From Agrobacterium vitis (lineage in GTDB: Bacteria > Pseudomonadota > Alphaproteobacteria > Rhizobiales > Rhizobiaceae), in contig NZ_AP023272.1 in assembly GCF_013426735.1 (NCBI RefSeq), positions 3,640,501-3,704,500 on the forward strand: a stretch of 64,000 bases of DNA, read 5' to 3'. A program made the position numbers and the translations under genes. The notes below the pieces were generated by a model. The model searched no databases and was not told the DNA's origin. It was given only the letters and a program-made list of their open reading frames with translations. Below are positions 1 through 64,000 of this stretch, piece by piece (positions within the stretch are counted from its first letter, which is position 1; every line of letters begins with the position of its first letter).

Positions 1-490
1 CCGCAGGCGTATCGGCCTTGCCGAGATTGTCACGCGGCACAACGAAACGGGCCGGCAACATCAGATAAGGTCTGGAAAAGGCAAAATCCCGCCGCAACCC
101 TGCCGTCACCGCCATGCCCGCCACCGCAGCATCGCCATGCTTGCTCAGCAGCGCGATTTCCATATCGGAAAACGGCACGGCCTGAACCTCGCATTTCGCC
201 TCGACATCCAGTTCGCGGCAGATCTCCCGGACCAGGTCGATATTATAGCCGGTCAAATGGCCGGTCTGATCGAGAAAACTGAAGGGTGGAAAATCCACCG
301 TGGTGAGAAACCGCAACCGCAGCAGCACCGATAGATCCGGCTTCGGCAACCGCGCCCGCGCATCGAACAGGACCGGCACCGATTGCGGAGACGGAAGCGC
401 CTGTGCCTGAACGGGCAAGGGTGCGAGACCCAGGGATAGAAAAGGGAGCACACCACGGGTCAAAGCAGCCAATACAGTGATTGCCTTCAT
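1..490 (-). CDS. Periplasmic amino-acid-type ABC transporter substrate-binding protein (partial)
   Basis: The gene runs off the left edge, so only the N-terminal 163 or so residues are present. The ATG is at 490. The first 30 residues form a signal peptide (charged start, long Leu/Ala/Pro core, VQAQA-like cleavage region). After it comes the classic start of a family 3 solute-binding domain: VDFPPFSF, then GYNIDLVREIC, then a stretch around GMAVTAGLRRDFAFSRPY, the ligand-cleft region that describes cation and sugar-edge contacts in such proteins. By family, it would bind a small polar solute such as an amino acid for an ABC importer; the ligand cannot be read from this fragment. It is divergent from the glycosyltransferase gene, with 65 bp between the two starts. 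Confidence 0.8.
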   Translation of the reverse strand, partial: MKAITVLAALTRGVLPFLSLGLAPLPVQAQALPSPQSVPVLFDARARLPKPDLSVLLRLRFLTTVDFPPFSFLDQTGHLTGYNIDLVREICRELDVEAKCEVQAVPFSDMEIALLSKHGDAAVAGMAVTAGLRRDFAFSRPYLMLPARFVVPRDNLGKADTPA

Positions 491-555
491 GCGCCCCTTG
501 GTTTTCAGGGATGTAACTTTCAACCGGCTCATTATCATCGCTTTCGGGCAGGCAA

Positions 556-2565
556 ATGGGGTGTGAGGTACGGTTATTGTTTAGCAAAGGAATCGCGGCG
601 AGGAAACGCGCCGCGCCATTTTCACATATATCCTCTTTTTCATTTTCCCTTTCCGCGCCTGAACCGCCCCTGCTGCGATCCTCCGTCGATCTGGTCGAAC
701 GGTTCGGCGAGGAAGTGCTCGTGCTGAAGCAGCTCGGGCTTCCAAAGCCGCTCCTGTCGCGTCTCATTCAGCAGGCGCTTGCCCATGGCACATCGATAGA
801 GCAGGAATTTCTGGCCACTGGCGACATGGAGGCGCAGGACTATTACGCCGCCCTCGCCCGGCATCTCGACCTGCCCTTTCTGCCGGTGCTTCCGGTGGAG
901 CAAGTTCTCTATTCCGACCACATGGACAGCCAATTGCGTAAGCCGGGCCTATTGCGGCTGCATGACAAAGTCCGCGCGCCGATCACCGTCATCGTTCCCG
1001 AGGCACGGCAATTCCATGTCTTGAAGGAGCGGCTCGCGCATGCTCCTGATTTGCGAGCATCGCTTGCCATCACCACACCGAGAGCCCTTTCCGGTGCGAT
1101 CTGGCAGGCTGGCGCCCGGCACCGCGTGGAAAAAGCCACGGCGCATCTGTTCGATACGGCACCACTGTCCTCGGCGCGCATGGTATTGACCGGCAAACAA
1201 GGCTTCTGGTTGGGATCTCTGCTAACGGCGACACTCGCCGCCTGTTCCACCTTTGGCTATGACGCGCTGGCGGTGATGCATATTCTGACATCGCTGCTTT
1301 ATCTTTGCATGCTCGCCTTTCGAGCCGCGACCCTGGCCTATAGAATCGGAGCGGCAGCCCCTCCCCCCGTCTTGCCCGCCTCGGTGGAGCTTCCAGTCTA
1401 TACCGTTCTTGTGGCGCTTTACCGGGAAAGCAGCATGATACCGCAATTGATAGACGGGCTGCTGCGGCTGGACTGGCCGGTTTCCAAGCTGGACATCAAG
1501 CTTGTTTGCGAGGCGGACGACCTTGACACACTGGGGGCGCTGGCGGAGGCAAACATCCCGGCCCATATCGAGATCATCCCAACCCCGCCGATTGGACCGC
1601 GCACCAAGCCGAAGGCGCTCAGCTATGCGCTGTCAGGCGCACGTGGTGATTTCCTGGTCCTCTATGATGCCGAGGACCGTCCGCATCCCGCCCAACTCAA
1701 GGAGGCCTATGCCCATTTCCTGTCCCGCCCACCTGAAGTGGCCTGCCTGCAAGCGCCGCTGATCATCGCCAATGGCGATGAAAGCTGGATTAGTGCCTTG
1801 TTTGCGCTCGAATACGCGGCTTTGTTTCGAGGCACCCTGCCAATGCTTGCCTATCATGGCATGCCCTTGCCGCTCGGCGGGACGTCCAACCATTTCCGTA
1901 TCGAGGCCTTGAAGGATGTCGGTGCCTGGGACCCCTATAATGTCACAGAGGACGCCGATCTCGGCCTGCGGCTGTTCCGGGCTGGTTATCGCTGTGAAAC
2001 GATCACCCGGCAAACCCTTGAAGATGCACCCGTCAGCAGCCGCATCTGGATGGGCCAGCGCAGCCGATGGTTCAAGGGCTGGCTACAGACATGGCTGATC
2101 GTCATGCGCGAACCGCGCGTCGCCTGCAAGGAAATGGGGGGATCGGCCTTTGCCGTCTTTCATCTGATGATTGGCGGCATGCTGCTATCATCGCTGAGCC
2201 ATCCCGCCCTTCTGCTGTTCCTGACCATGACCATCTACAGCATGGCCAACCCGCCTGCCACTGGCATTCCCCTGCGCGATCTGACGGTGTTCTGGATCGA
2301 CCTGGTGAATATTCTCGGCAGCTACCTGATTTTCCTGGCCCTCGGCCGTGCCGCCATGACCGAATTCGAACGCCGCCGCATCGGCAAACGCTACCTGTTC
2401 ATTCCGCTCTATTGGCTGATGACATCCATTGCCGCCTGGCGGGCGATGATCGAGCTGAAAACCAAACCGTTCTTCTGGAACAAGACCCCGCATGCGCCGA
2501 GGGCCGGAGAGCGAAAACGCGCAAAAAGCGTCGAGAATGAAAGCGTTCAGCCCAAACAGAACTGA
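556..2565 (+). CDS. Membrane family 2 glycosyltransferase with N-terminal GspE-N-like domain
   Basis: The protein has about 669 residues. The catalytic domain shows the processive GT2 signature: KPKALSYAL, the DxD-type acidic site in LYDAEDRP, GGTSNHFR, the TED of TEDADLGLRL, and the QxxRW-type QRSRWFKGW. Hydrophobic segments flank the catalytic domain: two near residues 215-260 and three or four after the QRSRW motif, as in cellulose-synthase-like enzymes. The first 170 residues resemble the GSPII_E N-terminal (MshEN) domain that binds cyclic di-GMP in other proteins; I infer possible second-messenger control. Glycan product unknown. The start is uncertain: the first 40 residues are basic and unlike a family N-terminus, so an internal GTG or TTG may be the true start. 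Confidence 0.8.
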   Translation: MGCEVRLLFSKGIAARKRAAPFSHISSFSFSLSAPEPPLLRSSVDLVERFGEEVLVLKQLGLPKPLLSRLIQQALAHGTSIEQEFLATGDMEAQDYYAALARHLDLPFLPVLPVEQVLYSDHMDSQLRKPGLLRLHDKVRAPITVIVPEARQFHVLKERLAHAPDLRASLAITTPRALSGAIWQAGARHRVEKATAHLFDTAPLSSARMVLTGKQGFWLGSLLTATLAACSTFGYDALAVMHILTSLLYLCMLAFRAATLAYRIGAAAPPPVLPASVELPVYTVLVALYRESSMIPQLIDGLLRLDWPVSKLDIKLVCEADDLDTLGALAEANIPAHIEIIPTPPIGPRTKPKALSYALSGARGDFLVLYDAEDRPHPAQLKEAYAHFLSRPPEVACLQAPLIIANGDESWISALFALEYAALFRGTLPMLAYHGMPLPLGGTSNHFRIEALKDVGAWDPYNVTEDADLGLRLFRAGYRCETITRQTLEDAPVSSRIWMGQRSRWFKGWLQTWLIVMREPRVACKEMGGSAFAVFHLMIGGMLLSSLSHPALLLFLTMTIYSMANPPATGIPLRDLTVFWIDLVNILGSYLIFLALGRAAMTEFERRRIGKRYLFIPLYWLMTSIAAWRAMIELKTKPFFWNKTPHAPRAGERKRAKSVENESVQPKQN

Positions 2566-3023
2566 ACCTGCATTTCAAATCACGACCGAAAGCAGACCAG
2601 ATCAAAGCCTACAGGCGTGTGTCCCAGCCAGCCACGGGCCTGATACCGCCCCATGTAATCAGCAGCTTGAGTTCATCAAATCGGGCGCACCAAAGAGAGT
2701 TCGATCGGCCTTCCTACACTCGATCCTGGCTTTGGTACCGTTCTTGAAGCACCGCATCGCATGAGGCCGCATCATATGGGTCCGCATCAAATGAGTATGG
2801 TCATCCAGCCTGCGACCTTCGACAAAGGCATGCACATCTGCCGCAGCTCTTGCGGCTCCAGCCCCTCAGCGAAAAATTTCTGTGCCGCGTCTGGTGAGCA
2901 CTCTCACCGCGGAAACTCCGGATATATTTGGATTCTCTCACAGATTCCGACAGCCTCTATGCCTAACCGTTCCGGTGCTGTCCTGATGCCTCATAGATTT
3001 GCATTGACTCACTTTCATAAACG
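2566..3023. other. Gene-free stretch upstream of imuA
   Basis: About 460 bp between the glycosyltransferase stop and the SOS box. Small open frames exist but lack ribosome binding sites and recognisable content. The right end should hold the imuA promoter; a TTGACT-like box at 3004-3009 lies just before the SOS box. Nothing else is seen. Confidence 0.5.
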
Positions 3024-3038
3024 GAACAAATAATGAAC
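3024..3038 (+). promoter_or_regulatory. SOS box (LexA site) of the imuA operon
   Basis: The sequence reads GAAC-AAATAAT-GAAC, a perfect GAAC-N7-GAAC direct repeat. This is the complement of GTTC-N7-GTTC, the LexA site of alphaproteobacteria. It lies 49 bp upstream of the imuA ATG, where it would overlap or adjoin the promoter. The imuA-imuB-dnaE2 operon is a known LexA target in this class, so pattern and context agree. Confidence 0.85.
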
Positions 3039-3087
3039 ATTCATACTCGAAATCGCGGTGGAACGCCAAGAAGGTCCCTTTTCTGAC

Positions 3088-3846
3088 ATGAATACCCCCG
3101 TCGTCAGCCCCGTTGTCACTCAACTGCGTGCCCGGATCGATCAACTGGAAGGCGGCCCGGCCCGACGACGCGACGTCCTGCCGTTTGGCGTTGCCGAGAT
3201 CGACGCTGTCTTGCCTGGCGGTGGGCTGGCGATGGGCGCCCTGCACGAGGTGGTTGGAGGCGGCAATGGCACGGTCGACGGCGCGGTGGCCGCTCTATTT
3301 ACAGCGGGATTGGCGGCGCGCGCCAAGGGCAAGATCTTGTGGTGCATCACGCAGCAGGACCTGTTCGCACCATCGCTGGCACAGGCTGGGCTGGCGCCGG
3401 GACGCGTCATCTATGTCGAGGCCGGCAACGAAGCTGATGCGCTGGCCTGCGCCGAAGAGGGCCTGCGCCATGGTGGGCTCGGTGCCATCGTATGCGAGGT
3501 GGCCAAGCTGTCCATGATCGCGTCCCGCCGCCTGCAACTCGCCGCTGAAAGGACGGGCACCCTGGCACTCGTCATTCGTCGCTGGCGGCGCCAGGCGGAG
3601 GCGTCAAACTTCGGGCAGCCAACGGCAGCCGTTACGCGATGGCGCATCTCCGCCCTGCCCTCCTCGCCGCTGCCAGTGCCCGGCGTCGGTCGCGCCCGCT
3701 GGCGCGTGGAACTCATTCGCTGTCGGACCGGCAGCGCCGATATCGAAGTGGAGGCTTGTGATGCCAAGGGTTGTCTCGCTATTCCTGCCAACTTGGCCGA
3801 CCGATCGGCTGCGGCGGACATCCGACGCCACAACCGTGCCTCTTGA
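3088..3846 (+). CDS. imuA: ImuA, RecA-like mutasome subunit
   Basis: The protein has 252 residues from ATG 3088; an in-frame GTG at 3058 lacks a ribosome binding site. The N-terminal motif around PFGVAEIDAVLPGGGL followed by ALHEV is typical of ImuA, a shortened RecA-fold protein. By family, ImuA works with ImuB and DnaE2 in SOS-induced error-prone translesion synthesis. It is first in a three-gene operon: its last 89 bp overlap imuB in another frame, and imuB overlaps dnaE2 by 4 bp, so translation is probably coupled. A LexA box precedes it. GC-rich codon use matches the core chromosome. Confidence 0.92.
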   Translation: MNTPVVSPVVTQLRARIDQLEGGPARRRDVLPFGVAEIDAVLPGGGLAMGALHEVVGGGNGTVDGAVAALFTAGLAARAKGKILWCITQQDLFAPSLAQAGLAPGRVIYVEAGNEADALACAEEGLRHGGLGAIVCEVAKLSMIASRRLQLAAERTGTLALVIRRWRRQAEASNFGQPTAAVTRWRISALPSSPLPVPGVGRARWRVELIRCRTGSADIEVEACDAKGCLAIPANLADRSAAADIRRHNRAS

Positions 3847-5281
3847 GGCACCGCTTGTCCTGATCGGTCGGCAAGGTCAGCGGCGCGTCGTCACCGCAGC
3901 AGACAGCGTCGCCCTGGCCGCTGGCTTGCGCGTCGGCATGCCCGCGGCGAAAGCGCAGGCGCTGATACCGGGCCTGATCGTCCGCGACGCCGATCCGGTC
4001 GCCGATATCCGCGCCCTGGACCGTCTGGCGCTCTGGGCTTTGCGCTATACGCCTGTCGTCGCTGCCGATCCACCCGATGGTCTGGTCATCGACACCACAG
4101 GCGCCGACCATTTGCACGGCGGCGAAGCCGCGATGCTGGCCGATATGATCGCGCGAATCGAGGCTTCTGGCACGCGGGTCCGTGCGGCGATCGCCGATAC
4201 CTGGGGCGCTGCTCACGCCCTCGCACGGTATCAGAGCCGATCGGTTTTGATCACTCCCCCCGGCGAAAGCCGTCTCGCAATGCTCGACTTGCCGATCCGT
4301 GCCTTACGGGTGGCCCATGAAATCGTAAATGGCTTGCTGGTGATGGGTTTTACACGCATTGGCGAAGTGGCGGCGCAACCGCGTGCGCCGTTGACCCTGC
4401 GGTTCGGGCCGGAACTGGGACGGCGGATCGACCAGTCCTTCGGCATCCTCAACGAGCCGATCCTACGTGTGCAGTCGCCCGACCTCATTGAGGTGCAGCG
4501 CGTTTTCGCCGAACCGATCGCCGCCGCCGAAACCATTATGCGTTACGTTGGCAAACTTGTCGTTCATCTGTGTGATGCGCTTGAGATACGGGGTCTGGGC
4601 GTCCGGCATCTCGACCTTTTGTGCTACCGTGTCGACAATCAGATAGCCCTCGTGCGCGTTGCCACGGCGCAGCCCGTCCGCCATGTGCGGCGTTTGACCC
4701 GCTTGTTATGCGACAAGATCGAAAACATTGATCCGGGTTTCGGGATCGAGCGCATGGTGCTCGTCGCAACCTCAGCGGAACCTCTGGTTGCCCGTCAGAT
4801 TGTCACGTCTCTTGCCGAGCCGAGCGACCCGGATGTGTCCGATCTGATCGACATCCTGGCCAACCGCATCGGCGCGGGTCGTATCTATCGCTTCGGCCCC
4901 GTGCCAAGCGACGTACCTGAGCGCGCCGTTAACCGGCTGCCGCCACTGGCGCCTGATACCGGCGAAGGTTGGACGAACCTCTGGCCACGACCATCACGCT
5001 TGTTCGCCCATCCCGAGCCGATCGAGACGGTCGCCCTTCTGCCCGACCAGCCGCCGGTCGTTTTCACCTGGCGCGGGGTGCGACGGCGCGTCCGGCGCGC
5101 CGACGGCCCCGAGCGGGTGTTCGGCGAATGGTGGCGGCGCGACGCTGAGATGGCGGCGGTGCGCGACTATTTCCAGGTCGAAGTCGAGAACGGCGAACGC
5201 TACTGGATTTACCGGGCTGGAAACGGCGTCGATCCGGCAACAGGTTTGCATCTCTGGTTCCTGCACGGAGTGTTCGGATGA
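3758..5281 (+). CDS. imuB: ImuB, catalytically inactive Y-family polymerase-like protein
   Basis: The protein has 507 residues from GTG 3758, or 506 from the adjacent ATG 3761. It begins with the [17 protein letters not shown] segment and carries [15 protein letters not shown] where active Y-family polymerases have their SxDE acidic pair. Here the pair is missing, as is usual for ImuB. By family, ImuB is the hub that joins ImuA, DnaE2 and the beta clamp during SOS mutagenesis. The C-terminus ends in an aromatic-rich segment ([11 protein letters not shown]), also family-typical. The stop codon overlaps the dnaE2 start (ATGA). Confidence 0.92.
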
Positions 5282-8200
5282 GTAAAGCCCGTTATGCCGA
5301 GTTGCAGGTAACGTCACACTTCTCATTCTTGCGGGGAGCGTCTTCGTGCGAGGCGCTCTTCTTCCAGGCGGCGGCCCTCGGCATCGAAGCCTTGGCCATC
5401 GTTGACCGCAATTCACTGGCGGGGATTGTTCGGGCGCATCAAGCCGCCAAGGACAGTGGACTAAGACTGATTGTCGGCTGCCGCCTGGATTTGACCGATG
5501 GCACCGCGCTCCTCGTCTATCCGATGGATCGCGCCGCCTATGCCAGGCTGTGCCGGCTGCTGTCGCTTGGCAAGGCACGCGGCGGCAAGGCCAAATGTAT
5601 ACTGAGCTGGGACGATGTCCTGACCTATGGTGATGGCCTGCTCGCAATCCTCGTGCCGGATGAGGCCGATGACGCCTGCGCAAGCACTCTGCGTCGCCTG
5701 AAGTCCGGCTTCGGCGACCGCGGCTATCTGGCCCTTACCTTGCGGCGGCGGCCCAATGATGCCCTGCGGCTGCATGAATTGTCGAACCTAGCGGCCCAAG
5801 CTGGCATTGAGACCGTCGTGACCAATGATGTCCTGTTCCATCACCCCGACCAACGCATCCTGCAGGACGTGGTCACGTGCATCCGCCACAAGGTAACGAT
5901 CGACAGCGCCGGCTTCCATCGTGAGCGGCACGCCGACCGCCATCTTAAGCCACCCCAGGAAATGGCGCGCCTGTTCAATCGCTATCCGGAAGCGATCGCT
6001 CGTACTCTCAAGATTCTGGCACGCTGCCGCTTCAGTCTCGATGAACTGTCCTACCAATATCCGCAGGAGCGCGAGATGCCGGGCCTGACGGCCCAACAGG
6101 CGCTGGAAGCCTTGACCTGGGAAAGTGCCGCAAAACGCTATGCGAAAGGTGTGCCGGATAGGGTGGCAGCGGCGCTACGCCATGAACTCAGGCTGATCGA
6201 AAAGCTCGACTACGCCCCCTATTTTTTAACAGTGAACGCCATTGTGCGCTTCGCCCGCAGCCAGGACATTCTCTGTCAGGGCCGCGGCTCGGCTGCCAAC
6301 TCGGCAGTGTGCTACGTGCTGGGGGTGACATCGATCGACCCTGAACGCAACAATCTTTTGTTTGAGCGCTTTGTCAGCGAAGAGCGCCGCGAACCGCCCG
6401 ATATCGACGTGGATTTCGAGCACAATCGGCGCGAGATTGTCATGCAGTGGGTCTTTAAGACCTACGGCCGCAATCATTCCGCCCTGTGCTCGACCGTGAT
6501 CCGCTACCGGACCAAGGCCGCTATCCGCGACGTCGGAAAGGCGCTCGGCCTACCCGAAGACATCATCAAAAGCTTGTCGTCAGGCCAGACCTTCCGGTCG
6601 ACAGATAGTCTGCAAACCAATATCCCTGGCCTCAACGCCGCGGATCGCCGGCTACAATTGACCCTGGCGCTGGCCGAGCAACTGAAGGGCGCACCGCGCC
6701 ACCTGAGCCAGCACCCTGGCGGCTTTGTGCTGACGCACGACCGGCTTGATGAACTGGTGCCGATCGAACCGGCCCGCATGGCCGACCGGCAGGTGATCGA
6801 ATGGGATAAGGACGATGTCGATATCCTGAAGTTCATGAAGGTCGATGTTCTGGCACTGGGGATGCTGTCGTGCATGAAGGGCTGTTACGACCTTCTTGCC
6901 GCATATAAGGGCATCACTCTTGATCTGGCCACAACGCCAGCGGAAGATCCGCGTACCTATGACATGATCTGCCAGGCCGATACGTTGGGGACGTTTCAAA
7001 TTGAAAGCCGGGCGCAAATGTCGATGCTGCCGCGTTTAAGACCTCGGACCTTTTACGATCTGGTTGTGCAGATCGCTATCGTGCGGCCAGGGCCGATCCA
7101 GGGTGATATGGTCCACCCCTACCTGCGTCGGCGCCAACGTAAGGAGCCCGTCGAATATCCGAAACCCGAACTCGAACGCGTGCTTGGCAAGACACTGGGC
7201 GTACCCCTGTTTCAGGAACAGGCAATGCGGGTCGCCATCGAATGCGCCGGCTTCACGCCCGGTGAGGCTGACCAGTTACGGCGTGCCATGGCGACGTTCA
7301 AGCATACCGGTGGCGTCAGCCCGTTCCGCGACAAACTCATCAATGGCATGGTCTCACGCGGTTACGAGGCGGACTTCGCCGAACGGACCTTCAAACAGCT
7401 TGAGGGTTTTGGCTCCTACGGTTTTCCGGAATCCCACTCCGCCTCGTTCGCCTTGATTGCCTATGCCTCCTCCTGGATGAAATGCCATCATCCCGATGTC
7501 TTCTGTTGCGCCTTGTTGAACGCCCAGCCCATGGGGTTTTATGCACCACAGCAGATCGTCACCGACGCACGTCGGCACGGTGTCGAGGTGCGACCGGTCT
7601 GCATCAACGCCTCACGCTGGGACTGCACCCTGGAACCTACCGGCACTGGAAAGCGGTTTGCCGTGCGTCTCGGTCTGTGCCTGGTCAAAGGTTTGAACAA
7701 TCGTGAGGCCGCCACGCTGGTTGGTGCCCGGGCCGATATGCCCTATACCTCCATTGATGATATATGGCGCCGTGCCGGTGTACCAGCATCGGCGCTGGTG
7801 ACACTGGCCGAGGCTGACGCCTTCCAGCCCGGCTTGGGCCTGTCCCGCCGCGACGCGCTATGGGCGCTGAAGGGATTGCATAACGATCCCCTGCCGTTGT
7901 TCGCTGCGGCTTCGGCACGCGAGGGGGCCAGCGTGGCGGAAATCAACGAACCGGTGATGACGTTAAATAGGATGACGGAAGGCAGCCAGGTCGTTGAGGA
8001 TTACAGCCATGTCGGCCTGACTTTGCGGGCGCACCCGCTTTCCTTCCTGCGCAACGATCTGCGCCTCCGGCGAATCGTCACATGTCAGGAAGCGATGCGC
8101 ACGCGAGACGGCCGATGGGTCGAAGCCGCTGGCCTGGTGCTGGTGCGCCAACGCCCCGGCAGTGCATCAGGTGTTATCTTCATCACAATTGAGGACGAAA

Positions 8201-8538
8201 GCGGCATCAGCAATATCGTCGTCTGGCCGAAAGTCTTCGAACAGTATCGGCGCATCGTGCTGGGGGCCAGCATGCTGGGCGTCTATGGCCGCGTCCAGCG
8301 TGAGGGTGATGTCGTGCATCTGATTGCCCATAGGCTGACCGATCTTTCGACCGAACTGGCCAGCGTCGGACAACGTGATATGATCTCCCCGCTGTCTCAC
8401 GAACGCAGTGATGACTTCCATGACGGCAAGCCTAACCTTGGGCCATCCACAGTCCCCAAACAGCTCCACACTCCCGATGCCCTGCCGGATGACCGGCCCG
8501 TCGAGAGCATCCGGGTCAGGAGTCGGAATTTCCATTAG
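5278..8538 (+). CDS. dnaE2: DnaE2 error-prone DNA polymerase III alpha-type subunit
   Basis: The protein has 1,086 residues, the normal length for DnaE2 and shorter than replicative DnaE1. It begins with a PHP domain ([17 protein letters not shown]). The polymerase palm region carries [10 protein letters not shown], with the catalytic aspartates, followed by [16 protein letters not shown], and later [12 protein letters not shown]-terminal OB-fold region ([18 protein letters not shown]) completes it. By family, it performs SOS-induced mutagenic synthesis across lesions with ImuA and ImuB. It is the last gene of the operon and is followed by two inverted repeats. Confidence 0.95.
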
Positions 8539-8638
8539 AGTTTGTCAGAGAAAAGCGGTCACCGGTTTTCCCGAAAAGACAAACTCAAACAAAGAAAAGC
8601 GAGAGTCTGTCTACTTCAATCTGAACTTGACAGACTCT
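8538..8638. repeat. Two adjacent palindromic intergenic repeats after dnaE2
   Basis: The first palindrome has arms GAGTTTGTC (8538-8546) and GACAAACTC (8578-8586), with a partly self-complementary centre containing ACCGGTTTTC. The second has perfect 10-bp arms AGAGTCTGTC (8602-8611) and GACAGACTCT (8629-8638). A related hairpin with the same TTTGTCAG...ACCGGT core lies at 60227-60266. I infer a dispersed rhizobial palindrome family that may also end transcription of the imuA operon. Confidence 0.65.
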
Positions 8639-8677
8639 AAAGCGGTTCAGCTTTTCTCAACGTTGAATTTGGCAGAA

Positions 8678-8725
8678 CTGGAGCGGGTGAAGGGAATCGA
8701 ACCCTCGTATTCAGCTTGGGAAGCT
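8678..8725 (+). repeat. attL: 48-bp direct repeat, 3' fragment of tRNA-Gly
   Basis: The 48 bp are identical to 45684-45731, the anticodon-to-3'-end part of the intact tRNA-Gly(CCC) gene. Identity stops abruptly after the shared GGGAAGCT, so this copy lacks the 5' half of the tRNA and cannot be functional. The arrangement marks the far end of an element that integrated into the tRNA 3' end. The 269 bp between this repeat and the ISL3 element hold no gene that I can see. Confidence 0.9.
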
Positions 8726-9038
8726 CTAGGCAAATGATTAAAATCAGACGCTTGAATGTAAAACGTTGCCGAACAGTACCGCAAATTACATAACTATTTC
8801 AAAGAGGCTGTAAAACTGTTTTGGTCAAGCGTGGGGCCAAATTCCACCTTGAGCGCGACACCTCGGCGCAAGGCGTCCCCACTTCTAGATATCAAATATC
8901 CGGGCTCCGACTTGCGATCTTGACTCTTTTCTAAAAAGAGAACATTTAAAGAACAAAAGAAGGGGCGGAAAATGTCTGAGGCTGAGTGTCAATCGGCGGG
9001 GAAAGTTGGGTCTGACGCATATTTGATGACTGCTTCTT

Positions 9039-9574
9039 TCACATTGCGCCGATCAATCGAGCCTGAAGAAGATCCAGTTTCGCACGTCCATACATCTGCC
9101 TTTTAACGAGCTTCAGCTTGATGATCTGCCCTTCAACCTGACCGTTCGACCATGGTTCTGTGATGGCTGCAGACACTGCTGCCTTGTCTTTCAGGATCCC
9201 GTTAGCAAAGGAGGCGAACAAACTGTCGCTTGCATCAGCGATCCACGGATCGAGTTCTGTCTTGGCCTTCCTTCGGATCATTGTTTGGAACCGATCAACG
9301 AGGTTACGGGCTTGAACTAGGGCGGGAACACCGGCTTCTATGGCCGCGATGATAATTGTATCCGCTTTGCTCAATTGATCGCGAGCAGTTGTCATCAATC
9401 GGGCAATCGTTCTCGCGGATGGCACCTTTTGAAGTTGCCGATCGCAGATCTGCTCGGACCGCCGTCGCCTTGCCGCCCACTCTCCGACCACACGAGAACA
9501 ACCACGAAAGCCTCTGCATTTTAGCTGTCGCCAAAGTTCAGCGCTATTGCGCTGCCCGGACGTCCAGAGTTGAT
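9039..9574 (-). pseudogene. ISL3 transposase, C-terminal part
   Basis: This is the 3' portion of the split transposase. In frame upstream of the GTG at 9491 the reading continues through QLWTSGQRN and AELWRQL to about 9574, where the inserted IS material begins. The rest (VVGEWAARRRR, then ITEPWSNGQVEGQIIKLK) is the C-terminal end of ISL3 DDE transposases, with the catalytic Glu in GQVEGQI. It matches the N-terminal part at 11231-12251 and together they would make roughly 520 residues, a normal ISL3 length. Without its N-terminal part it is not expected to be active. Confidence 0.85.
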
Positions 9575-9579
9575 CTAGG

Positions 9580-10581
9580 TGTTTGATCCCGGACTTTAAT
9601 GGTGCATTATTTTCCCTCGAATGGAAGGAAGCAGTATGGGCCAGGTTCTACACGGTCGCGCCACAACGACAGAGGCAATCCGTCGAGCAATACAAAATAG
9701 TCAAGAGAGCCTGAGAGCGCTCTCAAAGCGGTATGGGATCAACCCGAAGACCGTTGCCAAGTGGAAGAAGCGCACATCGGTTGCCGATTTGGCGACCGGG
9801 CCGAAGGAACCGCATTCGACAGTCTTGAGCCTCGAGGAGGAGGCCGTGATTGTCGCCTTCCGCAGGCACACGCTTCTACCTTTGGATGATTGCCTTTATG
9901 CCCTTCAGCCAACAATCCCGCATCTGACGCGCCCGTCCTTACATCGATGCCTACAGCGCCATGACATTTCACGACTGCCGGAAGTCGAGGGCGACAAGGA
10001 GCCAAAAAAGAAGTTCAAGAGTTACCCCATTGGCTACTTTCACATCGATATCGCTGAAGTCCAGACCGCTGAGGGCAAGCTCTATCTGTTTGTGGCCATT
10101 GATAGAACGTCCAAGTTTGCCTTCGTCGAGCTTTACGCCAAAGCCGGAAAGATGAATGCAGCCCAATTCCTGCGCAATCTGGTCAAGGCTGTGCCCTATG
10201 CCATCCATACGGTTCTGACGGACAACGGCATTCAGTTCACCAATCGGGACTGCGATCTCTACGCCTTCCATCACATCTTCGACCGGGTCTGTGACGAGAA
10301 GAATATCGAACACCGGCTGACAAAGGTGAAGCACCCTTGGACCAATGGGCAGGTCGAGCGGATGAACCGGACGATCAAGGAAGCGACCGTCAAGCGTTTC
10401 TACTACGACGATCACGACCAACTCAAAAGGCATCTCGCCGACTTCATTGATGCCTATAATTTCGGGCGAAGGCTCAAGACCCTAAAAGGCCTCACGCCCT
10501 ACGAATTCATTTGTAAACGATGGACTTTGGAGCCGGATCGTTTCATCATGGATCCGATCCATCAAATGCCGGGACTAAACA
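9580..10581 (+). mobile_element. IS481-family insertion sequence
   Basis: About 1,002 bp with imperfect terminal inverted repeats: the left end reads TGTTTGATCCCGGACTTTAA, and the right end read inwards is TGTTTAGTCCCGGCATTTGA. It contains one IS481 transposase frame. Two bases (GG) separate its left end from the CTA that also occurs at 11231-11233 after the IS5 remnant, so it seems to have landed in, or next to, that IS5 copy. Confidence 0.8.
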
Positions 10582-10829
10582 GGTTTCGGACAGGTTCACC
10601 CTGGGCAGACGTTCCTGATCGATATGGTCCATATACAACCTGCTACAACCGTTTCGTGCGATGGCGAAAGGCGGGTGTCTGGGATCATGTTCTGGGCGAG
10701 ATTTCCAAGGCTTTCGACGGCGATATCGTTATGATCGACAGCTCCTGTGTCCGTGTTCATCAACATGCGGCCACGGGAAAAAGGGGGATCAACACGATGG
10801 CTGCATGGGACGTTCCCGTGGCGGCTTGA
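9636..10829 (+). CDS. IS481 transposase, reading through into IS5 transposase sequence
   Basis: ATG 9636 begins MGQVLHGRATTTEAIRRAIQ, the normal IS481 N-terminus with a helix-turn-helix (SLRALSKRYGINPKTVAKWK). The rve integrase core follows, with acidic residues in FHIDIAEVQ, TDNGIQF and GQVERMNRTIKE. The family-typical end HQMPGLN is at the right inverted repeat. Here no stop occurs, and the frame continues for about 80 residues of IS5-type transposase (FRTGSPWADVPDRYG onwards) before stopping at 10829. The chimera is a by-product of nested insertion; the IS481 part could still be functional. Confidence 0.85.
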   Translation: MGQVLHGRATTTEAIRRAIQNSQESLRALSKRYGINPKTVAKWKKRTSVADLATGPKEPHSTVLSLEEEAVIVAFRRHTLLPLDDCLYALQPTIPHLTRPSLHRCLQRHDISRLPEVEGDKEPKKKFKSYPIGYFHIDIAEVQTAEGKLYLFVAIDRTSKFAFVELYAKAGKMNAAQFLRNLVKAVPYAIHTVLTDNGIQFTNRDCDLYAFHHIFDRVCDEKNIEHRLTKVKHPWTNGQVERMNRTIKEATVKRFYYDDHDQLKRHLADFIDAYNFGRRLKTLKGLTPYEFICKRWTLEPDRFIMDPIHQMPGLNRFRTGSPWADVPDRYGPYTTCYNRFVRWRKAGVWDHVLGEISKAFDGDIVMIDSSCVRVHQHAATGKRGINTMAAWDVPVAA

Positions 10830-11230
10830 CCACCAAAATCCACGCCGTTGTCGATGCCGATGGCCGACCGATCCGTCTCGCACTCACAGCCGGTCAAGCC
10901 CATGATGGTCGCATGGCAGAACCATTGTTACAGACAATCTCCAAGGGTGCGATCCTGCTGACGGACAAGGCCTACGATACCAACGCGATCAGAGCATTTG
11001 CAAAGCAAAGGCAGGCATGGGCCAATATTCCTGCCAAGAGCAATCGGAAGGGAAGCTTCCCTTTCAGCCAATGGGTTTACCGACAGCGCAATCTCGTTGA
11101 GCGTTTCTTCAGCAAACTCAAACAGTTCAGAGGCATCGCAACCCGTTACGACAAAGACCCATTGAACTTTCTCGCCGCTGTCAAATTGGCAGCAGCAAGA
11201 ATTTGGATCAGATCGTTATGAGTCTACGGC
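10582..11230 (+). mobile_element. IS5-family element, left end missing
   Basis: Only the right two thirds of an IS5-type element (two overlapping transposase frames) remain. Its right end is CTACGGC at 11230, directly followed by CTA, which is also found at 9575-9577 just left of the inserted block. This is consistent with a 3-bp target duplication CTA from insertion into the ISL3 transposase gene. The first 50 or so codons and the left end of the IS5 element are absent, presumably lost when the IS481 element arrived. Confidence 0.7.
10661..11221 (+). pseudogene. IS5-family transposase, C-terminal frame
   Basis: From about MGRSRGGLTTKIHAVVDADG onwards this is the DDE domain of an IS5-family (IS427-like) transposase, ending IWIRSL. 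The catalytic context LTDKAYDTNAIR is visible and RNLVERFFSKLKQFRGIATRYDK carries the late Glu. The first frame lies within the IS481 fusion, and the switch between frames falls at a GGGAAAAAGGGGG run near 10778-10790, a plausible programmed frameshift site. Because the N-terminus is missing, the gene is dead. Confidence 0.8.
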
Positions 11231-12251
11231 CTAACAGAGGAAGATGAGCCTCAAGGGAACTTTGTCTGACACGGAACACATCGGATCTGTGGCCGCGGAC
11301 AATCTGGCGCACGGTTCCACGGCTGTAGCCGGTTCGTCGAACGATTTCCTTTATCGGAACGCCGGCGGCGGCGAGCCTACTGATCGTCGTATTCACGTCC
11401 TCGCGCCTCATATAACTGTCATATTGCAGCCGTTCAGCGCAGGTGAGTAGTTTAGGGTCGATCGTCGTAGCGCCAATTGCAGCACGGATTGCTCGCATGG
11501 ATTTGCGCACGACGTCAAGGAACGCCGCGCTGGCGTTCTCCATTAAATGCCAACGATCTGCGACCTGAACTGCATGGGGTAAAGCCCTTGTGGCAGCTTC
11601 ACGATAGCCGCCACCTCGATCGCGGGAAATGATCGTTATTTCGGGGTGCTGAGCGAGAAACGTCGAAACTGTTGCGATCTCCCGGTCCGGCAGAAGCTTG
11701 ATAATCCTTCGTCTCTCAAGATCACATACGACGGTGCCATAGCGGTGATTGCGGCGGAAAGCCCAGTCGTCAACCCCGACGACGCTGAGCGTATCATCCG
11801 GCGCAGCGGATTTTCTTCTTACTGCGCGGATCAGAGTGTAATTGCTAACTGGGATCATCAAACGTTTGGCGAACGCTGCCGCAGGTCGCCCTCCCAGAGC
11901 CAACCCGAGATGATGTACGACAGTATCAAGCCGAGCAGTTCGACGACTGCGCTCCGGAACGACAAGCTCTCCAAATCTTTCGACGAAAATTCGACGACGG
12001 CAGAATGTCATCTCACAAACGAAGCGCCGTGCCGACAGGCGCAATTGGACTTTCGTGCCGGCACAGGGCAAATCGGCAATTATCCGAACGTAACGGCTAT
12101 GAATACGACCTGACATGCAGTTGCATAAAGGGCAGGAACGTTGATCGGCGGCAGCTCGCGCTGAAACAATGATAACCCCGTCACTCTCGTCGGAACGCTC
12201 TACAATCAATCCGGCCGGGATCAGGGAAGACAGACGAAATTTGGTCGCCAT
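11208..12251 (-). pseudogene. ISL3 transposase, N-terminal part
   Basis: The frame starts at ATG 12251 and encodes ISL3 transposase residues 1 to about 343. It has an N-terminal zinc-finger-like region (CPLCNC), a helix-turn-helix, and DDE motifs VGVDDWAFRR, SRDRGGGY and VADRWHL. After LEAHLPLL, at 11231, the frame enters the IS5 right end and stops within a few codons. The remainder of the protein is at 9039-9574. The C-terminal HTH region (GYSRGTVRQIVRG) precedes the break. Confidence 0.88.
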
Positions 12252-12331
12252 GGTACTGATTCCTTTCTGATAATTGCGCCAGTCTTGACTGCGAAATCAT
12301 CAAATGTGAGTCAGGCCCAATTTTGCACGCC

Positions 12332-12669
12332 GAAACATAAGCCGGTAAATAGAGGTGTCCAAGTGTGCCGGCGATGAAGAAGTCACGCCAGGTTTGCAGA
12401 TATTCACCATTGGCGACTGAGACGAGCTTTACCACTGAACCTCGTTGAAACGGGCAGGATTGCCTCTCACATGGCTTTGAAAATGTCTTTCTTCTTCTTA
12501 GTATGAGAGTACAGTATAGGCTGGCGCTGCTACTAGCTTGTGAGGTGTGTAGCCCACGTCAGCAGTCTCATTAAGAGAATATTAGGCAGAGGGTATCGCT
12601 GATCAAAAATTGGCAATGACGCGACTAATGTACCATTTATGGGTTGAAACGGGAGTTAGGAAAAGAAAA
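12332..12669. other. Gene-free stretch between ISL3 end and ribE
   Basis: About 340 bp with no convincing gene. A minus-strand frame ending at 12435 crosses the ISL3 end and has no recognisable content. The right end has the ribosome binding site of ribE (GGGAGTTAGGAAAAG). Base composition falls towards the AT-rich cluster. Confidence 0.4.
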
Positions 12670-13431
12670 ATGTTTACTGGAATTGTAAGTGCTGTCGCGA
12701 CGGTTGATGAAATTACCGGAGATGATCAATTCAAATCATTTACTCTTAAGTTTCCTTCGGGTTTTTGTGACGATCTTTTGGTCGGCGCCAGTGTAGCGGT
12801 CAACGGAGTTTGTTTGACAGCAGTAGCCGAGGTGGACAAAGATTGCTGGAATTTTGACGTTATCTACAAAAGCATCACTGCTACGAACCTCAACAATATC
12901 ACCGTTGGGCAAATCGTTAACGTGGAGAGGTCTGCACGGGAAGGCGCAGAGATTGGTGGTCACGTAGTTTCTGGACATGTCGATTGTGCTGGCTTTGTGG
13001 ACACAATAATCGAAAACGGAAAAAATAAGTGCATACGAATCGGGTTTCCTAAGGAATATGCTATTTATCTCTTCTCACAGGGTTTCGTGGCGATAAATGG
13101 TGCTAGCCTAACAATTGCGGATATTGGAAAATCTGACTGTTGGATTGAGGTTTGGCTAATTCCGGAGACTAGGCGTTCAAGTAATCTCGACCGCCTCGTT
13201 ATAGGTGATCTCGTAAACATTGAAATCGACCGGGCAACACAGGTTGTTGTAGAGACTATCCGAGATGCGATTCAAAATTTTTGCGAGAATTATTTGGCGC
13301 AAAAGATCACAACGATGAGCACTGAATTGCTCAGAGAGCGTCTTCTCAATGAAGAAGATACAAGGTCTTTAGCCGCCAGTATCGTTAATTCTAAGATTGT
13401 CGCTATCGGAAATGGAGGGAGTAAACCGTGA
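12670..13431 (+). CDS. ribE: Riboflavin synthase alpha-type protein (RibE-like)
   Basis: ATG 12670 gives MFTGIVSAVATV, the standard riboflavin synthase N-terminus, behind a good purine-rich binding site. Two lumazine-binding repeats are visible: the first has VAVNGVCLTA and ends in the GGHVVSGHVD motif, the second has FVAINGASLTIADI. By family it converts two 6,7-dimethyl-8-ribityllumazine molecules to riboflavin plus a ribitylaminouracil. The protein has 253 residues, 35-40 more than usual; the extra C-terminal helix-rich tail (QNFCENYLAQ onwards) is unexplained. It faces the nine-gene operon tail to tail and shares its AT-rich composition, so it is not the housekeeping copy. It could synthesise a flavin or bind a flavin-like product. 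Confidence 0.85.
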   Translation: MFTGIVSAVATVDEITGDDQFKSFTLKFPSGFCDDLLVGASVAVNGVCLTAVAEVDKDCWNFDVIYKSITATNLNNITVGQIVNVERSAREGAEIGGHVVSGHVDCAGFVDTIIENGKNKCIRIGFPKEYAIYLFSQGFVAINGASLTIADIGKSDCWIEVWLIPETRRSSNLDRLVIGDLVNIEIDRATQVVVETIRDAIQNFCENYLAQKITTMSTELLRERLLNEEDTRSLAASIVNSKIVAIGNGGSKP

Positions 13432-13489
13432 AAGTTAACACCTCTAAACACCTCCCCATTTCTCGGATCATGATTTCACGGAAAGAATC

Positions 13490-15325
13490 TTAGACGACTT
13501 TGAGTGCTGACAAAGCACGATTGATACCAGCAATAAGTTTTTCGTCGGCGAGAGAACCTCGTGATGCAATGCGCACAAATCTTTCGCCGTCATTCATTTC
13601 CTTGCCGCTGCAGTTTTTTACCAGAATACCTTCGTTATTCAGAAGCCAGCTGCATAAAGTGTTTGATGTGATATCCTGATATTCGATTTTCGCGAAAACA
13701 AAATTGCTATGCGAAGGAAAAATTTTCAAGCCCTTGATATTTTTAAGTCCCTGAGAAAGTTTGGCAACATCGTTTCTTACCTTTTCGCAGGATGCATCAA
13801 ACTCACGTTTGAATGCAGAAAATATTCTGAGATATTCCTCTCCAAAACCATTAATATTCCAGATCGGAAGGTGTTTTCGAATTGATCTGATAAATTCGTC
13901 ATCTCCGGATGTTATAACACCAATTCGAAGCCCACCAATCCCATGGCTTTTCCCAAGGCTTAGGAGATGGATGATACGCGGGTCCTGCGCAGAACGGACC
14001 ATCCATTTATGACGCGCATTATCATTTTGGAAATCCGCAAACGACTGATCTATAACAAGTCTGACATTATGCTCACCGCAGATTTCCAAAATTTCCTCTA
14101 TGTCTTGATCTGGAACGGCTGCTCCGGTGGGATTATTAGGGGTAACTAAGACAAAATAATCAACCTGAACTCTCGCCAACAGATTTCGCACCTGGTCCGG
14201 ATCCACTCGGAAGTTATTATTTTCATTGAGCATAATAGTGTGTGTATTTATGGGCGAAACTAGCCGCGTGAACTCGTTAAATGATGGACTCGCGAGAGCT
14301 ATTCGAACTCCCTCTTTAGAAAAAAGGATCGGTATAACCTCACTTATTCCATTGCAAACGGCAACTGATGCGTCATTTACCTCGTAATAGGCAGATGCCC
14401 AACGGCATATCGCTGTCTGTCCGCTTGGATAAGCGCCCAGGATCAACTCCGCGCGATCCGCCAAATGCCTGATAAGTTTCTTCGGAGGGTAATGGACGTT
14501 GTGTAGGAGAGAGTGGTCTGTAACTGGATATCTCCAATAGCCTCCATAAGACGCGTTGATCTGGCTCAAGCGATACCCATCGGAGCCAAACCGAAAGCTT
14601 GCCAAGTCGAGATCATTTGCGTTATCAATCTCGTACCAATCTCTATCTTCGACAATGGAGGCGTAAAACGAAACCTCTCCACTATAGATATGTGCAGCAA
14701 AAAGGTCCTCATAATAACAATCTAATACTCCACGTTCGACGTGCTGGTTCAATAATTCAATTAGTCGACCACTAGCGTATTCAGAGGTGATCTTGTAAAA
14801 ATTTACCGTTTTGTATAATTCTGAAACCTCGCCGTAAGTCCGTTGCCGTGGTGCACTAATGATGCGAGGTTGACCCGAAACGGTAACGCAAGCGCCGTCC
14901 ATAAAGTATTTAAATGGTGAGATTACTGCGCCACACATGGTCTCAGGTATTTCAGCCAATGACTGAAATAAACTGGCTGAGCCAAAAACGTCTGACTCCA
15001 AGAGATAAAAATCTTTCTCGAAAAAGCTACGCGTTAACCAGAGCGAAAAAACGTTATTTGTTTTCGAAAATTCATTATTATTTATAATAAATAGATTTGT
15101 ACATTCAGGCAATATATTTTTTACATGATCAATAAGAATATCCGACGCGAATCCGACTACCAAAATTATTGTTTTTACGCCGATACGATTTAAATGAATA
15201 AAGGTGTTCTCAATAATTGATTTTCCATGAACCTCTGTTAAGGGCTTAGGTGCGTTTTGTGTAAAAGGAAAAAGTCTCGCGCCTTGCCCTGCGGCCAAAA
15301 TAATCGCTCTGTCGACTTTATACAT
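13490..15325 (-). CDS. Nucleotidyltransferase / PLP-dependent aminotransferase-decarboxylase fusion
   Basis: From ATG 15325 (GGAG eight bases upstream) the protein has 611 residues in two enzyme domains. Residues 1 to about 245 are a sugar-phosphate/LicC-type nucleotidyltransferase: LAAGQGARLFPF, KPLTEVHGKSI, ESDVFG and a closing DWYEIDNANDL. Residues 255-611 are a class I/II PLP enzyme of HisC/CobD type: TPNNPTGA near 395, IDQSFADF near 425, and the Schiff-base lysine in SLGKSHGIGGLRIG (Lys about 459). Similar fusions are known in phosphonate pathways (PntC-type, FrbH), where CTP activation is joined to transamination or decarboxylation. With the SerK-like neighbour, I infer phosphoserine decarboxylation plus CDP activation. 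Last gene of the operon; AT-rich. Confidence 0.85.
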   Translation of the reverse strand: MYKVDRAIILAAGQGARLFPFTQNAPKPLTEVHGKSIIENTFIHLNRIGVKTIILVVGFASDILIDHVKNILPECTNLFIINNNEFSKTNNVFSLWLTRSFFEKDFYLLESDVFGSASLFQSLAEIPETMCGAVISPFKYFMDGACVTVSGQPRIISAPRQRTYGEVSELYKTVNFYKITSEYASGRLIELLNQHVERGVLDCYYEDLFAAHIYSGEVSFYASIVEDRDWYEIDNANDLDLASFRFGSDGYRLSQINASYGGYWRYPVTDHSLLHNVHYPPKKLIRHLADRAELILGAYPSGQTAICRWASAYYEVNDASVAVCNGISEVIPILFSKEGVRIALASPSFNEFTRLVSPINTHTIMLNENNNFRVDPDQVRNLLARVQVDYFVLVTPNNPTGAAVPDQDIEEILEICGEHNVRLVIDQSFADFQNDNARHKWMVRSAQDPRIIHLLSLGKSHGIGGLRIGVITSGDDEFIRSIRKHLPIWNINGFGEEYLRIFSAFKREFDASCEKVRNDVAKLSQGLKNIKGLKIFPSHSNFVFAKIEYQDITSNTLCSWLLNNEGILVKNCSGKEMNDGERFVRIASRGSLADEKLIAGINRALSALKVV

Positions 15326-15770
15326 TCTCAGATACTCCAAAATCTGCAATATTGCTCAACAATTCCCGTATCGGTACATTTACTTTTAAGTCACGCCCAG
15401 GGTGTGAAAAACGTGTGGTTTTTTGAGGATACAAAACACGTGTAGCTGCACGTTTAAGAAAAGATTCCATCGTAATCGAGCAGCAAGGCTTCCAACTGCC
15501 TAAGCATAAATAGGGATCCTCTTTATCGACGAGAAAAGCTGGTATTCTCCAAAATTTTAAAAAAATTGACGCAGCTAAACGATGATGTCCATCAAGAACA
15601 TATAATGGCTCTTTAAGTAATAATACCGGCTCCGTCCAAATCCCTTTAGTGAAAATCTCAACCGAAATGGACTTCGCCAAATCTACATCATGTTCCTCAG
15701 TAGGTAATATATCATCAACGTTCACAAACGAGCTAACTTTCTCAACTAAAGATTCATTATAATCGTTCAT
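15318..15770 (-). CDS. ParB/Srx-fold protein resembling SerK/SbnI serine kinases
   Basis: The 150-residue protein has the compact ParB-like fold signature VLDGHHRLAAS (60-68) and a later YPQKTTR (114-120), as in the SbnI/SerK group of free L-serine kinases, which make O-phospho-L-serine. A Glu pair at 25-26 (ILPTEEHD) is where that group has its catalytic Glu. It is much smaller than chromosomal ParB and lacks a helix-turn-helix, so partitioning is unlikely. It overlaps ribD by 14 bp upstream and the fusion gene by 8 bp downstream, which suggests tight co-translation with the PLP/nucleotidyl enzyme. The kinase role is inferred. Confidence 0.65.
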   Translation of the reverse strand: MNDYNESLVEKVSSFVNVDDILPTEEHDVDLAKSISVEIFTKGIWTEPVLLLKEPLYVLDGHHRLAASIFLKFWRIPAFLVDKEDPYLCLGSWKPCCSITMESFLKRAATRVLYPQKTTRFSHPGRDLKVNVPIRELLSNIADFGVSENV

Positions 15771-16875
15771 TAATCCGCTCCCATGTTTGGATAAAATTAG
15801 CTCTTACCGTTTCAATACTATCTAACCGAAGATATGAACCATTCAATAAATCTAAGATATTATCGCTATCATGGCCAGTTAACTTGGGCTGCCCAATATT
15901 TTTGCCAGAACTGAATATACGGAGCCTATCTACTAATCTCCCTTTTAGCAGAAGATCAGCTAGTCGTGTTCCCCCACCACATAAGACATTATTAAATCCA
16001 AGCTTCACCAATTCATGTAGTGCTGCTCTCAAATCTCCATTTCTGGAAATATTATAATTCAATAAAAATACTCTATTATTTATGAAATGTTGTAATTTAA
16101 ATGGATTTTTGACATCTTCATGTAAAAGAAAATTTTTGAATTTATCGCCCGACGGCACCAAAAAACTATCATGAATTAATCCACATTCTGGTGCCAAAAT
16201 AACAAACGCCGGTCTTCTATTAATAGGGATTTCTTGTAAAATTAAAATCAGTATATCCGAAAAATGCTCGCACCCGTCAATTAAAACCGCATCCATTTCG
16301 ACAAGAGAATGTCGCATATGCTGTCGCATAGCATCAAATGGAATCAACTTATTCGCACTCGACAAAGTGGCAATTTTATTATCCAGTGTCATACCAAGAT
16401 TTACTGTGATAAATGGTAATCCAGATGTAACTCGCTTGAAAAATGCTTCGTGTTCGATGTCCGCTTGTTCCTTTCGCAGTCCTTTACGAGCATCAATTCC
16501 GAGTTCTGCAAGCTTTTTTAAACCCGCCCCTCCTACTCGTGAGTCTAAATCTTCAGTGGCAGCAATGACTTTTTTAATCCCCGCTTGGATAATTGCGTCA
16601 ACACACGATATTCCCCGTCCAGAATGACAACAGGGCTCCAAGGTAACGTAAAGCGTCGCGCCATTAGCCAAGAATCCCGCGTTATTAATCGCAATAAATT
16701 CGGCATGGGGACGACCGCCTGCTGCTGTAGCGCCCTCTCCTACAATTTTCCCATCATTAACAACAACACAGCCAACGCTAGGATTAGGGGACGCGCCAGT
16801 GCGATTACGTCCCCCTAGGAAAAGTGCTCTTGACATAAAGAACTCATCTTCGGCTGTAAACAAGGCCGCCGTCAT
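15757..16875 (-). CDS. ribD: RibD-like deaminase/reductase
   Basis: ATG 16875 follows an AGAGGA site; an upstream in-frame start would overlap the exporter gene. The protein has 372 residues. The N-terminal deaminase domain has the zinc motif HAE (57-59) and PCCHSGR (81-87) with Cys91. The usual TPPC after GR is GISC here, a change next to the substrate pocket. The C-terminal reductase domain begins at FITVNLGMTLDNKIA and retains VLCGGGTRLADLLL, but it is more divergent than housekeeping RibD. By family, it turns the GTP cyclohydrolase II product into 5-amino-6-ribitylaminouracil phosphate. Operon member; AT-rich and probably a transferred paralogue. Confidence 0.85.
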   Translation of the reverse strand: MTAALFTAEDEFFMSRALFLGGRNRTGASPNPSVGCVVVNDGKIVGEGATAAGGRPHAEFIAINNAGFLANGATLYVTLEPCCHSGRGISCVDAIIQAGIKKVIAATEDLDSRVGGAGLKKLAELGIDARKGLRKEQADIEHEAFFKRVTSGLPFITVNLGMTLDNKIATLSSANKLIPFDAMRQHMRHSLVEMDAVLIDGCEHFSDILILILQEIPINRRPAFVILAPECGLIHDSFLVPSGDKFKNFLLHEDVKNPFKLQHFINNRVFLLNYNISRNGDLRAALHELVKLGFNNVLCGGGTRLADLLLKGRLVDRLRIFSSGKNIGQPKLTGHDSDNILDLLNGSYLRLDSIETVRANFIQTWERINERL

Positions 16876-16886
16876 CTCGAAATCCT

Positions 16887-18062
16887 CTATCGGTTCCGTT
16901 GAAAACCAAAAGTTAATACGGCCGCGCAAGTTAGAATTATTAATATGTATATATTTAAAAATTCTGGATGCTCGACATTATAATTGAATGTTCCAACAAA
17001 AAGAGATACTATACTTCCTATGATGTTCACTATTCCAGATCCTAAGCCTGTCGCCATTCCGGAGGACTGCGATATCCCACTTAACATGCCAATCGATGAA
17101 GTTGAGATAATAATTCCGTTCCCTATTCCGACGAAAAACATTTGAATGAAGAAGCACATTAGTGGATTAACGCCGAAGTGAATCGTTAAAGTTCCAGTTA
17201 CGGCGCTAGCCAAGGAAATGAGGCATCCCGATTTAAGAACTTTGCGCCAGCCAAAATTTTCGCAGGCTATTCCCGACGCAAGATTTCCTAAGAAGTAACC
17301 AACTGGATTTAAAGCAAAAATAATTGAAAATTCTAAAGGCGAAATTGAAGTGTGATTCGCGACTAGGAAAGTTGCTGTTGTGAAATAAATGTAAAAAACG
17401 CTGGACGACAGTGCCGCAACTAGGGAAAAAATAACAAATGTTGTGTCGCTAGCGATGTACTTAATTTGCGACATTATGCTCGGAAGACGATGGCTGCTTT
17501 CGGTTGCTGAACTTTCATTAAGCCTCCCCACAATTGTTAGTAGTCCTGATGCGAAGATAATCAGAAGGATTGGAACTGAAATCCAACCGAAGGCATTAGA
17601 TATCCCAGCACCGGCCAGTGGTCCGAATATCGAGGAACATGAAATCGCAAGTGACGCATACGCCAGCGCCGATGCAGCTACGTCAATAGTCAAATTTTTT
17701 CTAAGGAGAGATCGTGAAACGACGGTTATTCCCGCGATGACGCCCTGGAGAGCGCGAAATAAGAAGAATTGGTTTGCCGATTGAGAAAAAACTACACCAA
17801 TGGATGCAGCAAAGAACAGAATCAACACAACGATCACTGTGTATTTTTCTCCTTTTCTATCGGATAGCCATCCTGCAAGGATTTGTGAAAAGGCTGCAAC
17901 CGAAAAATAAATCGAAGTTGAAGATTGAATTAATCCGTGAATGTCTGAAAAGTCCAATGCTATCCTGGGCAAGACAGGGATAAGCATGTTAGACGACAGA
18001 GACGGAAGTAACAGAATTGAGCCAGAGATGGCGACCCATTTCGCTTTGTGTGATATAACCAT
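16887..18062 (-). CDS. MFS exporter, Bcr/CflA-like drug efflux type
   Basis: The 391-residue protein is almost entirely hydrophobic with about twelve membrane segments. The start resembles Bcr/CflA transporters (MLIPVLPRIALDF), and the loop between segments 2 and 3 has GWLSDRKGEK, the MFS motif A. Proteins of this group pump small molecules out of the cytoplasm in exchange for protons. It lies in the middle of the metabolic operon, 11 bp from ribD and 21 bp from licD, so export of, or resistance to, the cluster product is the natural inference. The product is therefore probably secreted. Confidence 0.88.
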   Translation of the reverse strand: MVISHKAKWVAISGSILLLPSLSSNMLIPVLPRIALDFSDIHGLIQSSTSIYFSVAAFSQILAGWLSDRKGEKYTVIVVLILFFAASIGVVFSQSANQFFLFRALQGVIAGITVVSRSLLRKNLTIDVAASALAYASLAISCSSIFGPLAGAGISNAFGWISVPILLIIFASGLLTIVGRLNESSATESSHRLPSIMSQIKYIASDTTFVIFSLVAALSSSVFYIYFTTATFLVANHTSISPLEFSIIFALNPVGYFLGNLASGIACENFGWRKVLKSGCLISLASAVTGTLTIHFGVNPLMCFFIQMFFVGIGNGIIISTSSIGMLSGISQSSGMATGLGSGIVNIIGSIVSLFVGTFNYNVEHPEFLNIYILIILTCAAVLTFGFQRNR

Positions 18063-18083
18063 AAAGCTACTTTCAATCTTCTG

Positions 18084-18761
18084 TTATTTCTGTGCCCCGA
18101 TTTGCGTCGTGGGGGTCGCGCATGAAAAATCACATATGGTAACAATTTTTTTTTCATTGCGCCGCCATTCAACATGATTCCATGTCAGATAGGCTGAAGT
18201 CTCCCAACCACTTCCATAGGTCCTGTTTAGATAGGAAGCGGCGTCGCGTGTGGAAATGGCGTTTACCCAAAGAGGGCCAAAAGGTGTCGGAGTACGCGAC
18301 AGCCATTCACTTTCCAGCAAAAACTCTTGCGGAAAAAATTCACGCGCCTTATCGCTTTGGAATGTGATCCGGTTATCCTCAAATCTACGCATAAGAAACA
18401 AGTCAACAAATGGGTATGAACTATTGTGCAAAGCGTCGACGCGAGGGCGAGAAGAAAATGAAACTTTGAAACAAACATCTTCTTCAAAGATTTCGATATC
18501 AGCGTAAGCTCGGAATGCATTGACAAATGCAATCCAACGGCAGTCGCTAGCATCGATATAGCACCCGATATCCACATCATCGTCCCAAGGGATCAATCCC
18601 CTGTGACGAACAGCACCGAGAAGCGTTCCAGATATGATCGAATACGGGACGCTATGCTTTTCTAAGAGATTTCCGGTTAATCTCAGCAAATGATAAATAT
18701 CATCTACGATATTTTGTGGCGTTCTAGGAAAAATAGCGTCAGTCTCGTGATTGGTTGTCAT
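18084..18761 (-). CDS. LicD-family phosphotransferase
   Basis: The 225-residue protein carries the hallmark GTLLGAVRHRG followed by PWDDDVDIG, the metal-binding core of the LicD family (nucleotidyltransferase fold). LicD enzymes transfer phosphocholine or similar phospho-alcohols from a CDP-linked donor to a sugar or glycan; some relatives transfer other phosphoryl groups. No signal peptide or membrane segment is seen, so it acts in the cytoplasm. The nucleotidyltransferase fusion in the same operon could make its donor. The acceptor is unknown; no glycan genes lie nearby, which points to a small-molecule acceptor. Confidence 0.88.
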   Translation of the reverse strand: MTTNHETDAIFPRTPQNIVDDIYHLLRLTGNLLEKHSVPYSIISGTLLGAVRHRGLIPWDDDVDIGCYIDASDCRWIAFVNAFRAYADIEIFEEDVCFKVSFSSRPRVDALHNSSYPFVDLFLMRRFEDNRITFQSDKAREFFPQEFLLESEWLSRTPTPFGPLWVNAISTRDAASYLNRTYGSGWETSAYLTWNHVEWRRNEKKIVTICDFSCATPTTQIGAQK

Positions 18762-18771
18762 AAATTAGTCC

Positions 18772-20355
18772 CTAGATCGCGATTGCCACGCCGTCTCCTC
18801 GCGGATCGGTCGCGGCGAAGTAGGTTTTATCGGACTTTTTGAAGCCCGCCATTTGGGCTACACCCATCTTTAGCGAGTAGCGTTCGAGTACGCTGAGTAC
18901 CTGACCGAAATTACTCAGAGGCATCTCACTGAGCCATATAACTTTATTAGCCTTTGGAAAAAACCCAAAGTTGGCCGCACGTGGTGAGGAGAGAACGGTT
19001 GACAACCGTTGCTTCCAAACAAGTATCCTAAACAAAAGCTGTGCAAGTACTTGAACTTGCACAGGTCCTCCAGTTGTTCCCAACGATAATTTATACTCTA
19101 TATTTTCAACCAATAACGCATTAGTTGTGTGGGGTGCGGGCATCCGTGGTTTTAGTAATTTCCAGTCGGCGGAGTTTAATGAAAATGCTGACGCTCTATT
19201 CGATAGAGATAGATCCGTTTCGCCAACATTTACAAGCGCTCCAAACGGTGTGAATGTTGACCCCGTTAAACCGATCACCGCGCCATTAGCTCCTGCTAAA
19301 GCGGCAAAAACGGTATCGCTTCCTGCTGACAAGGCAGGTAAAAGGGTTGTCGCGTCCAAGCCGCGCACGACATGGGATGATATCTCCGATACAATATCGT
19401 TTTGATTGGGAGGTAATTCATCAGTTCTAGTGCGATAAGGAAAGTCATTAAGAACTTGTGATAAAATACCTGATGCGATGCACACCAAAGTGAAAAGTTC
19501 GTTGTCCGATTTAATGCCTTTGCGTTTGTTGAAGAAATCAAGCACGCGCAACAAAACGAGGAGTTCAAGCCATGGCGTATTTGGACCGACTAAGGTGATT
19601 TTGGCATCGAATACATAATCGGTAACGAGTTCGGACTTCACACTTTCAAAATCGGTAATGTCCTCGCCGGAGAAAATACCGCACGAATCCCTGCTAATAA
19701 CATTAGCAATATGTGATCCAAATGTACCGGAGTAGAGATCTTCAAAGCCGTTTAGTGCGATAGCGTCAAGTGTATTGTTACTCGATTTGGGCCATTTTAT
19801 GAAACGATCTTTAATGTCCGACGCAAGAAGAGACTTCTGCCATAATGGTAGATTTTTTGCTCTCTGCAACTCGTGACTATGCGTATCCAAAAAATAATCG
19901 AGAGTTTTAGTTCTCGCCAATGTATCTCCAGAGGCAGATCGAATCCTTGCGGCGATTGACTTTGCATCGACATCGAACGTTTTCGAGAAGAGATCGAGGC
20001 CACGTGGGGCTCCGTAAACCATTGCGCTTTCCCAGCCGCGACGTGGAATTGATGAAGAGAAACGGTCAGGTAGGTGGCCTGTGCCGCTTCGTCCGCATCC
20101 ATTCACGCCAAAAGCCGTGCCGTCTCGGCTAGAATGAATAATAATACAATCGCCACCGAGACCGCATAAGTGCGGGAGTTGACGACCAAGCGAAAGTAAG
20201 GCTGCAGTGGCAGAACTCTCCAAAGAGCTAGAAGCCAGAAATTCCGTTAAGCAAAGGGTCGAGGATAACACATCGGGTGTAGCGACAGCGAATATTTCTC
20301 CTTCGGCGAATGAGCTTTGTCCCAATCTAGATTGGCATTCGCTGCTCATTTTCAT
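18772..20355 (-). CDS. Gamma-glutamyltransferase-fold (Ntn hydrolase) enzyme
   Basis: The 527-residue protein matches the GGT family in several places: CGLGGDCIIIHS (64-75), the putative self-cleavage site GSDTVFAAL with nucleophile Thr348, LTGSTFTPFG, LSNRASAFSL, TTGGPVQVQ in place of the usual PGGS-type loop, and the C-terminal AATDPRGDGVAIA. Ordinary GGTs are exported; this one has no signal peptide, so it should act in the cytoplasm. By family it would cleave or transfer a gamma-glutamyl or related amide. In the operon it may remove or add a protecting amide group. The large-subunit region is divergent, so substrate cannot be guessed. Confidence 0.75.
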   Translation of the reverse strand: MKMSSECQSRLGQSSFAEGEIFAVATPDVLSSTLCLTEFLASSSLESSATAALLSLGRQLPHLCGLGGDCIIIHSSRDGTAFGVNGCGRSGTGHLPDRFSSSIPRRGWESAMVYGAPRGLDLFSKTFDVDAKSIAARIRSASGDTLARTKTLDYFLDTHSHELQRAKNLPLWQKSLLASDIKDRFIKWPKSSNNTLDAIALNGFEDLYSGTFGSHIANVISRDSCGIFSGEDITDFESVKSELVTDYVFDAKITLVGPNTPWLELLVLLRVLDFFNKRKGIKSDNELFTLVCIASGILSQVLNDFPYRTRTDELPPNQNDIVSEISSHVVRGLDATTLLPALSAGSDTVFAALAGANGAVIGLTGSTFTPFGALVNVGETDLSLSNRASAFSLNSADWKLLKPRMPAPHTTNALLVENIEYKLSLGTTGGPVQVQVLAQLLFRILVWKQRLSTVLSSPRAANFGFFPKANKVIWLSEMPLSNFGQVLSVLERYSLKMGVAQMAGFKKSDKTYFAATDPRGDGVAIAI

Positions 20356-20382
20356 AGTTATTTTATCTCCTGATTGCTGACT

Positions 20383-21168
20383 TCAAATTTTCTGGGCGTT
20401 TATCAACGTTGTGCCATAAGAGACCTGGTACCGGTTGGCCACATACTCTTCATAAAGCCGTGAATAGTACATTTCTGTAGCTACGGCGGCATCAGAATTT
20501 GTAAATTGCTTTCCGACGACGGAGCCACTTCCAACATGCCAGTCGCGGAAGTCGTCATAGTTGCTAAAATCCAACTTTTCTTCGTGGAACGAGATCTTCG
20601 CGATCGAAAATCCGTCAAGGAGAGTCGGAATTTCGGAAGTAGAGAGCCGACGTGAATCGAAACTTTCTACAGGCGCGATTGGTGGAAATCTTTCACGAAC
20701 TTGGTTGATGATGGATGTTTGCATTGAATTTTCACCTGGAAGAAATGAGAATGCTAAGGCGGACGACATATGTATCGATCCACCATCTCTCAACAATCCA
20801 CGGATCTTTTTGATGACGGACTTCTGATTGGGATGAAACCAATGTAAGCATGCCGCGCAAATTACATGATCGAAAATTCCGATCTCAGGCAACTCGTGTT
20901 GTAAAAAGTCACCAATATAAAACGCCGAAGATGTGGCTTTACTTTTTGCAATTTCGACCATTTGGGGAGATATATCGACACCGACATATTCAGTGCATCC
21001 AATTCTCTCCAACATTTCATATGCATTTCCAGTCCCGCATCCAACATCTAGAACCCGACCACTCGGTTGGCCGCGGTCTAAAAGTGTTTGTAAGTACTGC
21101 TTTTGCAGTTTTTTTGATGTTCTTTCATATGATGCTGCATCAGCCCAAAGATTACTTAAGTCGTTCAT
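20383..21168 (-). CDS. Class I SAM-dependent methyltransferase
   Basis: The 261-residue protein has the SAM-binding motif I VLDVGCGTGN, motif II EYVGVDIS, and a later FDHVICAACLHWFHP. The overall pattern resembles small-molecule O-, N- or C-methyltransferases of the Methyltransf_11/25 type. The start at ATG 21168 overlaps the stop of the BKACE-type gene by 4 bp (ATGA). Within this operon a tailoring methylation of the product is the simplest inference; target atom unknown. Composition is AT-rich like its neighbours. Confidence 0.85.
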   Translation of the reverse strand: MNDLSNLWADAASYERTSKKLQKQYLQTLLDRGQPSGRVLDVGCGTGNAYEMLERIGCTEYVGVDISPQMVEIAKSKATSSAFYIGDFLQHELPEIGIFDHVICAACLHWFHPNQKSVIKKIRGLLRDGGSIHMSSALAFSFLPGENSMQTSIINQVRERFPPIAPVESFDSRRLSTSEIPTLLDGFSIAKISFHEEKLDFSNYDDFRDWHVGSGSVVGKQFTNSDAAVATEMYYSRLYEEYVANRYQVSYGTTLINAQKI

Positions 21169-22028
21169 TCATCTACTCCAAAATTTTTTCCATCATTCTT
21201 CAATCCTAGCAAATCGCGCGCTTCGCGAGCGCTCATCAGCGGCCGCTCTGATATCTCTGCTAGCTCGACGACTCTTTGAATTAGGGTAGCATTAGTAGCT
21301 GCAACAGTTCGATTAGCGTCAAACCACAAATTATCCTCCAAGCCTACGCGAACATGGGAGCCATCAGCAATTGCCATTGCGTTGGCAATTATTTGCTGCC
21401 GCCCAATTCCTCCGTATGATAGAATACCTGCATTTCGCAGCTCCTGCCAAAATGGCGCCACGTGACATGGCGTCGCTTGAGCGCCATATACATTTCCGAA
21501 AATAACGTTAAAATAGAATGGTGGCTCGAGCATTTTTCGAGACGAAAGATAATGCCATGCATTAAGCATTCCAAGATCAAATATCTCGAGCTCAGGCTTA
21601 ACACCATTTTTCTTTAGTGCGCTACAAATATATTTTATTGTTTCAGGCGAATTTATACTTTCCTTGCTTGAGAAATTTAAAGAGGAAAGGGTTAGGGATG
21701 CCATGTCAGGCTTCACTGTACCGGAAAGTTTAATCGGAGCGCAACGTCGTTCAGGATCACTGATGTTGCGACCACTTAAAGATACGCAAATAATTAAATC
21801 GCTATTATACTTTCGGATTCCTTCTATGATTGCTGCATATATTTCAGGGTCCGATAAAGGTGCTCCAGAGGCCGGATCACGCGCGTGAAGATGTGCAATG
21901 CAGATACCCTTGGACGCAGCGTCAAGAACGTCATTGATAATTTCGGTAGGCGATATAGGGACGTGCGGAGAATCTGTTTTTTGTGGTAGCATTCCGGTAG
22001 GGGCGAAATTTATCAATAATTTTTTCAT
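21165..22028 (-). CDS. BKACE-type beta-keto acid cleavage enzyme (DUF849 family)
   Basis: The 287-residue TIM-barrel protein starts LLINFAPTGMLP and has the zinc-binding HLHARD (46-51), with later GGIGRQQ and GLEDNLWF motifs of the DUF849 family. Characterised members condense a beta-keto acid with acetyl-CoA and release acetoacetate and a CoA ester, as Kce does in lysine fermentation; others act in carnitine breakdown. It is second in the operon, 15 bp after ribA. A member between riboflavin-type genes and a methyltransferase is unusual. It might cleave or form a carbon-carbon bond in the product or supply an acyl-CoA. Confidence 0.85.
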   Translation of the reverse strand: MKKLLINFAPTGMLPQKTDSPHVPISPTEIINDVLDAASKGICIAHLHARDPASGAPLSDPEIYAAIIEGIRKYNSDLIICVSLSGRNISDPERRCAPIKLSGTVKPDMASLTLSSLNFSSKESINSPETIKYICSALKKNGVKPELEIFDLGMLNAWHYLSSRKMLEPPFYFNVIFGNVYGAQATPCHVAPFWQELRNAGILSYGGIGRQQIIANAMAIADGSHVRVGLEDNLWFDANRTVAATNATLIQRVVELAEISERPLMSAREARDLLGLKNDGKNFGVDE

Positions 22029-22043
22029 CGGAATAGCCAGTAG

Positions 22044-22637
22044 TTATCGGATCGTGATATTGTGACCGTGCTTCTGTTTTGCAGTTAAATATCTGATATT
22101 ATTTTGATTTAGAAAGGTTGGCGTATTGATAATTTCAACCAATGAAACTTCTGAACCGGAAAAAACAGAAATTTTCGCTGGATTATTTGTTATCAATCGT
22201 ATCTTTGAGACACCCAAGGCCGAAAGCATACTCGGAACGAATGTGAAATCACGCCCATCATCTTTGTGGCCGAGAAGCCTATTGGCAGAGAATGTGTCAA
22301 TGCCATTATCTTGTAGTTTATACGCTGAAAGCTTTTCATAGAGACCGATTCCACGACCCTCTTGCCTCAGGTATAAAAGCACCCCCCCCGATTCATTTAG
22401 CATATCAATCGCGAAGCCCAATTGGTTCCCGCAATCGCATCGCTCAGAATGAAACAAGTCACCAGTTATACATTCTGAATGAATTCGAACCTTCGGAGCG
22501 TAGTCATCGCTGGAGCTCTTAAAAACAACTGCGAAATGCTCAAGATTATCTTGCAATCCAGAAAATGTTACAAATGTGGGGGCTCTATGCGGCGATCTGC
22601 CAATAGGAATTTCAACACTATCTCGAATTTCTATCAT
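22044..22637 (-). CDS. ribA: GTP cyclohydrolase II (RibA-like)
   Basis: The 197-residue protein is a single-domain RibA without a DHBP synthase (RibB) domain. It shows the zinc ligands Cys56, Cys67 and Cys69 in ECITGDLFHSERCDCG, the catalytic LRQEGRGIGL and the SANRLLGHKDDGRDF motif. By family it opens GTP to 2,5-diamino-6-ribosylamino-pyrimidinone phosphate with loss of formate, the first committed step of riboflavin and also of some azapteridine antibiotics such as toxoflavin. It is first in the nine-gene operon, so the promoter should lie at 22638-22950. AT-rich composition sets it apart from core genes. Confidence 0.92.
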   Translation of the reverse strand: MIEIRDSVEIPIGRSPHRAPTFVTFSGLQDNLEHFAVVFKSSSDDYAPKVRIHSECITGDLFHSERCDCGNQLGFAIDMLNESGGVLLYLRQEGRGIGLYEKLSAYKLQDNGIDTFSANRLLGHKDDGRDFTFVPSMLSALGVSKIRLITNNPAKISVFSGSEVSLVEIINTPTFLNQNNIRYLTAKQKHGHNITIR

Positions 22638-22974
22638 TTTCTTGCCATTTTGAATTTAACTTCATTGGATCTTGGCCTATATCATATCGGTCAGATCGAT
22701 GAAGCTACATGATTTATACTCTTTCGACACCAAACTATACAAAATCAATATCATGATCAGAGGAAATTCGCGGCGACTGCGCTCTTTATTACATTAAATA
22801 GCTAACATTGAGCTCGCGTTTTGCGGACTAGTTATGACGCATAACATATTTGATGGAGCGAAGAAATAAAAAACCGTCATAAAATTGAAAAAAATGTAAA
22901 CGATACATCGTCCTATGTTGCATACCAAATCGGCCCTTTAATTGCGGGACTTAGAGGCTGCCTCAAAAAGAGGT
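22638..22974 (-). other. AT-rich leader and promoter region of the metabolic operon
   Basis: About 340 bp without a gene, between ribA (read leftwards) and an IS5 remnant. It is AT-rich with several A/T runs and probably holds the operon promoter. I searched by eye for an FMN riboswitch and saw no convincing match. Confidence 0.4.
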
Positions 22975-22992
22975 GGGTGATTTCTACAGGTT

Positions 22993-23268
22993 ATGATTCC
23001 TTCGGATTTGCGAGATTCGATGGAGTTCACGATGGCCTGGACCAAAATCACCCGCCAGCAATATGCCCGGCGAAAGGCACGCTACGCAAGCGATATGACA
23101 GATCGGGAATGGGGGCTGGTTCAGCCTTTCCTGCCGGTGCCCCGCCGCTTGGGCCGTCCACGGACCACGGATTTACGCGAGGTCGTCAACGCTCTGCTTT
23201 ACATCGCCTCGACCGGTTGCCAGTGGCGCATGCTGCCGAAGGATTTTCCGCCCAGTTCAACCGTCCAG
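22993..23268 (+). pseudogene. IS5-family (DUF4096) transposase, N-terminal fragment
   Basis: The likely start is ATG 23032 ([15 protein letters not shown]), followed by [18 protein letters not shown] and [13 protein letters not shown], the standard N-terminal domain of IS5-type transposases. Coding identity stops at 23268, where the IS3 inverted repeat begins; the catalytic domain is nowhere to be seen. The gene is dead, and the missing remainder implies that a deletion followed the IS3 insertion. Confidence 0.8.
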
Positions 23269-23308
23269 GGGGGTGCGGACGAAAACTTGGACCACCAGGA
23301 GGTAGTTC

Positions 23309-23809
23309 ATGTATTCCTACGCAGACAGACTTCGAGCTGTTGAGCTCTATATCCGACTTGGCAAGCGGCTCAAGGCGACCATTCGCCAGTTGGGTTATCC
23401 CACGAAAAATGCCCTGAGGGGCTGGTGCCGCGAGTACGTACAGCATCTCGACCTGCGTACTCAGCCGGTAGCGCGAGCGCCAAAATTTTCCGAGGCCCAA
23501 AAGCATGCTGCCCTTGAGCATTACCGCACCCATGATCGTTGCATCTCTGCGACGATGAGGGCGCTCGGCTATCCCGGTCGAGGCACTCTAACCGCATGGG
23601 TTCGTGAGGCGTTTCCGGAGGCGCGGACATCGATGGTTGGTCGATCGTGGCACCCTTGTTATTGCGAGGAGGTCCGGCAAGTGGGGGTCATAGGTCTCTG
23701 TAGTGGAGATGAACGCGCTCAACAGGTGGCTGACCGGCTGGGCGTCTCAAGGCCGACTTGTACAGCTGGAAAGATCAGTTACTCGGTCACGAGGCTCCCT
23801 CATCCATGA
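23309..23809 (+). CDS. IS3-family transposase, upstream frame (helix-turn-helix)
   Basis: ATG 23309 starts [20 protein letters not shown]. Two helix-turn-helix segments are visible ([21 protein letters not shown] and [21 protein letters not shown]), the DNA-binding part of this IS3 subgroup. In this frame the protein goes off course after [11 protein letters not shown] near 23757, while the next frame continues with the expected [10 protein letters not shown] single missing base, for example ACCTTG changed to ACTTG, would explain it; a programmed -1 shift is possible but the site has no obvious slippery heptamer. Confidence 0.8.
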
Positions 23810-24846
23810 AACGCCGCAAATCCAACCCCAAGGTGCCTGAACGTGAAGAGCTCGAGCGACAGCTTGAAGCCCTCCAGCGTGATGTCCGCCAGTTACAACT
23901 CGAGCATGATCTCCTGAAGAAGGCCAACGAACTCCTAAAAAAAGACCTGGGCGTCGATCTGCAGATCCTGAGTAATCGGGAAAAGACACAGCTGATTGAC
24001 GCCCTTAAGGAAGTTTATCGCTTGCCAGAACTGCTTGCCCAGCTTCGGATTGCCCGCAGCTCCTACTTCTACCATCGCGCCCGCATGTGCCTGGCAGACA
24101 AGTATGCCGCCGTCCGCCACAGCCTAGCAGAGATCTTTGAAGCGAACCGTCGTTGCTACGGTTATCGACGACTGCAGGCATCGCTGGCCAGACAGAGCGT
24201 GATAATCTCGGAAAAGGTTGTTCAGCGATTGATGAAGCAGGAGAAGTTGGTCGTTGCTAGGCCGCGTCGACGGCGGTTTGGATCCTATCTGGGAGAGATC
24301 AGTCCAGCGCCCGAGAACCTGATCAATCGCGACTTCCATGCAAAAGCGCCGAACGTGAAGTGGCTGACAGACATCACCGAGTTCCAGATCCCAGCTGGCA
24401 AGGTGTACCTTTCGCCTATCATCGATTGCTTTGACGGCATGGTCATCAGCTGGTCGATCGGAACGCAACCAGATGCTGGTCTCGTCAATAGCATGCTGGA
24501 TGCAGCCATCGGAACCGTCGCCAACGGCGAGGAACGGCCAATCATCCATTCTGATCGCGGAGCCCATTATCGCTGGCCAGGCTGGCTAACCCGGATCAGC
24601 GAAGCGAAGCTGGTTCGCTCGATGTCCCGAAAGGGTTGCTCGCAAGACAATGCCGCGTGCGAAGGCTTCTTCGGCCGGTTGAAAACCGAACTCTTCTATC
24701 CCCGGGACTGGAAGGCCATGACAATCGAACAGTTCGTCGGCGAGGTGGATGCCTATATCCGCTGGTACAATGAGAAGCGCATCAAGATATCGCTGGGATC
24801 GCTCAGCCCGGTCGAATATCGTAAAATCCTCGGCCTGTTATTATGA
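23758..24846 (+). CDS. IS3-family transposase, catalytic frame
   Basis: The frame encodes a coiled-coil leucine zipper region (LERQLEALQRDVRQLQLEHD) and an rve integrase domain with catalytic acids in LTDITEFQI, IIHSDRGAHY and CEGFFGRLKTE. The end HIKIS-like region RIKISLGSLSPVEYR is family-typical. It lies in the -1 frame relative to the upstream part and overlaps it by 52 bp. If no frameshifting occurs, the element cannot move by itself. Confidence 0.88.
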   Translation: MYSWKDQLLGHEAPSSMKRRKSNPKVPEREELERQLEALQRDVRQLQLEHDLLKKANELLKKDLGVDLQILSNREKTQLIDALKEVYRLPELLAQLRIARSSYFYHRARMCLADKYAAVRHSLAEIFEANRRCYGYRRLQASLARQSVIISEKVVQRLMKQEKLVVARPRRRRFGSYLGEISPAPENLINRDFHAKAPNVKWLTDITEFQIPAGKVYLSPIIDCFDGMVISWSIGTQPDAGLVNSMLDAAIGTVANGEERPIIHSDRGAHYRWPGWLTRISEAKLVRSMSRKGCSQDNAACEGFFGRLKTELFYPRDWKAMTIEQFVGEVDAYIRWYNEKRIKISLGSLSPVEYRKILGLLL

Positions 24847-24874
24847 AGCAGTCCAACTTTTTATCCGCACCCCC

Positions 24875-25321
24875 AACGGGTCAGTTCTCAGTGGAAATCA
24901 ACAATCAGATGACGTCGCCGGATTCGTGCGATTTCCGGCGGGACAAGGCCCCAACCAAGGCGGCGGACGGGATAATCCCATCCCAGGCTGCCTGACCATT
25001 GAAAGTTCGCGCAAACAGTATTGCGGGCCGATCGTCCTCGACACGGGAAACCCGCAGATCCTCGTCATCACCCCAGAACCGTTTCATGACTGGCGCCCGG
25101 GGACCAAGGCAGCAATGTCTTTTGGCGACGGCAGCAATCCTTCATTGAAAGCCAGCTTCAGCGTTGGTAAAGGCATGACTGACTCGACACGGCTCGCCGT
25201 CGGACCTTTTCCCAATTTCCATCAGCCACCCACCAGAGTTCTGGTCGGAGTGGAGGTCTACAAACATTTTTCCGTACTCTATGATTATAAAAATGGTCAG
25301 ATTGGCTTGAAGCATCTCTAA
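24875..25321 (+). pseudogene. Aspartic-protease-like protein, 5' end lost
   Basis: Outside the IS3 right end an open frame of about 148 residues continues to the stop at 25321 with no start or binding site of its own. It contains GPIVLDTGNPQ, a DTG aspartic-protease-type motif, and ends VLVGVEVYKHFSVLYDYKNGQIGLK, like the C-terminal strand region of pepsin-fold or retropepsin-like proteins. A second DTG/DSG motif is not seen. I take it for the 3' remainder of a secreted protein whose 5' end was removed by the IS3-linked rearrangement. Confidence 0.5.
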
Positions 25322-25449
25322 AATGGGGTGATCAATGACAATGCGCGGAGGCTACTTGTCGACACCAATAATGAGCTTCAAAATATGAAGCTTCCTCCAT
25401 GAAAAGGGACAGGGCCATGCACTACCGCCCTGCTAATTATTTCCGCCTA

Positions 25450-28642
<3,193 letters not shown>

Positions 28643-28662
<20 letters not shown>

Positions 28663-29674
28663 CCATCAAGCAGAGCAGAAGAGCTTCGATATGTTGGTCG
28701 TGCTCTCCATCATTTGGATACCAGATCGGGTGGATATCGGCCGCTTCGAGTTGACGCCGCCTTTCAACCCTTCTCCCCTCGGCAGGAAATGGCACGAATG
28801 CGTAATGGCGTGGATTTTGAACGTTCGCGCGCTTCTTAAGCTCATTCAGAGCCATCAACGGTCGATCAACCGACAGACTGCACCCGAGGAAAAGCAAGCT
28901 TCTGGTTGAAACAAGGCCATTTAGGACATCGGCAAGCGTACTCTCGTTTCCATAGGCGCGGTCATAGTCCGAACGGGTTAAAACACGGCCATCTGAATTA
29001 TTGGCCTCACCGTGGATTCTGAACAAGCAGTTTCGGTCATCCGCAGCTCTTGCTGGAGCAGTTCGAAGATCTCTGCCTGCAAACGTCCGCTGGAACCGCA
29101 TATTCGCGAGTTCGTATGCCCGATCCAGGGTGTAATCAAAATTGGTGGTGACCACACCGATCTTGAATATTTCCGGCAAAAGCGAAATCGGGCCTTGGAT
29201 CCTCGGCTTCGGCTCACCAAAGACATTCTCGATATTCTCATCCAGAATGTTAGAGCCAAGACGGTCAGACAAAAGTTGTGCGGCATCTTCATAGAGGCCA
29301 CCGTCCAGGAGCCCCTCCATCTGTGGAGCGGCGGCCGGGTCCTCTTCTTGGAGATGCTGCAGGAACTCTCGCCACCCCGGAAAATTCGACGAGATTGACA
29401 TCCCAGCGCCAACCCAAGGCACCACAGATTGATTTTGGACACGACTGATTAAACGACGAAATCGTTCAAGACACCCATATTCTCTCAAGAAACTGCGGGC
29501 ATGCTCCTTAGCGTCCTCTTTAACTCGAGCAACGAAATCTACGAATGCTTGCTCGTAGCTCTCATCATCCAATTTCTGAAGCGCGACATCCCGTGACCAG
29601 ATCTTGTCGCGGATCGATATAGGTTCGCCTTCTGCGTTCAAATCGTCCTGAAAACGCGCGCGAAAGTACTCCAT
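28643..29674 (-). CDS. SIR2-domain protein embedded in the hsd operon
   Basis: The 343-residue protein has a SIR2-like Rossmann core: [10 protein letters not shown] (the NAD-binding GAGxS), [21 protein letters not shown] in place of the sirtuin HG motif, and [13 protein letters not shown]. The roughly 75 residues before it are helical and unrecognised. Bacterial SIR2-like proteins of this architecture commonly act in phage defence as NAD-degrading effectors rather than deacetylases. It starts on the last base of the hsdS stop and overlaps hsdR, so it is a true operon member. I infer an abortive-infection or back-up function coupled to restriction. Confidence 0.82.
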
Positions 29675-30933
29675 CAGGTCGCACTCCCCAGCGACGACTC
29701 ATTATTCGTACCAACCCGAAGCTGCCCCGACATCAGCTTTGGAAGTAAAAGATCGCGTGTCTCTGATAGAGTGCGCGAATTTCGCAGGTTCATTTCGATC
29801 CTGCTAAACATGGGGTCAACAAGATCGACGAAAATCTGCATAATTTGAGCTGTTGGCAAGACTACTGGTAACGGCCGAAAATTCCGCTTGCTAATTTCCA
29901 TAAATGTCGAGCCATTCGCGTTGGCTTTTATAAGGTCCATGTTTTCTTTGCACCAGAACAGTGCATAGGATGTAGGAAGCTTCACAGATGGCCTGATCGC
30001 AATAAAGCCTTGGTTCACGGCGACTTTCGTCGCAGCGATGGCTAGGTACCCGATCGGTGCCCTTGAGGACAAAAGAACCGTACCTTCTGGAGACAATCCG
30101 GAGGTGATCTTTTTCAGCCCAGCGTCAGTCAGACGTCTTTCCGTTTCAAACAACACTAGCCCATCAAGATTTGAAAGGTCTTTGGGCGTCGCCCACGCGT
30201 GGTATCCACCATTCCAATAGCTTGGGTCGGCGGTGCTCGGCGTGCTTCCACCGACGATATCAGTTAGATCGCCGATAGGTGCGACTTTCCATCCCTCCGG
30301 CAGCCCATCATCCCCAAGCGCAGCCGGGAACAGATCGGCAAGGGCTTGTGCCCGCTCGGCGTCCTGCACGAGGCCGCCCATGATGGTGAGGGGATCGGCT
30401 GCACCTTCCAGCTTGCGGCGGGTGGGGCCGAAATCCACGAACCAGTCGCGGAAAATCGCTTGCGCCATCGCCTCCAGCGTCTCGTTCATCCGCCGGTTCA
30501 GTTCGATCTTGTCGTCGAGAGAGCCGAGCACCTCAGCAATTCTCAGCCTCTCGCATCTCGGCGGCACGGGCAGCTCTACAGAATTCAAGGAACGTTGGTT
30601 TATGAGCGGTTGACCTGAGCCGCTTCGCAACCGGCCCAAATCGGCCATTAGCAGAGCGTAGTGCCAAAACCGCCCCTCATCCTGCTGGTTTGCTATGGCT
30701 TTGATGGCATTATCTGTTACCCATGAGGAATGTTTCGAGAAATGCACGCTGCCGCAATAAGTGCCCACTCGTCCAATTACGGTAGTAAGAGGCGGAGCGT
30801 TGCAGTCTCCAGATCTGCCTATAGGTCCATTCGAACCAAACACGGCGAACTCGCCACCCCCAGTCCGCTCTGGAGACGATCGTCCATTGGAAAAAGTGAC
30901 GAAATCGCCAAGCCTCGCCGTTTCATAGCTCAT
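29674..30933 (-). CDS. hsdS: Type I restriction enzyme specificity subunit S
   Basis: The 419-residue protein has two target-recognition regions separated by the conserved central segment [30 protein letters not shown] helix (shown in part) and [16 protein letters not shown]. The second recognition region begins [16 protein letters not shown] and includes [12 protein letters not shown]; the C-terminal repeat is shorter ([18 protein letters not shown]). By family HsdS reads a split DNA target for methylation by HsdM and cutting by HsdR. It overlaps hsdM by 4 bp. The target sequence cannot be predicted by eye. Confidence 0.93.
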
Positions 30934-32483
30934 TGCGACACCTGCAAAAGCACAGCTCTGATGCGTTCCTCTAATGCTTGCCCCTCATCAAATTGTTCCT
31001 GCAACGTCTCCCTCAACCCTTGAAACTTCTCGACAAACGAAACTCCATCATCCTCAACATCCGCCGCACCCACATAGCGCCCCGGTGTCAGCACATGGCC
31101 ATGCCCCCGCACCTCTTCTAAGCTGGCAGATTTGCAGAATCCCGGCTCGTCCGCATAGTCCTCCCAGCCGTTCTTTGCGCGCGTTTCCGGCTTCGAGCGC
31201 CAGCGGTGATAGGCGCCCGCGATCTTCTCAACATCCTCTGCCGTGAACTCGCGGCGCACCCTGTCCACCATGAAGCCGAGCTTGCGAGCATCGATGAAGA
31301 GGATTTCGCCGCGCCGGTCGCGGTGGCCATTGGCGCTCTTGTCGCGGGCGAGGATCCAGAGGCAGGCCGGGATCTGGGTGGAATAGAAGAGCTGGCCCGG
31401 CAGGGCGACCATGCAATCGACCTGATCGGCCTCGATCATCGCCTTGCGGATGTCGCCCTCACCTGATTGCTGCGAAGACATGGAGCCATTGGCCAGCACC
31501 ACGCCAGCCGTGCCGCGCGGAGCAAGATGGTGGATGATGTGCTGCAACCAGCCGAAATTGGCATTGCCATTCGGCGGCTTGCCAAATTTCCAGCGGGCGT
31601 CTTCCGCCAACCGCTCGCCGCCCCAATCGGAAATGTTGAAGGGCGGATTGGCAAGGATAAAATCGGCCTTCAGGTCCGGCAGTTCGTCGCGGTGGAAACT
31701 GCCCTCGTTGTTCCAGCGGATATCGGCATCGATACCCTGCACGGCGAGGTTCATCTTGGCCAGGCGCCAGGTGGTGTGGTTGATCTCCTGGCCATAGACG
31801 GCAATGTCATTGCGCCGCCCGCCATGCTCCTCGATGAACTTTTCCGACTGCACGAACATCCCGCCCGAGCCGCAGCAAGGGTCATAGACGCGGCCCTTAT
31901 AGGGCTGCAGCATCTCGACGAGGGTGCGCACCACGGAACGTGGTGTAAAGAATTCGCCGCCACGCTTGCCTTCCGAGCCGGCGAAACCGGACAGGAAATA
32001 TTCATAGACCCGACCCAGCAAGTCCTTGGCCGTATCCTTGCTGTCGTGCAGCCCGATGTTAGAAAAAAGGTCGATCAACTCGCCGAGCATGGTCTTGTTC
32101 AGCGTCGGGCGGGCGTAGTTCTTCGGCAGAACCCCTTTCAAGCCCTCGTTCGACGGGAAGCGCTCGATAGCCTCCATCGCTTCATCGATCAGCTTGCCGA
32201 TCTCGGGCCGCTTGGCATTGGCCTGCAGAAAAGGCCACCGCGCCTCCGTTGGCACCCAGAAGACGTTTTCTGCAAGGTACTCTTCCGGGTCTTCTGCATC
32301 GGCAAGCTTGTCCGCCGTCAGCTTGGCGTGGAGACCTTCGAAGGCGTCTGAGATATATTTCAGGAAGATGAGGCCAAGCGCTACATGCTTGTATTCTGAA
32401 GGCTCCAGATTGCCCCGAAGTTTGTCTGCAGCCTTGAAAAGCTCGGCCGTGAAGCTTAGGTCACCAATATTCTCTTTTGCCAC
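30930..32483 (-). CDS. hsdM: Type I DNA methyltransferase subunit M
   Basis: The 517-residue protein starts at GTG 32483 behind a GGGGAG site. The N-terminal HsdM domain ([27 protein letters not shown]) is followed by the N6-adenine methylase domain with [14 protein letters not shown] (SAM motif) and the catalytic NPPF in [13 protein letters not shown]. By family it methylates adenine at the HsdS target and protects host DNA. It is the first gene of the operon, so the promoter should lie at 32484-32600. Composition is like core genes, not like the AT-rich cluster. Confidence 0.95.
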
Positions 32484-32901
32484 CCGGGCGAACTCCCCAA
32501 ATCATTTTGGGCGACAATAGGATGGGCGAACCCGGAGTGTAAAGATCGGATTTCTATTACCGGTTGATCGCTTCACCAGGACCACCAACCCGGCGCAGCC
32601 GCAGCCTGATCAGCCCACGCTTGCTCATCTCGCATGCGCAGATTTCGGACCTCATTGCTGGCTCAAGCCACAAAAAAATCGACACTCTTCGCTGGCAGTT
32701 TCGACACCGAACCACGTCACACTCACGCGTATTTTTTCGAAATCCATCTCCAGCAGCAGAATCGTCTCCAGGCGGCCATCAACCTTGACCTTTTAGGAGA
32801 GAGATCTATTATCGACATACAGATGGCGTAAATGAGATATTTTATGCGTTAACCGAGTAGGTGTTCAACGCGATTTTCGATGACGTTATATGGGGGCATC
32901 C
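32484..32901. other. Divergent intergenic region between hsdM and vgrG
   Basis: About 420 bp with promoters expected in both directions. Small open frames are present without binding sites. A GGGGG run at 32891-32895 serves as ribosome binding site for vgrG. I see no RNA gene or repeat. Confidence 0.4.
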
Positions 32902-35313
32902 ATGGACGACATTCTGTCGCCGACCGACTTCATACAGGCAAGCCGTGTTCTGAGACTGTCGTCATCCCTGGGTGAGGACCAGCTTCTGCCGGAGCGGATG
33001 ACGGTTGACGAGGGCGTCAATCGCCTGTTCGAGATCACTATATCTGTGCGCGCCAAGCGTGAGCTCGTCAAGCCCGAGGAGCTGATCGGCAAGCTGGTGG
33101 ATGTGTCTCTGGAGATCCGCCAGGGCGAGTTCGATGAGGGTGGCGTGCGCCGGCCGTTCAATGGGCTGGTCACCAATCTGTCCGAGGGGCCGCCGGTGAC
33201 GCGGGGCCTGCGATCCTATACGCTGACCATCCGGCCGCAGTTCTGGCTGCTGTCGCGCCGCTCCGACTGCCGCATCTGGCAGAACATGACCTCTATGCAG
33301 GTGTTGGAGACGCTGCTGTCGGAACATGGTCTTCCCGCGGCTGCCTATGCGCCGCTGCACAAAGCGCCGCCTGCACGCGAATTTTCTGTCCAATGGAATG
33401 AGACGGATCTCGATTACCTGCTGCGCCGGTTCGAAGAAGACGGGTTGTTCTACTGGTTTGAGCATGAGGTGGGCGTCCACCGCATCAAAGTCAGCGACAG
33501 CAAGGTCGCCTGGAGCCAGCCTTCGGCCTCTGCGGAAGGCGCCGACAAGGTGAGATTAGCGCAGGGATCGTCGGATCGCAACCATATCAATGAATGGATG
33601 CGGCAGTTTGCCTTCATCCCCGGCCAGCGCGCCGGCGCCGACTGGAATTTCGAGACGCCGAGCACCGTGCCACTCAATGTCACGCCATCGCTGATCCAGA
33701 TGCCGGGGGCGGCCAAGCGCGAGCTTTACGAATATCCGGCCCGCATCAGCGATGTGAAGGAAGCCGAACAGGCAGAAACCTTCCGCATGCAGGCGGTGGA
33801 GGCCGATCATGAGCGGGTCACGGGCAAGTCCAATGTCCGCTTTCTCGACGCCGGCCGGCGCTTCACGCCCTATGAGGAGCCGCATCCAGAACATCAATAC
33901 GAAGAGCATGTGATCACCAGCATTACGCACTGGGTGGTCGACCGCTCCTATGAGACGACGGAGAACGAGCAGGAATATCGCAACGAGTTCGAAGCCATTC
34001 CATCGCGCGTGCCGCTGACCCCGCATCGCGACACCAAGCGCCCGCGCATCGAAGGCGCGCAGGTGGCGATCGTTGCAGGTCCCTCCGGTGAAGAGATCCA
34101 CACGGATCAATATGGCCGCATCAAGGTCTGGTATCCCTGGGATCGGCGGGCGAAGAAGGATGGTTCCGACACCTGCTGGATACGCGTCAACCAGGCCTGG
34201 GGTGGCGGCACCTGGGGCGCACAGGTCATTCCCCGCATTGGCATGGAGGTCATGGTCTCGTTCGTTGATGGCGATCCGGACCGGCCTCTGGTCATTGGCG
34301 TCGTGCCCAATCCGAAGAACCCCGTGCCCTATGATCTTCCCGCCAACAAGACCCGGATGGTGCTGCGCTCCAACACCCACAAAGGCAGCGGCTTCAATGA
34401 GATGACCTTCGAGGACGAGAACGGCAAGGAGAACATGTTCTTCCATGCCCAGAAGGATCAGACCACCCGAGTGCGCAATGACCGCACCAAACGCATCGAC
34501 CGGCATGAAGTGGCCTCCATCGGTGGCAACCGTGCCGTGGAAGTCTCTGGTAACCAGAAGCACGAGATCGGCGGCTCGGTGAACACCGTCGTTGGCGGCA
34601 CTGGACCGATGGCGATGCTGGCCATGGCCGGCGTGCAGGCGCTGTCGGGCCAGACGGCAGGGCTCTTGGCCCAGGCCGCTCAGATTGCCGGCGGTGGTGG
34701 TCCCGGCATTGCCAGCTTTGCCACCACACTCGCCTCCTCTGCTCTGGGCTTTCTCGGCGCTGGCGGTCTTTCCGCGCGCGAAGGCGTCGTCTCCGGGCCG
34801 AGTCCACGTGCCGATGCTGGTACGGCGCTGGCTGGATCTGGCACCGGCGTTGGTTCAGATGCCTCCGGCCTGTTCCCGCTGCCTGGCATCATGAACACCA
34901 TCATCAGCAGTTTTAAGTCCGACAGCATCGGCATTGCCCGCGCCGAGCAGATCGGCGTCAGCAAGGTCACCAATGTCGGGCAGATCTCGATCGAAAATGT
35001 CGGCGAGGCTAAAAAGACACTTGTTGGTAAAGAGTATCAGGAAAAAACCGGTGTCTACCGTCTAATGCAGTCTGATAAAGACATTGATATACACGCCAAG
35101 CGTGTTGTCCAAATAACCTCTGCAAAGAATATAATCGTTTCGGAAGAAAAGGTAGTCATATCAACTCCGGGTGGAATGATAGAGATAAATGATAAGGGAG
35201 TGATAATCTCAGGAAAAACAGTCCGCATCATCACGAATTCACTCGATATTGAAAGCGGATTGAAAAGTGAAAGTTGTATGAAAACCTCTAGGGGGATTGT
35301 GTTCGGTGAGTAA
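32902..35313 (+). CDS. vgrG: VgrG type VI secretion spike protein
   Basis: From ATG 32902 (GGGGG six bases upstream; ATG 32890 is possible) the protein has 803 residues. The gp27-like base comes first (DLDYLLRRFEEDGLFYWFEHE). Next is the gp5 OB-fold with DQYGRIKVWYPWD, WGGGTWGAQVIPRIGMEV and DGDPDRPLVIG, then the triplex beta-helix with DUF2345-like repeats to the end. A Gly/Ala-rich loop near 570-650 interrupts the helix. By family it trimerises into the tip that carries effectors. No T6SS sheath or membrane genes are in the window, so it is an orphan spike. The last 200 bp are more AT-rich than the rest, suggesting a swapped C-terminus. Confidence 0.95.
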   Translation: MDDILSPTDFIQASRVLRLSSSLGEDQLLPERMTVDEGVNRLFEITISVRAKRELVKPEELIGKLVDVSLEIRQGEFDEGGVRRPFNGLVTNLSEGPPVTRGLRSYTLTIRPQFWLLSRRSDCRIWQNMTSMQVLETLLSEHGLPAAAYAPLHKAPPAREFSVQWNETDLDYLLRRFEEDGLFYWFEHEVGVHRIKVSDSKVAWSQPSASAEGADKVRLAQGSSDRNHINEWMRQFAFIPGQRAGADWNFETPSTVPLNVTPSLIQMPGAAKRELYEYPARISDVKEAEQAETFRMQAVEADHERVTGKSNVRFLDAGRRFTPYEEPHPEHQYEEHVITSITHWVVDRSYETTENEQEYRNEFEAIPSRVPLTPHRDTKRPRIEGAQVAIVAGPSGEEIHTDQYGRIKVWYPWDRRAKKDGSDTCWIRVNQAWGGGTWGAQVIPRIGMEVMVSFVDGDPDRPLVIGVVPNPKNPVPYDLPANKTRMVLRSNTHKGSGFNEMTFEDENGKENMFFHAQKDQTTRVRNDRTKRIDRHEVASIGGNRAVEVSGNQKHEIGGSVNTVVGGTGPMAMLAMAGVQALSGQTAGLLAQAAQIAGGGGPGIASFATTLASSALGFLGAGGLSAREGVVSGPSPRADAGTALAGSGTGVGSDASGLFPLPGIMNTIISSFKSDSIGIARAEQIGVSKVTNVGQISIENVGEAKKTLVGKEYQEKTGVYRLMQSDKDIDIHAKRVVQITSAKNIIVSEEKVVISTPGGMIEINDKGVIISGKTVRIITNSLDIESGLKSESCMKTSRGIVFGE

Positions 35314-35821
35314 GCTCCAACAGTTTTTAAGGCTGACTGATCAGAAGCAATCACATGCGCTAATCGACGCAATAAACGTACCTAATTTGTATGCTCGATT
35401 GGAAGCGCTCGACAGTCCATTCGTCAGTTTGCTCAACGGTTGGTCATCAACATCATATCTGCGTGTTGCACCTTTTTTGGTGAAGATTGACGGTATCTGT
35501 CCTCGTCTTGAACTCTTGATAGAAGATGCGGCTTCTGCCAGCGCTATGGTCTGGTTGGAATCGAACCATCCGATTGAGCGGATTAGGTCCCGCCTATTCA
35601 AATTCTACTACTGGCGTCATGGAAGGCACCATGTGTACGCGCGCATCGCGGACGCAATGTATTTTTCCTCGTTTATGAAAGTTCTGAACGAGGATCAGGC
35701 TAAACTATTGGGTACTGTTGCGCCTCGTTTTCTGGTGCCGTCCGGTGATAACAGTATCGAATTCTTTCAGTACGATGATGCGCTTTGCCGATTTGTCAAC
35801 AAAGAAGCGGAGATAGTTTGA
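35306..35821 (+). CDS. DUF4123-family T6SS adaptor/chaperone
   Basis: GTG 35306 overlaps the vgrG stop by 8 bp and has GGGGG ten bases upstream; a TTG at 35297 is the alternative. The 171-residue protein has the DUF4123 pattern: a variable N-terminal lobe, then SRLFKFYYWRHGRHHVYAR-type central segment, and an aromatic C-terminal helix. Proteins of this family load an effector onto the cognate VgrG. Its place between vgrG and the unknown small genes fits that job. It predicts that one of the next genes is the cargo. Confidence 0.75.
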   Translation: MSKLQQFLRLTDQKQSHALIDAINVPNLYARLEALDSPFVSLLNGWSSTSYLRVAPFLVKIDGICPRLELLIEDAASASAMVWLESNHPIERIRSRLFKFYYWRHGRHHVYARIADAMYFSSFMKVLNEDQAKLLGTVAPRFLVPSGDNSIEFFQYDDALCRFVNKEAEIV

Positions 35822-36292
35822 ATGGCCGCGGCCGCCTCTAGCAAGTTCTGTCCGAACTGCCCTCCCGAAGATGTATGTGAAGAGCTACGAAAAATCGTTC
35901 GCCGACTGGTTTTTCAGAAAAAGGCGGAGACAGGGACGCGCGGATTAGCAGAGCGGATTATGGATCAGTTGAACGGGACCCGGGCTGGCTGGGCCGGGCA
36001 CGACGAGGCTATAACCAATTTAAAAAATCAAATCGCGAAAGTCATGAAGGATTTTTCCGATAACAATTGTGGTGACAAAGCCCCGATTGGAAACGATGCC
36101 AAAGCGTGGATCAACCATCCGAATCCTACCATCGATCAACTGAAAATGGATGCCGTCGAGGAGCCGGGTCTATTCGATATGAAGCGTTGGGAGCAGATCA
36201 CTGGCCTTACCGGCGCTGCACTGATCACGTACCTAGTGATTTCCGAGGGGTCCCGGCTCTTTCCACCACGAAACGTTATTCCAGTGCCATGA
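35822..36292 (+). CDS. Small T6SS-associated protein with C-terminal hydrophobic segment
   Basis: The 156-residue protein begins directly after the adaptor stop. The N-terminus is Cys-rich (CPNCPPEDVC). The middle has a helical WAGHDEAITNLKNQIAK segment followed by DNNCGDKAP and a tryptophan-containing stretch. The C-terminus has one hydrophobic segment (ITGLTGAALITYLVI) and a Pro-rich tail. This layout recalls the linker and holin-like parts of PAAR/RHS effectors, but no catalytic toxin motif is visible. It may be a cargo part or help cargo cross a membrane. Function unknown. Confidence 0.6.
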   Translation: MAAAASSKFCPNCPPEDVCEELRKIVRRLVFQKKAETGTRGLAERIMDQLNGTRAGWAGHDEAITNLKNQIAKVMKDFSDNNCGDKAPIGNDAKAWINHPNPTIDQLKMDAVEEPGLFDMKRWEQITGLTGAALITYLVISEGSRLFPPRNVIPVP

Positions 36293-36304
36293 GGAAGACG
36301 AATT

Positions 36305-37099
36305 ATGAGACGCTCAGAACAGTCTTGGATATGGGAAAAAATAGTTGTCGTTCTCAGCATGGACGTCATAGATAATGCAATTATATCAAAAATTGGCCTG
36401 ACAGATTTCAATGTCACGCAGTTAAGGCCGTCGTTACGCCTCGCGATCGAACGGACCGGGTTCAGCGCTGATAAATCATTATCATTGTGGGATCTAGCTA
36501 TTGATGATCTGCAGAAGAAACTTGGCGTCGGACAATCGAGCGTTTTTGTTGAATGGGCAGAGAAATTCCCGTGCGATCCCGATTCTGTTCTCCCAGAACT
36601 GAACGCATGGGAGCGTACCTGGCCAGACCTTGCGAACGCCTTAAAAACCTCGGTGTCCGCTAAATCCTGGGGTGAAGACGTCGCAAGCCGCTATTGGCAA
36701 ATGGCTCGACATCCGATTGTCGAGAATATGCTTACGCAACGACTAACTGCGCCCCTAACAGAATGGGACAAGAGGTGCTTCGGACATTATTCGAATGAAG
36801 ATATGATATCTGAGATCGAATTTTTCACGGTACTAACTCTGGGATCTGAACGCCGAGAACTTGCGAGGTTTTGGGGTGACGTTTCTGCGGAGCTCGACGA
36901 GCATGCCAAGGAAATTGTGTGGAATTTAGGAAAAAGTGTGTGGGCCAGCATGCATCAACCGATGGACGAGAGCGCTATACGTTCAATGCGTGGTGAATAT
37001 GAAAGCGAAATCGAATTCGAGCAGGCAATAGCTGTTATCGGTCATCAAAAGCCGCCGATCGATTTGCCGCATCCTGACACGCTGCTAACCTACGCCTGA
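36305..37099 (+). CDS. Unknown protein of the T6SS module (effector or immunity candidate)
   Basis: The 264-residue protein has a GAGGA site before ATG 36305; a second ATG at 36359 lacks one. I do not recognise the family. It is acidic, rich in Trp and Glu, mostly helical by eye, without signal peptide or membrane segments after the first 20 residues. Position, 12 bp after the hydrophobic protein and 9 bp before the next gene, makes it part of the vgrG operon. Acidic soluble proteins in such modules are often immunity proteins, while an effector role is equally possible. Confidence 0.55.
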   Translation: MRRSEQSWIWEKIVVVLSMDVIDNAIISKIGLTDFNVTQLRPSLRLAIERTGFSADKSLSLWDLAIDDLQKKLGVGQSSVFVEWAEKFPCDPDSVLPELNAWERTWPDLANALKTSVSAKSWGEDVASRYWQMARHPIVENMLTQRLTAPLTEWDKRCFGHYSNEDMISEIEFFTVLTLGSERRELARFWGDVSAELDEHAKEIVWNLGKSVWASMHQPMDESAIRSMRGEYESEIEFEQAIAVIGHQKPPIDLPHPDTLLTYA

Positions 37100-37108
37100 G
37101 GTTGTGAC

Positions 37109-37462
37109 ATGCTATCTGCGGATCAAATGCAGCAAATAGAATTGATATATTTGGAAAGGAATTACATCCCTAGAATGATCGAGTATCTGCAGGAGGAAGG
37201 ATTTTTGGGGGATCCCGACCGATGGAAAAGACACATTAAGAAAATGCATGAATGTCTCTCGCTTTTACGGATCAACAGCCCGAGAAATACGTTCCGTTTC
37301 TACCGCTTTGACTTAGTTTCATCATCCATGAACGCTTCAGACAGACAGTATTTTTATTCAATATTGTTGAAGACGGGCCTTAACGAGACCACCAGAATGG
37401 ATCTGGTTGAGAAAAATATCCTCGGTGAAGACAATAGACAGCGCTGGATAGATCTAGAGTGA
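37109..37462 (+). CDS. Small unknown protein of the T6SS module
   Basis: The 117-residue protein starts at ATG 37109 with GAGG nine bases upstream. It is helical and charged (YLEEGFLGDPDRWKRHIKKMH-type stretch, then NTFRFYRFDLVSSSMN). No known motif is seen. It lies between the 264-residue unknown and the PAAR gene with short spacings, so it belongs to the same transcription unit. It could be the immunity partner of a cargo protein. The composition is more AT-rich than vgrG. Confidence 0.5.
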   Translation: MLSADQMQQIELIYLERNYIPRMIEYLQEEGFLGDPDRWKRHIKKMHECLSLLRINSPRNTFRFYRFDLVSSSMNASDRQYFYSILLKTGLNETTRMDLVEKNILGEDNRQRWIDLE

Positions 37463-37486
37463 GAAAACCAACGCGAGAGGTTTGAA

Positions 37487-37783
37487 ATGGGTAATCCGAT
37501 AGCTGTTATAGGTAGCATGCATTCATGTCCTAAGGTTGAGCCGGGGCCGACGCGCCATGTGGGAGGGCCTGTAACCACCGGACAAGGATTTGTCCGCATC
37601 AATGGTGTACCCGTCGCCGTTGTTGGAGATGATGCCATTTGCACTGGTGGCGGGCATGTCGATAAGATTAGGTCTGGCTCCAGTATTGCACGAATTAACG
37701 GTCGTGCCATTGCCCGTGTGGGGGATACAACCTCTCACGGCGGTTTAATTGCCGAGGGAGTCGGTGAAGTTCGTGTCGATTGA
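37487..37783 (+). CDS. PAAR-domain spike tip protein
   Basis: The 98-residue protein is a complete PAAR domain: GNPIAVIGSMHSCPKVEPG, GGPVTTGQGFVRINGVPVAVVGD, CTGGGHVDKI and INGRAIARVGDTTSHGG. The His and Cys residues that hold the zinc at the tip are present. By family it sharpens the VgrG trimer and can carry effectors. No toxin extension is fused. A GAGAGG site precedes ATG 37487. It closes the orphan vgrG module. Confidence 0.92.
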   Translation: MGNPIAVIGSMHSCPKVEPGPTRHVGGPVTTGQGFVRINGVPVAVVGDDAICTGGGHVDKIRSGSSIARINGRAIARVGDTTSHGGLIAEGVGEVRVD

Positions 37784-38060
37784 CGAAGCGTTTTCAAACC
37801 AGTTCGCTGGAACACTGGAGATCTCTCGAGAGCGCCGATTTTCCGATGCTGAAATTGATGAAGAGAGGTCGCGAGCGAACGTGGATATTATTGTGGGGAC
37901 GATCCTACAGCACTGAACGTAGGGACGCCCTGATAGTCAACGTATAGGACCGATGCGGGGTCCGCTAAATCGCTCTGAATCTATGGAGAAAACGGCAAAG
38001 ACAACCTGGACAGAAGGTATGGCCGTTAATTGTTAAAGTCAGACTATTGGATAACCGTAG

Positions 38061-38507
38061 ATGAATTGGGACGTGATGCCTTTCGAAAGGATGGGGCCGA
38101 TCCGTTTCGGTATGACAGCGGAGGAGGTCTCAGCAATAGTAGGCGCACCCGACCGATCGAGTCGAGGCCTAAGACCTGGAAGTTTCAATGAGCAACGAGG
38201 CACCAAGGCTCCGATTGTTCGATATCGCGAAAACCGCGTGAGAGAAATTGAAGCCTTTTACGATCTCGAAAATGTCACGCTCAGGGGCGTTCAGATTTTC
38301 CAAGGGAACGGGATTGATGTCCTTCGACAACTAGAGGAAATGAATGGGGGAGCCAGTCTATCAGTTGGGATAGTGTTGTTCGAAAATATCGGGGTCACTA
38401 CCGGGCGATTAGATGAAGAACCACGCACCGGACATTCAATCACTGCTTTTGCGACTGGTACGTGGAACGGTCTAACAGACGACTTCACGGCCATCACATT
38501 CAGGTAA
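38061..38507 (+). CDS. Hypothetical protein, possible immunity protein
   Basis: The 148-residue protein starts MNWDVMPFERMGPIRFGMTAEEV; the phrase IRFGMTxEEV with a following GAPD occurs in small proteins with a BamE/SmpA-like start and in some immunity proteins. There is no signal peptide. A gap of 277 bp separates it from PAAR, and this gap has no gene. The ribosome binding site is weak. I suggest an immunity or stand-alone protein linked to the T6SS module, with low certainty. Confidence 0.5.
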   Translation: MNWDVMPFERMGPIRFGMTAEEVSAIVGAPDRSSRGLRPGSFNEQRGTKAPIVRYRENRVREIEAFYDLENVTLRGVQIFQGNGIDVLRQLEEMNGGASLSVGIVLFENIGVTTGRLDEEPRTGHSITAFATGTWNGLTDDFTAITFR

Positions 38508-38656
38508 TGCTGAATACAATGACTTTTCTGCATAAGGCCGCTGCTTCCGATGGCGCAAATCTAATCTACTGTCGCAGCGTCAACCGCGGTCGAATGTCCT
38601 CCGGTCGATGATCTGCCCGCTTCGAATTTAGTTGGCGGAATATTTGAGAATAGAGG

Positions 38657-39241
38657 ATGACCAGAGTAGGACCAAAAACTCCTCCAGGAACCCGCTTCCA
38701 CGAAGAGGCAATGTACGCGATCCCTCGGGTTGATACGGATCGACATCGCCAAGCTTGGCTGGTTCACCTGACGCGCGGCGGAAAAACGATCCAGATGACG
38801 TTCAGCGATGGAACCTACGGCGGCAAGGAACAGGCGCTAGAGGTGGCAAAAGCCTATCGCGATGCTGTTCTCCGGGTTGTGCCGCCCTTGACCAACAAGG
38901 ATATGCGCATGCTGGTGCGCAAGAACAGGTCCGAAGGCAGCAGTGTACCGGGCGTCTACTACATCGAACGCGCCGGAGCGCATAAATCCGACATCTGGAT
39001 GGCCCGTATCGAGATCGCCGTTGATGACAACACGCCGGTCCCTGAAGGAAAGCGGCGTCGACGGCAGTTCACGCGCTCGTTCAATGTCGCCAAATACGGG
39101 TACGAAGACGCGCGGCGCATGGCCGAGGAGGAGCGCATCCGCATGGTGCTGGCCGTCGAAAACGGCGAGGATCCTGCCCTGCGGAGCCCGCAAGCTGTGA
39201 CGCTGCACCAAAAGCTTAACCGTGACGAGAGCGCTGATTAG
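38657..39241 (+). CDS. AP2-domain-like DNA-binding protein
   Basis: The 194-residue protein contains two AP2/ERF-like units. The first has WLVHLTRGGKTIQMTFSD and a Gly-Gly-Lys followed by a helix ALEVAKAYRDAVL. The second has VPGVYYIERAG, WMARIEIAV and FNVAKYGYEDARRMAEEERI. This beta-sheet-plus-helix unit binds DNA in plants, and in bacteria and phages is often found with HNH or mobile DNA. No nuclease domain is attached. GAGG precedes the ATG. Role unknown; a regulator or recombination accessory of the island is plausible. Confidence 0.65.
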   Translation: MTRVGPKTPPGTRFHEEAMYAIPRVDTDRHRQAWLVHLTRGGKTIQMTFSDGTYGGKEQALEVAKAYRDAVLRVVPPLTNKDMRMLVRKNRSEGSSVPGVYYIERAGAHKSDIWMARIEIAVDDNTPVPEGKRRRRQFTRSFNVAKYGYEDARRMAEEERIRMVLAVENGEDPALRSPQAVTLHQKLNRDESAD

Positions 39242-39276
39242 AGACTGCGTTTCCCCGGCATCACTGAGGACCGACA

Positions 39277-39783
39277 TTGGCACTGTTTGCAGCAATTTCT
39301 CATCGCCTCCCGTCCTGGCTGACCGTCGCCGTCATGATCAATCTGATTGCAACGCTCGAAGCCCGAGCGAATGAGGTGACCGTCGCGCAGGCCCTCGATG
39401 TCTGCCGATCAGCCACTGTCCAAGAGGCAACGCAAATGGGAGATCTGCTTGGCTGGCCTCGGATGCCAGAAGATAAGAATTGGAAGTCGTCTTATGAGAC
39501 CTATAACAAGGTCACCGTCGAGGTCGTCGGATGGCGCGACGAAACCGCAGGAAGCAGCTTAAGTTTCTGGATCGCCAAAGGCGTTAATCCAGGCAAAGCA
39601 TGCAATTATAGCCCCACCAACAAAGATACCCTGCTCGCAGACATGAAAGCCGTCCTTGGCCCACCCCAGGACGAGGATCATAACGAAATCGTCAATACCG
39701 CCTATTGGCGGTTACCCAATGCCGAAATCTATTTCACGAAGGTCGGCTCAACGTCGAGCTTTACGATGAGCGACAGAAAATGA
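39277..39783 (+). CDS. Small exported protein of unknown function
   Basis: The start is TTG 39277 with a GAGGA site nine bases upstream. The first 30 residues form a signal peptide (hydrophobic core LTVAVMINLIATL, then EARA). The mature part of about 138 residues is polar and I recognise no domain. A 4-bp overlap with the next gene (ATGA) shows that the two are translated together. With the membrane protein after it, it may form a two-gene envelope unit, for example an inhibitor or immunity pair; this is inference. Confidence 0.6.
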   Translation: MALFAAISHRLPSWLTVAVMINLIATLEARANEVTVAQALDVCRSATVQEATQMGDLLGWPRMPEDKNWKSSYETYNKVTVEVVGWRDETAGSSLSFWIAKGVNPGKACNYSPTNKDTLLADMKAVLGPPQDEDHNEIVNTAYWRLPNAEIYFTKVGSTSSFTMSDRK

Positions 39784-40262
39784 AACGAAGCCTATGGATA
39801 GCCTTCCTTGTCGCCCCGCTTTGGGCGCCATTATGTTTCACAGGCTACTCGGTTATCAGGGCACCTGCAGACCCAATTTTGGCGGAAATGTCGACGACAG
39901 AGGTCGTCGCAACCTCTTTGGCGGTCACAGTGCCGATGGCGTACATCGCCATGCTCGTGGTTGGTCTTCCCGTTCATCTGATCCTGAGCACGCGAAGGTA
40001 CAGACGGGCAGTGCATTATGCTGTCAGCGGATTTTGTACGGGCGTCATTCTCAGATGTATCGGCATAGCCACGACTTGGTTCTCGTTCGCCATACAAAAC
40101 CATCTTGAAGCGGGCATTGTCTGCAAAGAGCTGAGTGATGCTTTTTTCCACGAGCCGATCCGGTTGCTGGCGCCCGGTTTGGTCAGCCTGTTCGTCGCAG
40201 TAATTTTCTGGAGCATCGCCCGCCCAGATCGTGCCGAGAACGCCAGTGTCGCGGAGACATAG
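39780..40262 (+). CDS. Small integral membrane protein
   Basis: From ATG 39780, overlapping the previous stop, the protein has 160 residues and about four membrane segments (near 5-25, 43-68, 80-105 and 130-150). The loop between segments 2 and 3 is basic (STRRYRRAV). No family recognised. Operon partner of the preceding exported protein. The following 260 bp up to the NusG-like gene end hold no gene in either direction that I trust. Confidence 0.6.
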   Translation: MKRSLWIAFLVAPLWAPLCFTGYSVIRAPADPILAEMSTTEVVATSLAVTVPMAYIAMLVVGLPVHLILSTRRYRRAVHYAVSGFCTGVILRCIGIATTWFSFAIQNHLEAGIVCKELSDAFFHEPIRLLAPGLVSLFVAVIFWSIARPDRAENASVAET

Positions 40263-40522
40263 AGGTCTCAAATGTTTCGCTGGCTGACACTGACCGTCTC
40301 TGCACTGCCACATTCACCTCCTGCCTTGTGTTTCCTGCTCTCCCGGAGTGGTTTTTTGTCTCCAATTTCCGCTCGCTACACACGAATGACTGACGCCGGT
40401 GCAGGAGGCGGATCGGGTTCAAGGCAAACCCACCCCCTCCCCCTGGCCACCGAACCTTCGGAGCCATCAGGCAGTCGTGGCAATCCGAGCGTCGAGACGT
40501 CTCCACTTCCGAAGCCACCGTC

Positions 40523-41185
40523 TCACTCCGCTATGGCATCCACACCCATGGTGACCTCACTCATGCCACCGAACATCGGAACATCCACCACCACCTGGCC
40601 CCGCTTCGACAGTACCTTGCGCACCGTCACCACAAAGTCGGCAAACGGGCCGGAGCGGATCGTTACCTGCTTGCCGAGTACATCAGGCATCGGCGGCACA
40701 TCGCCCGCATCCATGTGTTGTCTGTCAGCAGACTTGGCGGATAATTGCAGCTGTCGCATCAAGGCTTCCGGCATCAGATAGGGCCTGCCATCCTGGCCCA
40801 TCAGGCTCTGCAGCCTGGAGGCTACCAGGAGCCCGGCATAGGCCTCGTTGTCCGGGATCACCCGCACGAACAGATAACCTCGGAACAGCGGCCGCTCGAC
40901 GATGAAGGCCGGCTTGCGGCGGCGGGGCGGCAGTCTTCGCCGCTCGCAGGGGCACCAGCAGTCGATGCCCTGCTCCGTGAGCGAATCGCGAATGACCTGC
41001 TCCAGACCGCTCTTACAGTGCGCCACCAGCCAGCGAGCCCGCGCGTCGAAGTCAGGGCGGTCGTGCCGTGCCATGGCGATCTGGCGTTGGCGCCTCGCCT
41101 CGACGGCTGTGACACGCGCCAGCCTCAAGAGCCTTTCGTTCGAGATGACGGTCTGTTGGTTACGGTCACGGTTATGCTGCATCAT
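40523..41185 (-). CDS. NusG-like transcription elongation/antitermination protein
   Basis: The 220-residue protein has a NusG N-terminal domain (WLVAHCKSGLEQVIRDSLTEQGIDCWCP, shown in parts, and PLFRGYLFVRV) and a C-terminal KOW domain (VTIRSGPFADFVVTV, then GRGQVVVDVP-like end). It is a specialised NusG paralogue of the RfaH/phage type, not the core NusG, which sits next to rplK. It overlaps the replication-like gene by 14 bp. By analogy it would let RNA polymerase read through terminators in the island's leftward transcript. GC-rich composition. Confidence 0.8.
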   Translation of the reverse strand: MMQHNRDRNQQTVISNERLLRLARVTAVEARRQRQIAMARHDRPDFDARARWLVAHCKSGLEQVIRDSLTEQGIDCWCPCERRRLPPRRRKPAFIVERPLFRGYLFVRVIPDNEAYAGLLVASRLQSLMGQDGRPYLMPEALMRQLQLSAKSADRQHMDAGDVPPMPDVLGKQVTIRSGPFADFVVTVRKVLSKRGQVVVDVPMFGGMSEVTMGVDAIAE

Positions 41186-42626
41186 GGGTGCGTCCCTTGC
41201 TCAAGCTGGTGATGAAGTGATCAAGGGCGGCCTCGACCGCCACGTCGAGATCGTGCTCTTTGGGGTTTATGGCCGGAAAGCAGATCCAGTCGCTCAGGCC
41301 ATCGATGAACATCCAGCCACGCCGCTCATGCAGCCGCCGCCAGGCCGCAAACAGCGGGCTGCCGCACTCGACCCTCTCAAAGCTGGTGACCAGCGGCAGG
41401 ATGTCGGTCGTCGTCTTGAACGGCTCGTTGCGCCCGGCGAGATCGCGCATCTTGCTGACCAGTGGCCAGCCATGGTCACGGCGCTTTTCCCAAGCCAGCG
41501 CCTCCTGGCTGATCGCTCCTGAGGCAATCCGCCGTTCATCGAAAGCCGTCATCACCAGCTGGCCTGTGGGCTCACAGAGCAGCGCCTGGAAATGCCGGCC
41601 CATCCACAGCTTGCCGCAGACCTTAGCGATGACATGGGTGGAGGAACGGGTTTGGGGATTAGTTTGGCTGCAGGCACCGACGTAGGAATGGGGATGTGTC
41701 CGAGCGTAGGTATCCGTCTGGGCAGTGCTTTGAGCCTGGCGTCCCGTCCAACCCTCAGGCACCTCCCTCCATGCCCGTGCCTTGAGGTACACGGCCGGTA
41801 CCGTCAATTCCTCACGTGCTGCCCAGGCCAGATAGGCTGGCGTCCGCTCGATGCAGGCCTCCCGCTCCTCAGCCGACAGCGCAAACCAGGCATTGCGGGC
41901 AAAGTCGGGATTGCCGGGCCTTGGCCACAGCTTGAACCAGGCGTCGAACTGCTCTCCGATCCGGACGCGCTCCAGCCGCCTCGCCGCCCTGTCGTCGACA
42001 TCAGCGGCACCACGACAGTCCTCAGCCGGTTCGCGCGCGCCCTCCCCTTGGTAGGAGTCAGTCTTTGCTAGATTTAAGTTATTACTAAGGGCCGATTTTA
42101 CCGGCGCCGGTAAAACCGGCGACGGTTTTGCCGGCGACGGCAATTCAGTCTGCGGTAGACATGCAACACTCTCGGATGCCACATCGGCTCCGACCGAGCC
42201 GTCGGAACTGCAGGATGTGTCGGAAGCATCAGACGCATCTGCCGTCTCCGAAGCATCAAACGCATCTGTCAGCTCGGAGGTATCGGAGACATCATAGACG
42301 TCGGTATTGGCGGAGCCTGGTTGGCGCGGCTCGTCAAAGATCACCAGCACTGTTGGTCCGAATTTGCCGCCGGCGCGGGTCTGCTCCCGTTCCGCATAGC
42401 CGGTCTCCACCAGCTCGACGATCATCTTGCGGGCCTTGTCGCGCCCGCAATTGCCCTTCTTGACGATGTCGCCAATCACCACGGTCCAGTTGTCGGGCTT
42501 GGACAGCAGATAAGACAGCAGCCAGCGCGCCTCCATCGACAGCCGGGCATCTTCAAACACATGATTGGGAATGGCGGCATAGTGCGCATTGCGCACCCCG
42601 CGCCGGATCGTCGCTTCGCCGCTCAC
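41172..42626 (-). CDS. Phage replication protein O-like / winged-helix protein
   Basis: The 484-residue protein starts with a winged-helix domain (YAAIPNHVFEDARLSMEARWLLSYLLSKP) typical of phage O-type replication initiators and related rhizobial helix-turn-helix proteins. A long low-complexity linker follows (Asp/Ser/Thr-rich, then Pro-rich pentapeptides), encoded in part by 15-bp tandem DNA repeats. The C-terminal 250 residues have a helical region with FARNAWFALSAEEREACI. It overlaps the genes on both sides, by 4 and 14 bp. Inferred function: replication initiation or regulation of the island's phage-like module. A DnaC/DnaB-type loader is not seen. Confidence 0.65.
   Translation of the reverse strand: MSGEATIRRGVRNAHYAAIPNHVFEDARLSMEARWLLSYLLSKPDNWTVVIGDIVKKGNCGRDKARKMIVELVETGYAEREQTRAGGKFGPTVLVIFDEPRQPGSANTDVYDVSDTSELTDAFDASETADASDASDTSCSSDGSVGADVASESVACLPQTELPSPAKPSPVLPAPVKSALSNNLNLAKTDSYQGEGAREPAEDCRGAADVDDRAARRLERVRIGEQFDAWFKLWPRPGNPDFARNAWFALSAEEREACIERTPAYLAWAAREELTVPAVYLKARAWREVPEGWTGRQAQSTAQTDTYARTHPHSYVGACSQTNPQTRSSTHVIAKVCGKLWMGRHFQALLCEPTGQLVMTAFDERRIASGAISQEALAWEKRRDHGWPLVSKMRDLAGRNEPFKTTTDILPLVTSFERVECGSPLFAAWRRLHERRGWMFIDGLSDWICFPAINPKEHDLDVAVEAALDHFITSLSKGRTHDAA
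42096..42140 (-). repeat. Three tandem 15-bp repeats, iteron-like, inside the O-like gene
   Basis: Consecutive units read TTTTACCGGCGCCGG, TAAAACCGGCGACGG and TTTTGCCGGCGACGG. The first unit and the next five bases form a 20-bp perfect palindrome (42096-42115). An AT-rich stretch (TAGATTTAAGTTATTACTAA) lies beside them at 42069-42088. In lambda-like phages the origin sits inside the O gene as iterons beside an AT-rich segment. The same DNA encodes Pro-rich pentapeptides (PSPAK, PSPVL, PAPVK), so selection on protein is the competing explanation. Confidence 0.5.
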
Positions 42627-42784
42627 AGCGCACCGCCTGTGCGCACCAGGGTGCGCAGATCGAAACGATCGATGAAACCGCAGAGATCGAGCATGCCGTC
42701 ATCGTCGCCAGCGGCCGGGACAGGCTGGTCGTTATCTATGCCAGGATCGATCAGACGGATAGGGATGAGCAGGATGGATGTCAT
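42623..42784 (-). CDS. Small leader protein of the leftward operon
   Basis: A 53-residue frame from ATG 42784 (MTSILLIPIRLIDPGID...), or 63 residues from ATG 42814. It ends overlapping the O-like gene start by 4 bp, which supports translation. No domain is recognised and the binding sites are poor. The operator-like palindrome at 42787-42801 lies just before the shorter start, so the leftward promoter must be in that region. The call is tentative. Confidence 0.4.
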   Translation of the reverse strand: MTSILLIPIRLIDPGIDNDQPVPAAGDDDGMLDLCGFIDRFDLRTLVRTGGAL

Positions 42785-42786
42785 TC

Positions 42787-42805
42787 GCGCATAATATGCG
42801 CAAAC
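42787..42805. promoter_or_regulatory. Operator-like site 1 beside the S24 repressor
   Basis: The palindrome GCGCATAATATGCGC (42787-42801) extends into a 15-mer that, read on the minus strand (42805-42791), is GTTTGCGCATATTAT. The identical 15-mer occurs at 43520-43534 on the plus strand. The site lies upstream of the leftward operon, about 70 bp from the repressor start. Confidence 0.6.
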
Positions 42806-42872
42806 AGATATCATGAAAAGGCGATTTTATCCATAAACGGATTTTTTAGTTTCATCGATCTATAGTATCTAC

Positions 42873-43448
42873 ATGCCCATGGATATCGCGACATACATAG
42901 CCCAGCTGCTCAGCATGAAAAAATGGAACCAGGTCAAACTGGCGGCCCATTTTGGCGTGTCCCAATCCACCGTCAATCGATGGAAGTCCGGCTCCGAGCC
43001 GGAAGGCCACCACCGCGATGCTATCCGCGAACTCTACAACATTGAGTTCGGCTCTCCCGACAGCAAGCCGTTCAAGCGCGTCAAGCTGATGGGCAAGGTC
43101 GGCGCCGGCCAGGAAATCTACGCCATCGACGATGGCGGGCAAAGCTACGTCGATGCGCCGGCAGATGCCCATCAGAACACCGTTGCCGTCGAGGTGTCAG
43201 GGGAATCGATGTATCCCGCCTATGAAGAGGGAACCATCCTCTTCTACTCCAAGACCTTGCCGCCCTCCGAGATGGTCAACAGGCGCGCCGTCGTCCAACT
43301 GGCCGACGGGCGAATCTTTGTCAAAACCGTCCGCCCGGGCACAACCCCGAACACCTGGACGCTGACCAGCATCAATGCGCTTTATCCCGATATGATCGAC
43401 CAGATCGTCGAGTGGGCCGCCCCGATCGACTGGATCAAGCCGCGGTAA
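42873..43448 (+). CDS. S24-family phage-type repressor
   Basis: The 191-residue protein has an N-terminal helix-turn-helix (WNQVKLAAHFGVSQSTVNRWKSG) and a C-terminal S24 peptidase domain with VSGESMYPAYEEG (catalytic Ser) and RRAVVQLADGRIFVKTV (catalytic Lys region). It belongs to the CI/LexA-like repressors that cleave themselves upon RecA activation. ATG 42873 and 42879 are both possible. It reads rightwards between the leftward replication operon and the rightward small-gene/integrase operon, flanked by two copies of a 15-bp operator-like sequence. I infer that it holds the island in the integrated state and is released by DNA damage. Confidence 0.85.
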   Translation: MPMDIATYIAQLLSMKKWNQVKLAAHFGVSQSTVNRWKSGSEPEGHHRDAIRELYNIEFGSPDSKPFKRVKLMGKVGAGQEIYAIDDGGQSYVDAPADAHQNTVAVEVSGESMYPAYEEGTILFYSKTLPPSEMVNRRAVVQLADGRIFVKTVRPGTTPNTWTLTSINALYPDMIDQIVEWAAPIDWIKPR

Positions 43449-43519
43449 AATATCCAGATTATCCGTTCAACGAAAAATAATTATGTTTTCGCGCATTTTT
43501 ATCTTGATCACATAATTCC

Positions 43520-43534
43520 GTTTGCGCATATTAT
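43520..43534 (+). promoter_or_regulatory. Operator-like site 2 beside the S24 repressor
   Basis: The 15-mer GTTTGCGCATATTAT is identical to site 1 in opposite orientation. A TTGATC box at 43504-43509 and CATATT at 43527-43532 are 17 bp apart and could be the promoter of the rightward operon, with the -10 covered by the operator. From 43449 to 43622 no gene is seen. Confidence 0.6.
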
Positions 43535-43622
43535 CCTCCGTCCGCGCCAAATGATGCAGATCCCAGCGGATAACCGGTAACGCAACGCCCGCTCTGCCCT
43601 AATCTGCAGGACGAAACCGAGG

Positions 43623-43814
43623 ATGAAACCCATGCAGCAGACTGATACCATCACACGCGAAGATGAGCGTGATCGAGCTCAGATGTTCGCGCGCTATCAG
43701 GAGCGCGGCCCGCAGACCGAGACTGACCTCCTTAGCGCCGGCATCAGCAAGGACAGTCAGCAGCGCAATGCAGCGGCGGTCGCATATCGCGTTCGGCTGT
43801 TCGACGCGGCCTAA
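43623..43814 (+). CDS. Small hypothetical protein, first of the rightward operon
   Basis: The 63-residue protein is charged and helical (TREDERDRAQMFARYQERG, then LLSAGISKDSQQRNAAAVAYRVRLFDAA). GAGG lies just before ATG 43623, and a second ATG at 43632 is possible. No domain is recognised. It follows operator site 2 and precedes the chain of small genes leading to the integrase, the place of early regulators such as Cro or excisionase in phages. There is a gap of 188 bp after it with nothing obvious. Confidence 0.5.
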   Translation: MKPMQQTDTITREDERDRAQMFARYQERGPQTETDLLSAGISKDSQQRNAAAVAYRVRLFDAA

Positions 43815-44002
43815 CCCGGCAGTTCGTCAATCCACCCCGCTGACCTGATAGAAACACAGTCGGATTCGGGTTCCGCAGCCTAACCACTGCGGCTTGCGAA
43901 CGGATCAAGCTCCCACAGCACCACCAACCAGCCAACGCAGCCGCACAACGGACTGCGATCGATGATCCGTGCTCGCATCACGGCCATCAGGAAGAGGACG
44001 TC

Positions 44003-44173
44003 ATGATCACTCCATCCAAACAGCAGCCGCGCCGACCGCTCTTCCGCGTCCGCTTCCGTGATGGCCACACCGTCACGATCGCTGCCACCAACAGCCTCAA
44101 GGCGGAACAGAAGGCACTCCGCGCCCGGCCCGGATTTATCGACACTGTTCGCATTATCAAAGGAAAAAGCTGA
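44003..44173 (+). CDS. Small basic protein (56 residues)
   Basis: ATG 44003 follows GGAAGAGGACG, a strong binding site. The protein is MITPSKQQPRRPLFRVRFRD-like at its start and rich in Arg and Lys, with a short beta-type pattern (FRVRFRDGHTVTIAA) and ends IIKGKS. Its stop TGA shares one base with the next ATG (TGATG), which shows coupled translation. The size and charge suit a DNA- or RNA-binding early protein, but no family is recognised. Confidence 0.55.
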   Translation: MITPSKQQPRRPLFRVRFRDGHTVTIAATNSLKAEQKALRARPGFIDTVRIIKGKS

Positions 44174-44406
44174 TGTGTGAGACTAAAATTATCAGAGGCG
44201 CGTTACCGCGCCGCGAAGATGTAATCCAAGCTGCCCAAACAACAACAACGTTCCTCCGCCAAAAGATCCTGCCTGCTTGGCATTCGTTGCCGGTAGCCGA
44301 GAAAATCCTTTCGAGCCACACCGACATTCCTCTGCTGACGCTCATCACGGGCTATCGCCGCGAACACACGCAACCGGCAGTGATGCGTGTGGAGTCTCAG
44401 ACATGA
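44173..44406 (+). CDS. Small hypothetical protein of the integrase operon
   Basis: The 77-residue protein begins on the last base of the preceding stop (TGATG) and ends overlapping the next start by 4 bp (ATGA). It has no recognised motif. The double overlap is the main support that it is expressed. It is part of the run of four small genes before the integrase. Confidence 0.5.
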   Translation: MCETKIIRGALPRREDVIQAAQTTTTFLRQKILPAWHSLPVAEKILSSHTDIPLLTLITGYRREHTQPAVMRVESQT

Positions 44407-44603
44407 ACAGACGCCAGTCTTTCCGAGCCAGCGACATCAAAACGGTACTCTGCGCGTTAAAGAAAAACGGACTTTCGCCGACCGCTGTCGATACTATGCC
44501 TGACGGCACCATCCGCTGGCACTTTACACCCAACCCGCAAAATGAGCAGAATGATCTGGACAGAGAGCTTGCGGAGTTTGAACGAAGGCATGGTCATAGT
44601 TGA
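44403..44603 (+). CDS. Small hypothetical protein just before the integrase
   Basis: The 66-residue protein starts at ATG 44403, overlapping the preceding stop. It contains FRASDIKTVLCALKKNGLSPTAVDTMPDG, a helix-turn-helix-sized segment, and ends in an acidic helix (DLDRELAEFERRHGHS). In the overlapping start region of the integrase this is where excisionase (directionality factor) genes often lie; I offer that as a guess. Near-identical small proteins with the phrase TVDTMPDGT-like are common next to rhizobial integrases in my recollection, not verified. Confidence 0.5.
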   Translation: MNRRQSFRASDIKTVLCALKKNGLSPTAVDTMPDGTIRWHFTPNPQNEQNDLDRELAEFERRHGHS

Positions 44604-45648
44604 ATTGAAAGGCATCCATCGCGTTAAGGCCAAGGGAAAGATCTATTTTTATGCTTGGCGCGGTGGCCCCAAGCTGACAGGCGAGCCAGGTACCCATGAA
44701 TTCATGGCCTCCTATAATGAGGCCATAGCGACACGAGCCGCACCAGAGAGCGGTAAATTCCGGTCCATCATCACAAACTATAAAGCGACCGAGTTCAACA
44801 AACTGGCAGCCTCGACCAAGCGCGTTTGGACACCGTGGATCGACCGCATATCCGACTATTTTGGCGATCTCAGTATCGCGCAGTTCAACCGCCATGAGCG
44901 TATCCGGCCCATCATCCGCCGGTGGCGCGGCCAATATAGCGAAACTCCTCGTAGCGCTGATACAGGCTTGCAAGTTCTCTCTCGCATCCTTTCCCATGGA
45001 GTCGACCCGCTAGGCAAAATCGCATCCAACCCGTGCGAAGGCATCAAGCATCTCTATAGCAATGACCGCGCCGAAATCATCTGGACCGATTCGGACGTCG
45101 AGCAGTTAAAAACGCAGTGCTCAAATGAGGTCGCTTGGGCTGTCGATCTCGCGGCACATACCGGCCTTCGTGTCGGCGACCTCATCAAGCTATGTTGGTC
45201 ACATGTACGCGAAGACGCCATTATCATCTCCACCGGCAAAAGCCGACACAAGCGCGAAGCCATCATCCCTCGCTACGACAGCCTTAACGAGATCCTGGCC
45301 AGCATCCCAAAGCGTTCGCCAATCATCCTTACCAACTCATTCAAGAAACCGTGGACCCAGGACGGCCTTGCAAGTTCCTTCTGGACGGCAAAGGTCAAAT
45401 CCGGCCTTCAGGAACGCGATCTGCACTTCCACGACTTGCGCGGAACAGCAGCCACAAAGTTTTACACGGCGGGCCTTTCGATCCGCGTGATCGCCGAAAT
45501 CATGGCTTGGGAAGAAGAGCAGGTTGAGAAGATTATTCGCCGGTACGTCGGCAGATCATCAGCCACCAAGGAGATGATCAGGCAAATCAACGAGGCCAGA
45601 TCGAGAACAGACGTTGTAAAACCATCTGTAAAACCGTCCGGAAACTGA
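44590..45648 (+). CDS. Tyrosine recombinase (site-specific integrase)
   Basis: From ATG 44590 the protein has 352 residues; the frame is open from 44542. The N-terminal arm begins VELKGIHRVKAKGKIYFYAWRGG. A SAM-like core-binding domain follows. The catalytic domain has AAHTGLRVGDLIKL (first Arg), HFHDLRGTAATKF (His-x-x-Arg) and RRYVGR (nucleophilic Tyr) near 330. It reads towards, and ends 36 bp before, the tRNA-Gly gene whose 3' part is duplicated at 8678. It is therefore the enzyme that integrated the island. Confidence 0.93.
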   Translation: MVIVELKGIHRVKAKGKIYFYAWRGGPKLTGEPGTHEFMASYNEAIATRAAPESGKFRSIITNYKATEFNKLAASTKRVWTPWIDRISDYFGDLSIAQFNRHERIRPIIRRWRGQYSETPRSADTGLQVLSRILSHGVDPLGKIASNPCEGIKHLYSNDRAEIIWTDSDVEQLKTQCSNEVAWAVDLAAHTGLRVGDLIKLCWSHVREDAIIISTGKSRHKREAIIPRYDSLNEILASIPKRSPIILTNSFKKPWTQDGLASSFWTAKVKSGLQERDLHFHDLRGTAATKFYTAGLSIRVIAEIMAWEEEQVEKIIRRYVGRSSATKEMIRQINEARSRTDVVKPSVKPSGN

Positions 45649-45683
45649 TACCGAAAAACGGGCGTAAGTCATTGAAAAAACGT

Positions 45684-45731
45684 CTGGAGCGGGTGAAGGG
45701 AATCGAACCCTCGTATTCAGCTTGGGAAGCT
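45684..45731 (+). repeat. attR: 48-bp direct repeat within tRNA-Gly
   Basis: Perfect copy of 8678-8725. It covers the anticodon loop to the CCA end of tRNA-Gly(CCC), so integration restored an intact tRNA gene. Excision between the two copies would remove 37,006 bp as a circle. Confidence 0.92.
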
Positions 45732-45758
45732 GCTGCTCTACCATTGAGCTACACCCGC
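45685..45758 (-). tRNA. tRNA-Gly(CCC)
   Basis: The minus strand folds as a 74-nt tRNA with encoded CCA. The acceptor stem is GCGGGTG paired with CACCCGC, followed by TCCA. The D-arm is AGCTCAATGGTAGAGC. The anticodon arm GCAGC-TTCCCAA-GCTG(A) has loop bases 34-36 CCC, so it reads GGG glycine codons. The T-arm has GGTTCGATTCC. It is the chromosomal target of the island. dcd lies upstream on the same strand. Confidence 0.95.
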
Positions 45759-45813
45759 CTGATGCCCGAGAGTTCCTACACTTGGGCGTTGATGTCAAGC
45801 ATGAAAGCGCAGA

Positions 45814-46911
45814 TCAGGCTGCGCGAAAATGCTTGGAGAGCTTCAGTCCCTGGGCCTGATAGTTCGAGCCGAGGCCTGTGCCGTAGAGACCCTGGGGATG
45901 CTCGAGCATATGTTCATAGACCAGGCGGCCGATGATCTGGCCGTGTTCGAGAATATAGGGTACTTCGTGGCTGCGCACTTCCAGCACAGCTCGGCTGCCG
46001 GTACCGCCAGCCCCGGCATGGCCGAAGCCAGGATCGAAAAAACCAGCATAATGAACGCGGAATTCCCCGACCAGCGGGTCGTAAGGGGTCATTTCCGCCG
46101 CATAGAGCGGCGGTACATGGACGGCCTCGCGTGAGACGAGAATGTAGAACTCGTCGGGATCGAGGATTAATTCGTCACGGCCACGGCTGTAGAGCGGTTC
46201 CCAAAAGTCCAGCACATCATGGGCAGCCTTACGATCGACGTCGATCACCGCCGTATGATGCTTGCCGCGATAGCCGACCAGCCCGTCCGGTCCTGTCCCC
46301 TTCAGATCGATGGACAGCGCGATGCCGCCACCCGAGACATTGGGCGTCTCGCTGGCCACCAGCGTCTCAGCCTTGTGCAGATCCAGAAGTTCGCTATCGC
46401 TCAGCAGCGCATGACCGATCCGGAAGCGGATCTGCGACAGGCGAGAGCCGCGCCGCACGATAATCGGAAACGTCCGCGGGCTGATTTCCAGATAAAGCTG
46501 GCCCTTGTAGCCTGCCGGAATCTTGTCGAATTCCTGCGCGTAATCGACCATTACCCGCGTAAAGATGTCGAGGCGACCGGTCGAGCTTTTCGGATTGGTG
46601 GAGGCCGATAGATCCGTCGGCAAATCCAGGCTCTCCATCAGCGGCACGATATAGACACAGCCGGTTTCAAGGACAGCGCCATGCTCCAGATCGATCTCGT
46701 GCAGGGTCAACCGTTGCAGCTTGTCCGCCACCGTGCTGTTGGGGCCGGGCATGAAGCTGGCGCGCACTCTGAGCGCTTTGGAGCCCAGCCTCAGATCAAG
46801 ACTCGCCGGCTGGATCTGGTCTTGATCAAGCATGGTTTCGCTCAAAAGCGAGGCCGAGCCGAACAATTCGCCTATGGCGCGATCCGCCAATATGCCCGCA
46901 TTCCGTGTCAT
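45814..46911 (-). CDS. dcd: 2'-deoxycytidine 5'-triphosphate deaminase
   Basis: The start is ATG 46911 with AAGGAAG five bases upstream; ATG 46914 is adjacent, and the open frame further upstream is not coding. The protein has 365 residues, the long rhizobial form with duplicated dUTPase-like fold. Motifs are NPKSSTGRLDIFTRV, the dCTP deaminase signature, and the late GFFDPGFGHAGAG. It converts dCTP to dUTP for thymidylate synthesis. It resumes core sequence to the right of the island, and its downstream neighbour is the tRNA-Gly gene. Confidence 0.9.
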   Translation of the reverse strand: MTRNAGILADRAIGELFGSASLLSETMLDQDQIQPASLDLRLGSKALRVRASFMPGPNSTVADKLQRLTLHEIDLEHGAVLETGCVYIVPLMESLDLPTDLSASTNPKSSTGRLDIFTRVMVDYAQEFDKIPAGYKGQLYLEISPRTFPIIVRRGSRLSQIRFRIGHALLSDSELLDLHKAETLVASETPNVSGGGIALSIDLKGTGPDGLVGYRGKHHTAVIDVDRKAAHDVLDFWEPLYSRGRDELILDPDEFYILVSREAVHVPPLYAAEMTPYDPLVGEFRVHYAGFFDPGFGHAGAGGTGSRAVLEVRSHEVPYILEHGQIIGRLVYEHMLEHPQGLYGTGLGSNYQAQGLKLSKHFRAA

Positions 46912-47050
46912 CATGTCTTCCTTGCAGCGCCGACGCCGAACAAAGCGCGCAACATGCCGCAGCCCCGTCAAACACCGGCATATAGTATACGACAAAACCA
47001 AACTCCGGGAATTGACGCAAGCAAAAGAACGGCGTAAGCAAATCTTATCC

Positions 47051-47101
47051 CGTGGTGATTTGGCCGGTCGGCTTGCAGCCACGTTAAACAATTGGCTAAA
47101 A
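47051..47101 (+). promoter_or_regulatory. SAM-II riboswitch upstream of metZ
   Basis: The sequence matches the SAM-II consensus of alphaproteobacteria: CGTGGTGATTTG, then CGGCTTGCAGCCACG, then TTAAACAA and a closing GGCTAAA. GCCACG pairs with the first CGTGG(T) stem and the A-rich tail forms the pseudoknot. SAM-II elements are known in front of metA and metZ in rhizobia. An intrinsic terminator follows 16 bp later, so S-adenosylmethionine binding could act at transcription or translation. Confidence 0.9.
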
Positions 47102-47117
47102 AGATCGGACACGTGCA

Positions 47118-47148
47118 AACCGGTCCGTATTTCGCGACCGGTTTTTTT
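47118..47148 (+). terminator. Leader terminator between SAM-II riboswitch and metZ
   Basis: Arms AACCGGTC (47118-47125) and GACCGGTT (47136-47143) form a perfect 8-bp stem, directly followed by a run of T to 47148. It lies between the riboswitch and the metZ start, so it is probably the expression platform. Confidence 0.8.
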
Positions 47149-47170
47149 GTGTTCGAAAGGCTCATACAGC

Positions 47171-48355
47171 ATGGCAAACAACTGGCGCCCAGCAACCAAA
47201 CTCGTTCATGGCGGCACGCTGCGTTCACCTTATGGCGAAACATCCGAAGCCATCTATCTCACCCAGGGCTTCGTCTATGACAGCTCGGAAGCGGCAGAAG
47301 CCCGTTTCAAGGGCGAGACCGAAGGCTATATTTACGCCCGCTACGGCAGCCCGACCAATGACATGTTCGAAAAGCGCATGTGCCTGCTGGAAGGTGCCGA
47401 AGAGGGCCGCGCCATGGCTTCCGGCATGGCCGCCGTCGCGGCCTCCATTCTCTGCCAGGTTCAGGCTGGCGATCATATTGTCGCCGCTCGCGCCCTGTTC
47501 GGCTCCTGCCGCTGGGTGATCGAGACCTTGGCACCCAAATATGGCGTGGATTTCACCCTGGTCGATGGCCGCGACCTGAAAAATTGGGAAGATGCTATCC
47601 GCCCGAATACCAAGGTGTTTTTCCTGGAAAGCCCCACCAATCCTACCCTGGAAGTGGTGGATATTGCCGGCGTCGCCAAGCTCGCCAACCAGGTCGGCGC
47701 GACCGTGGTGGTCGACAATGTTTTCGCCACCCCGCTCTTTCAAAATCCGCTGGAACTTGGCGCCCATGTCGTTGTCTATTCGGCAACCAAGCATATCGAC
47801 GGCCAGGGCCGCTGCCTGGGCGGCATCGTGCTGTCGTCCAAGCAATGGATCGAGGAAAAGCTCCAGGATTACTTCCGCCATACCGGTCCGGCCATGTCCC
47901 CCTTCAACGCCTGGACCCTGTTGAAAGGCGTGGAAACCCTGCCACTGCGCGTCAAGCAGCAGACGGAAAATGCCGGTCGTATCGCCGATTTTCTGGCTGA
48001 CAATAATAAGGTTGCACGCGTTATCTATCCAGGCCGCGCCGACCATCCGCAGGCCGACATCGTCGCCAAGCAGATGAAGGGCGGCTCCACCCTGGTGGCT
48101 TTCGAAATGAAGGGCGGCAAGGCGGCGGCTTTTGCCCTGCAAAACGCCCTACAAGTGGTGAAGATCTCCAACAATCTCGGCGATGCCAAGAGCCTGATCA
48201 CGCACCCGGCCACCACCACCCATAAGAACCTGACGGACGAAGCCCGTGCGACGCTTGGCATGTCCGGCGGCACATTGCGCCTGTCCTGCGGCATTGAAGA
48301 CGCCGAAGACTTGGTGGAGGACTTCGCTCAAGCGCTGAATGCCGTTTCCGCCTGA
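47171..48355 (+). CDS. metZ: O-succinylhomoserine sulfhydrylase
   Basis: ATG 47171 (MANNWRPATKLVHGGTLRS) gives 394 residues, the usual length. It is a Cys/Met metabolism PLP enzyme: YARYGSPTNDMFE, SGMAAVAAS, DNVFATPLFQNPLELGAHVVVYSATKHIDGQG with the PLP lysine in SATKH, and LITHPATTTH. It joins O-succinylhomoserine and sulfide to homocysteine for methionine synthesis. The SAM-II riboswitch and terminator upstream support the pathway. The open frame continues far upstream without a stop, but the start used matches the family. Confidence 0.95.
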   Translation: MANNWRPATKLVHGGTLRSPYGETSEAIYLTQGFVYDSSEAAEARFKGETEGYIYARYGSPTNDMFEKRMCLLEGAEEGRAMASGMAAVAASILCQVQAGDHIVAARALFGSCRWVIETLAPKYGVDFTLVDGRDLKNWEDAIRPNTKVFFLESPTNPTLEVVDIAGVAKLANQVGATVVVDNVFATPLFQNPLELGAHVVVYSATKHIDGQGRCLGGIVLSSKQWIEEKLQDYFRHTGPAMSPFNAWTLLKGVETLPLRVKQQTENAGRIADFLADNNKVARVIYPGRADHPQADIVAKQMKGGSTLVAFEMKGGKAAAFALQNALQVVKISNNLGDAKSLITHPATTTHKNLTDEARATLGMSGGTLRLSCGIEDAEDLVEDFAQALNAVSA

Positions 48356-48380
48356 TGGTCGCACATGCCAAGGCCGGAGA

Positions 48381-48433
48381 GGCTTGAGGCGTTCTCAAGC
48401 CGTAAAATTTCAGGAGGCGTGACGCGCCCCCTG
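48381..48433 (+). terminator. Two hairpins after metZ
   Basis: The first has arms GGCTTGAG (48381-48388) and CTCAAGCC (48394-48401). The second, 48411-48433, pairs CAGG-AGGCG with CGCGCC-CCCTG. No long T run follows, so termination is plausible but not certain. Confidence 0.45.
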
Positions 48434-48758
48434 AACCGCATGAAGGTGCAGCATATATAAAATGCGACCGCGTCCTTTTTATATTCTATAGAACGCGCGG
48501 CGCTGTAGCCCCATCTGAAACACCCATATCCTTCATGGAAAAACCTGATATAGTGGTGCCAGTCTTTGCTGAAGAGTGCCGCCAGGGGTTTCTAAAACTC
48601 TAAAAAATTTTCGCATACCCTTATTTTTTACTGGAAATTAAGTCTATTAATGGTCTTTATTGTTGCAGGATTATTCCCTGCGACAACATTGTCACAAACC
48701 ATAACCTTATCGGCTTTTGCAAATGTATGCTTACCAAAGCGTCAAGAAGTCTCCTTTT
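48434..48758. other. Gene-free stretch between metZ and apaG
   Basis: About 325 bp, AT-rich towards the right (near 48600-48660), without a credible gene. It should contain the apaG promoter. Confidence 0.4.
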
Positions 48759-49151
48759 ATGTATCGCGCGCTGACACGGGATATAGAGGTCACAGTCGAG
48801 CCATTTTATCTGGCGGAACAGTCCGACCCGGAAGACAGTCGCTATGTCTGGGGCTACAGGGTCGTCATTGTCAATCAGTCGAATGTGGCCGTGCGGCTGA
48901 TTAATCGTTACTGGCATATTACGGATCAGAATGGCCAGGTGGACGAGGTTAGCGGTCCGGGCGTGATCGGCGAACAGCCACGCCTGGCACCGGGTGAAAG
49001 TTTTGAATATTCGTCAGGCTGTCCATTGGACACGCCATCCGGCATCATGTTCGGCCGCTACGAAATGGAAACCGACGATGCCGAAACATTCGATGTCGCC
49101 ATTCCCGCCTTTTCTCTGGACACCCCGGATCTGCGCCGCGTCCTGAACTGA
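48759..49151 (+). CDS. apaG: ApaG protein (Co2+/Mg2+ efflux-associated)
   Basis: ATG 48759 ([18 protein letters not shown]) gives 130 residues, the normal ApaG length; the frame is open further upstream but that part does not fit the family. The single fibronectin-III-like domain shows [19 protein letters not shown] and [25 protein letters not shown], a typical ApaG string in parts. The biochemical role is not settled; it is linked to cation and nucleotide-polyphosphate phenotypes. It stands alone upstream of def. Confidence 0.93.
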
Positions 49152-49236
49152 TCAACCACGCGCTCCAGTCAAAGGCATGGCTTTTACCGCATTTTTTTGA
49201 TTTCCTTGAAAACCGGGATGGTTTATGGGGAGATTC

Positions 49237-49755
49237 ATGACGACAAAGCCGATTATCATTTTGCCTGACCCGCTGCTGCGCGAGGTCTCCCAACCCATTG
49301 AGCGGATCGATGCCGACCTTGAGCGGCTGATCGATGACATGCTCGAGACCATGTATGATGCGCCCGGCATCGGCCTCGCTGCCGTTCAGATTGCCGTGCC
49401 TCGTCGCCTTCTGGTCATCGATGTCTCGAAGGAAGGTGAAGACAAGCAACCGCTGGTCTTTATCAATCCGGAAATCATTGGCAGTTCTGAGGCCCGCTCC
49501 ACCTATGAGGAAGGCTGCCTTTCCATTCCCGATTACTATGCGGAGGTGGAGCGCCCGGCAGCCGTCACGGTGAAATCACTGGATCGCCACGGCAAGGAAC
49601 AGTTGATCGAGGCCGATGGCCTGCTTGCCACCTGTCTGCAACATGAGATCGACCATCTAAACGGCACGCTGTTCATCGACCATATTTCGCGGCTGAAACG
49701 TGAAATGGTGATCAAGAAATTCTCCAAGGCGGCGAAGTCAAAGGTGACGGTCTAG
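49237..49755 (+). CDS. def: Peptide deformylase
   Basis: ATG 49237 ([15 protein letters not shown]) has GGGGAG six bases upstream and gives 172 residues. The metal-site motifs are [16 protein letters not shown] and QHEIDHLNG. It removes the formyl group from nascent proteins. It is followed after about 115 bp by fmt and truA, the usual arrangement in rhizobia. Confidence 0.96.
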
Positions 49756-49871
49756 GATCTGGGATGCGTTCTGAACCCGGCAGGTCGCAGGCCTATCGTC
49801 CTGGCTCGTGCTTTTGGGAAAATCCGGTTCCGCAGCCTCCCCGACAACCTCTAGAAGATCGGTCTTGATCC

Positions 49872-50834
49872 ATGGCTCTTCGCATGATTTTCATGGGCAC
49901 TCCGGAGTTTTCGGTGCCGATCCTGAACGCGCTACACGACGCCGGCCATCAGATTGTTGCGGTCTATAGCCAGCCGCCACGCCCGGCCGGGCGCCGGGGG
50001 CTGGATCTGACCAAATCTCCCGTCCATCAGCAGGCCGAAAAGCTCGGACTGCCGGTTCTGACGCCCGTAAATTTCAAGGCGCAGGACGATCGCGATGCCT
50101 TCGCCGCTCATCAGGCCGATGTCGCCGTGGTCGTGGCCTACGGCCTGTTGCTGCCGGAAGCCATCCTGAGCGGCACGCGGCTGGGCTGTTATAATGGCCA
50201 CGCCTCGCTGCTGCCCCGCTGGCGGGGTGCAGCCCCGATCCAGCGCGCCATCATGGCTGGAGATACGCAAACCGGAATGATGGTGATGAAGATGGACAAG
50301 GGGCTGGACACCGGCCCGGTGGCCCTAACGCGCGCCCTGACCATTACCCCCGACATGACCGCCGGTGAACTACATGACGCCCTGAGCCAGATCGGTGCCG
50401 AGGCGATGGTTGAGGCCATGACAAAGCTGGAAGCAGGCGACCTGCCGCTGACAGCCCAGCCAGAAGACGGTGTCGTCTACGCCGCCAAGATCGACAAGGC
50501 CGAAACCCGCATCGACTTTTCAAAGCCAGCCACGCAGGTTCACAACGGCATTCGCGGCCTGTCGCCCTTTCCAGGCGCCTGGTTCGAGGCGGACATCAAC
50601 GGCAAGCCGGAACGTATCAAGGTTCTAGCCAGCCAGATGGCAGAGGTCACGGACACCGCAAACGTGCCGGGCACCGTGCTGGACGACGCCCTGACCATCG
50701 CCTGTGGCATGGGCGCAGTTCGCCTTGTCCGGCTGCAAAAGGCCGGTAGCAAGCCGCTGGATGCAGCGGAATTCCTGCGCGGCACGCCCATAGGTGCAGG
50801 CACGGTATTTGCCTCGGCAAAGGCCGGAACCTGA
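49872..50834 (+). CDS. fmt: Methionyl-tRNA formyltransferase
   Basis: The 320-residue protein starts [18 protein letters not shown]. The formyltransferase domain has [29 protein letters not shown] and the DTGPVAL motif; the C-terminal OB-fold follows ([21 protein letters not shown], in parts). It formylates the initiator Met-tRNA using 10-formyl-tetrahydrofolate, the partner reaction of def. The stop shares one base with the truA start (TGATG). Confidence 0.96.
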
Positions 50835-51646
50835 TGCCACGCTACAAGCTGACCGTGGAATATGACGGCACACCCTATGTCGGCTGGCAACGGCAGGACA
50901 ATGGTCCCTCCGTGCAGGGCGCGCTCGAAGCGGCAGTGCTTGGCCTGACGGGGGAAACGGTGGCGATCCGGGGTGCGGGCCGCACCGATTCCGGCGTCCA
51001 TGCCATCGGCCAGGTGGCGCATGTCGATCTTTTGCGTCAATGGATACCCTACAAGCTGCGCAATGCGCTGAACGCGCATCTGGCGCAGGCTGGGCAAGCA
51101 ATTTCTATTCTGGCTGCCGAAGCTGTCCCTGATGCCTTCGATGCGCGATTTTCCGCCCTGAAGCGGCATTATCTTTATCGGATCATGTCACGCCCGTCCC
51201 GGCTGGCGCTGGAGGCCAATCGCGCCTGGTGGGTATCAAAACCGCTGGACCACGAAGCCATGCATGCCGCAGCCCAAATGCTGGTTGGCAATCACGATTT
51301 TACCACCTTCCGCTCGGTTCATTGTCAGGCCATCAGCCCGGTGCGCACGCTGGACCGGCTGGATGTCAGCCGCAACGGCGATCTCATCGAGATCCGCGCC
51401 TCCGCCCAGAGTTTTCTGCACAACCAGATTAGATCTTTTGCTGGCACCTTGAAAATGGCGGGAGAAGGCAAGATGACGCCGGAGGATGTTCGCGCTGCCC
51501 TGGAGGCCCGCGACCGCAAGGCCTGCGGCCCGGTGGCACCGCCGCAGGGCCTGTATTTTTTGCAGGTAGACTATCCGACCGATGGCAATTGGCGGCCCTA
51601 TTCGAAAACCGGATCTATGATCTTGTATCGGGAAAACCGATATTAA
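50834..51646 (+). CDS. truA: tRNA pseudouridine(38-40) synthase
   Basis: The 270-residue protein begins [21 protein letters not shown] and has the catalytic [17 protein letters not shown] (Asp near 53) and the C-terminal [14 protein letters not shown]. It makes pseudouridine in the anticodon arm of many tRNAs. It is translationally coupled to fmt. Its stop overlaps by 4 bp the stop of the convergent receiver-domain gene. Confidence 0.96.
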
Positions 51647-52026
51647 TAGCTGGTTGCCCTCAATGCAGACCACGGGCGCTCTCGCACCAGTTGGACCATC
51701 ACATTCACATAATCCGCCGGTTTGGCGATAATCCGGTCGGCGGGAATGCCGCAGGCCACGATTTCCTGAAGCGGCGAACCCGACACGACCCGGTAGGGAA
51801 TGCCGGAGCGACATAGTCTTTCCACCACCGGCGTTATCTTTCCGTCCAACACCTGGAAGTCCAGGATGGCGGCGGTGATCCTGTTGGCTTCGAGGCAGAT
51901 AAGCGCATCGCTGACCGTTTCCGTGGTCACGACATTGGCCCCCGCATGGGCAACGCAATCGGCCGCATCCATCGAAATGAATGCATCGTCTTCCACAATC
52001 AGGATCGTTTCAGGCTCTGGCTTCAT
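51643..52026 (-). CDS. Single-domain response regulator
   Basis: The 127-residue protein is one receiver domain: [13 protein letters not shown] (acidic pocket), [11 protein letters not shown] with the phospho-acceptor Asp near 56, VVSGS (switch Ser) and the IIAKPADY lysine. No output domain exists, so it must act through protein contact, as CheY- or Sma0114-like regulators do in rhizobia. GAGACAAT-like spacing before the ATG gives AAGGAGAC as binding site. It stands alone, convergent with truA. Confidence 0.9.
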
Positions 52027-52205
52027 GACATTGTCTCCTTGTCTGAGCCGCTAACGCGCAAAAGCGGTCTTTGTTCAACTTTGGGCCAAAAAGAGTAAGT
52101 CATGCTTAACAAATAATTAAAATATGCAAAACTTAACGACAGTTAAAACAATTGCATCATTAAACTCCCCTTTTACTATTTCGACCAAAATAGATCAGTT
52201 GAATT

Positions 52206-53003
52206 CTATCGTATCAGACTTTGCGCCCCATCGATCCAGACGGGTGTACCACTGATATGGCGAGCCGCATCGGACGCCAGAAAACCAATCAGATCGGCCA
52301 CTTCCTGGGCTGTGCCAGGCGTACCCCGCGTCAACGGAATCGCCTGATGCGACGGTGGCTGAGGGATGTCGAGACGTTCGGTAGAGCGTTTGTTTGTATT
52401 GTCATCGATCTCAGTCTCAATGGCACCTGGGCAAACCGCATTGATGCGAATGCGATCGGGACCCAGCTCCACCGCCAATTGCTGCACCATGGCCAATTGT
52501 CCAGCCTTGGTGGCACTATAAGCTGTGGCGCCAGGAGAGGTGAAGGTGCGCGTACCGTTGATAGAAGAGACAACGACAATACTGCCACCGCCATTGCGGC
52601 GCAGATGCGGCACTGTCAGATGCACCGTCAAATAGGTGCCACGCAGATTAATGGCCATCGTCTGGTCCCATTCCTGCGGCTGCAATTCATCGATTGGCGC
52701 CCAGACGCCGTTGACCCCGGCATTGGCCACCACGATGTCGAGCCGGCTACCCCATGCGATCAATGTTTCGACCCCTGCCCGCATGGAAGAGCTGTCAGCG
52801 ACATCTGCGACAAGCACAATGGCCTCGCCATTCGCGTGTTGGATGTCTTCGGCAACCCGTTCCAACTCATGTTTGGTTCGCCCCAGCAACCCGACGGCGC
52901 AGCCATCCTGGGCAAGTCGCAGGGCAGCTGCTCGCCCAATGCCGGAACCCGCGCCGGTGACCAGCGCCACACGTTTACTGTCGTCCAGTTTATTCTGATG
53001 CAT
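52206..53003 (-). CDS. Short-chain dehydrogenase/reductase
   Basis: The start ATG 53003 (MHQNKLDDSKRVALVTGAG) follows AGAGGG; the frame is open further upstream but that part is not coding. The 265-residue protein has the NAD(P)-binding TGAGSGIGRAAA, NAG of VVANAGVNG, the catalytic YSATK (Tyr-x-x-x-Lys) and the C-terminal SDAARHISGTPVWIDGAQSL. Substrate unknown. It is divergent from glgX with 195 bp between the starts. Confidence 0.9.
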   Translation of the reverse strand: MHQNKLDDSKRVALVTGAGSGIGRAAALRLAQDGCAVGLLGRTKHELERVAEDIQHANGEAIVLVADVADSSSMRAGVETLIAWGSRLDIVVANAGVNGVWAPIDELQPQEWDQTMAINLRGTYLTVHLTVPHLRRNGGGSIVVVSSINGTRTFTSPGATAYSATKAGQLAMVQQLAVELGPDRIRINAVCPGAIETEIDDNTNKRSTERLDIPQPPSHQAIPLTRGTPGTAQEVADLIGFLASDAARHISGTPVWIDGAQSLIR

Positions 53004-53198
53004 GCAACCCTCTGTGTCATTGCGCGGCAATTGGCAGCCCCATTCACTGACTGCACCGGCAAGCCGACAGGCGTCACCGAAATGACCAATGGAAATGACG
53101 AACAGATAAAGCCGGTAAATGTTCCTGAAGGCGGCAAGGAACAAAGCCATGGCGAGGGAATTACTGTTGCACCGCAGCGACAAGCCCTGAGAGCGACC

Positions 53199-55286
53199 AT
53201 GGACATCCAAACGACCAACTTCAAAATTTTACCCGGCGAGTGGCAACGGCTGGGTGCCCGCTACACTGGCGAAGGGGTTAATTTCGCCCTGTTTTCCGCC
53301 CACGCTGATCGCGTTGAGCTGTGCCTCTATGATCCCAGCGGCAGCATCGAGATCGCCCGGATGGATCTGCCTGATTACACCAATGAAATCTGGCATGGGT
53401 TTGTACCCGGCCTGAAACCCGGCGCGCTCTACGGCTTTCGTGTCCATGGACCGTTCGAACCTGAAAACGGCCATCGCTTCAATCACAACAAGCTGCTGCT
53501 CGATCCTTATGCCCGCGAACTGGTGGGCGATATCCGGTGGTCGCCCGAAGTGTTCGGCTATCATTTCGACGATCCTGACAAGGATATGTCCTTCAACGAT
53601 CTCGACAGCGCGGCTTTCATGCCCAAATGCCGGGTCGTGGATCCAAATCAGGTTGATTGGGGCAATGATCGCCGTCCTCAGGTCTCCTGGGCCGATACGA
53701 TTGTCTATGAAACCCATGTCAAGGGCTTTACACAGCTCAATCCTGCCATTCCGCAGGAGCTGCGGGGTACGTTCGAAGGCCTCGGTCACAAGGCGGCGGT
53801 TGATTATATCAAGAGCCTTGGGATTACCTCTGTCGAGCTGCTGCCCATCCACGCCTTCCCGGATGACGGCCCGTTGCTGGACAAGGGCCTGAAGAATTAC
53901 TGGGGTTATAATACCATCGGCTTTTTTGCTCCTGCGCACCGTTATTACGGCGCAAACGGCATCCAGGGCTTCCGCGACATGGTTCGCGCTTTCCATGATG
54001 GCGGCATCGAGGTCATTCTCGACGTGGTCTACAATCACACGGCGGAAGGCAATGAACTTGGCTCGACCCTGTCCTTCAAGGGCATCGACAACTTTTCCTA
54101 CTACCGTACCCTGCCGGACAATCACCGCTATTACATCAATGATACCGGCACCGGCAACACGGTGAACACCTCCCATCCGCGGGTTCTCCAGATGGTGATG
54201 GACTCGCTGCGCTACTGGGCCGATGACATGCATGTCGATGGCTTCCGCTTCGATCTTGGCACCATCCTGGGTCGCGAGCCCGAGGGCTTCGATGAGCGCG
54301 GCGGCTTTTTCGACGCGGTTACCCAGGACCCGACATTGGCCGGGGTCAAGCTGATCGGCGAGCCGTGGGATATCGGTCCCGGTGGTTATCAGGTTGGCGG
54401 CTTTCCGCCGGGCTGGGCGGAGTGGAATGACAAATACCGTGACAGTTGCCGCGAGTATTGGCTGAACGGCGACAATTGCGCTCCGGATTTCGCGGCTCGT
54501 CTGCTAGGCTCCGGCGATCTTTACGACCAGCGCGGCCGCCGTCCCTGGGCCAGCGTCAATTTCATCACCGCCCATGATGGCTTCACGCTGAACGACCTCG
54601 TCTCCTATGATGGCAAGCATAACGACGACAATGGCGAGGATAATAACGACGGTCACAATGACAATCGCAGCCATAATTATGGCCACGAGGGTCCGACAGA
54701 TGACGAAGGCACCAATGCGGTGCGCGAGCGCCAGAAGCGCAATTTTTTGGCCACTCTGCTGTTTTCCCATGGCACGCCAATGCTGCTGGCCGGTGACGAA
54801 TTCGGTCGTTCGCAGATGGGCAATAACAACGGCTATTGCCAGGATAGCGAAATCAGCTGGCTGCATTGGGAAAATCTGCCCGACAGCGCCGATGCCCTGC
54901 GTGATTTCACGAAGCGGGTCATCTCACTTCGCAAGGAGCAGCCGTTGCTGCGGCGGGAGAATTGGCGCGATGGCATGATGATCGATTGGTACAGTGTCAG
55001 CGGCGGCCGTCAAACCTCGGAAAACTGGGAAAACAGCAATGCGCTGATCACACGCCTTCATCGCGAAGACCTCCAGGCCGAAGAGGGCATCTGGTCGGAT
55101 ATCATGATGCTGTTCAACCCGCTCGATGAAGACACCACCTTCACCATTCCCAAGGAAAGCGGCGGAGAACGGGTGCTCGAACTGATCACCGGCGATCCGG
55201 AGCGTCAGGGCGAGAAGGTCAAGCAAGGCGAAAAATTCAAACTGCTGCCGCGCAGCATGGCGCTTTTGCGGACGATTCAAACCTGA
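53199..55286 (+). CDS. glgX: Glycogen debranching enzyme GlgX
   Basis: From ATG 53199 the protein has 695 residues. It has the N-terminal CBM48 region (GEGVNFALFSAHADRVELCLYD) in parts and the GH13 isoamylase-type barrel: DVVYNHTAEG, GFRFDLGTILG with the catalytic Asp, IGEPWDIGPGGYQ with the acid Glu, and FITAHDGFTLNDLVSYDGKHN. It cleaves alpha-1,6 branches of glycogen. The rest of the glg operon is not in the window. The frame stays open for 980 bp upstream across the SDR gene, which is a GC-bias artefact. Confidence 0.94.
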   Translation: MDIQTTNFKILPGEWQRLGARYTGEGVNFALFSAHADRVELCLYDPSGSIEIARMDLPDYTNEIWHGFVPGLKPGALYGFRVHGPFEPENGHRFNHNKLLLDPYARELVGDIRWSPEVFGYHFDDPDKDMSFNDLDSAAFMPKCRVVDPNQVDWGNDRRPQVSWADTIVYETHVKGFTQLNPAIPQELRGTFEGLGHKAAVDYIKSLGITSVELLPIHAFPDDGPLLDKGLKNYWGYNTIGFFAPAHRYYGANGIQGFRDMVRAFHDGGIEVILDVVYNHTAEGNELGSTLSFKGIDNFSYYRTLPDNHRYYINDTGTGNTVNTSHPRVLQMVMDSLRYWADDMHVDGFRFDLGTILGREPEGFDERGGFFDAVTQDPTLAGVKLIGEPWDIGPGGYQVGGFPPGWAEWNDKYRDSCREYWLNGDNCAPDFAARLLGSGDLYDQRGRRPWASVNFITAHDGFTLNDLVSYDGKHNDDNGEDNNDGHNDNRSHNYGHEGPTDDEGTNAVRERQKRNFLATLLFSHGTPMLLAGDEFGRSQMGNNNGYCQDSEISWLHWENLPDSADALRDFTKRVISLRKEQPLLRRENWRDGMMIDWYSVSGGRQTSENWENSNALITRLHREDLQAEEGIWSDIMMLFNPLDEDTTFTIPKESGGERVLELITGDPERQGEKVKQGEKFKLLPRSMALLRTIQT

Positions 55287-55316
55287 TCTGCGATAGCGCA
55301 TCACAACTGAAATGAT

Positions 55317-55346
55317 AAAGGCCCGGGGTTTTTCCGGGCCTTTATA
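55317..55346 (+). terminator. Bidirectional terminator after glgX
   Basis: AAAGGCCCGG (55317-55326) pairs with CCGGGCCTTT (55334-55343) around a GTTTTT-type loop, giving a perfect 10-bp stem with A and T runs on either side. It lies between the convergent glgX and BON-domain genes and could serve both. Confidence 0.9.
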
Positions 55347-55394
55347 TTTATGGGGTGGTGCCACATATCCACACGCCGCGTGTGGAGATCCCTG

Positions 55395-55676
55395 TCAGTG
55401 GATCGTGCGCTCGACAATTTCCAGGTCTACGGAAACCTTGAAAACACCCGGGACTGAAAGCGCCACCTCAACCGCCCGATCGACCTCGCTCTCGGAATAG
55501 ACAAGGCCTCGCAAACAAATTTCATTGCCAATCGATATCACCTCGATGTCAGAGGCATCGATACCGTCAGAGCCCGCCAACTGAGAGGCCACTGCCGTTT
55601 CCAACTCCGCCAAGGGCGGATTTTCCTCAACGATTTCAGGGGTCTCTCCGAAAGTTTTCGCCGGTTTGAAGACCAT
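55395..55676 (-). CDS. BON-domain protein
   Basis: ATG 55676 (MVFKPAKTFGETPEIV) has AGGAGGAAA seven bases upstream; the frame upstream is not needed. The 93-residue protein contains one BON domain (ISIGNEICLRGLVYSESEVDRAVEVALSVPGV in parts), a fold that contacts lipids or polysaccharides in osmotic-stress proteins such as OsmY. There is no signal peptide, which is unusual for the family and suggests a cytoplasmic role. Stands alone. Confidence 0.85.
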   Translation of the reverse strand: MVFKPAKTFGETPEIVEENPPLAELETAVASQLAGSDGIDASDIEVISIGNEICLRGLVYSESEVDRAVEVALSVPGVFKVSVDLEIVERTIH

Positions 55677-55981
55677 GACACTTTCCTCCTTGTTTGCGTG
55701 AAGTTTCATAAGAGCTAACGCATCACCGGGAGGTTGGTTCAATGCGAAACTGATCGCTAAAAGGTTGTTGTCCAGAGTGCCGAGGCCCGGGCATATGCAA
55801 GCCTTGGAATAATGGGATGCCAAATTATTTTTCCTGAGAATTAATTGACGTTTACGTCAAAGTTATTATAACGTTTGACTTGCATTCGAGGAGTTCAGCG
55901 CTCCATATTTGGAGTGCATATCGGACGCACTGTCATCACCTTGAGGAGGGAGGGACAGGCTGTCGAAAAAGGGAGTGAGGA
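55677..55981. other. Promoter region between BON gene and fadD
   Basis: About 305 bp between divergent starts. It holds no gene. An inverted-repeat-like TTGACGTTTACGTCAA is visible at 55846-55861, a possible binding site for a fatty-acid or stress regulator; GAGGAGG lies near 55942-55948. Confidence 0.4.
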
Positions 55982-57682
55982 ATGAATACTCTGTCCATGC
56001 CTGAAGGCAATTTTGAGTCTCGCCGAATCTGGCTTGCATCCTATCCCACCTCGGTGCCTGCGGAACTGCCGCCCCTCGATCACGAATCGCTGCCTGAACT
56101 GTTCGATGAAAATTGTGTGACCTACGCGTCCCGCAAGGCCTTCACCAGTATGGGCCGCTCCATGACCTTCAGGGAACTCGGCGAGCAGGCGACGAAAATT
56201 GCCGCCTGGCTGCAAGCGGAAGGGTTCAGCAAAGGCGACCGGATCGCCGTGATGATGCCCAATGTCTTGCAAAATCCGGTTATTGTGTTTGGCATTCTCA
56301 AGGCTGGAATGATCGTCGTCAATGTCAATCCGCTCTATACCCCGCGCGAACTGGCGCATCAGCTAAAGGATTCCGGCGCGGTTGCCATTTTCGTGCTGGA
56401 GAATTTTGCCCACACTGTGCAGGCGGTGATGGACAAGGTGTCGCTACGCCGCGTGGTGGTCACCAGCATGGGCGACATGCTTGGCCTGAAGGGCCATCTG
56501 GTGAATTTCATCGTTCGCAAGGTGAAGAAGCTCGTGCCAGCCTGGTCGATTGCCAATTCCCGAAGCTTCGCATCGGTGCTGGCGGCAGGTGGAAAAGCCC
56601 GATTGCGGCCAGAAACCCTTTCCCGCAACGATATCGCCTTTCTGCAATATACAGGCGGTACGACAGGCGTTTCCAAGGGGGCGGTGCTGACCCATGGCAA
56701 TCTGATCGCCAATACGATGCAGATGTCGTTTTGGTTGGGTTCCGCTTTCGATACGCGCCCAAGACCGGAAACACTGACCTTCATCTGCGCTTTGCCGCTC
56801 TATCATATCTTTGCGCTGACCGTGAACGCCCTGATGGGCATTGCCTGCGGCGGCCACAATATCCTGATCGCCAATCCGCGTGACATTCCAGGCTTTGCCA
56901 AGGAACTGTCCCGGTATGATTTCAATGTCATCATCGGCTTGAATACGCTGTTCAATGCTCTGATGAATAATGAGGCCTTCCGCAAGCTGGACTTTTCCCA
57001 CCTGCAACTGACCTTTGCCGGTGGCATGTCGGTGCAGCGGCCGATTGCCGAACGGTGGCACCAGATTACCGGCTGCCCGATCACCGAGGGTTACGGCCTG
57101 TCTGAAACATCGCCGGTGGCAACCGCCAATCGCATGAACGACAAGGACTTCAGCGGCTGCATCGGCATGCCGATTTCCTCCACCGATGTCGATATCCGTG
57201 ATGAACAGGGTGAAAGCCTGGCTTTGGGAGAGGTCGGAGAAATCTGCATTCGCGGACCGCAGGTCATGGCCGGCTACTGGCAGCGACCGGAAGAAACGGC
57301 GCGGGCGATGACCGAGGACGGGTTTTTCCGCACTGGCGACATGGGCTTCATGGACGCGCGCGGCTATACCAAGATTGTTGACCGCAAAAAGGATATGATC
57401 CTGGTCTCCGGTTTCAATGTCTACCCCAACGAGATCGAGGAAGTCGCGGTCATGCATCCCGGCGTGCTGGAGGCAGCGGCTATCGGTGTGCCGGACCCGC
57501 ATTCCGGTGAAGCCGTCAAACTGTTTGTGGTGCGCAAGGACCCAGGCTTGACGGAGCAGCAGGTTAAGGACCATTGCGCCGCAAACCTGACCAATTACAA
57601 GCGCCCCCGCCATGTGGCCTTTCTTGAGGAATTGCCGAAATCCAACGTCGGCAAGATTCTGCGCAAGGATCTGCGGCCTTAA
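55982..57682 (+). CDS. fadD: Long-chain fatty acid-CoA ligase
   Basis: The 566-residue protein is an AMP-forming acyl-CoA synthetase: YTGGTTGVSKGAVLTHGNL (P-loop), GYGLSETSPV, DGFFRTGDMGFMD, VDRKKDMILVSGFNVYPNEIE and the C-terminal PKSNVGKILRKDLR with the catalytic Lys. The acyl group length fits FadD. It activates fatty acids for beta-oxidation or phospholipid use. It is preceded by a palindromic site and followed by a hairpin. Confidence 0.93.
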   Translation: MNTLSMPEGNFESRRIWLASYPTSVPAELPPLDHESLPELFDENCVTYASRKAFTSMGRSMTFRELGEQATKIAAWLQAEGFSKGDRIAVMMPNVLQNPVIVFGILKAGMIVVNVNPLYTPRELAHQLKDSGAVAIFVLENFAHTVQAVMDKVSLRRVVVTSMGDMLGLKGHLVNFIVRKVKKLVPAWSIANSRSFASVLAAGGKARLRPETLSRNDIAFLQYTGGTTGVSKGAVLTHGNLIANTMQMSFWLGSAFDTRPRPETLTFICALPLYHIFALTVNALMGIACGGHNILIANPRDIPGFAKELSRYDFNVIIGLNTLFNALMNNEAFRKLDFSHLQLTFAGGMSVQRPIAERWHQITGCPITEGYGLSETSPVATANRMNDKDFSGCIGMPISSTDVDIRDEQGESLALGEVGEICIRGPQVMAGYWQRPEETARAMTEDGFFRTGDMGFMDARGYTKIVDRKKDMILVSGFNVYPNEIEEVAVMHPGVLEAAAIGVPDPHSGEAVKLFVVRKDPGLTEQQVKDHCAANLTNYKRPRHVAFLEELPKSNVGKILRKDLRP

Positions 57683-57705
57683 AGACACCGGACAGACAGG
57701 GATGA

Positions 57706-57725
57706 GAGGGGCTTTCGGCCCCCTC
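57706..57725 (+). terminator. Hairpin after fadD
   Basis: GAGGGGC (57706-57712) pairs with GCCCCCTC (57718-57725) with one bulge. The following sequence is not T-rich, so termination is possible but not sure. Confidence 0.4.
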
Positions 57726-57860
57726 GTCGGTCTTCTCTGTCTTGCGGGGAAGAGAGGGCCGCCACCCCTTAAGCCTGCCGGATTATTTTTCTCCCTAAAA
57801 CATTCCTGTTTTGGGAATTATGCAGTAGGTTCCCGTCCGTGATTGGATTGGAGTATGCGA

Positions 57861-59486
57861 ATGCACGCTATCATCGAACAGCTGAAGTCCACCGTCGCGG
57901 CCACCGCCGCCACTGATATTCGCGGCGCTTTTGCAAGCGATCCCAACCGTTTCGAGCGGTTTTCCAGTCGCTTTGACGACCTGCTGATGGATTACTCCAA
58001 ATGCGCCATCAATGATGAGATCATGGCCCTGCTGGAGACGCTCTGCACGCAAGCTGGCGTAGCTGAAAAGCGCGAGGCGATGTTCAACGGTGAGGCAATC
58101 AACTTTACCGAAGGCCGCGCCGTCTTGCATACAGCACTGCGCAACCGCGCCAACACGCCTGTCGTGGTCGATGGCAAGAATGTCATGCCCGATGTCAATG
58201 CCGTACTGCACGCCATGTCGGCTTTCGCGGAAGGCCTGCGGCAGGGTACGATCACCGGTTCGACCGGCCTCCAGATCACCGATGTGGTCAATATTGGCAT
58301 TGGTGGGTCCGATCTCGGCCCTGCCATGGCAACGCTGGCGCTGGCGCCGTTCCACGACGGCCCACGCCTGCATTTCGTCTCCAATGTCGATGGCGCCCAT
58401 ATCGCCGATACGCTGAAACTGCTCGACCCGGAAACGACACTGTTCATCGTCGCCTCCAAGACCTTCACCACCATCGAGACCATGACCAATGCCGCAACGG
58501 CGCGGTCCTTCATTGCATCAGCGCTGGGTGAAAATGCCGTCGGCGATCACTTTGCCGCCGTTTCGACCGCGCTTGAAAAAGTCGCTGCCTTCGGCATCGG
58601 TTCCGATCGGGTGTTCGGCTTCTGGGATTGGGTCGGCGGACGTTATTCCATCTGGTCGGCCATCGGCCTGCCGCTGATGATTGCCGTCGGGGCCGATAAT
58701 TTCGTGGAATTCCTGGCCGGTGCCCATGCCATGGATATGCATTTCCGCACCGCGCCTTTCCGGGAAAACCTGCCGGTGCTGCTGGGCGCTATCGGCTATC
58801 ACCATCGCAACGTCCTGGATTACCCGACCCGCGCCATCCTGCCCTACGATCAGCGCCTGTCGCGCTTCCCGGCCTATCTCCAGCAACTCGATATGGAATC
58901 CAACGGCAAGGGCGTGACCATCGATGGCAGCCCGGTGAAGGGCAATTCCGGGCCGGTGGTCTGGGGCGAGCCCGGCACCAATGGCCAGCACGCCTTCTAC
59001 CAGCTGATCCATCAGGGTACGAGCGTGATTCCAGCCGAGTTTATGATCGCCGCCAAGGGCTTCGAGCCAGAACTGCGCCATCAGCACGATTTGCTGATTG
59101 CCAATTGCCTGGCCCAATCGGCAGCGCTGATGAAGGGACGCACGCTGGATGAGGCCAAGGGCCAGCTGCTGAAATCCGGTATGGACCAGGCCAAGGCCGA
59201 TCATATCGCCCCGCACCGGGTCTTTACCGGCAATCGCCCATCAATCACCTTTGTCTATGAACAGTTGACCCCTTTCGCGCTCGGACGCCTGATCGCGCTT
59301 TACGAACACCGGGTGTTTGTCGAAGGTGTCCTGTTCGGCATCAATTCCTTCGATCAATGGGGCGTGGAACTGGGCAAGGAACTGGCAACCGGCCTGCTGC
59401 CGGTGGTGCAGGGCAAGGCCGGAACTGACGGACAGGATGCGTCCACGGCAGGTCTGGTGGCTGCCTTGAACCACTTGACGTCCTGA
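57861..59486 (+). CDS. pgi: Glucose-6-phosphate isomerase
   Basis: ATG 57861 has GGAG seven bases upstream; the longer frame from TTG 57843 is not needed. The 541-residue protein has [25 protein letters not shown] (family signature), [11 protein letters not shown], and the second signature [16 protein letters not shown]. It interconverts glucose-6-phosphate and fructose-6-phosphate. The next SDR gene starts 7 bp after its stop, so they are cotranscribed. Confidence 0.96.
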
Positions 59487-59493
59487 GGCGGCC

Positions 59494-60225
59494 ATGAGCG
59501 GGCGCAGGCTGGCGATCGTCACCGGAGCCGCGCGTGGCATTGGCGCTGCGGTTGCCAGACGGCTAGCCTGCGACGGCAGCATTGTCATCATCAGTGATGT
59601 CGATGGCAACGGCGCTCAAACCCTGGCTGAGGAAATTTGTGCTTCGGGCGGCAAGGCTCTGGCGCTTGCCGCCGACATTGCCGATCCCGAGACCTTTCCG
59701 CGCCTGTTTGGCAAAGCCGAGGTGGTGGCTGGCCGCGCCGATATTCTGGTGAACAATGCCGGTATCATGGTGCGTCAGCCGATGGTCGATATCGACGACG
59801 CGATGTTCGAGCGTCAGATCGCCGTCAATCTGAAGGGAACCTTCTTTGGCATGCGCGAAGCGGCGCGGCGAATGCACGAGGGCGGTCGGATCGTCAATAT
59901 TTCCAGCAGCGTTGCGGCGATGCGAGCGGAAAACTACAGCATCTATGCCGCCACAAAAGCCGCCATCGAAACAATGACGAGCATCCTCGCCAAGGAATTG
60001 CGCGGACGCAGCATTACCGTCAATGCCATCGCCCCTGGTGCGACGGCAACGGACCTGTTCCTGGACGGAAAAAACCCGGCAGCCATTGAGGCCTTTGCCC
60101 GCTTGGCACCGCTTGAACGGATCGGAACGCCAGAGGAGATCGGCGCCGCCGTCGCCTTTCTTGTCGGCCCCGAGGGAGGCTGGATCAATGGCCAGACAAT
60201 CCACGCCAATGGCGGCGTGATCTAG
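59494..60225 (+). CDS. Short-chain dehydrogenase/reductase
   Basis: The 243-residue protein has TGAARGIGAAVA (NAD(P)-binding), NNAGIMV, ISSSVAAMRAENYSIYAATKAAIE with Ser and Tyr-x-x-x-Lys, and ends WINGQTIHANGGVI. It resembles FabG-like oxidoreductases. Substrate unknown. It forms a two-gene unit with pgi and ends at a palindromic repeat. Confidence 0.92.
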   Translation: MSGRRLAIVTGAARGIGAAVARRLACDGSIVIISDVDGNGAQTLAEEICASGGKALALAADIADPETFPRLFGKAEVVAGRADILVNNAGIMVRQPMVDIDDAMFERQIAVNLKGTFFGMREAARRMHEGGRIVNISSSVAAMRAENYSIYAATKAAIETMTSILAKELRGRSITVNAIAPGATATDLFLDGKNPAAIEAFARLAPLERIGTPEEIGAAVAFLVGPEGGWINGQTIHANGGVI

Positions 60226-60226
60226 C

Positions 60227-60270
60227 GTTTGTCAGGGAAAAGTAAAAACCGGTCTCCCTGGCAGACTCTA
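60227..60270. repeat. Palindromic intergenic repeat between convergent genes
   Basis: GTTTGTCAGGGA (60227-60238) and TCCCTGGCAGAC (60255-60266) form a 12-bp stem with two mismatches. The core TTTGTCAG-GGAAAAG...ACCGGT is shared with the palindrome after dnaE2 at 8538. The fructokinase stop (60268-60270) abuts it; a shared terminator for both strands is likely. Confidence 0.65.
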
Positions 60271-61194
60271 AAGCCCGATTTCATGCGCAAAGGGCGGATT
60301 GGCACCGGCTCGCGATACTGTCACCGCTGCGGCTTTGGAGCCGAGCGCCAAGGCCTTGGCGATCTGCTCTTCTGTCAATTTTGCCACTTGTTGCTTGGTC
60401 AGCAGGTTCTGCATTTTCAGCGAGGCGAGAACACCTGCATCGAATGTATCGCCAGCGCCGACCGTATCGACCACCGTTACCTTTTCGCTCGGCACTTCGA
60501 CCTTGTGGTCGGCTGTATAGCCGACCGCGCCATCGGCACCGCGGGTGACGACAACCAGCTTGGCACCGTGATGCAGCCAGTGGCGGGCAAGCGTGTCTTC
60601 GTCGCCTTCCAGGCCGAACCAGGCAAGATCCTCATCGGAAAACTTGACGATGTCGGAAAGCGCCGCCATGCGGCGGATGCGGGCCATATGGGCGGCCTTG
60701 TCCTTGATGAAGCCGGGGCGGATATTGGGATCAAGCGAGATCACCCGGGTCTTGTGTTCGCGGTTGAGCAGCGCTTCATAGGTCGAGCCGCAGGGTTCCG
60801 GAATCAGGCTGATAGCACCGAAATGCAGCGCTTCGCAGTCTTCGCCCAGGGCTGGCAGGTCCGCCTCGGTAATCATCCGACCTGCGGTGTTCTCATCGTA
60901 GAAAGCGTAGGTGGCATGGCCATCGACCAGCTTGACGAAGGCAATGGTGGTGGGTCGCGACAAGGTGGCGCAATAGCTGAAATCCACATGGCTGGCACGC
61001 AGCGTGTCACGCAGGATATCGCCCATCATGTCATCGGAAAGGCCGGTGAAGAAGCCGGAGGCAACGCCCAGTCGTCCAAGTGCAATGCCTGTGTTGAAGA
61101 CGGCACCGCCAGCATAGGGCGAAAAGCCTTTTTCGCCCAACGTCGTTTCGCGTGGCAACATGTCAATCAGGGCTTCACCGCAACACAGGATCAT
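60268..61194 (-). CDS. PfkB-family carbohydrate kinase, fructokinase-like
   Basis: The 308-residue protein starts MILCCGEALIDMLPRET and carries the PfkB signatures AGGAVFNTGIALGRLG and VDTVGAGDTFDAGVLAS (catalytic Asp). The pattern matches rhizobial fructokinases of the ribokinase superfamily. It would phosphorylate fructose to fructose-6-phosphate, next to pgi in metabolism and on the chromosome. Sugar specificity is inferred. Confidence 0.88.
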   Translation of the reverse strand: MILCCGEALIDMLPRETTLGEKGFSPYAGGAVFNTGIALGRLGVASGFFTGLSDDMMGDILRDTLRASHVDFSYCATLSRPTTIAFVKLVDGHATYAFYDENTAGRMITEADLPALGEDCEALHFGAISLIPEPCGSTYEALLNREHKTRVISLDPNIRPGFIKDKAAHMARIRRMAALSDIVKFSDEDLAWFGLEGDEDTLARHWLHHGAKLVVVTRGADGAVGYTADHKVEVPSEKVTVVDTVGAGDTFDAGVLASLKMQNLLTKQQVAKLTEEQIAKALALGSKAAAVTVSRAGANPPFAHEIGL

Positions 61195-61292
61195 TCTGGC
61201 CTCCCAAACCGGGCTTTCGGATAAACTTCAATCGATTTAAAGCAGAAAGCGAAGAAATGCCAGTCACTCTGGCGGATCTTCGCAAGACAGCT

Positions 61293-61985
61293 TCAACCCA
61301 GCGTATTGACCCCGCCATTGCGACCGGACCATTCGAGTGGGGAATCCAGAAAGGCTGCCACTTCCGACAGGGTCTTGTCGTCAAACAATTTCTGGTCGCG
61401 GGCCACGGTCAGGACATTGCGCCAGGTGGCGATATAATGAAGTTTGACGTTGCCATTTTCGAAACGTTGATGGGCTTGCGGGAAGATGCCGTAGAAGAAC
61501 AAAGCGATCCCGTGATCCACCACACCGCCGGCGGCCCGCACCGCATCGATGAAGGTAAACATGCTGCCGCCTGCCGTTGTCAGGTCTTCGATAACAAGCA
61601 CCCGGGCACCGTCAGGCATATGACCCTCGATCTGGGCGTTACGGCCATGGCCCTTGGGCTGCTTGCGCACATAAATCATCGGTAGCGCCAAGCGATCAGC
61701 CAGCAGCGCGGCAAAAGGAATACCCGCCGTCTCGCCACCGGCAATGCAGTCAAATTGCTCGAAACCGGCATTGCGCAGCAGTGTGGCAACGGCAAAGTCC
61801 ATCACGGCAGAACGGACACGCGGATAGGACAGAAGCTTACGGCAATCGATATAGACGGGGCTGCGCATGCCGGAAGCCAGCTTGTAAGGCTCAGCGGCAT
61901 TGAAATGCACGGCCTTGATTTCCCAGAGCATTTTCGCCAGCAATTCCGCCATGACGGCCGGATCGGAAAAGGAAGTCTGGGTCAT
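61293..61985 (-). CDS. pyrE: Orotate phosphoribosyltransferase
   Basis: ATG 61985 ([16 protein letters not shown]) has AGGAGC six to seven bases upstream; the 30 extra upstream codons are not part of the family. The 230-residue protein has [18 protein letters not shown] and the PRPP-binding [13 protein letters not shown]. It makes orotidine monophosphate. It belongs with pyrC, about 1.7 kb away, with a diguanylate cyclase gene between. Confidence 0.95.
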
Positions 61986-62261
61986 CGGTGCTCCTGTCTT
62001 CTGCGCAAATGGCTCAGCCGGGATGACCGCAGTCGCTCCGGCAATCACATGGCGAGGCCGCAGCGGGATAGACATGTCCTTGCCTTTACCCGCGCGGCTT
62101 TAACGCACCCATGCCCATAGCAGGAAGCTGGAAGGCAGGCCAGAGGATATATCCGGGGATAAGCGCGCGTCATTTACAATCGAACTGCCCTTTGTTTTCG
62201 GGGTATTTTTCCGCCTCAGTAAACCCAGCTCCATTTTTCCTGGAAAGCTCGCGGACAACCT

Positions 62262-63437
62262 CTAGGCGCTGCCAGCTTCCACCGATGGGCCACTCTCCCA
62301 GTTTACCACTGCCGTTTCTATCCGGTTCCGGCCGAGCCGTTTGGCATTGTAAAGCGCATTGTCCGCCAGGTTGAGGATCTCATCGAAGGTCAGGCCGGAT
62401 GCTGTGCCATAGGCAATGCCGACACTGGTCGTTGCGACGAAACTGTCCCCATCCACCAAGACTTCGCGATCCTGAAGCTGGCGCCGGATCCGCTCTCCGA
62501 TCCACTCTGCCCGTCCTGGCGCAGCATTTTCCAGCACAGCCGCAAACTCTTCGCCTCCCAGGCGGGTAACGCTGGAAAGACCAATGGCAGCTTTCAGTTC
62601 CGCAGCAATATTACGGATCACCTCCTCGCCCACAGCATGGCCATAGCGGTCATTGATTGCTTTGAAACGGTCGATGTCAAAAACCAGCATCGCCATATCC
62701 TCGTGGAAGGTTTTGGTACCATGTGCACTGAACAGCGCCCGGCGATTGCAAAGGCCTGTCAACGCATCGGTCATTGCCTCCAGCCGGTGCCGGGCAGTGA
62801 TCCGGGCCTGATGCAGGGTCAGAGACAGGGCGCCGATACCACTCATGCCAGCAATGCAGACCGCCATATTTATATCTTCCGCCCATCCGCTCGGTGCCAC
62901 CGCTAGCCGCCACTCGCCACGCTGGATCAAAGCCAGGGCGCAGGCGAGGAAAGACAGGCTGGTGGCTCCGTAAAGCACGGCCATGCCAGACAGCACACCG
63001 GGCGATTCCGCCCGTCCAAGCCAGTATTGATGGGCAATTGCCAACATCACGATGGCAGTGCCAGCGTTGAACAGGATAAAACCAATGCCGCCATATCCCG
63101 ATAGGAAGGCCGCACTCAGCACGATGACGGTAATGCAGGAGACACCGATCAGCATCTTGAAGGGTATAATCCCTGTGCGAAACTGCTTGGCGGCGGCATA
63201 TAGAATGAAGAAGCCGGTGATGATCGAGCACATGGCAAGCGCGCCAAGACCTCTGGAGGGGGTCGAGGTGAAGAGCCCGTAGGTCAGAATTCCGACCATG
63301 GTGAGAGCAAGTCCGATAACCCAACTGAGCAGGAAGGAGTTTTCACGCCGGGCCATCCATGTTCCCAGGAAGGTGAAAAGGAGACACAGTGTGGAAACGC
63401 CCAGGGCGAGAAGTAAAGAACTAAAATCCACCATCAT
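62262..63437 (-). CDS. Membrane diguanylate cyclase (GGDEF)
   Basis: The 391-residue protein has about seven hydrophobic segments in the first 210 residues, then a GGDEF domain: DALTGLCNRRALF, VFDIDRFKAINDRYGHAVGEEV, RLGGEEFAAVLE with the active GGEEF, and DNALYNAKRLGRNR. It is predicted to make cyclic di-GMP in response to an envelope signal. No EAL domain. The I-site RxxD is not evident. It is flanked by pyrE and pyrC but unrelated to them. Confidence 0.93.
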   Translation of the reverse strand: MMVDFSSLLLALGVSTLCLLFTFLGTWMARRENSFLLSWVIGLALTMVGILTYGLFTSTPSRGLGALAMCSIITGFFILYAAAKQFRTGIIPFKMLIGVSCITVIVLSAAFLSGYGGIGFILFNAGTAIVMLAIAHQYWLGRAESPGVLSGMAVLYGATSLSFLACALALIQRGEWRLAVAPSGWAEDINMAVCIAGMSGIGALSLTLHQARITARHRLEAMTDALTGLCNRRALFSAHGTKTFHEDMAMLVFDIDRFKAINDRYGHAVGEEVIRNIAAELKAAIGLSSVTRLGGEEFAAVLENAAPGRAEWIGERIRRQLQDREVLVDGDSFVATTSVGIAYGTASGLTFDEILNLADNALYNAKRLGRNRIETAVVNWESGPSVEAGSA

Positions 63438-63647
63438 GTCTACCCTGAAACGCGTGAGTATGAGGGGATAAGGTGGAACCCGGCGCCCCCAAGAAAAAAT
63501 GAAATACCCCAGATCGCGTTTCTGCCCGGACCGAGTCCAGGAATAGGTTCTTATGCCAATATTCGCCTTAAAGAGCTTCGCGGAGGATAATTTTCAGTTT
63601 TTCTTACTCCATCATCACCGTCAACTTGATGGATGATCCGCATTGGG

Positions 63648-64000
63648 TCAAGCCTGTATTGCGGCCTCGACGTCCCAATGGATTGGAAACATCGGGTCGA
63701 AAACGGTGACCGGTCCCGCACCCGTTTCAATCTTTGCCGGAAAGGCGACCGGTGCGTCACGTCTGACCAGGGTTATCATCTCGTCGTTTGGTTGAAGCCC
63801 ATACCAGGCCGGACCGTTGAGCGAGGCAAAGGCTTCCAACCGGTCGAGGGCCTCGTCCTCTTCAAACACATGGGCAAGGCAGCTCATTGTGTTGATGGAT
63901 GTATAAATGCCAGCACAACCGCAACCGCATTCCTTCAAAGGATCGACATGCGGGGCTGAATCCGTGCCAAGGAAAAACCGGCTGTCACCTGAGGTCGCAG
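63648..64000 (-). CDS. pyrC: Dihydroorotase, C-terminal part (partial)
   Basis: The gene runs off the right edge; about 117 C-terminal residues are present. [11 protein letters not shown] (metal-site Asp), [24 protein letters not shown] and the end [12 protein letters not shown] match the homodimeric class II PyrC. It closes dihydroorotate ring formation in pyrimidine synthesis. The 210 bp between it and the diguanylate cyclase hold no gene. Confidence 0.93.

Follow-up and report, generated by a model that had tools for sequence, protein, structure and literature searches.

The window, that is, the entire 64,000-nucleotide stretch of Agrobacterium vitis DNA analysed here, contains a group of ten genes between positions 12670 and 22637, all of which have open and intact reading frames at the coordinates listed below. 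Nine lie on the minus strand in a single tight operon, where neighboring genes overlap by up to 43 bases or stand up to 27 bases apart. RibE is the only plus-strand gene of the cluster and is convergent with the operon at a distance of 58 bases.

9621..12251, unstranded: left transposase block (flank, outside the pathway) with rve, DDE_Tnp_1 and DDE_Tnp_ISL3 domains
12670..13431, plus: RibE-type riboflavin synthase, 253 aa, PRK13020 subfamily (NF009566, 241 bits vs a 180-bit cut-off)
13490..15349, minus: fusion of a LicC-like nucleotidyltransferase (N half) and a CobD/phosphoserine-decarboxylase-like PLP enzyme (C half), 619 aa (PDB matches, TIGR01140)
15318..15770, minus: compact SerK/SbnI-like putative free serine kinase, 150 aa, weak match (NF053625, alignments)
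15757..16929, minus: RibD-like deaminase with a degraded reductase half (TIGR00326, 205 bits, above cut-off; alignments)
16887..18062, minus: Bcr/CflA-like MFS exporter (MFS_1, 89 bits, above cut-off; TIGR00710, 132 bits, below cut-off)
18084..18761, minus: LicD-family phosphotransferase (PF04991, 51.7 bits, best stretch residues 34–70)
18772..20355, minus: GGT-family Ntn-type enzyme (PF01019, 106 bits)
20383..21168, minus: SAM methyltransferase of the core (PF08241, 69.9 bits)
21165..22028, minus: BKACE (DUF849) acetyl-CoA-dependent enzyme (PF05853, 264 bits; alignments)
22044..22637, minus: RibA, GTP cyclohydrolase II, first gene of the operon (NF001591, 234 bits, above cut-off; zinc cysteines kept)
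22993..24846, plus: right transposase block (flank) with DUF4096 and rve domains

The GC content of the cluster is 43.0%, compared with 57.3% for the window outside positions 9001–25400, and the lowest value encountered outside the cluster was 54.1% (69 overlapping stretches of ~10 kb, none touching it). Reading frames, gene spacing, GC content, and flanking transposase domains together bear out the initial annotation of ten AT-rich genes, nine of them in a tight operon, fenced by IS elements. The DNA looks foreign, and the cluster is apparently an acquired, mobile one. Within the plasmid collection, the records closest to the host's chromosomal DNA are those of Shinella (79%) and Sinorhizobium (77%); a 16S search of the assembly gave no match. 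Pfam and NCBIfam searches also returned the gene families that had been named, with the exception that the match of the SerK-like protein was weak and Pfam gave nothing for it at E 0.01. No Rfam family was matched within the cluster.

Three of the genes belong to families of the riboflavin pathway. In alignments, RibA contains SECITGD..RCDCG and LLYLRQEGRG, so that its three zinc-binding cysteines and its catalytic Tyr are in place. The ATG at 16875, past the stop codon of the MFS gene, is a likelier start for the RibD-like protein than the TTG at 16929. The deaminase half of this protein keeps the zinc motifs HAE and PCCHSGRGISC (PCxxxxxxxxC), but the substrate motif ADDPxLTVR of the reductase half is missing, with the aligned stretch reading FSDILILIL where the host RibD has ADDPDLTVR. 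Because the deaminase motifs are retained without the reductase substrate motif, the pathway would leave the riboflavin route at 5-amino-6-ribosylaminouracil phosphate. The earlier suggestion of a secreted flavin- or ribityl-pyrimidine-derived compound therefore holds insofar as this looks like a riboflavin-pathway metabolite cluster with an exporter, but nothing in the cluster calls for a ribityl compound. RibE shares 29% identity with the RibE of the host and keeps C48, H97, H102, S146, T148, and D185 among the active-site positions sampled. It ends in a C-terminal tail of ~50 residues, and tails of differing sequence are also found in Bosea and Vibrio campbellii plasmid RibEs. The idea that the tail is a fragment of a sugar-phosphate isomerase, to which it bears a resemblance, was dropped; Pfam found no isomerase match for it. 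An ordinary riboflavin operon would join ribB or ribBA and ribH to ribD and ribE. Neither ribB nor ribH is among the ten genes, and the host's copies lie elsewhere (RibD/RibE/RibH at C1:2845–2848 kb and RibBA at C1:3345 kb), in line with the initial view that this is a different kind of locus.

The remaining core genes encode potential tailoring enzymes. Alignments indicate that the BKACE protein keeps its zinc ligands and has Phe150 where canonical BKACEs have Tyr. Phe150 aligns with Phe166 of 9zsc, a chain that we take to be BsfD, and in that alignment the loop of ~20 residues inserted in BsfD has no counterpart here. Phe150 was dropped as proof of BsfD-like chemistry since three uncharacterised DUF849 structures (3no5, 3chv, and 3fa5) also carry Phe at this position. 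For the GGT-family protein, the predicted nucleophile is Thr348, which falls on residue 1 of chain B of 5hft in the alignment, and the same Thr is present in a GGT encoded on a Salmonella plasmid.

This plasmid carries genes for GGT, RibD (deaminase only, without the reductase domain), RibA, BKACE, methyltransferase, and RibE, followed by an exporter, corresponding to six of the ten genes plus the exporter. The GGT and methyltransferase are 30% and 39% identical, respectively, to their Salmonella relatives, which are also their best plasmid matches (186 bits vs at most 85 for other GGTs among the best 20 of 138 records, and 189 bits vs at most 68 for other methyltransferases among the best 12 of 39 rows). 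On a plasmid of Streptomyces camelliae, RibA, BKACE, and methyltransferase genes occur in the same order in a divergent operon adjoining a roseoflavin rosB cluster. At E 1e-50, the BKACE of this second locus was detected in one of 392 Streptomyces-genus genomes, at the coordinates of the S. camelliae plasmid. The related plasmid gene sets suggest an undescribed family of natural-product clusters. The proposal of an acquired metabolite cluster built around riboflavin-pathway enzymes and an exporter is thus supported, and the idea that its genes are scattered without conserved association fails, since most of the set is found on the Salmonella plasmid and part of it on the Streptomyces one.

We favor, with slightly better than even confidence, the interpretation that the locus is a mobile cluster for a secreted antimetabolite derived from the front end of riboflavin synthesis, with a second, phosphoethanolamine module and, at about even odds, RibE as an immunity copy. 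RibA would open GTP, and the RibD deaminase would take the product to 5-amino-6-ribosylaminouracil phosphate, the predicted exit point. Judging from their families, BKACE could then draw on a beta-keto acid and acetyl-CoA to supply a carbon unit, the GGT-family enzyme could trim or transfer an acyl group, the methyltransferase could cap a nitrogen or oxygen, and the MFS protein would export the product. The best matches of GGT and the methyltransferase to the Salmonella cluster argue for this interpretation. So does the recurrence of the set on the two plasmids, given that no RibA, RibE, RibD, LicD, or SerK match was found in the examined flanks of 91 BKACE relatives. Counting against it, BKACE is closer to some polysaccharide-locus BKACEs than to the Salmonella one: its relatives are 29 to 50% identical, with values up to 50% in some polysaccharide-type loci and 45% for the Salmonella-cluster protein. 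The genome contig search for BKACE covered the best 80 of at least 600 matching stretches.

When the GGT gene was searched for in 397 order-level genomes (E 1e-30), 346 family-level genomes, and 398 phylum-level genomes (E 1e-40), the only genome with a match was the one that holds the window; these sets may overlap, and the rows listed for the family include four other genomes of the same genus. GGT alone gave no match in the genome contig collection, nor in 369 genomes from the class of a Pseudomonas triticifolii locus, a search run without a positive control. Neither the Salmonella GGT gene nor the orphan Salmonella-plasmid RibE had a match among the E. coli genomes searched. Viral contigs had no GGT; they had BKACE in 11 loci, none with RibA or RibE. 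The small size of the genome samples that yielded no further cluster, and the missing positive control, also weigh against the favored interpretation.

Decay of the island, such that the product is no longer made, would fit with the IS flanks, the uncertain origin of the RibE tail, and the annotation of the Salmonella exporter in two pieces on one of two Salmonella plasmids. However, the ten open frames and the tight operon spacing make this very unlikely.

The roseoflavin connection raises the possibility that the product is instead a roseoflavin-type flavin analogue, with RibA, RibD, and RibE boosting riboflavin supply, RibE being biosynthetic, and BKACE, GGT, and the methyltransferase altering the flavin ring. 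In the rosB cluster (rosG, ribE2, ribX, ribY, and rosB), a GGT-family gene adjoins an extra riboflavin synthase gene said to feed the roseoflavin pathway, and the locus studied here likewise has a GGT and an extra synthase. The RibE positions listed above also fit a biosynthetic enzyme. On the other hand, no flavodoxin-type RosB, RibXY, RibB, or RibH gene is present among the ten, and a RibD with a degraded reductase half here, or without one in Salmonella, would be of no help to riboflavin supply. As regards the methyltransferase RosA and the phosphatase RosC, the ten genes include a SAM methyltransferase, and Pfam and NCBIfam searches detected no phosphatase domain. The S. camelliae rosB cluster comes with a GGT of its own and with a riboflavin synthase of the archaeal type (TIGR01506). 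Its GGT is distant from that in the window (19–23% identity over parts) and may be purely a ros-cluster gene, which counts against the favored interpretation. The main text of the rosB-cluster paper makes no mention of ribA or cleavage. We regard a flavin analogue as possible but clearly less probable than an antimetabolite branching off early.

An azapteridine-like pathway, as for toxoflavin or pseudoiodinine, in which new enzymes would close the ring and the phosphoethanolamine module would be decoration, appears improbable. GTP cyclohydrolase II, RibD, and a methyltransferase are shared with the pseudoiodinine psd operon, and likewise with toxoflavin, as described in the available part of the report (PMC9911603), but the seven-gene psd list given there has no BKACE, GGT, or RibE. 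Pfam detected neither WD-40 nor sulphatase-modifying-factor nor glyoxalase-type domains in the ten proteins, which agrees with the initial annotation in setting them apart from azapteridine pathways.

A different precedent is provided by the flavophos bsf cluster of Burkholderia, which, in the portion of the report available, likewise has an enzyme of the BKACE family, an exporter, and, on the opposite strand, a duplicate of an enzyme from the riboflavin pathway (PMC12871164). The duplicate is a lumazine synthase there rather than a riboflavin synthase, and Pfam detected neither PepM nor a phosphonomethylmalate synthase in the ten-gene set. Since it is without genes that define riboflavin operons, or the clusters for roseoflavin, azapteridines, and flavophos, we take the cluster to be a variant among riboflavin-pathway natural-product clusters. 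According to the same portion of the flavophos report, the duplicated enzyme gives protection, as do lumazine synthases of several organisms and low-activity mutants (PMC12871164), suggesting that the flavophos duplicate is not a specially resistant form. This precedent, the opposite-strand position of RibE, and the occurrence of orphan RibEs on plasmids (with decayed copies elsewhere) argue that RibE may be a self-immunity copy of a riboflavin synthase inhibited by the product. The enzyme could equally be for supply, since it falls outside the Salmonella/Acinetobacter plasmid RibE clade and retains most of the sampled active-site positions, such that we judge the two roles to be about evenly balanced. 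The initial assignment of RibE to the riboflavin-type enzymes thus holds for its family, but its biosynthetic role as written is in question.

The SerK-like protein, the fusion, and LicD are missing from both the Salmonella and Streptomyces relatives. They had been annotated as separate parts; we read them instead as one phosphoethanolamine-type module. From the family assignments, the SerK-like protein would convert serine to O-phosphoserine, the fusion would decarboxylate it to phosphoethanolamine and activate this as CDP-ethanolamine, and LicD would transfer phosphoethanolamine to the product, which would then probably carry an ethanolamine-phosphate cap. The ATG at 15325 is the likelier start of the fusion. 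The N half has the CTP:phosphocholine cytidylyltransferase 1jyk as its best PDB match, and the C half matches 6oux, then CobD 1lc5. The SerK-like protein aligned with 5x0b and 1vk1 at low score (≤22.9 bits), with both the DGHHR motif and a conserved Glu (Glu30 in T. kodakarensis) aligned. Weighing against the favored interpretation are the weakness of this SerK match and scores below the NCBIfam cut-offs for both proteins: 31 bits (E 1.3e-7) vs 380 bits for NF053625, and 143.8 vs 290.55 bits for TIGR01140 with the fusion. The SbnI/SerK free serine kinases share the ParB-like fold with its DGHHR motif but are 242 residues long, compared with 150 here, where kinase activity is predicted. The predicted structure of the SerK-like protein has a mean pLDDT of 35 and was left out of consideration. 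One compact relative lies in a rhizobial Sbn-type siderophore cluster beside cysteine-synthase-like and octopine-dehydrogenase-like genes (one locus). In the accessible part of one report, a SerK-like protein bound CTP, not ATP (PMC12704722).

The module resembles LicC/LicD phosphocholine decoration in its CTP-dependent nucleotidyltransferase fold and LicD motif. It differs in that phosphoethanolamine would come from serine via the SerK-like and CobD-like enzymes, and no choline kinase or choline importer is present among the ten by family name. A fusion of ~620 aa is also seen in 6pd1, presumably PntC, where the nucleotidyltransferase has a class V aminotransferase as its partner. In the window, the PLP half is instead a CobD-like enzyme of class I/II, and the cluster has no phosphonate mutase. 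Among eight fusion-relative loci, a CDP-alcohol transferase gene was close by in four, LicD was present in one, a short LicD match lay 2.8 kb away in another, and two had neither gene. In Gloeothece, LicD and fusion relatives lie among glycosyltransferase genes. Some BKACE relatives are near hexapeptide acyltransferases and DegT aminotransferases. These neighborhoods would suit a surface-glycan or lipid decoration locus for phosphoethanolamine or phosphocholine transfer, with the riboflavin genes gathered by chance. We consider this highly unlikely, as no glycosyltransferase domain is found among the ten and most of the set is seen elsewhere in the absence of LicD, SerK, and the fusion. Conversion of phosphoethanolamine to phosphocholine by the methyltransferase was set aside, since the Salmonella cluster keeps the methyltransferase without the module. 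Such a role may nevertheless apply, because a methyltransferase lies between the fusion and LicD in Gloeothece.

In its most specific form, which we put forward only tentatively, our interpretation is that the product belongs to a natural-product class not seen before, a pyrimidine- or lumazine-type riboflavin synthase inhibitor, phosphoethanolamine-capped in this strain, and that RibE immunity copies travel alone, as protection genes, on plasmids of several bacteria. The use of LicD and of a head group derived from phosphoserine on a small metabolite of the flavin pathway would, to our knowledge, have no earlier example. Riboflavin is made by bacteria and needed in the animal diet. Before flavophos, only phosphonothrixin had been reported as a pathway-targeting natural product, to the knowledge of the authors of that report, in its available part (PMC12871164). 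A family of mobile clusters drawing on the riboflavin pathway and equipped with a riboflavin synthase of its own would be a lead to a further pathway-targeting compound, and it provides a testable claim as to why extra riboflavin synthase genes ride plasmids.

All ten open reading frames that the initial annotation had assigned to the cluster were found to be present and intact, in the following arrangement:

12670–22637, nine-gene operon on the reverse strand with RibA as its first gene, and a RibE gene convergent to it

Pfam and NCBIfam searches gave family assignments for nine of the genes (RibE, a fused nucleotidyltransferase/PLP enzyme, RibD, an MFS exporter, LicD, a GGT-family enzyme, a SAM methyltransferase, BKACE and RibA), and the tenth is a weak NCBIfam match to SerK. 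The AT-rich composition first noticed by reading is borne out by measurement: the GC content of the cluster is 43.0%, versus 57.3% for the window outside 9001–25400, and the 69 overlapping ~10-kb windows that exclude the cluster go no lower than 54.1%. Intergenic gaps of −43 to +27 bases agree with the tight nine-gene operon proposed at the outset, and transposase genes lie on either side, as expected of a region fenced by IS elements. Because the host has its own grouped RibD, RibE and RibH genes and a RibBA gene at a separate site, the riboflavin genes of the cluster are second copies; the two RibE proteins are 29% identical. The host genome also carries a second lumazine synthase gene (G000:C2:42766–43176).

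We rate the cluster as a variant of the riboflavin-pathway natural-product clusters that is distinct from the known kinds. Every kind compared has one or more defining features that it lacks. No published description of this gene set was found in a literature search that covered few subscription journals and returned, besides other papers, those on flavophos, roseoflavin and pseudoiodinine. The product, target and reaction order of the cluster are what we infer.

Much of the gene set recurs on plasmids. Salmonella plasmid NZ_CP034710 carries GGT, RibD, RibA, BKACE, methyltransferase and RibE in a single run followed by MFS genes, and NZ_CP034699 has the same DNA across 6.8 kb. Over the aligned parts, identities to the window proteins are 46% for RibA, 45% for BKACE, 39% for the methyltransferase, 38% for RibD, 36% for RibE and 30% for GGT. 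The six Salmonella genes have a GC content of 35%, and the exporter, judged by eye, resembles a different MFS type. Among the plasmid matches listed, these Salmonella copies are the best for the window GGT and methyltransferase, the others being far weaker. A Streptomyces camelliae plasmid has RibA, BKACE and methyltransferase in the window order, then an MFS-type frame, divergently oriented to rosG and ribE2, two genes of the roseoflavin rosB cluster; this ribE2 encodes an archaeal-type riboflavin synthase (TIGR01506, over cut-off). The record gives the strain as S. camelliae HUAS 2-6, and PMC11039241 gives Streptomyces sp. HUAS 2-6 as a predicted producer of 8-demethyl-8-aminoriboflavin. BKACE and RibA are 40% and 45% identical to those of the window. 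As the methyltransferase is only 27% identical and the GGT barely similar (E 0.015 to the window GGT, 1.6e-5 to that of Salmonella), the locus is a partial relative.

As a control, BKACE relatives of 29–50% identity were collected from the best 80 of at least 600 matched genome stretches and from 11 viral contigs, with flanks of differing length. In the flanks examined, none of the 91 had a match at E 1e-5 to RibA, RibE, RibD, LicD or SerK; GGT was found in 3, a weak fusion match in 2 and a weak methyltransferase match in 3. Certain of these relatives resemble the window BKACE more closely (50%) than the Salmonella enzyme does (45%), which counts against a single common origin. Within 6 kb of the 36 best-scoring BKACE loci, members of a hexapeptide-type family (18/36) and of a DegT aminotransferase family (9/36) occurred, each family being named from a single representative. 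This subfamily is thus often of a polysaccharide-locus type, and the cluster may have recruited such an enzyme. The pairing with hexapeptide acyltransferases and DegT aminotransferases spans several phyla (comparison loci L012, L017, L019, L020, L026, L029, L031, L033, L034 and others) and suggests a role in unusual sugar acylation.

The cluster RibA retains its zinc cysteines. The cyclohydrolase half of the host RibBA (G000:C1:3345449–3345898) lacks the CDCG zinc motif and is the sole other PF00925 match in the genome, so that perhaps no complete GTP cyclohydrolase II exists in this genome besides the cluster RibA. The cluster RibD retains its deaminase motifs, and the reductase stretch aligned to ADDPxLTVR reads FSDILILIL; the Salmonella RibD (144 aa) has no reductase domain. 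From this we infer that the pathway would draw on 5-amino-6-ribosylaminouracil phosphate. Thr348, the predicted GGT nucleophile, is retained in both proteobacterial clusters. In the window BKACE the zinc-site His pair and Glu are conserved, and its Phe150 aligns at CcaKce Tyr145 (by a presumed numbering offset of 6) and with residue 166 of chain 9zsc, which is probably BsfD because its Phe166 agrees with the flavophos paper. That paper (PMC12871164) suggests a possible importance of Phe in place of Tyr for acetyl transfer with decarboxylation instead of cleavage, but Phe also occupies this position in three uncharacterised DUF849 structures.

The SerK-like, fusion and LicD genes are missing from the Salmonella cluster, and this proposed head-group module is therefore taken as an add-on to the core. 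The C half of the fusion matches structure 6oux best, which we take to be the Sulfurospirillum phosphoserine decarboxylase, and CobD second; the best match of the N half is CTP:phosphocholine cytidylyltransferase. Eight loci were fetched from 520 plasmid records with a fusion match. A CDP-alcohol phosphatidyltransferase gene is close to the fusion relative in four (Rahnella, Erwinia, A. vitis and Rhizobium sp. 007). The A. vitis match covers part of the fusion, and in Rhizobium sp. 007 the genes are separate. LicD lies one gene beyond the fusion relative in Gloeothece, with a methyltransferase between, and a short LicD match lies ~2.8 kb away in an unannotated Fusobacterium record; neither gene was seen near the Priestia and Pseudonocardia relatives. 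On the Rahnella and Erwinia plasmids (L005, L006), fusion, CDP-alcohol transferase, HAD, ATP-grasp and MFS genes stand in a shared row resembling a cluster for a small molecule. LicD relatives were near cytidylyltransferase genes in both rhizobial plasmid loci fetched (2 of 10 matched records). On Rhizobium rhizogenes pC5.7d (L128), LicD accompanies phosphocholine cytidylyltransferase, phytanoyl-CoA-type dioxygenase, VOC, methyltransferase and MFS genes, possibly for another LicD-decorated metabolite. The alignment of the SerK-like protein with archaeal SerK is weak but sensible. In the one locus fetched of 95 records with a match, a compact relative adjoins cysteine-synthase-like, octopine-dehydrogenase-like and IucA/IucC genes, as in an Sbn-type siderophore cluster. 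O-phosphoserine is the product of SerK (PMC5120207) and SbnI (reference list of PMC12704722); a SerK-like protein in the latter paper bound CTP, not ATP, which calls for caution over a serine-kinase reading.

The chances that the cluster RibE is a self-immunity copy, rather than a biosynthetic supply enzyme, appear evenly balanced. Counted for immunity are its position on the strand opposite to the operon, a CP054717 plasmid RibE (63% identical to that of the Salmonella cluster) with no annotated core genes around it, two decayed RibE pieces elsewhere on the Salmonella cluster plasmid and a broken RibE on an Acinetobacter plasmid. In a tree of ten chosen rows, for which the tool issued a long-branch warning, the CP054717, Salmonella-cluster and Acinetobacter proteins form one group (97/99), and the window RibE groups with Bosea and Vibrio campbellii plasmid proteins (95/95). 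The former show changes from E. coli at residues 100, 143 and 185, not every one in each copy; relative to E. coli, the window RibE shows C47V, K137Q and D143N among the sixteen positions sampled. The flavophos lumazine synthase is a precedent for an immunity duplicate, although other lumazine synthases and low-activity mutants likewise gave protection (PMC12871164). Supply is how ribE2 of the roseoflavin producers is interpreted in PMC11039241. The V. campbellii and Bosea plasmids (L093, L107) carry orphan riboflavin synthase genes, and their annotation shows no further core gene in the vicinity. The C-terminal tail of the window RibE (13280–13431) ends in KIVAIGNGGSKP and may be a fused gene remnant; this sequence is similar to the beginning of SIS sugar-isomerase domains, to which the tail gave no Pfam match.

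Elsewhere in the window, a VgrG-type T6SS gene followed by small lower-GC genes of unknown kind (32890–39241) is possibly an effector-immunity island, and a SAM_alpha riboswitch lies at 47042–47120.
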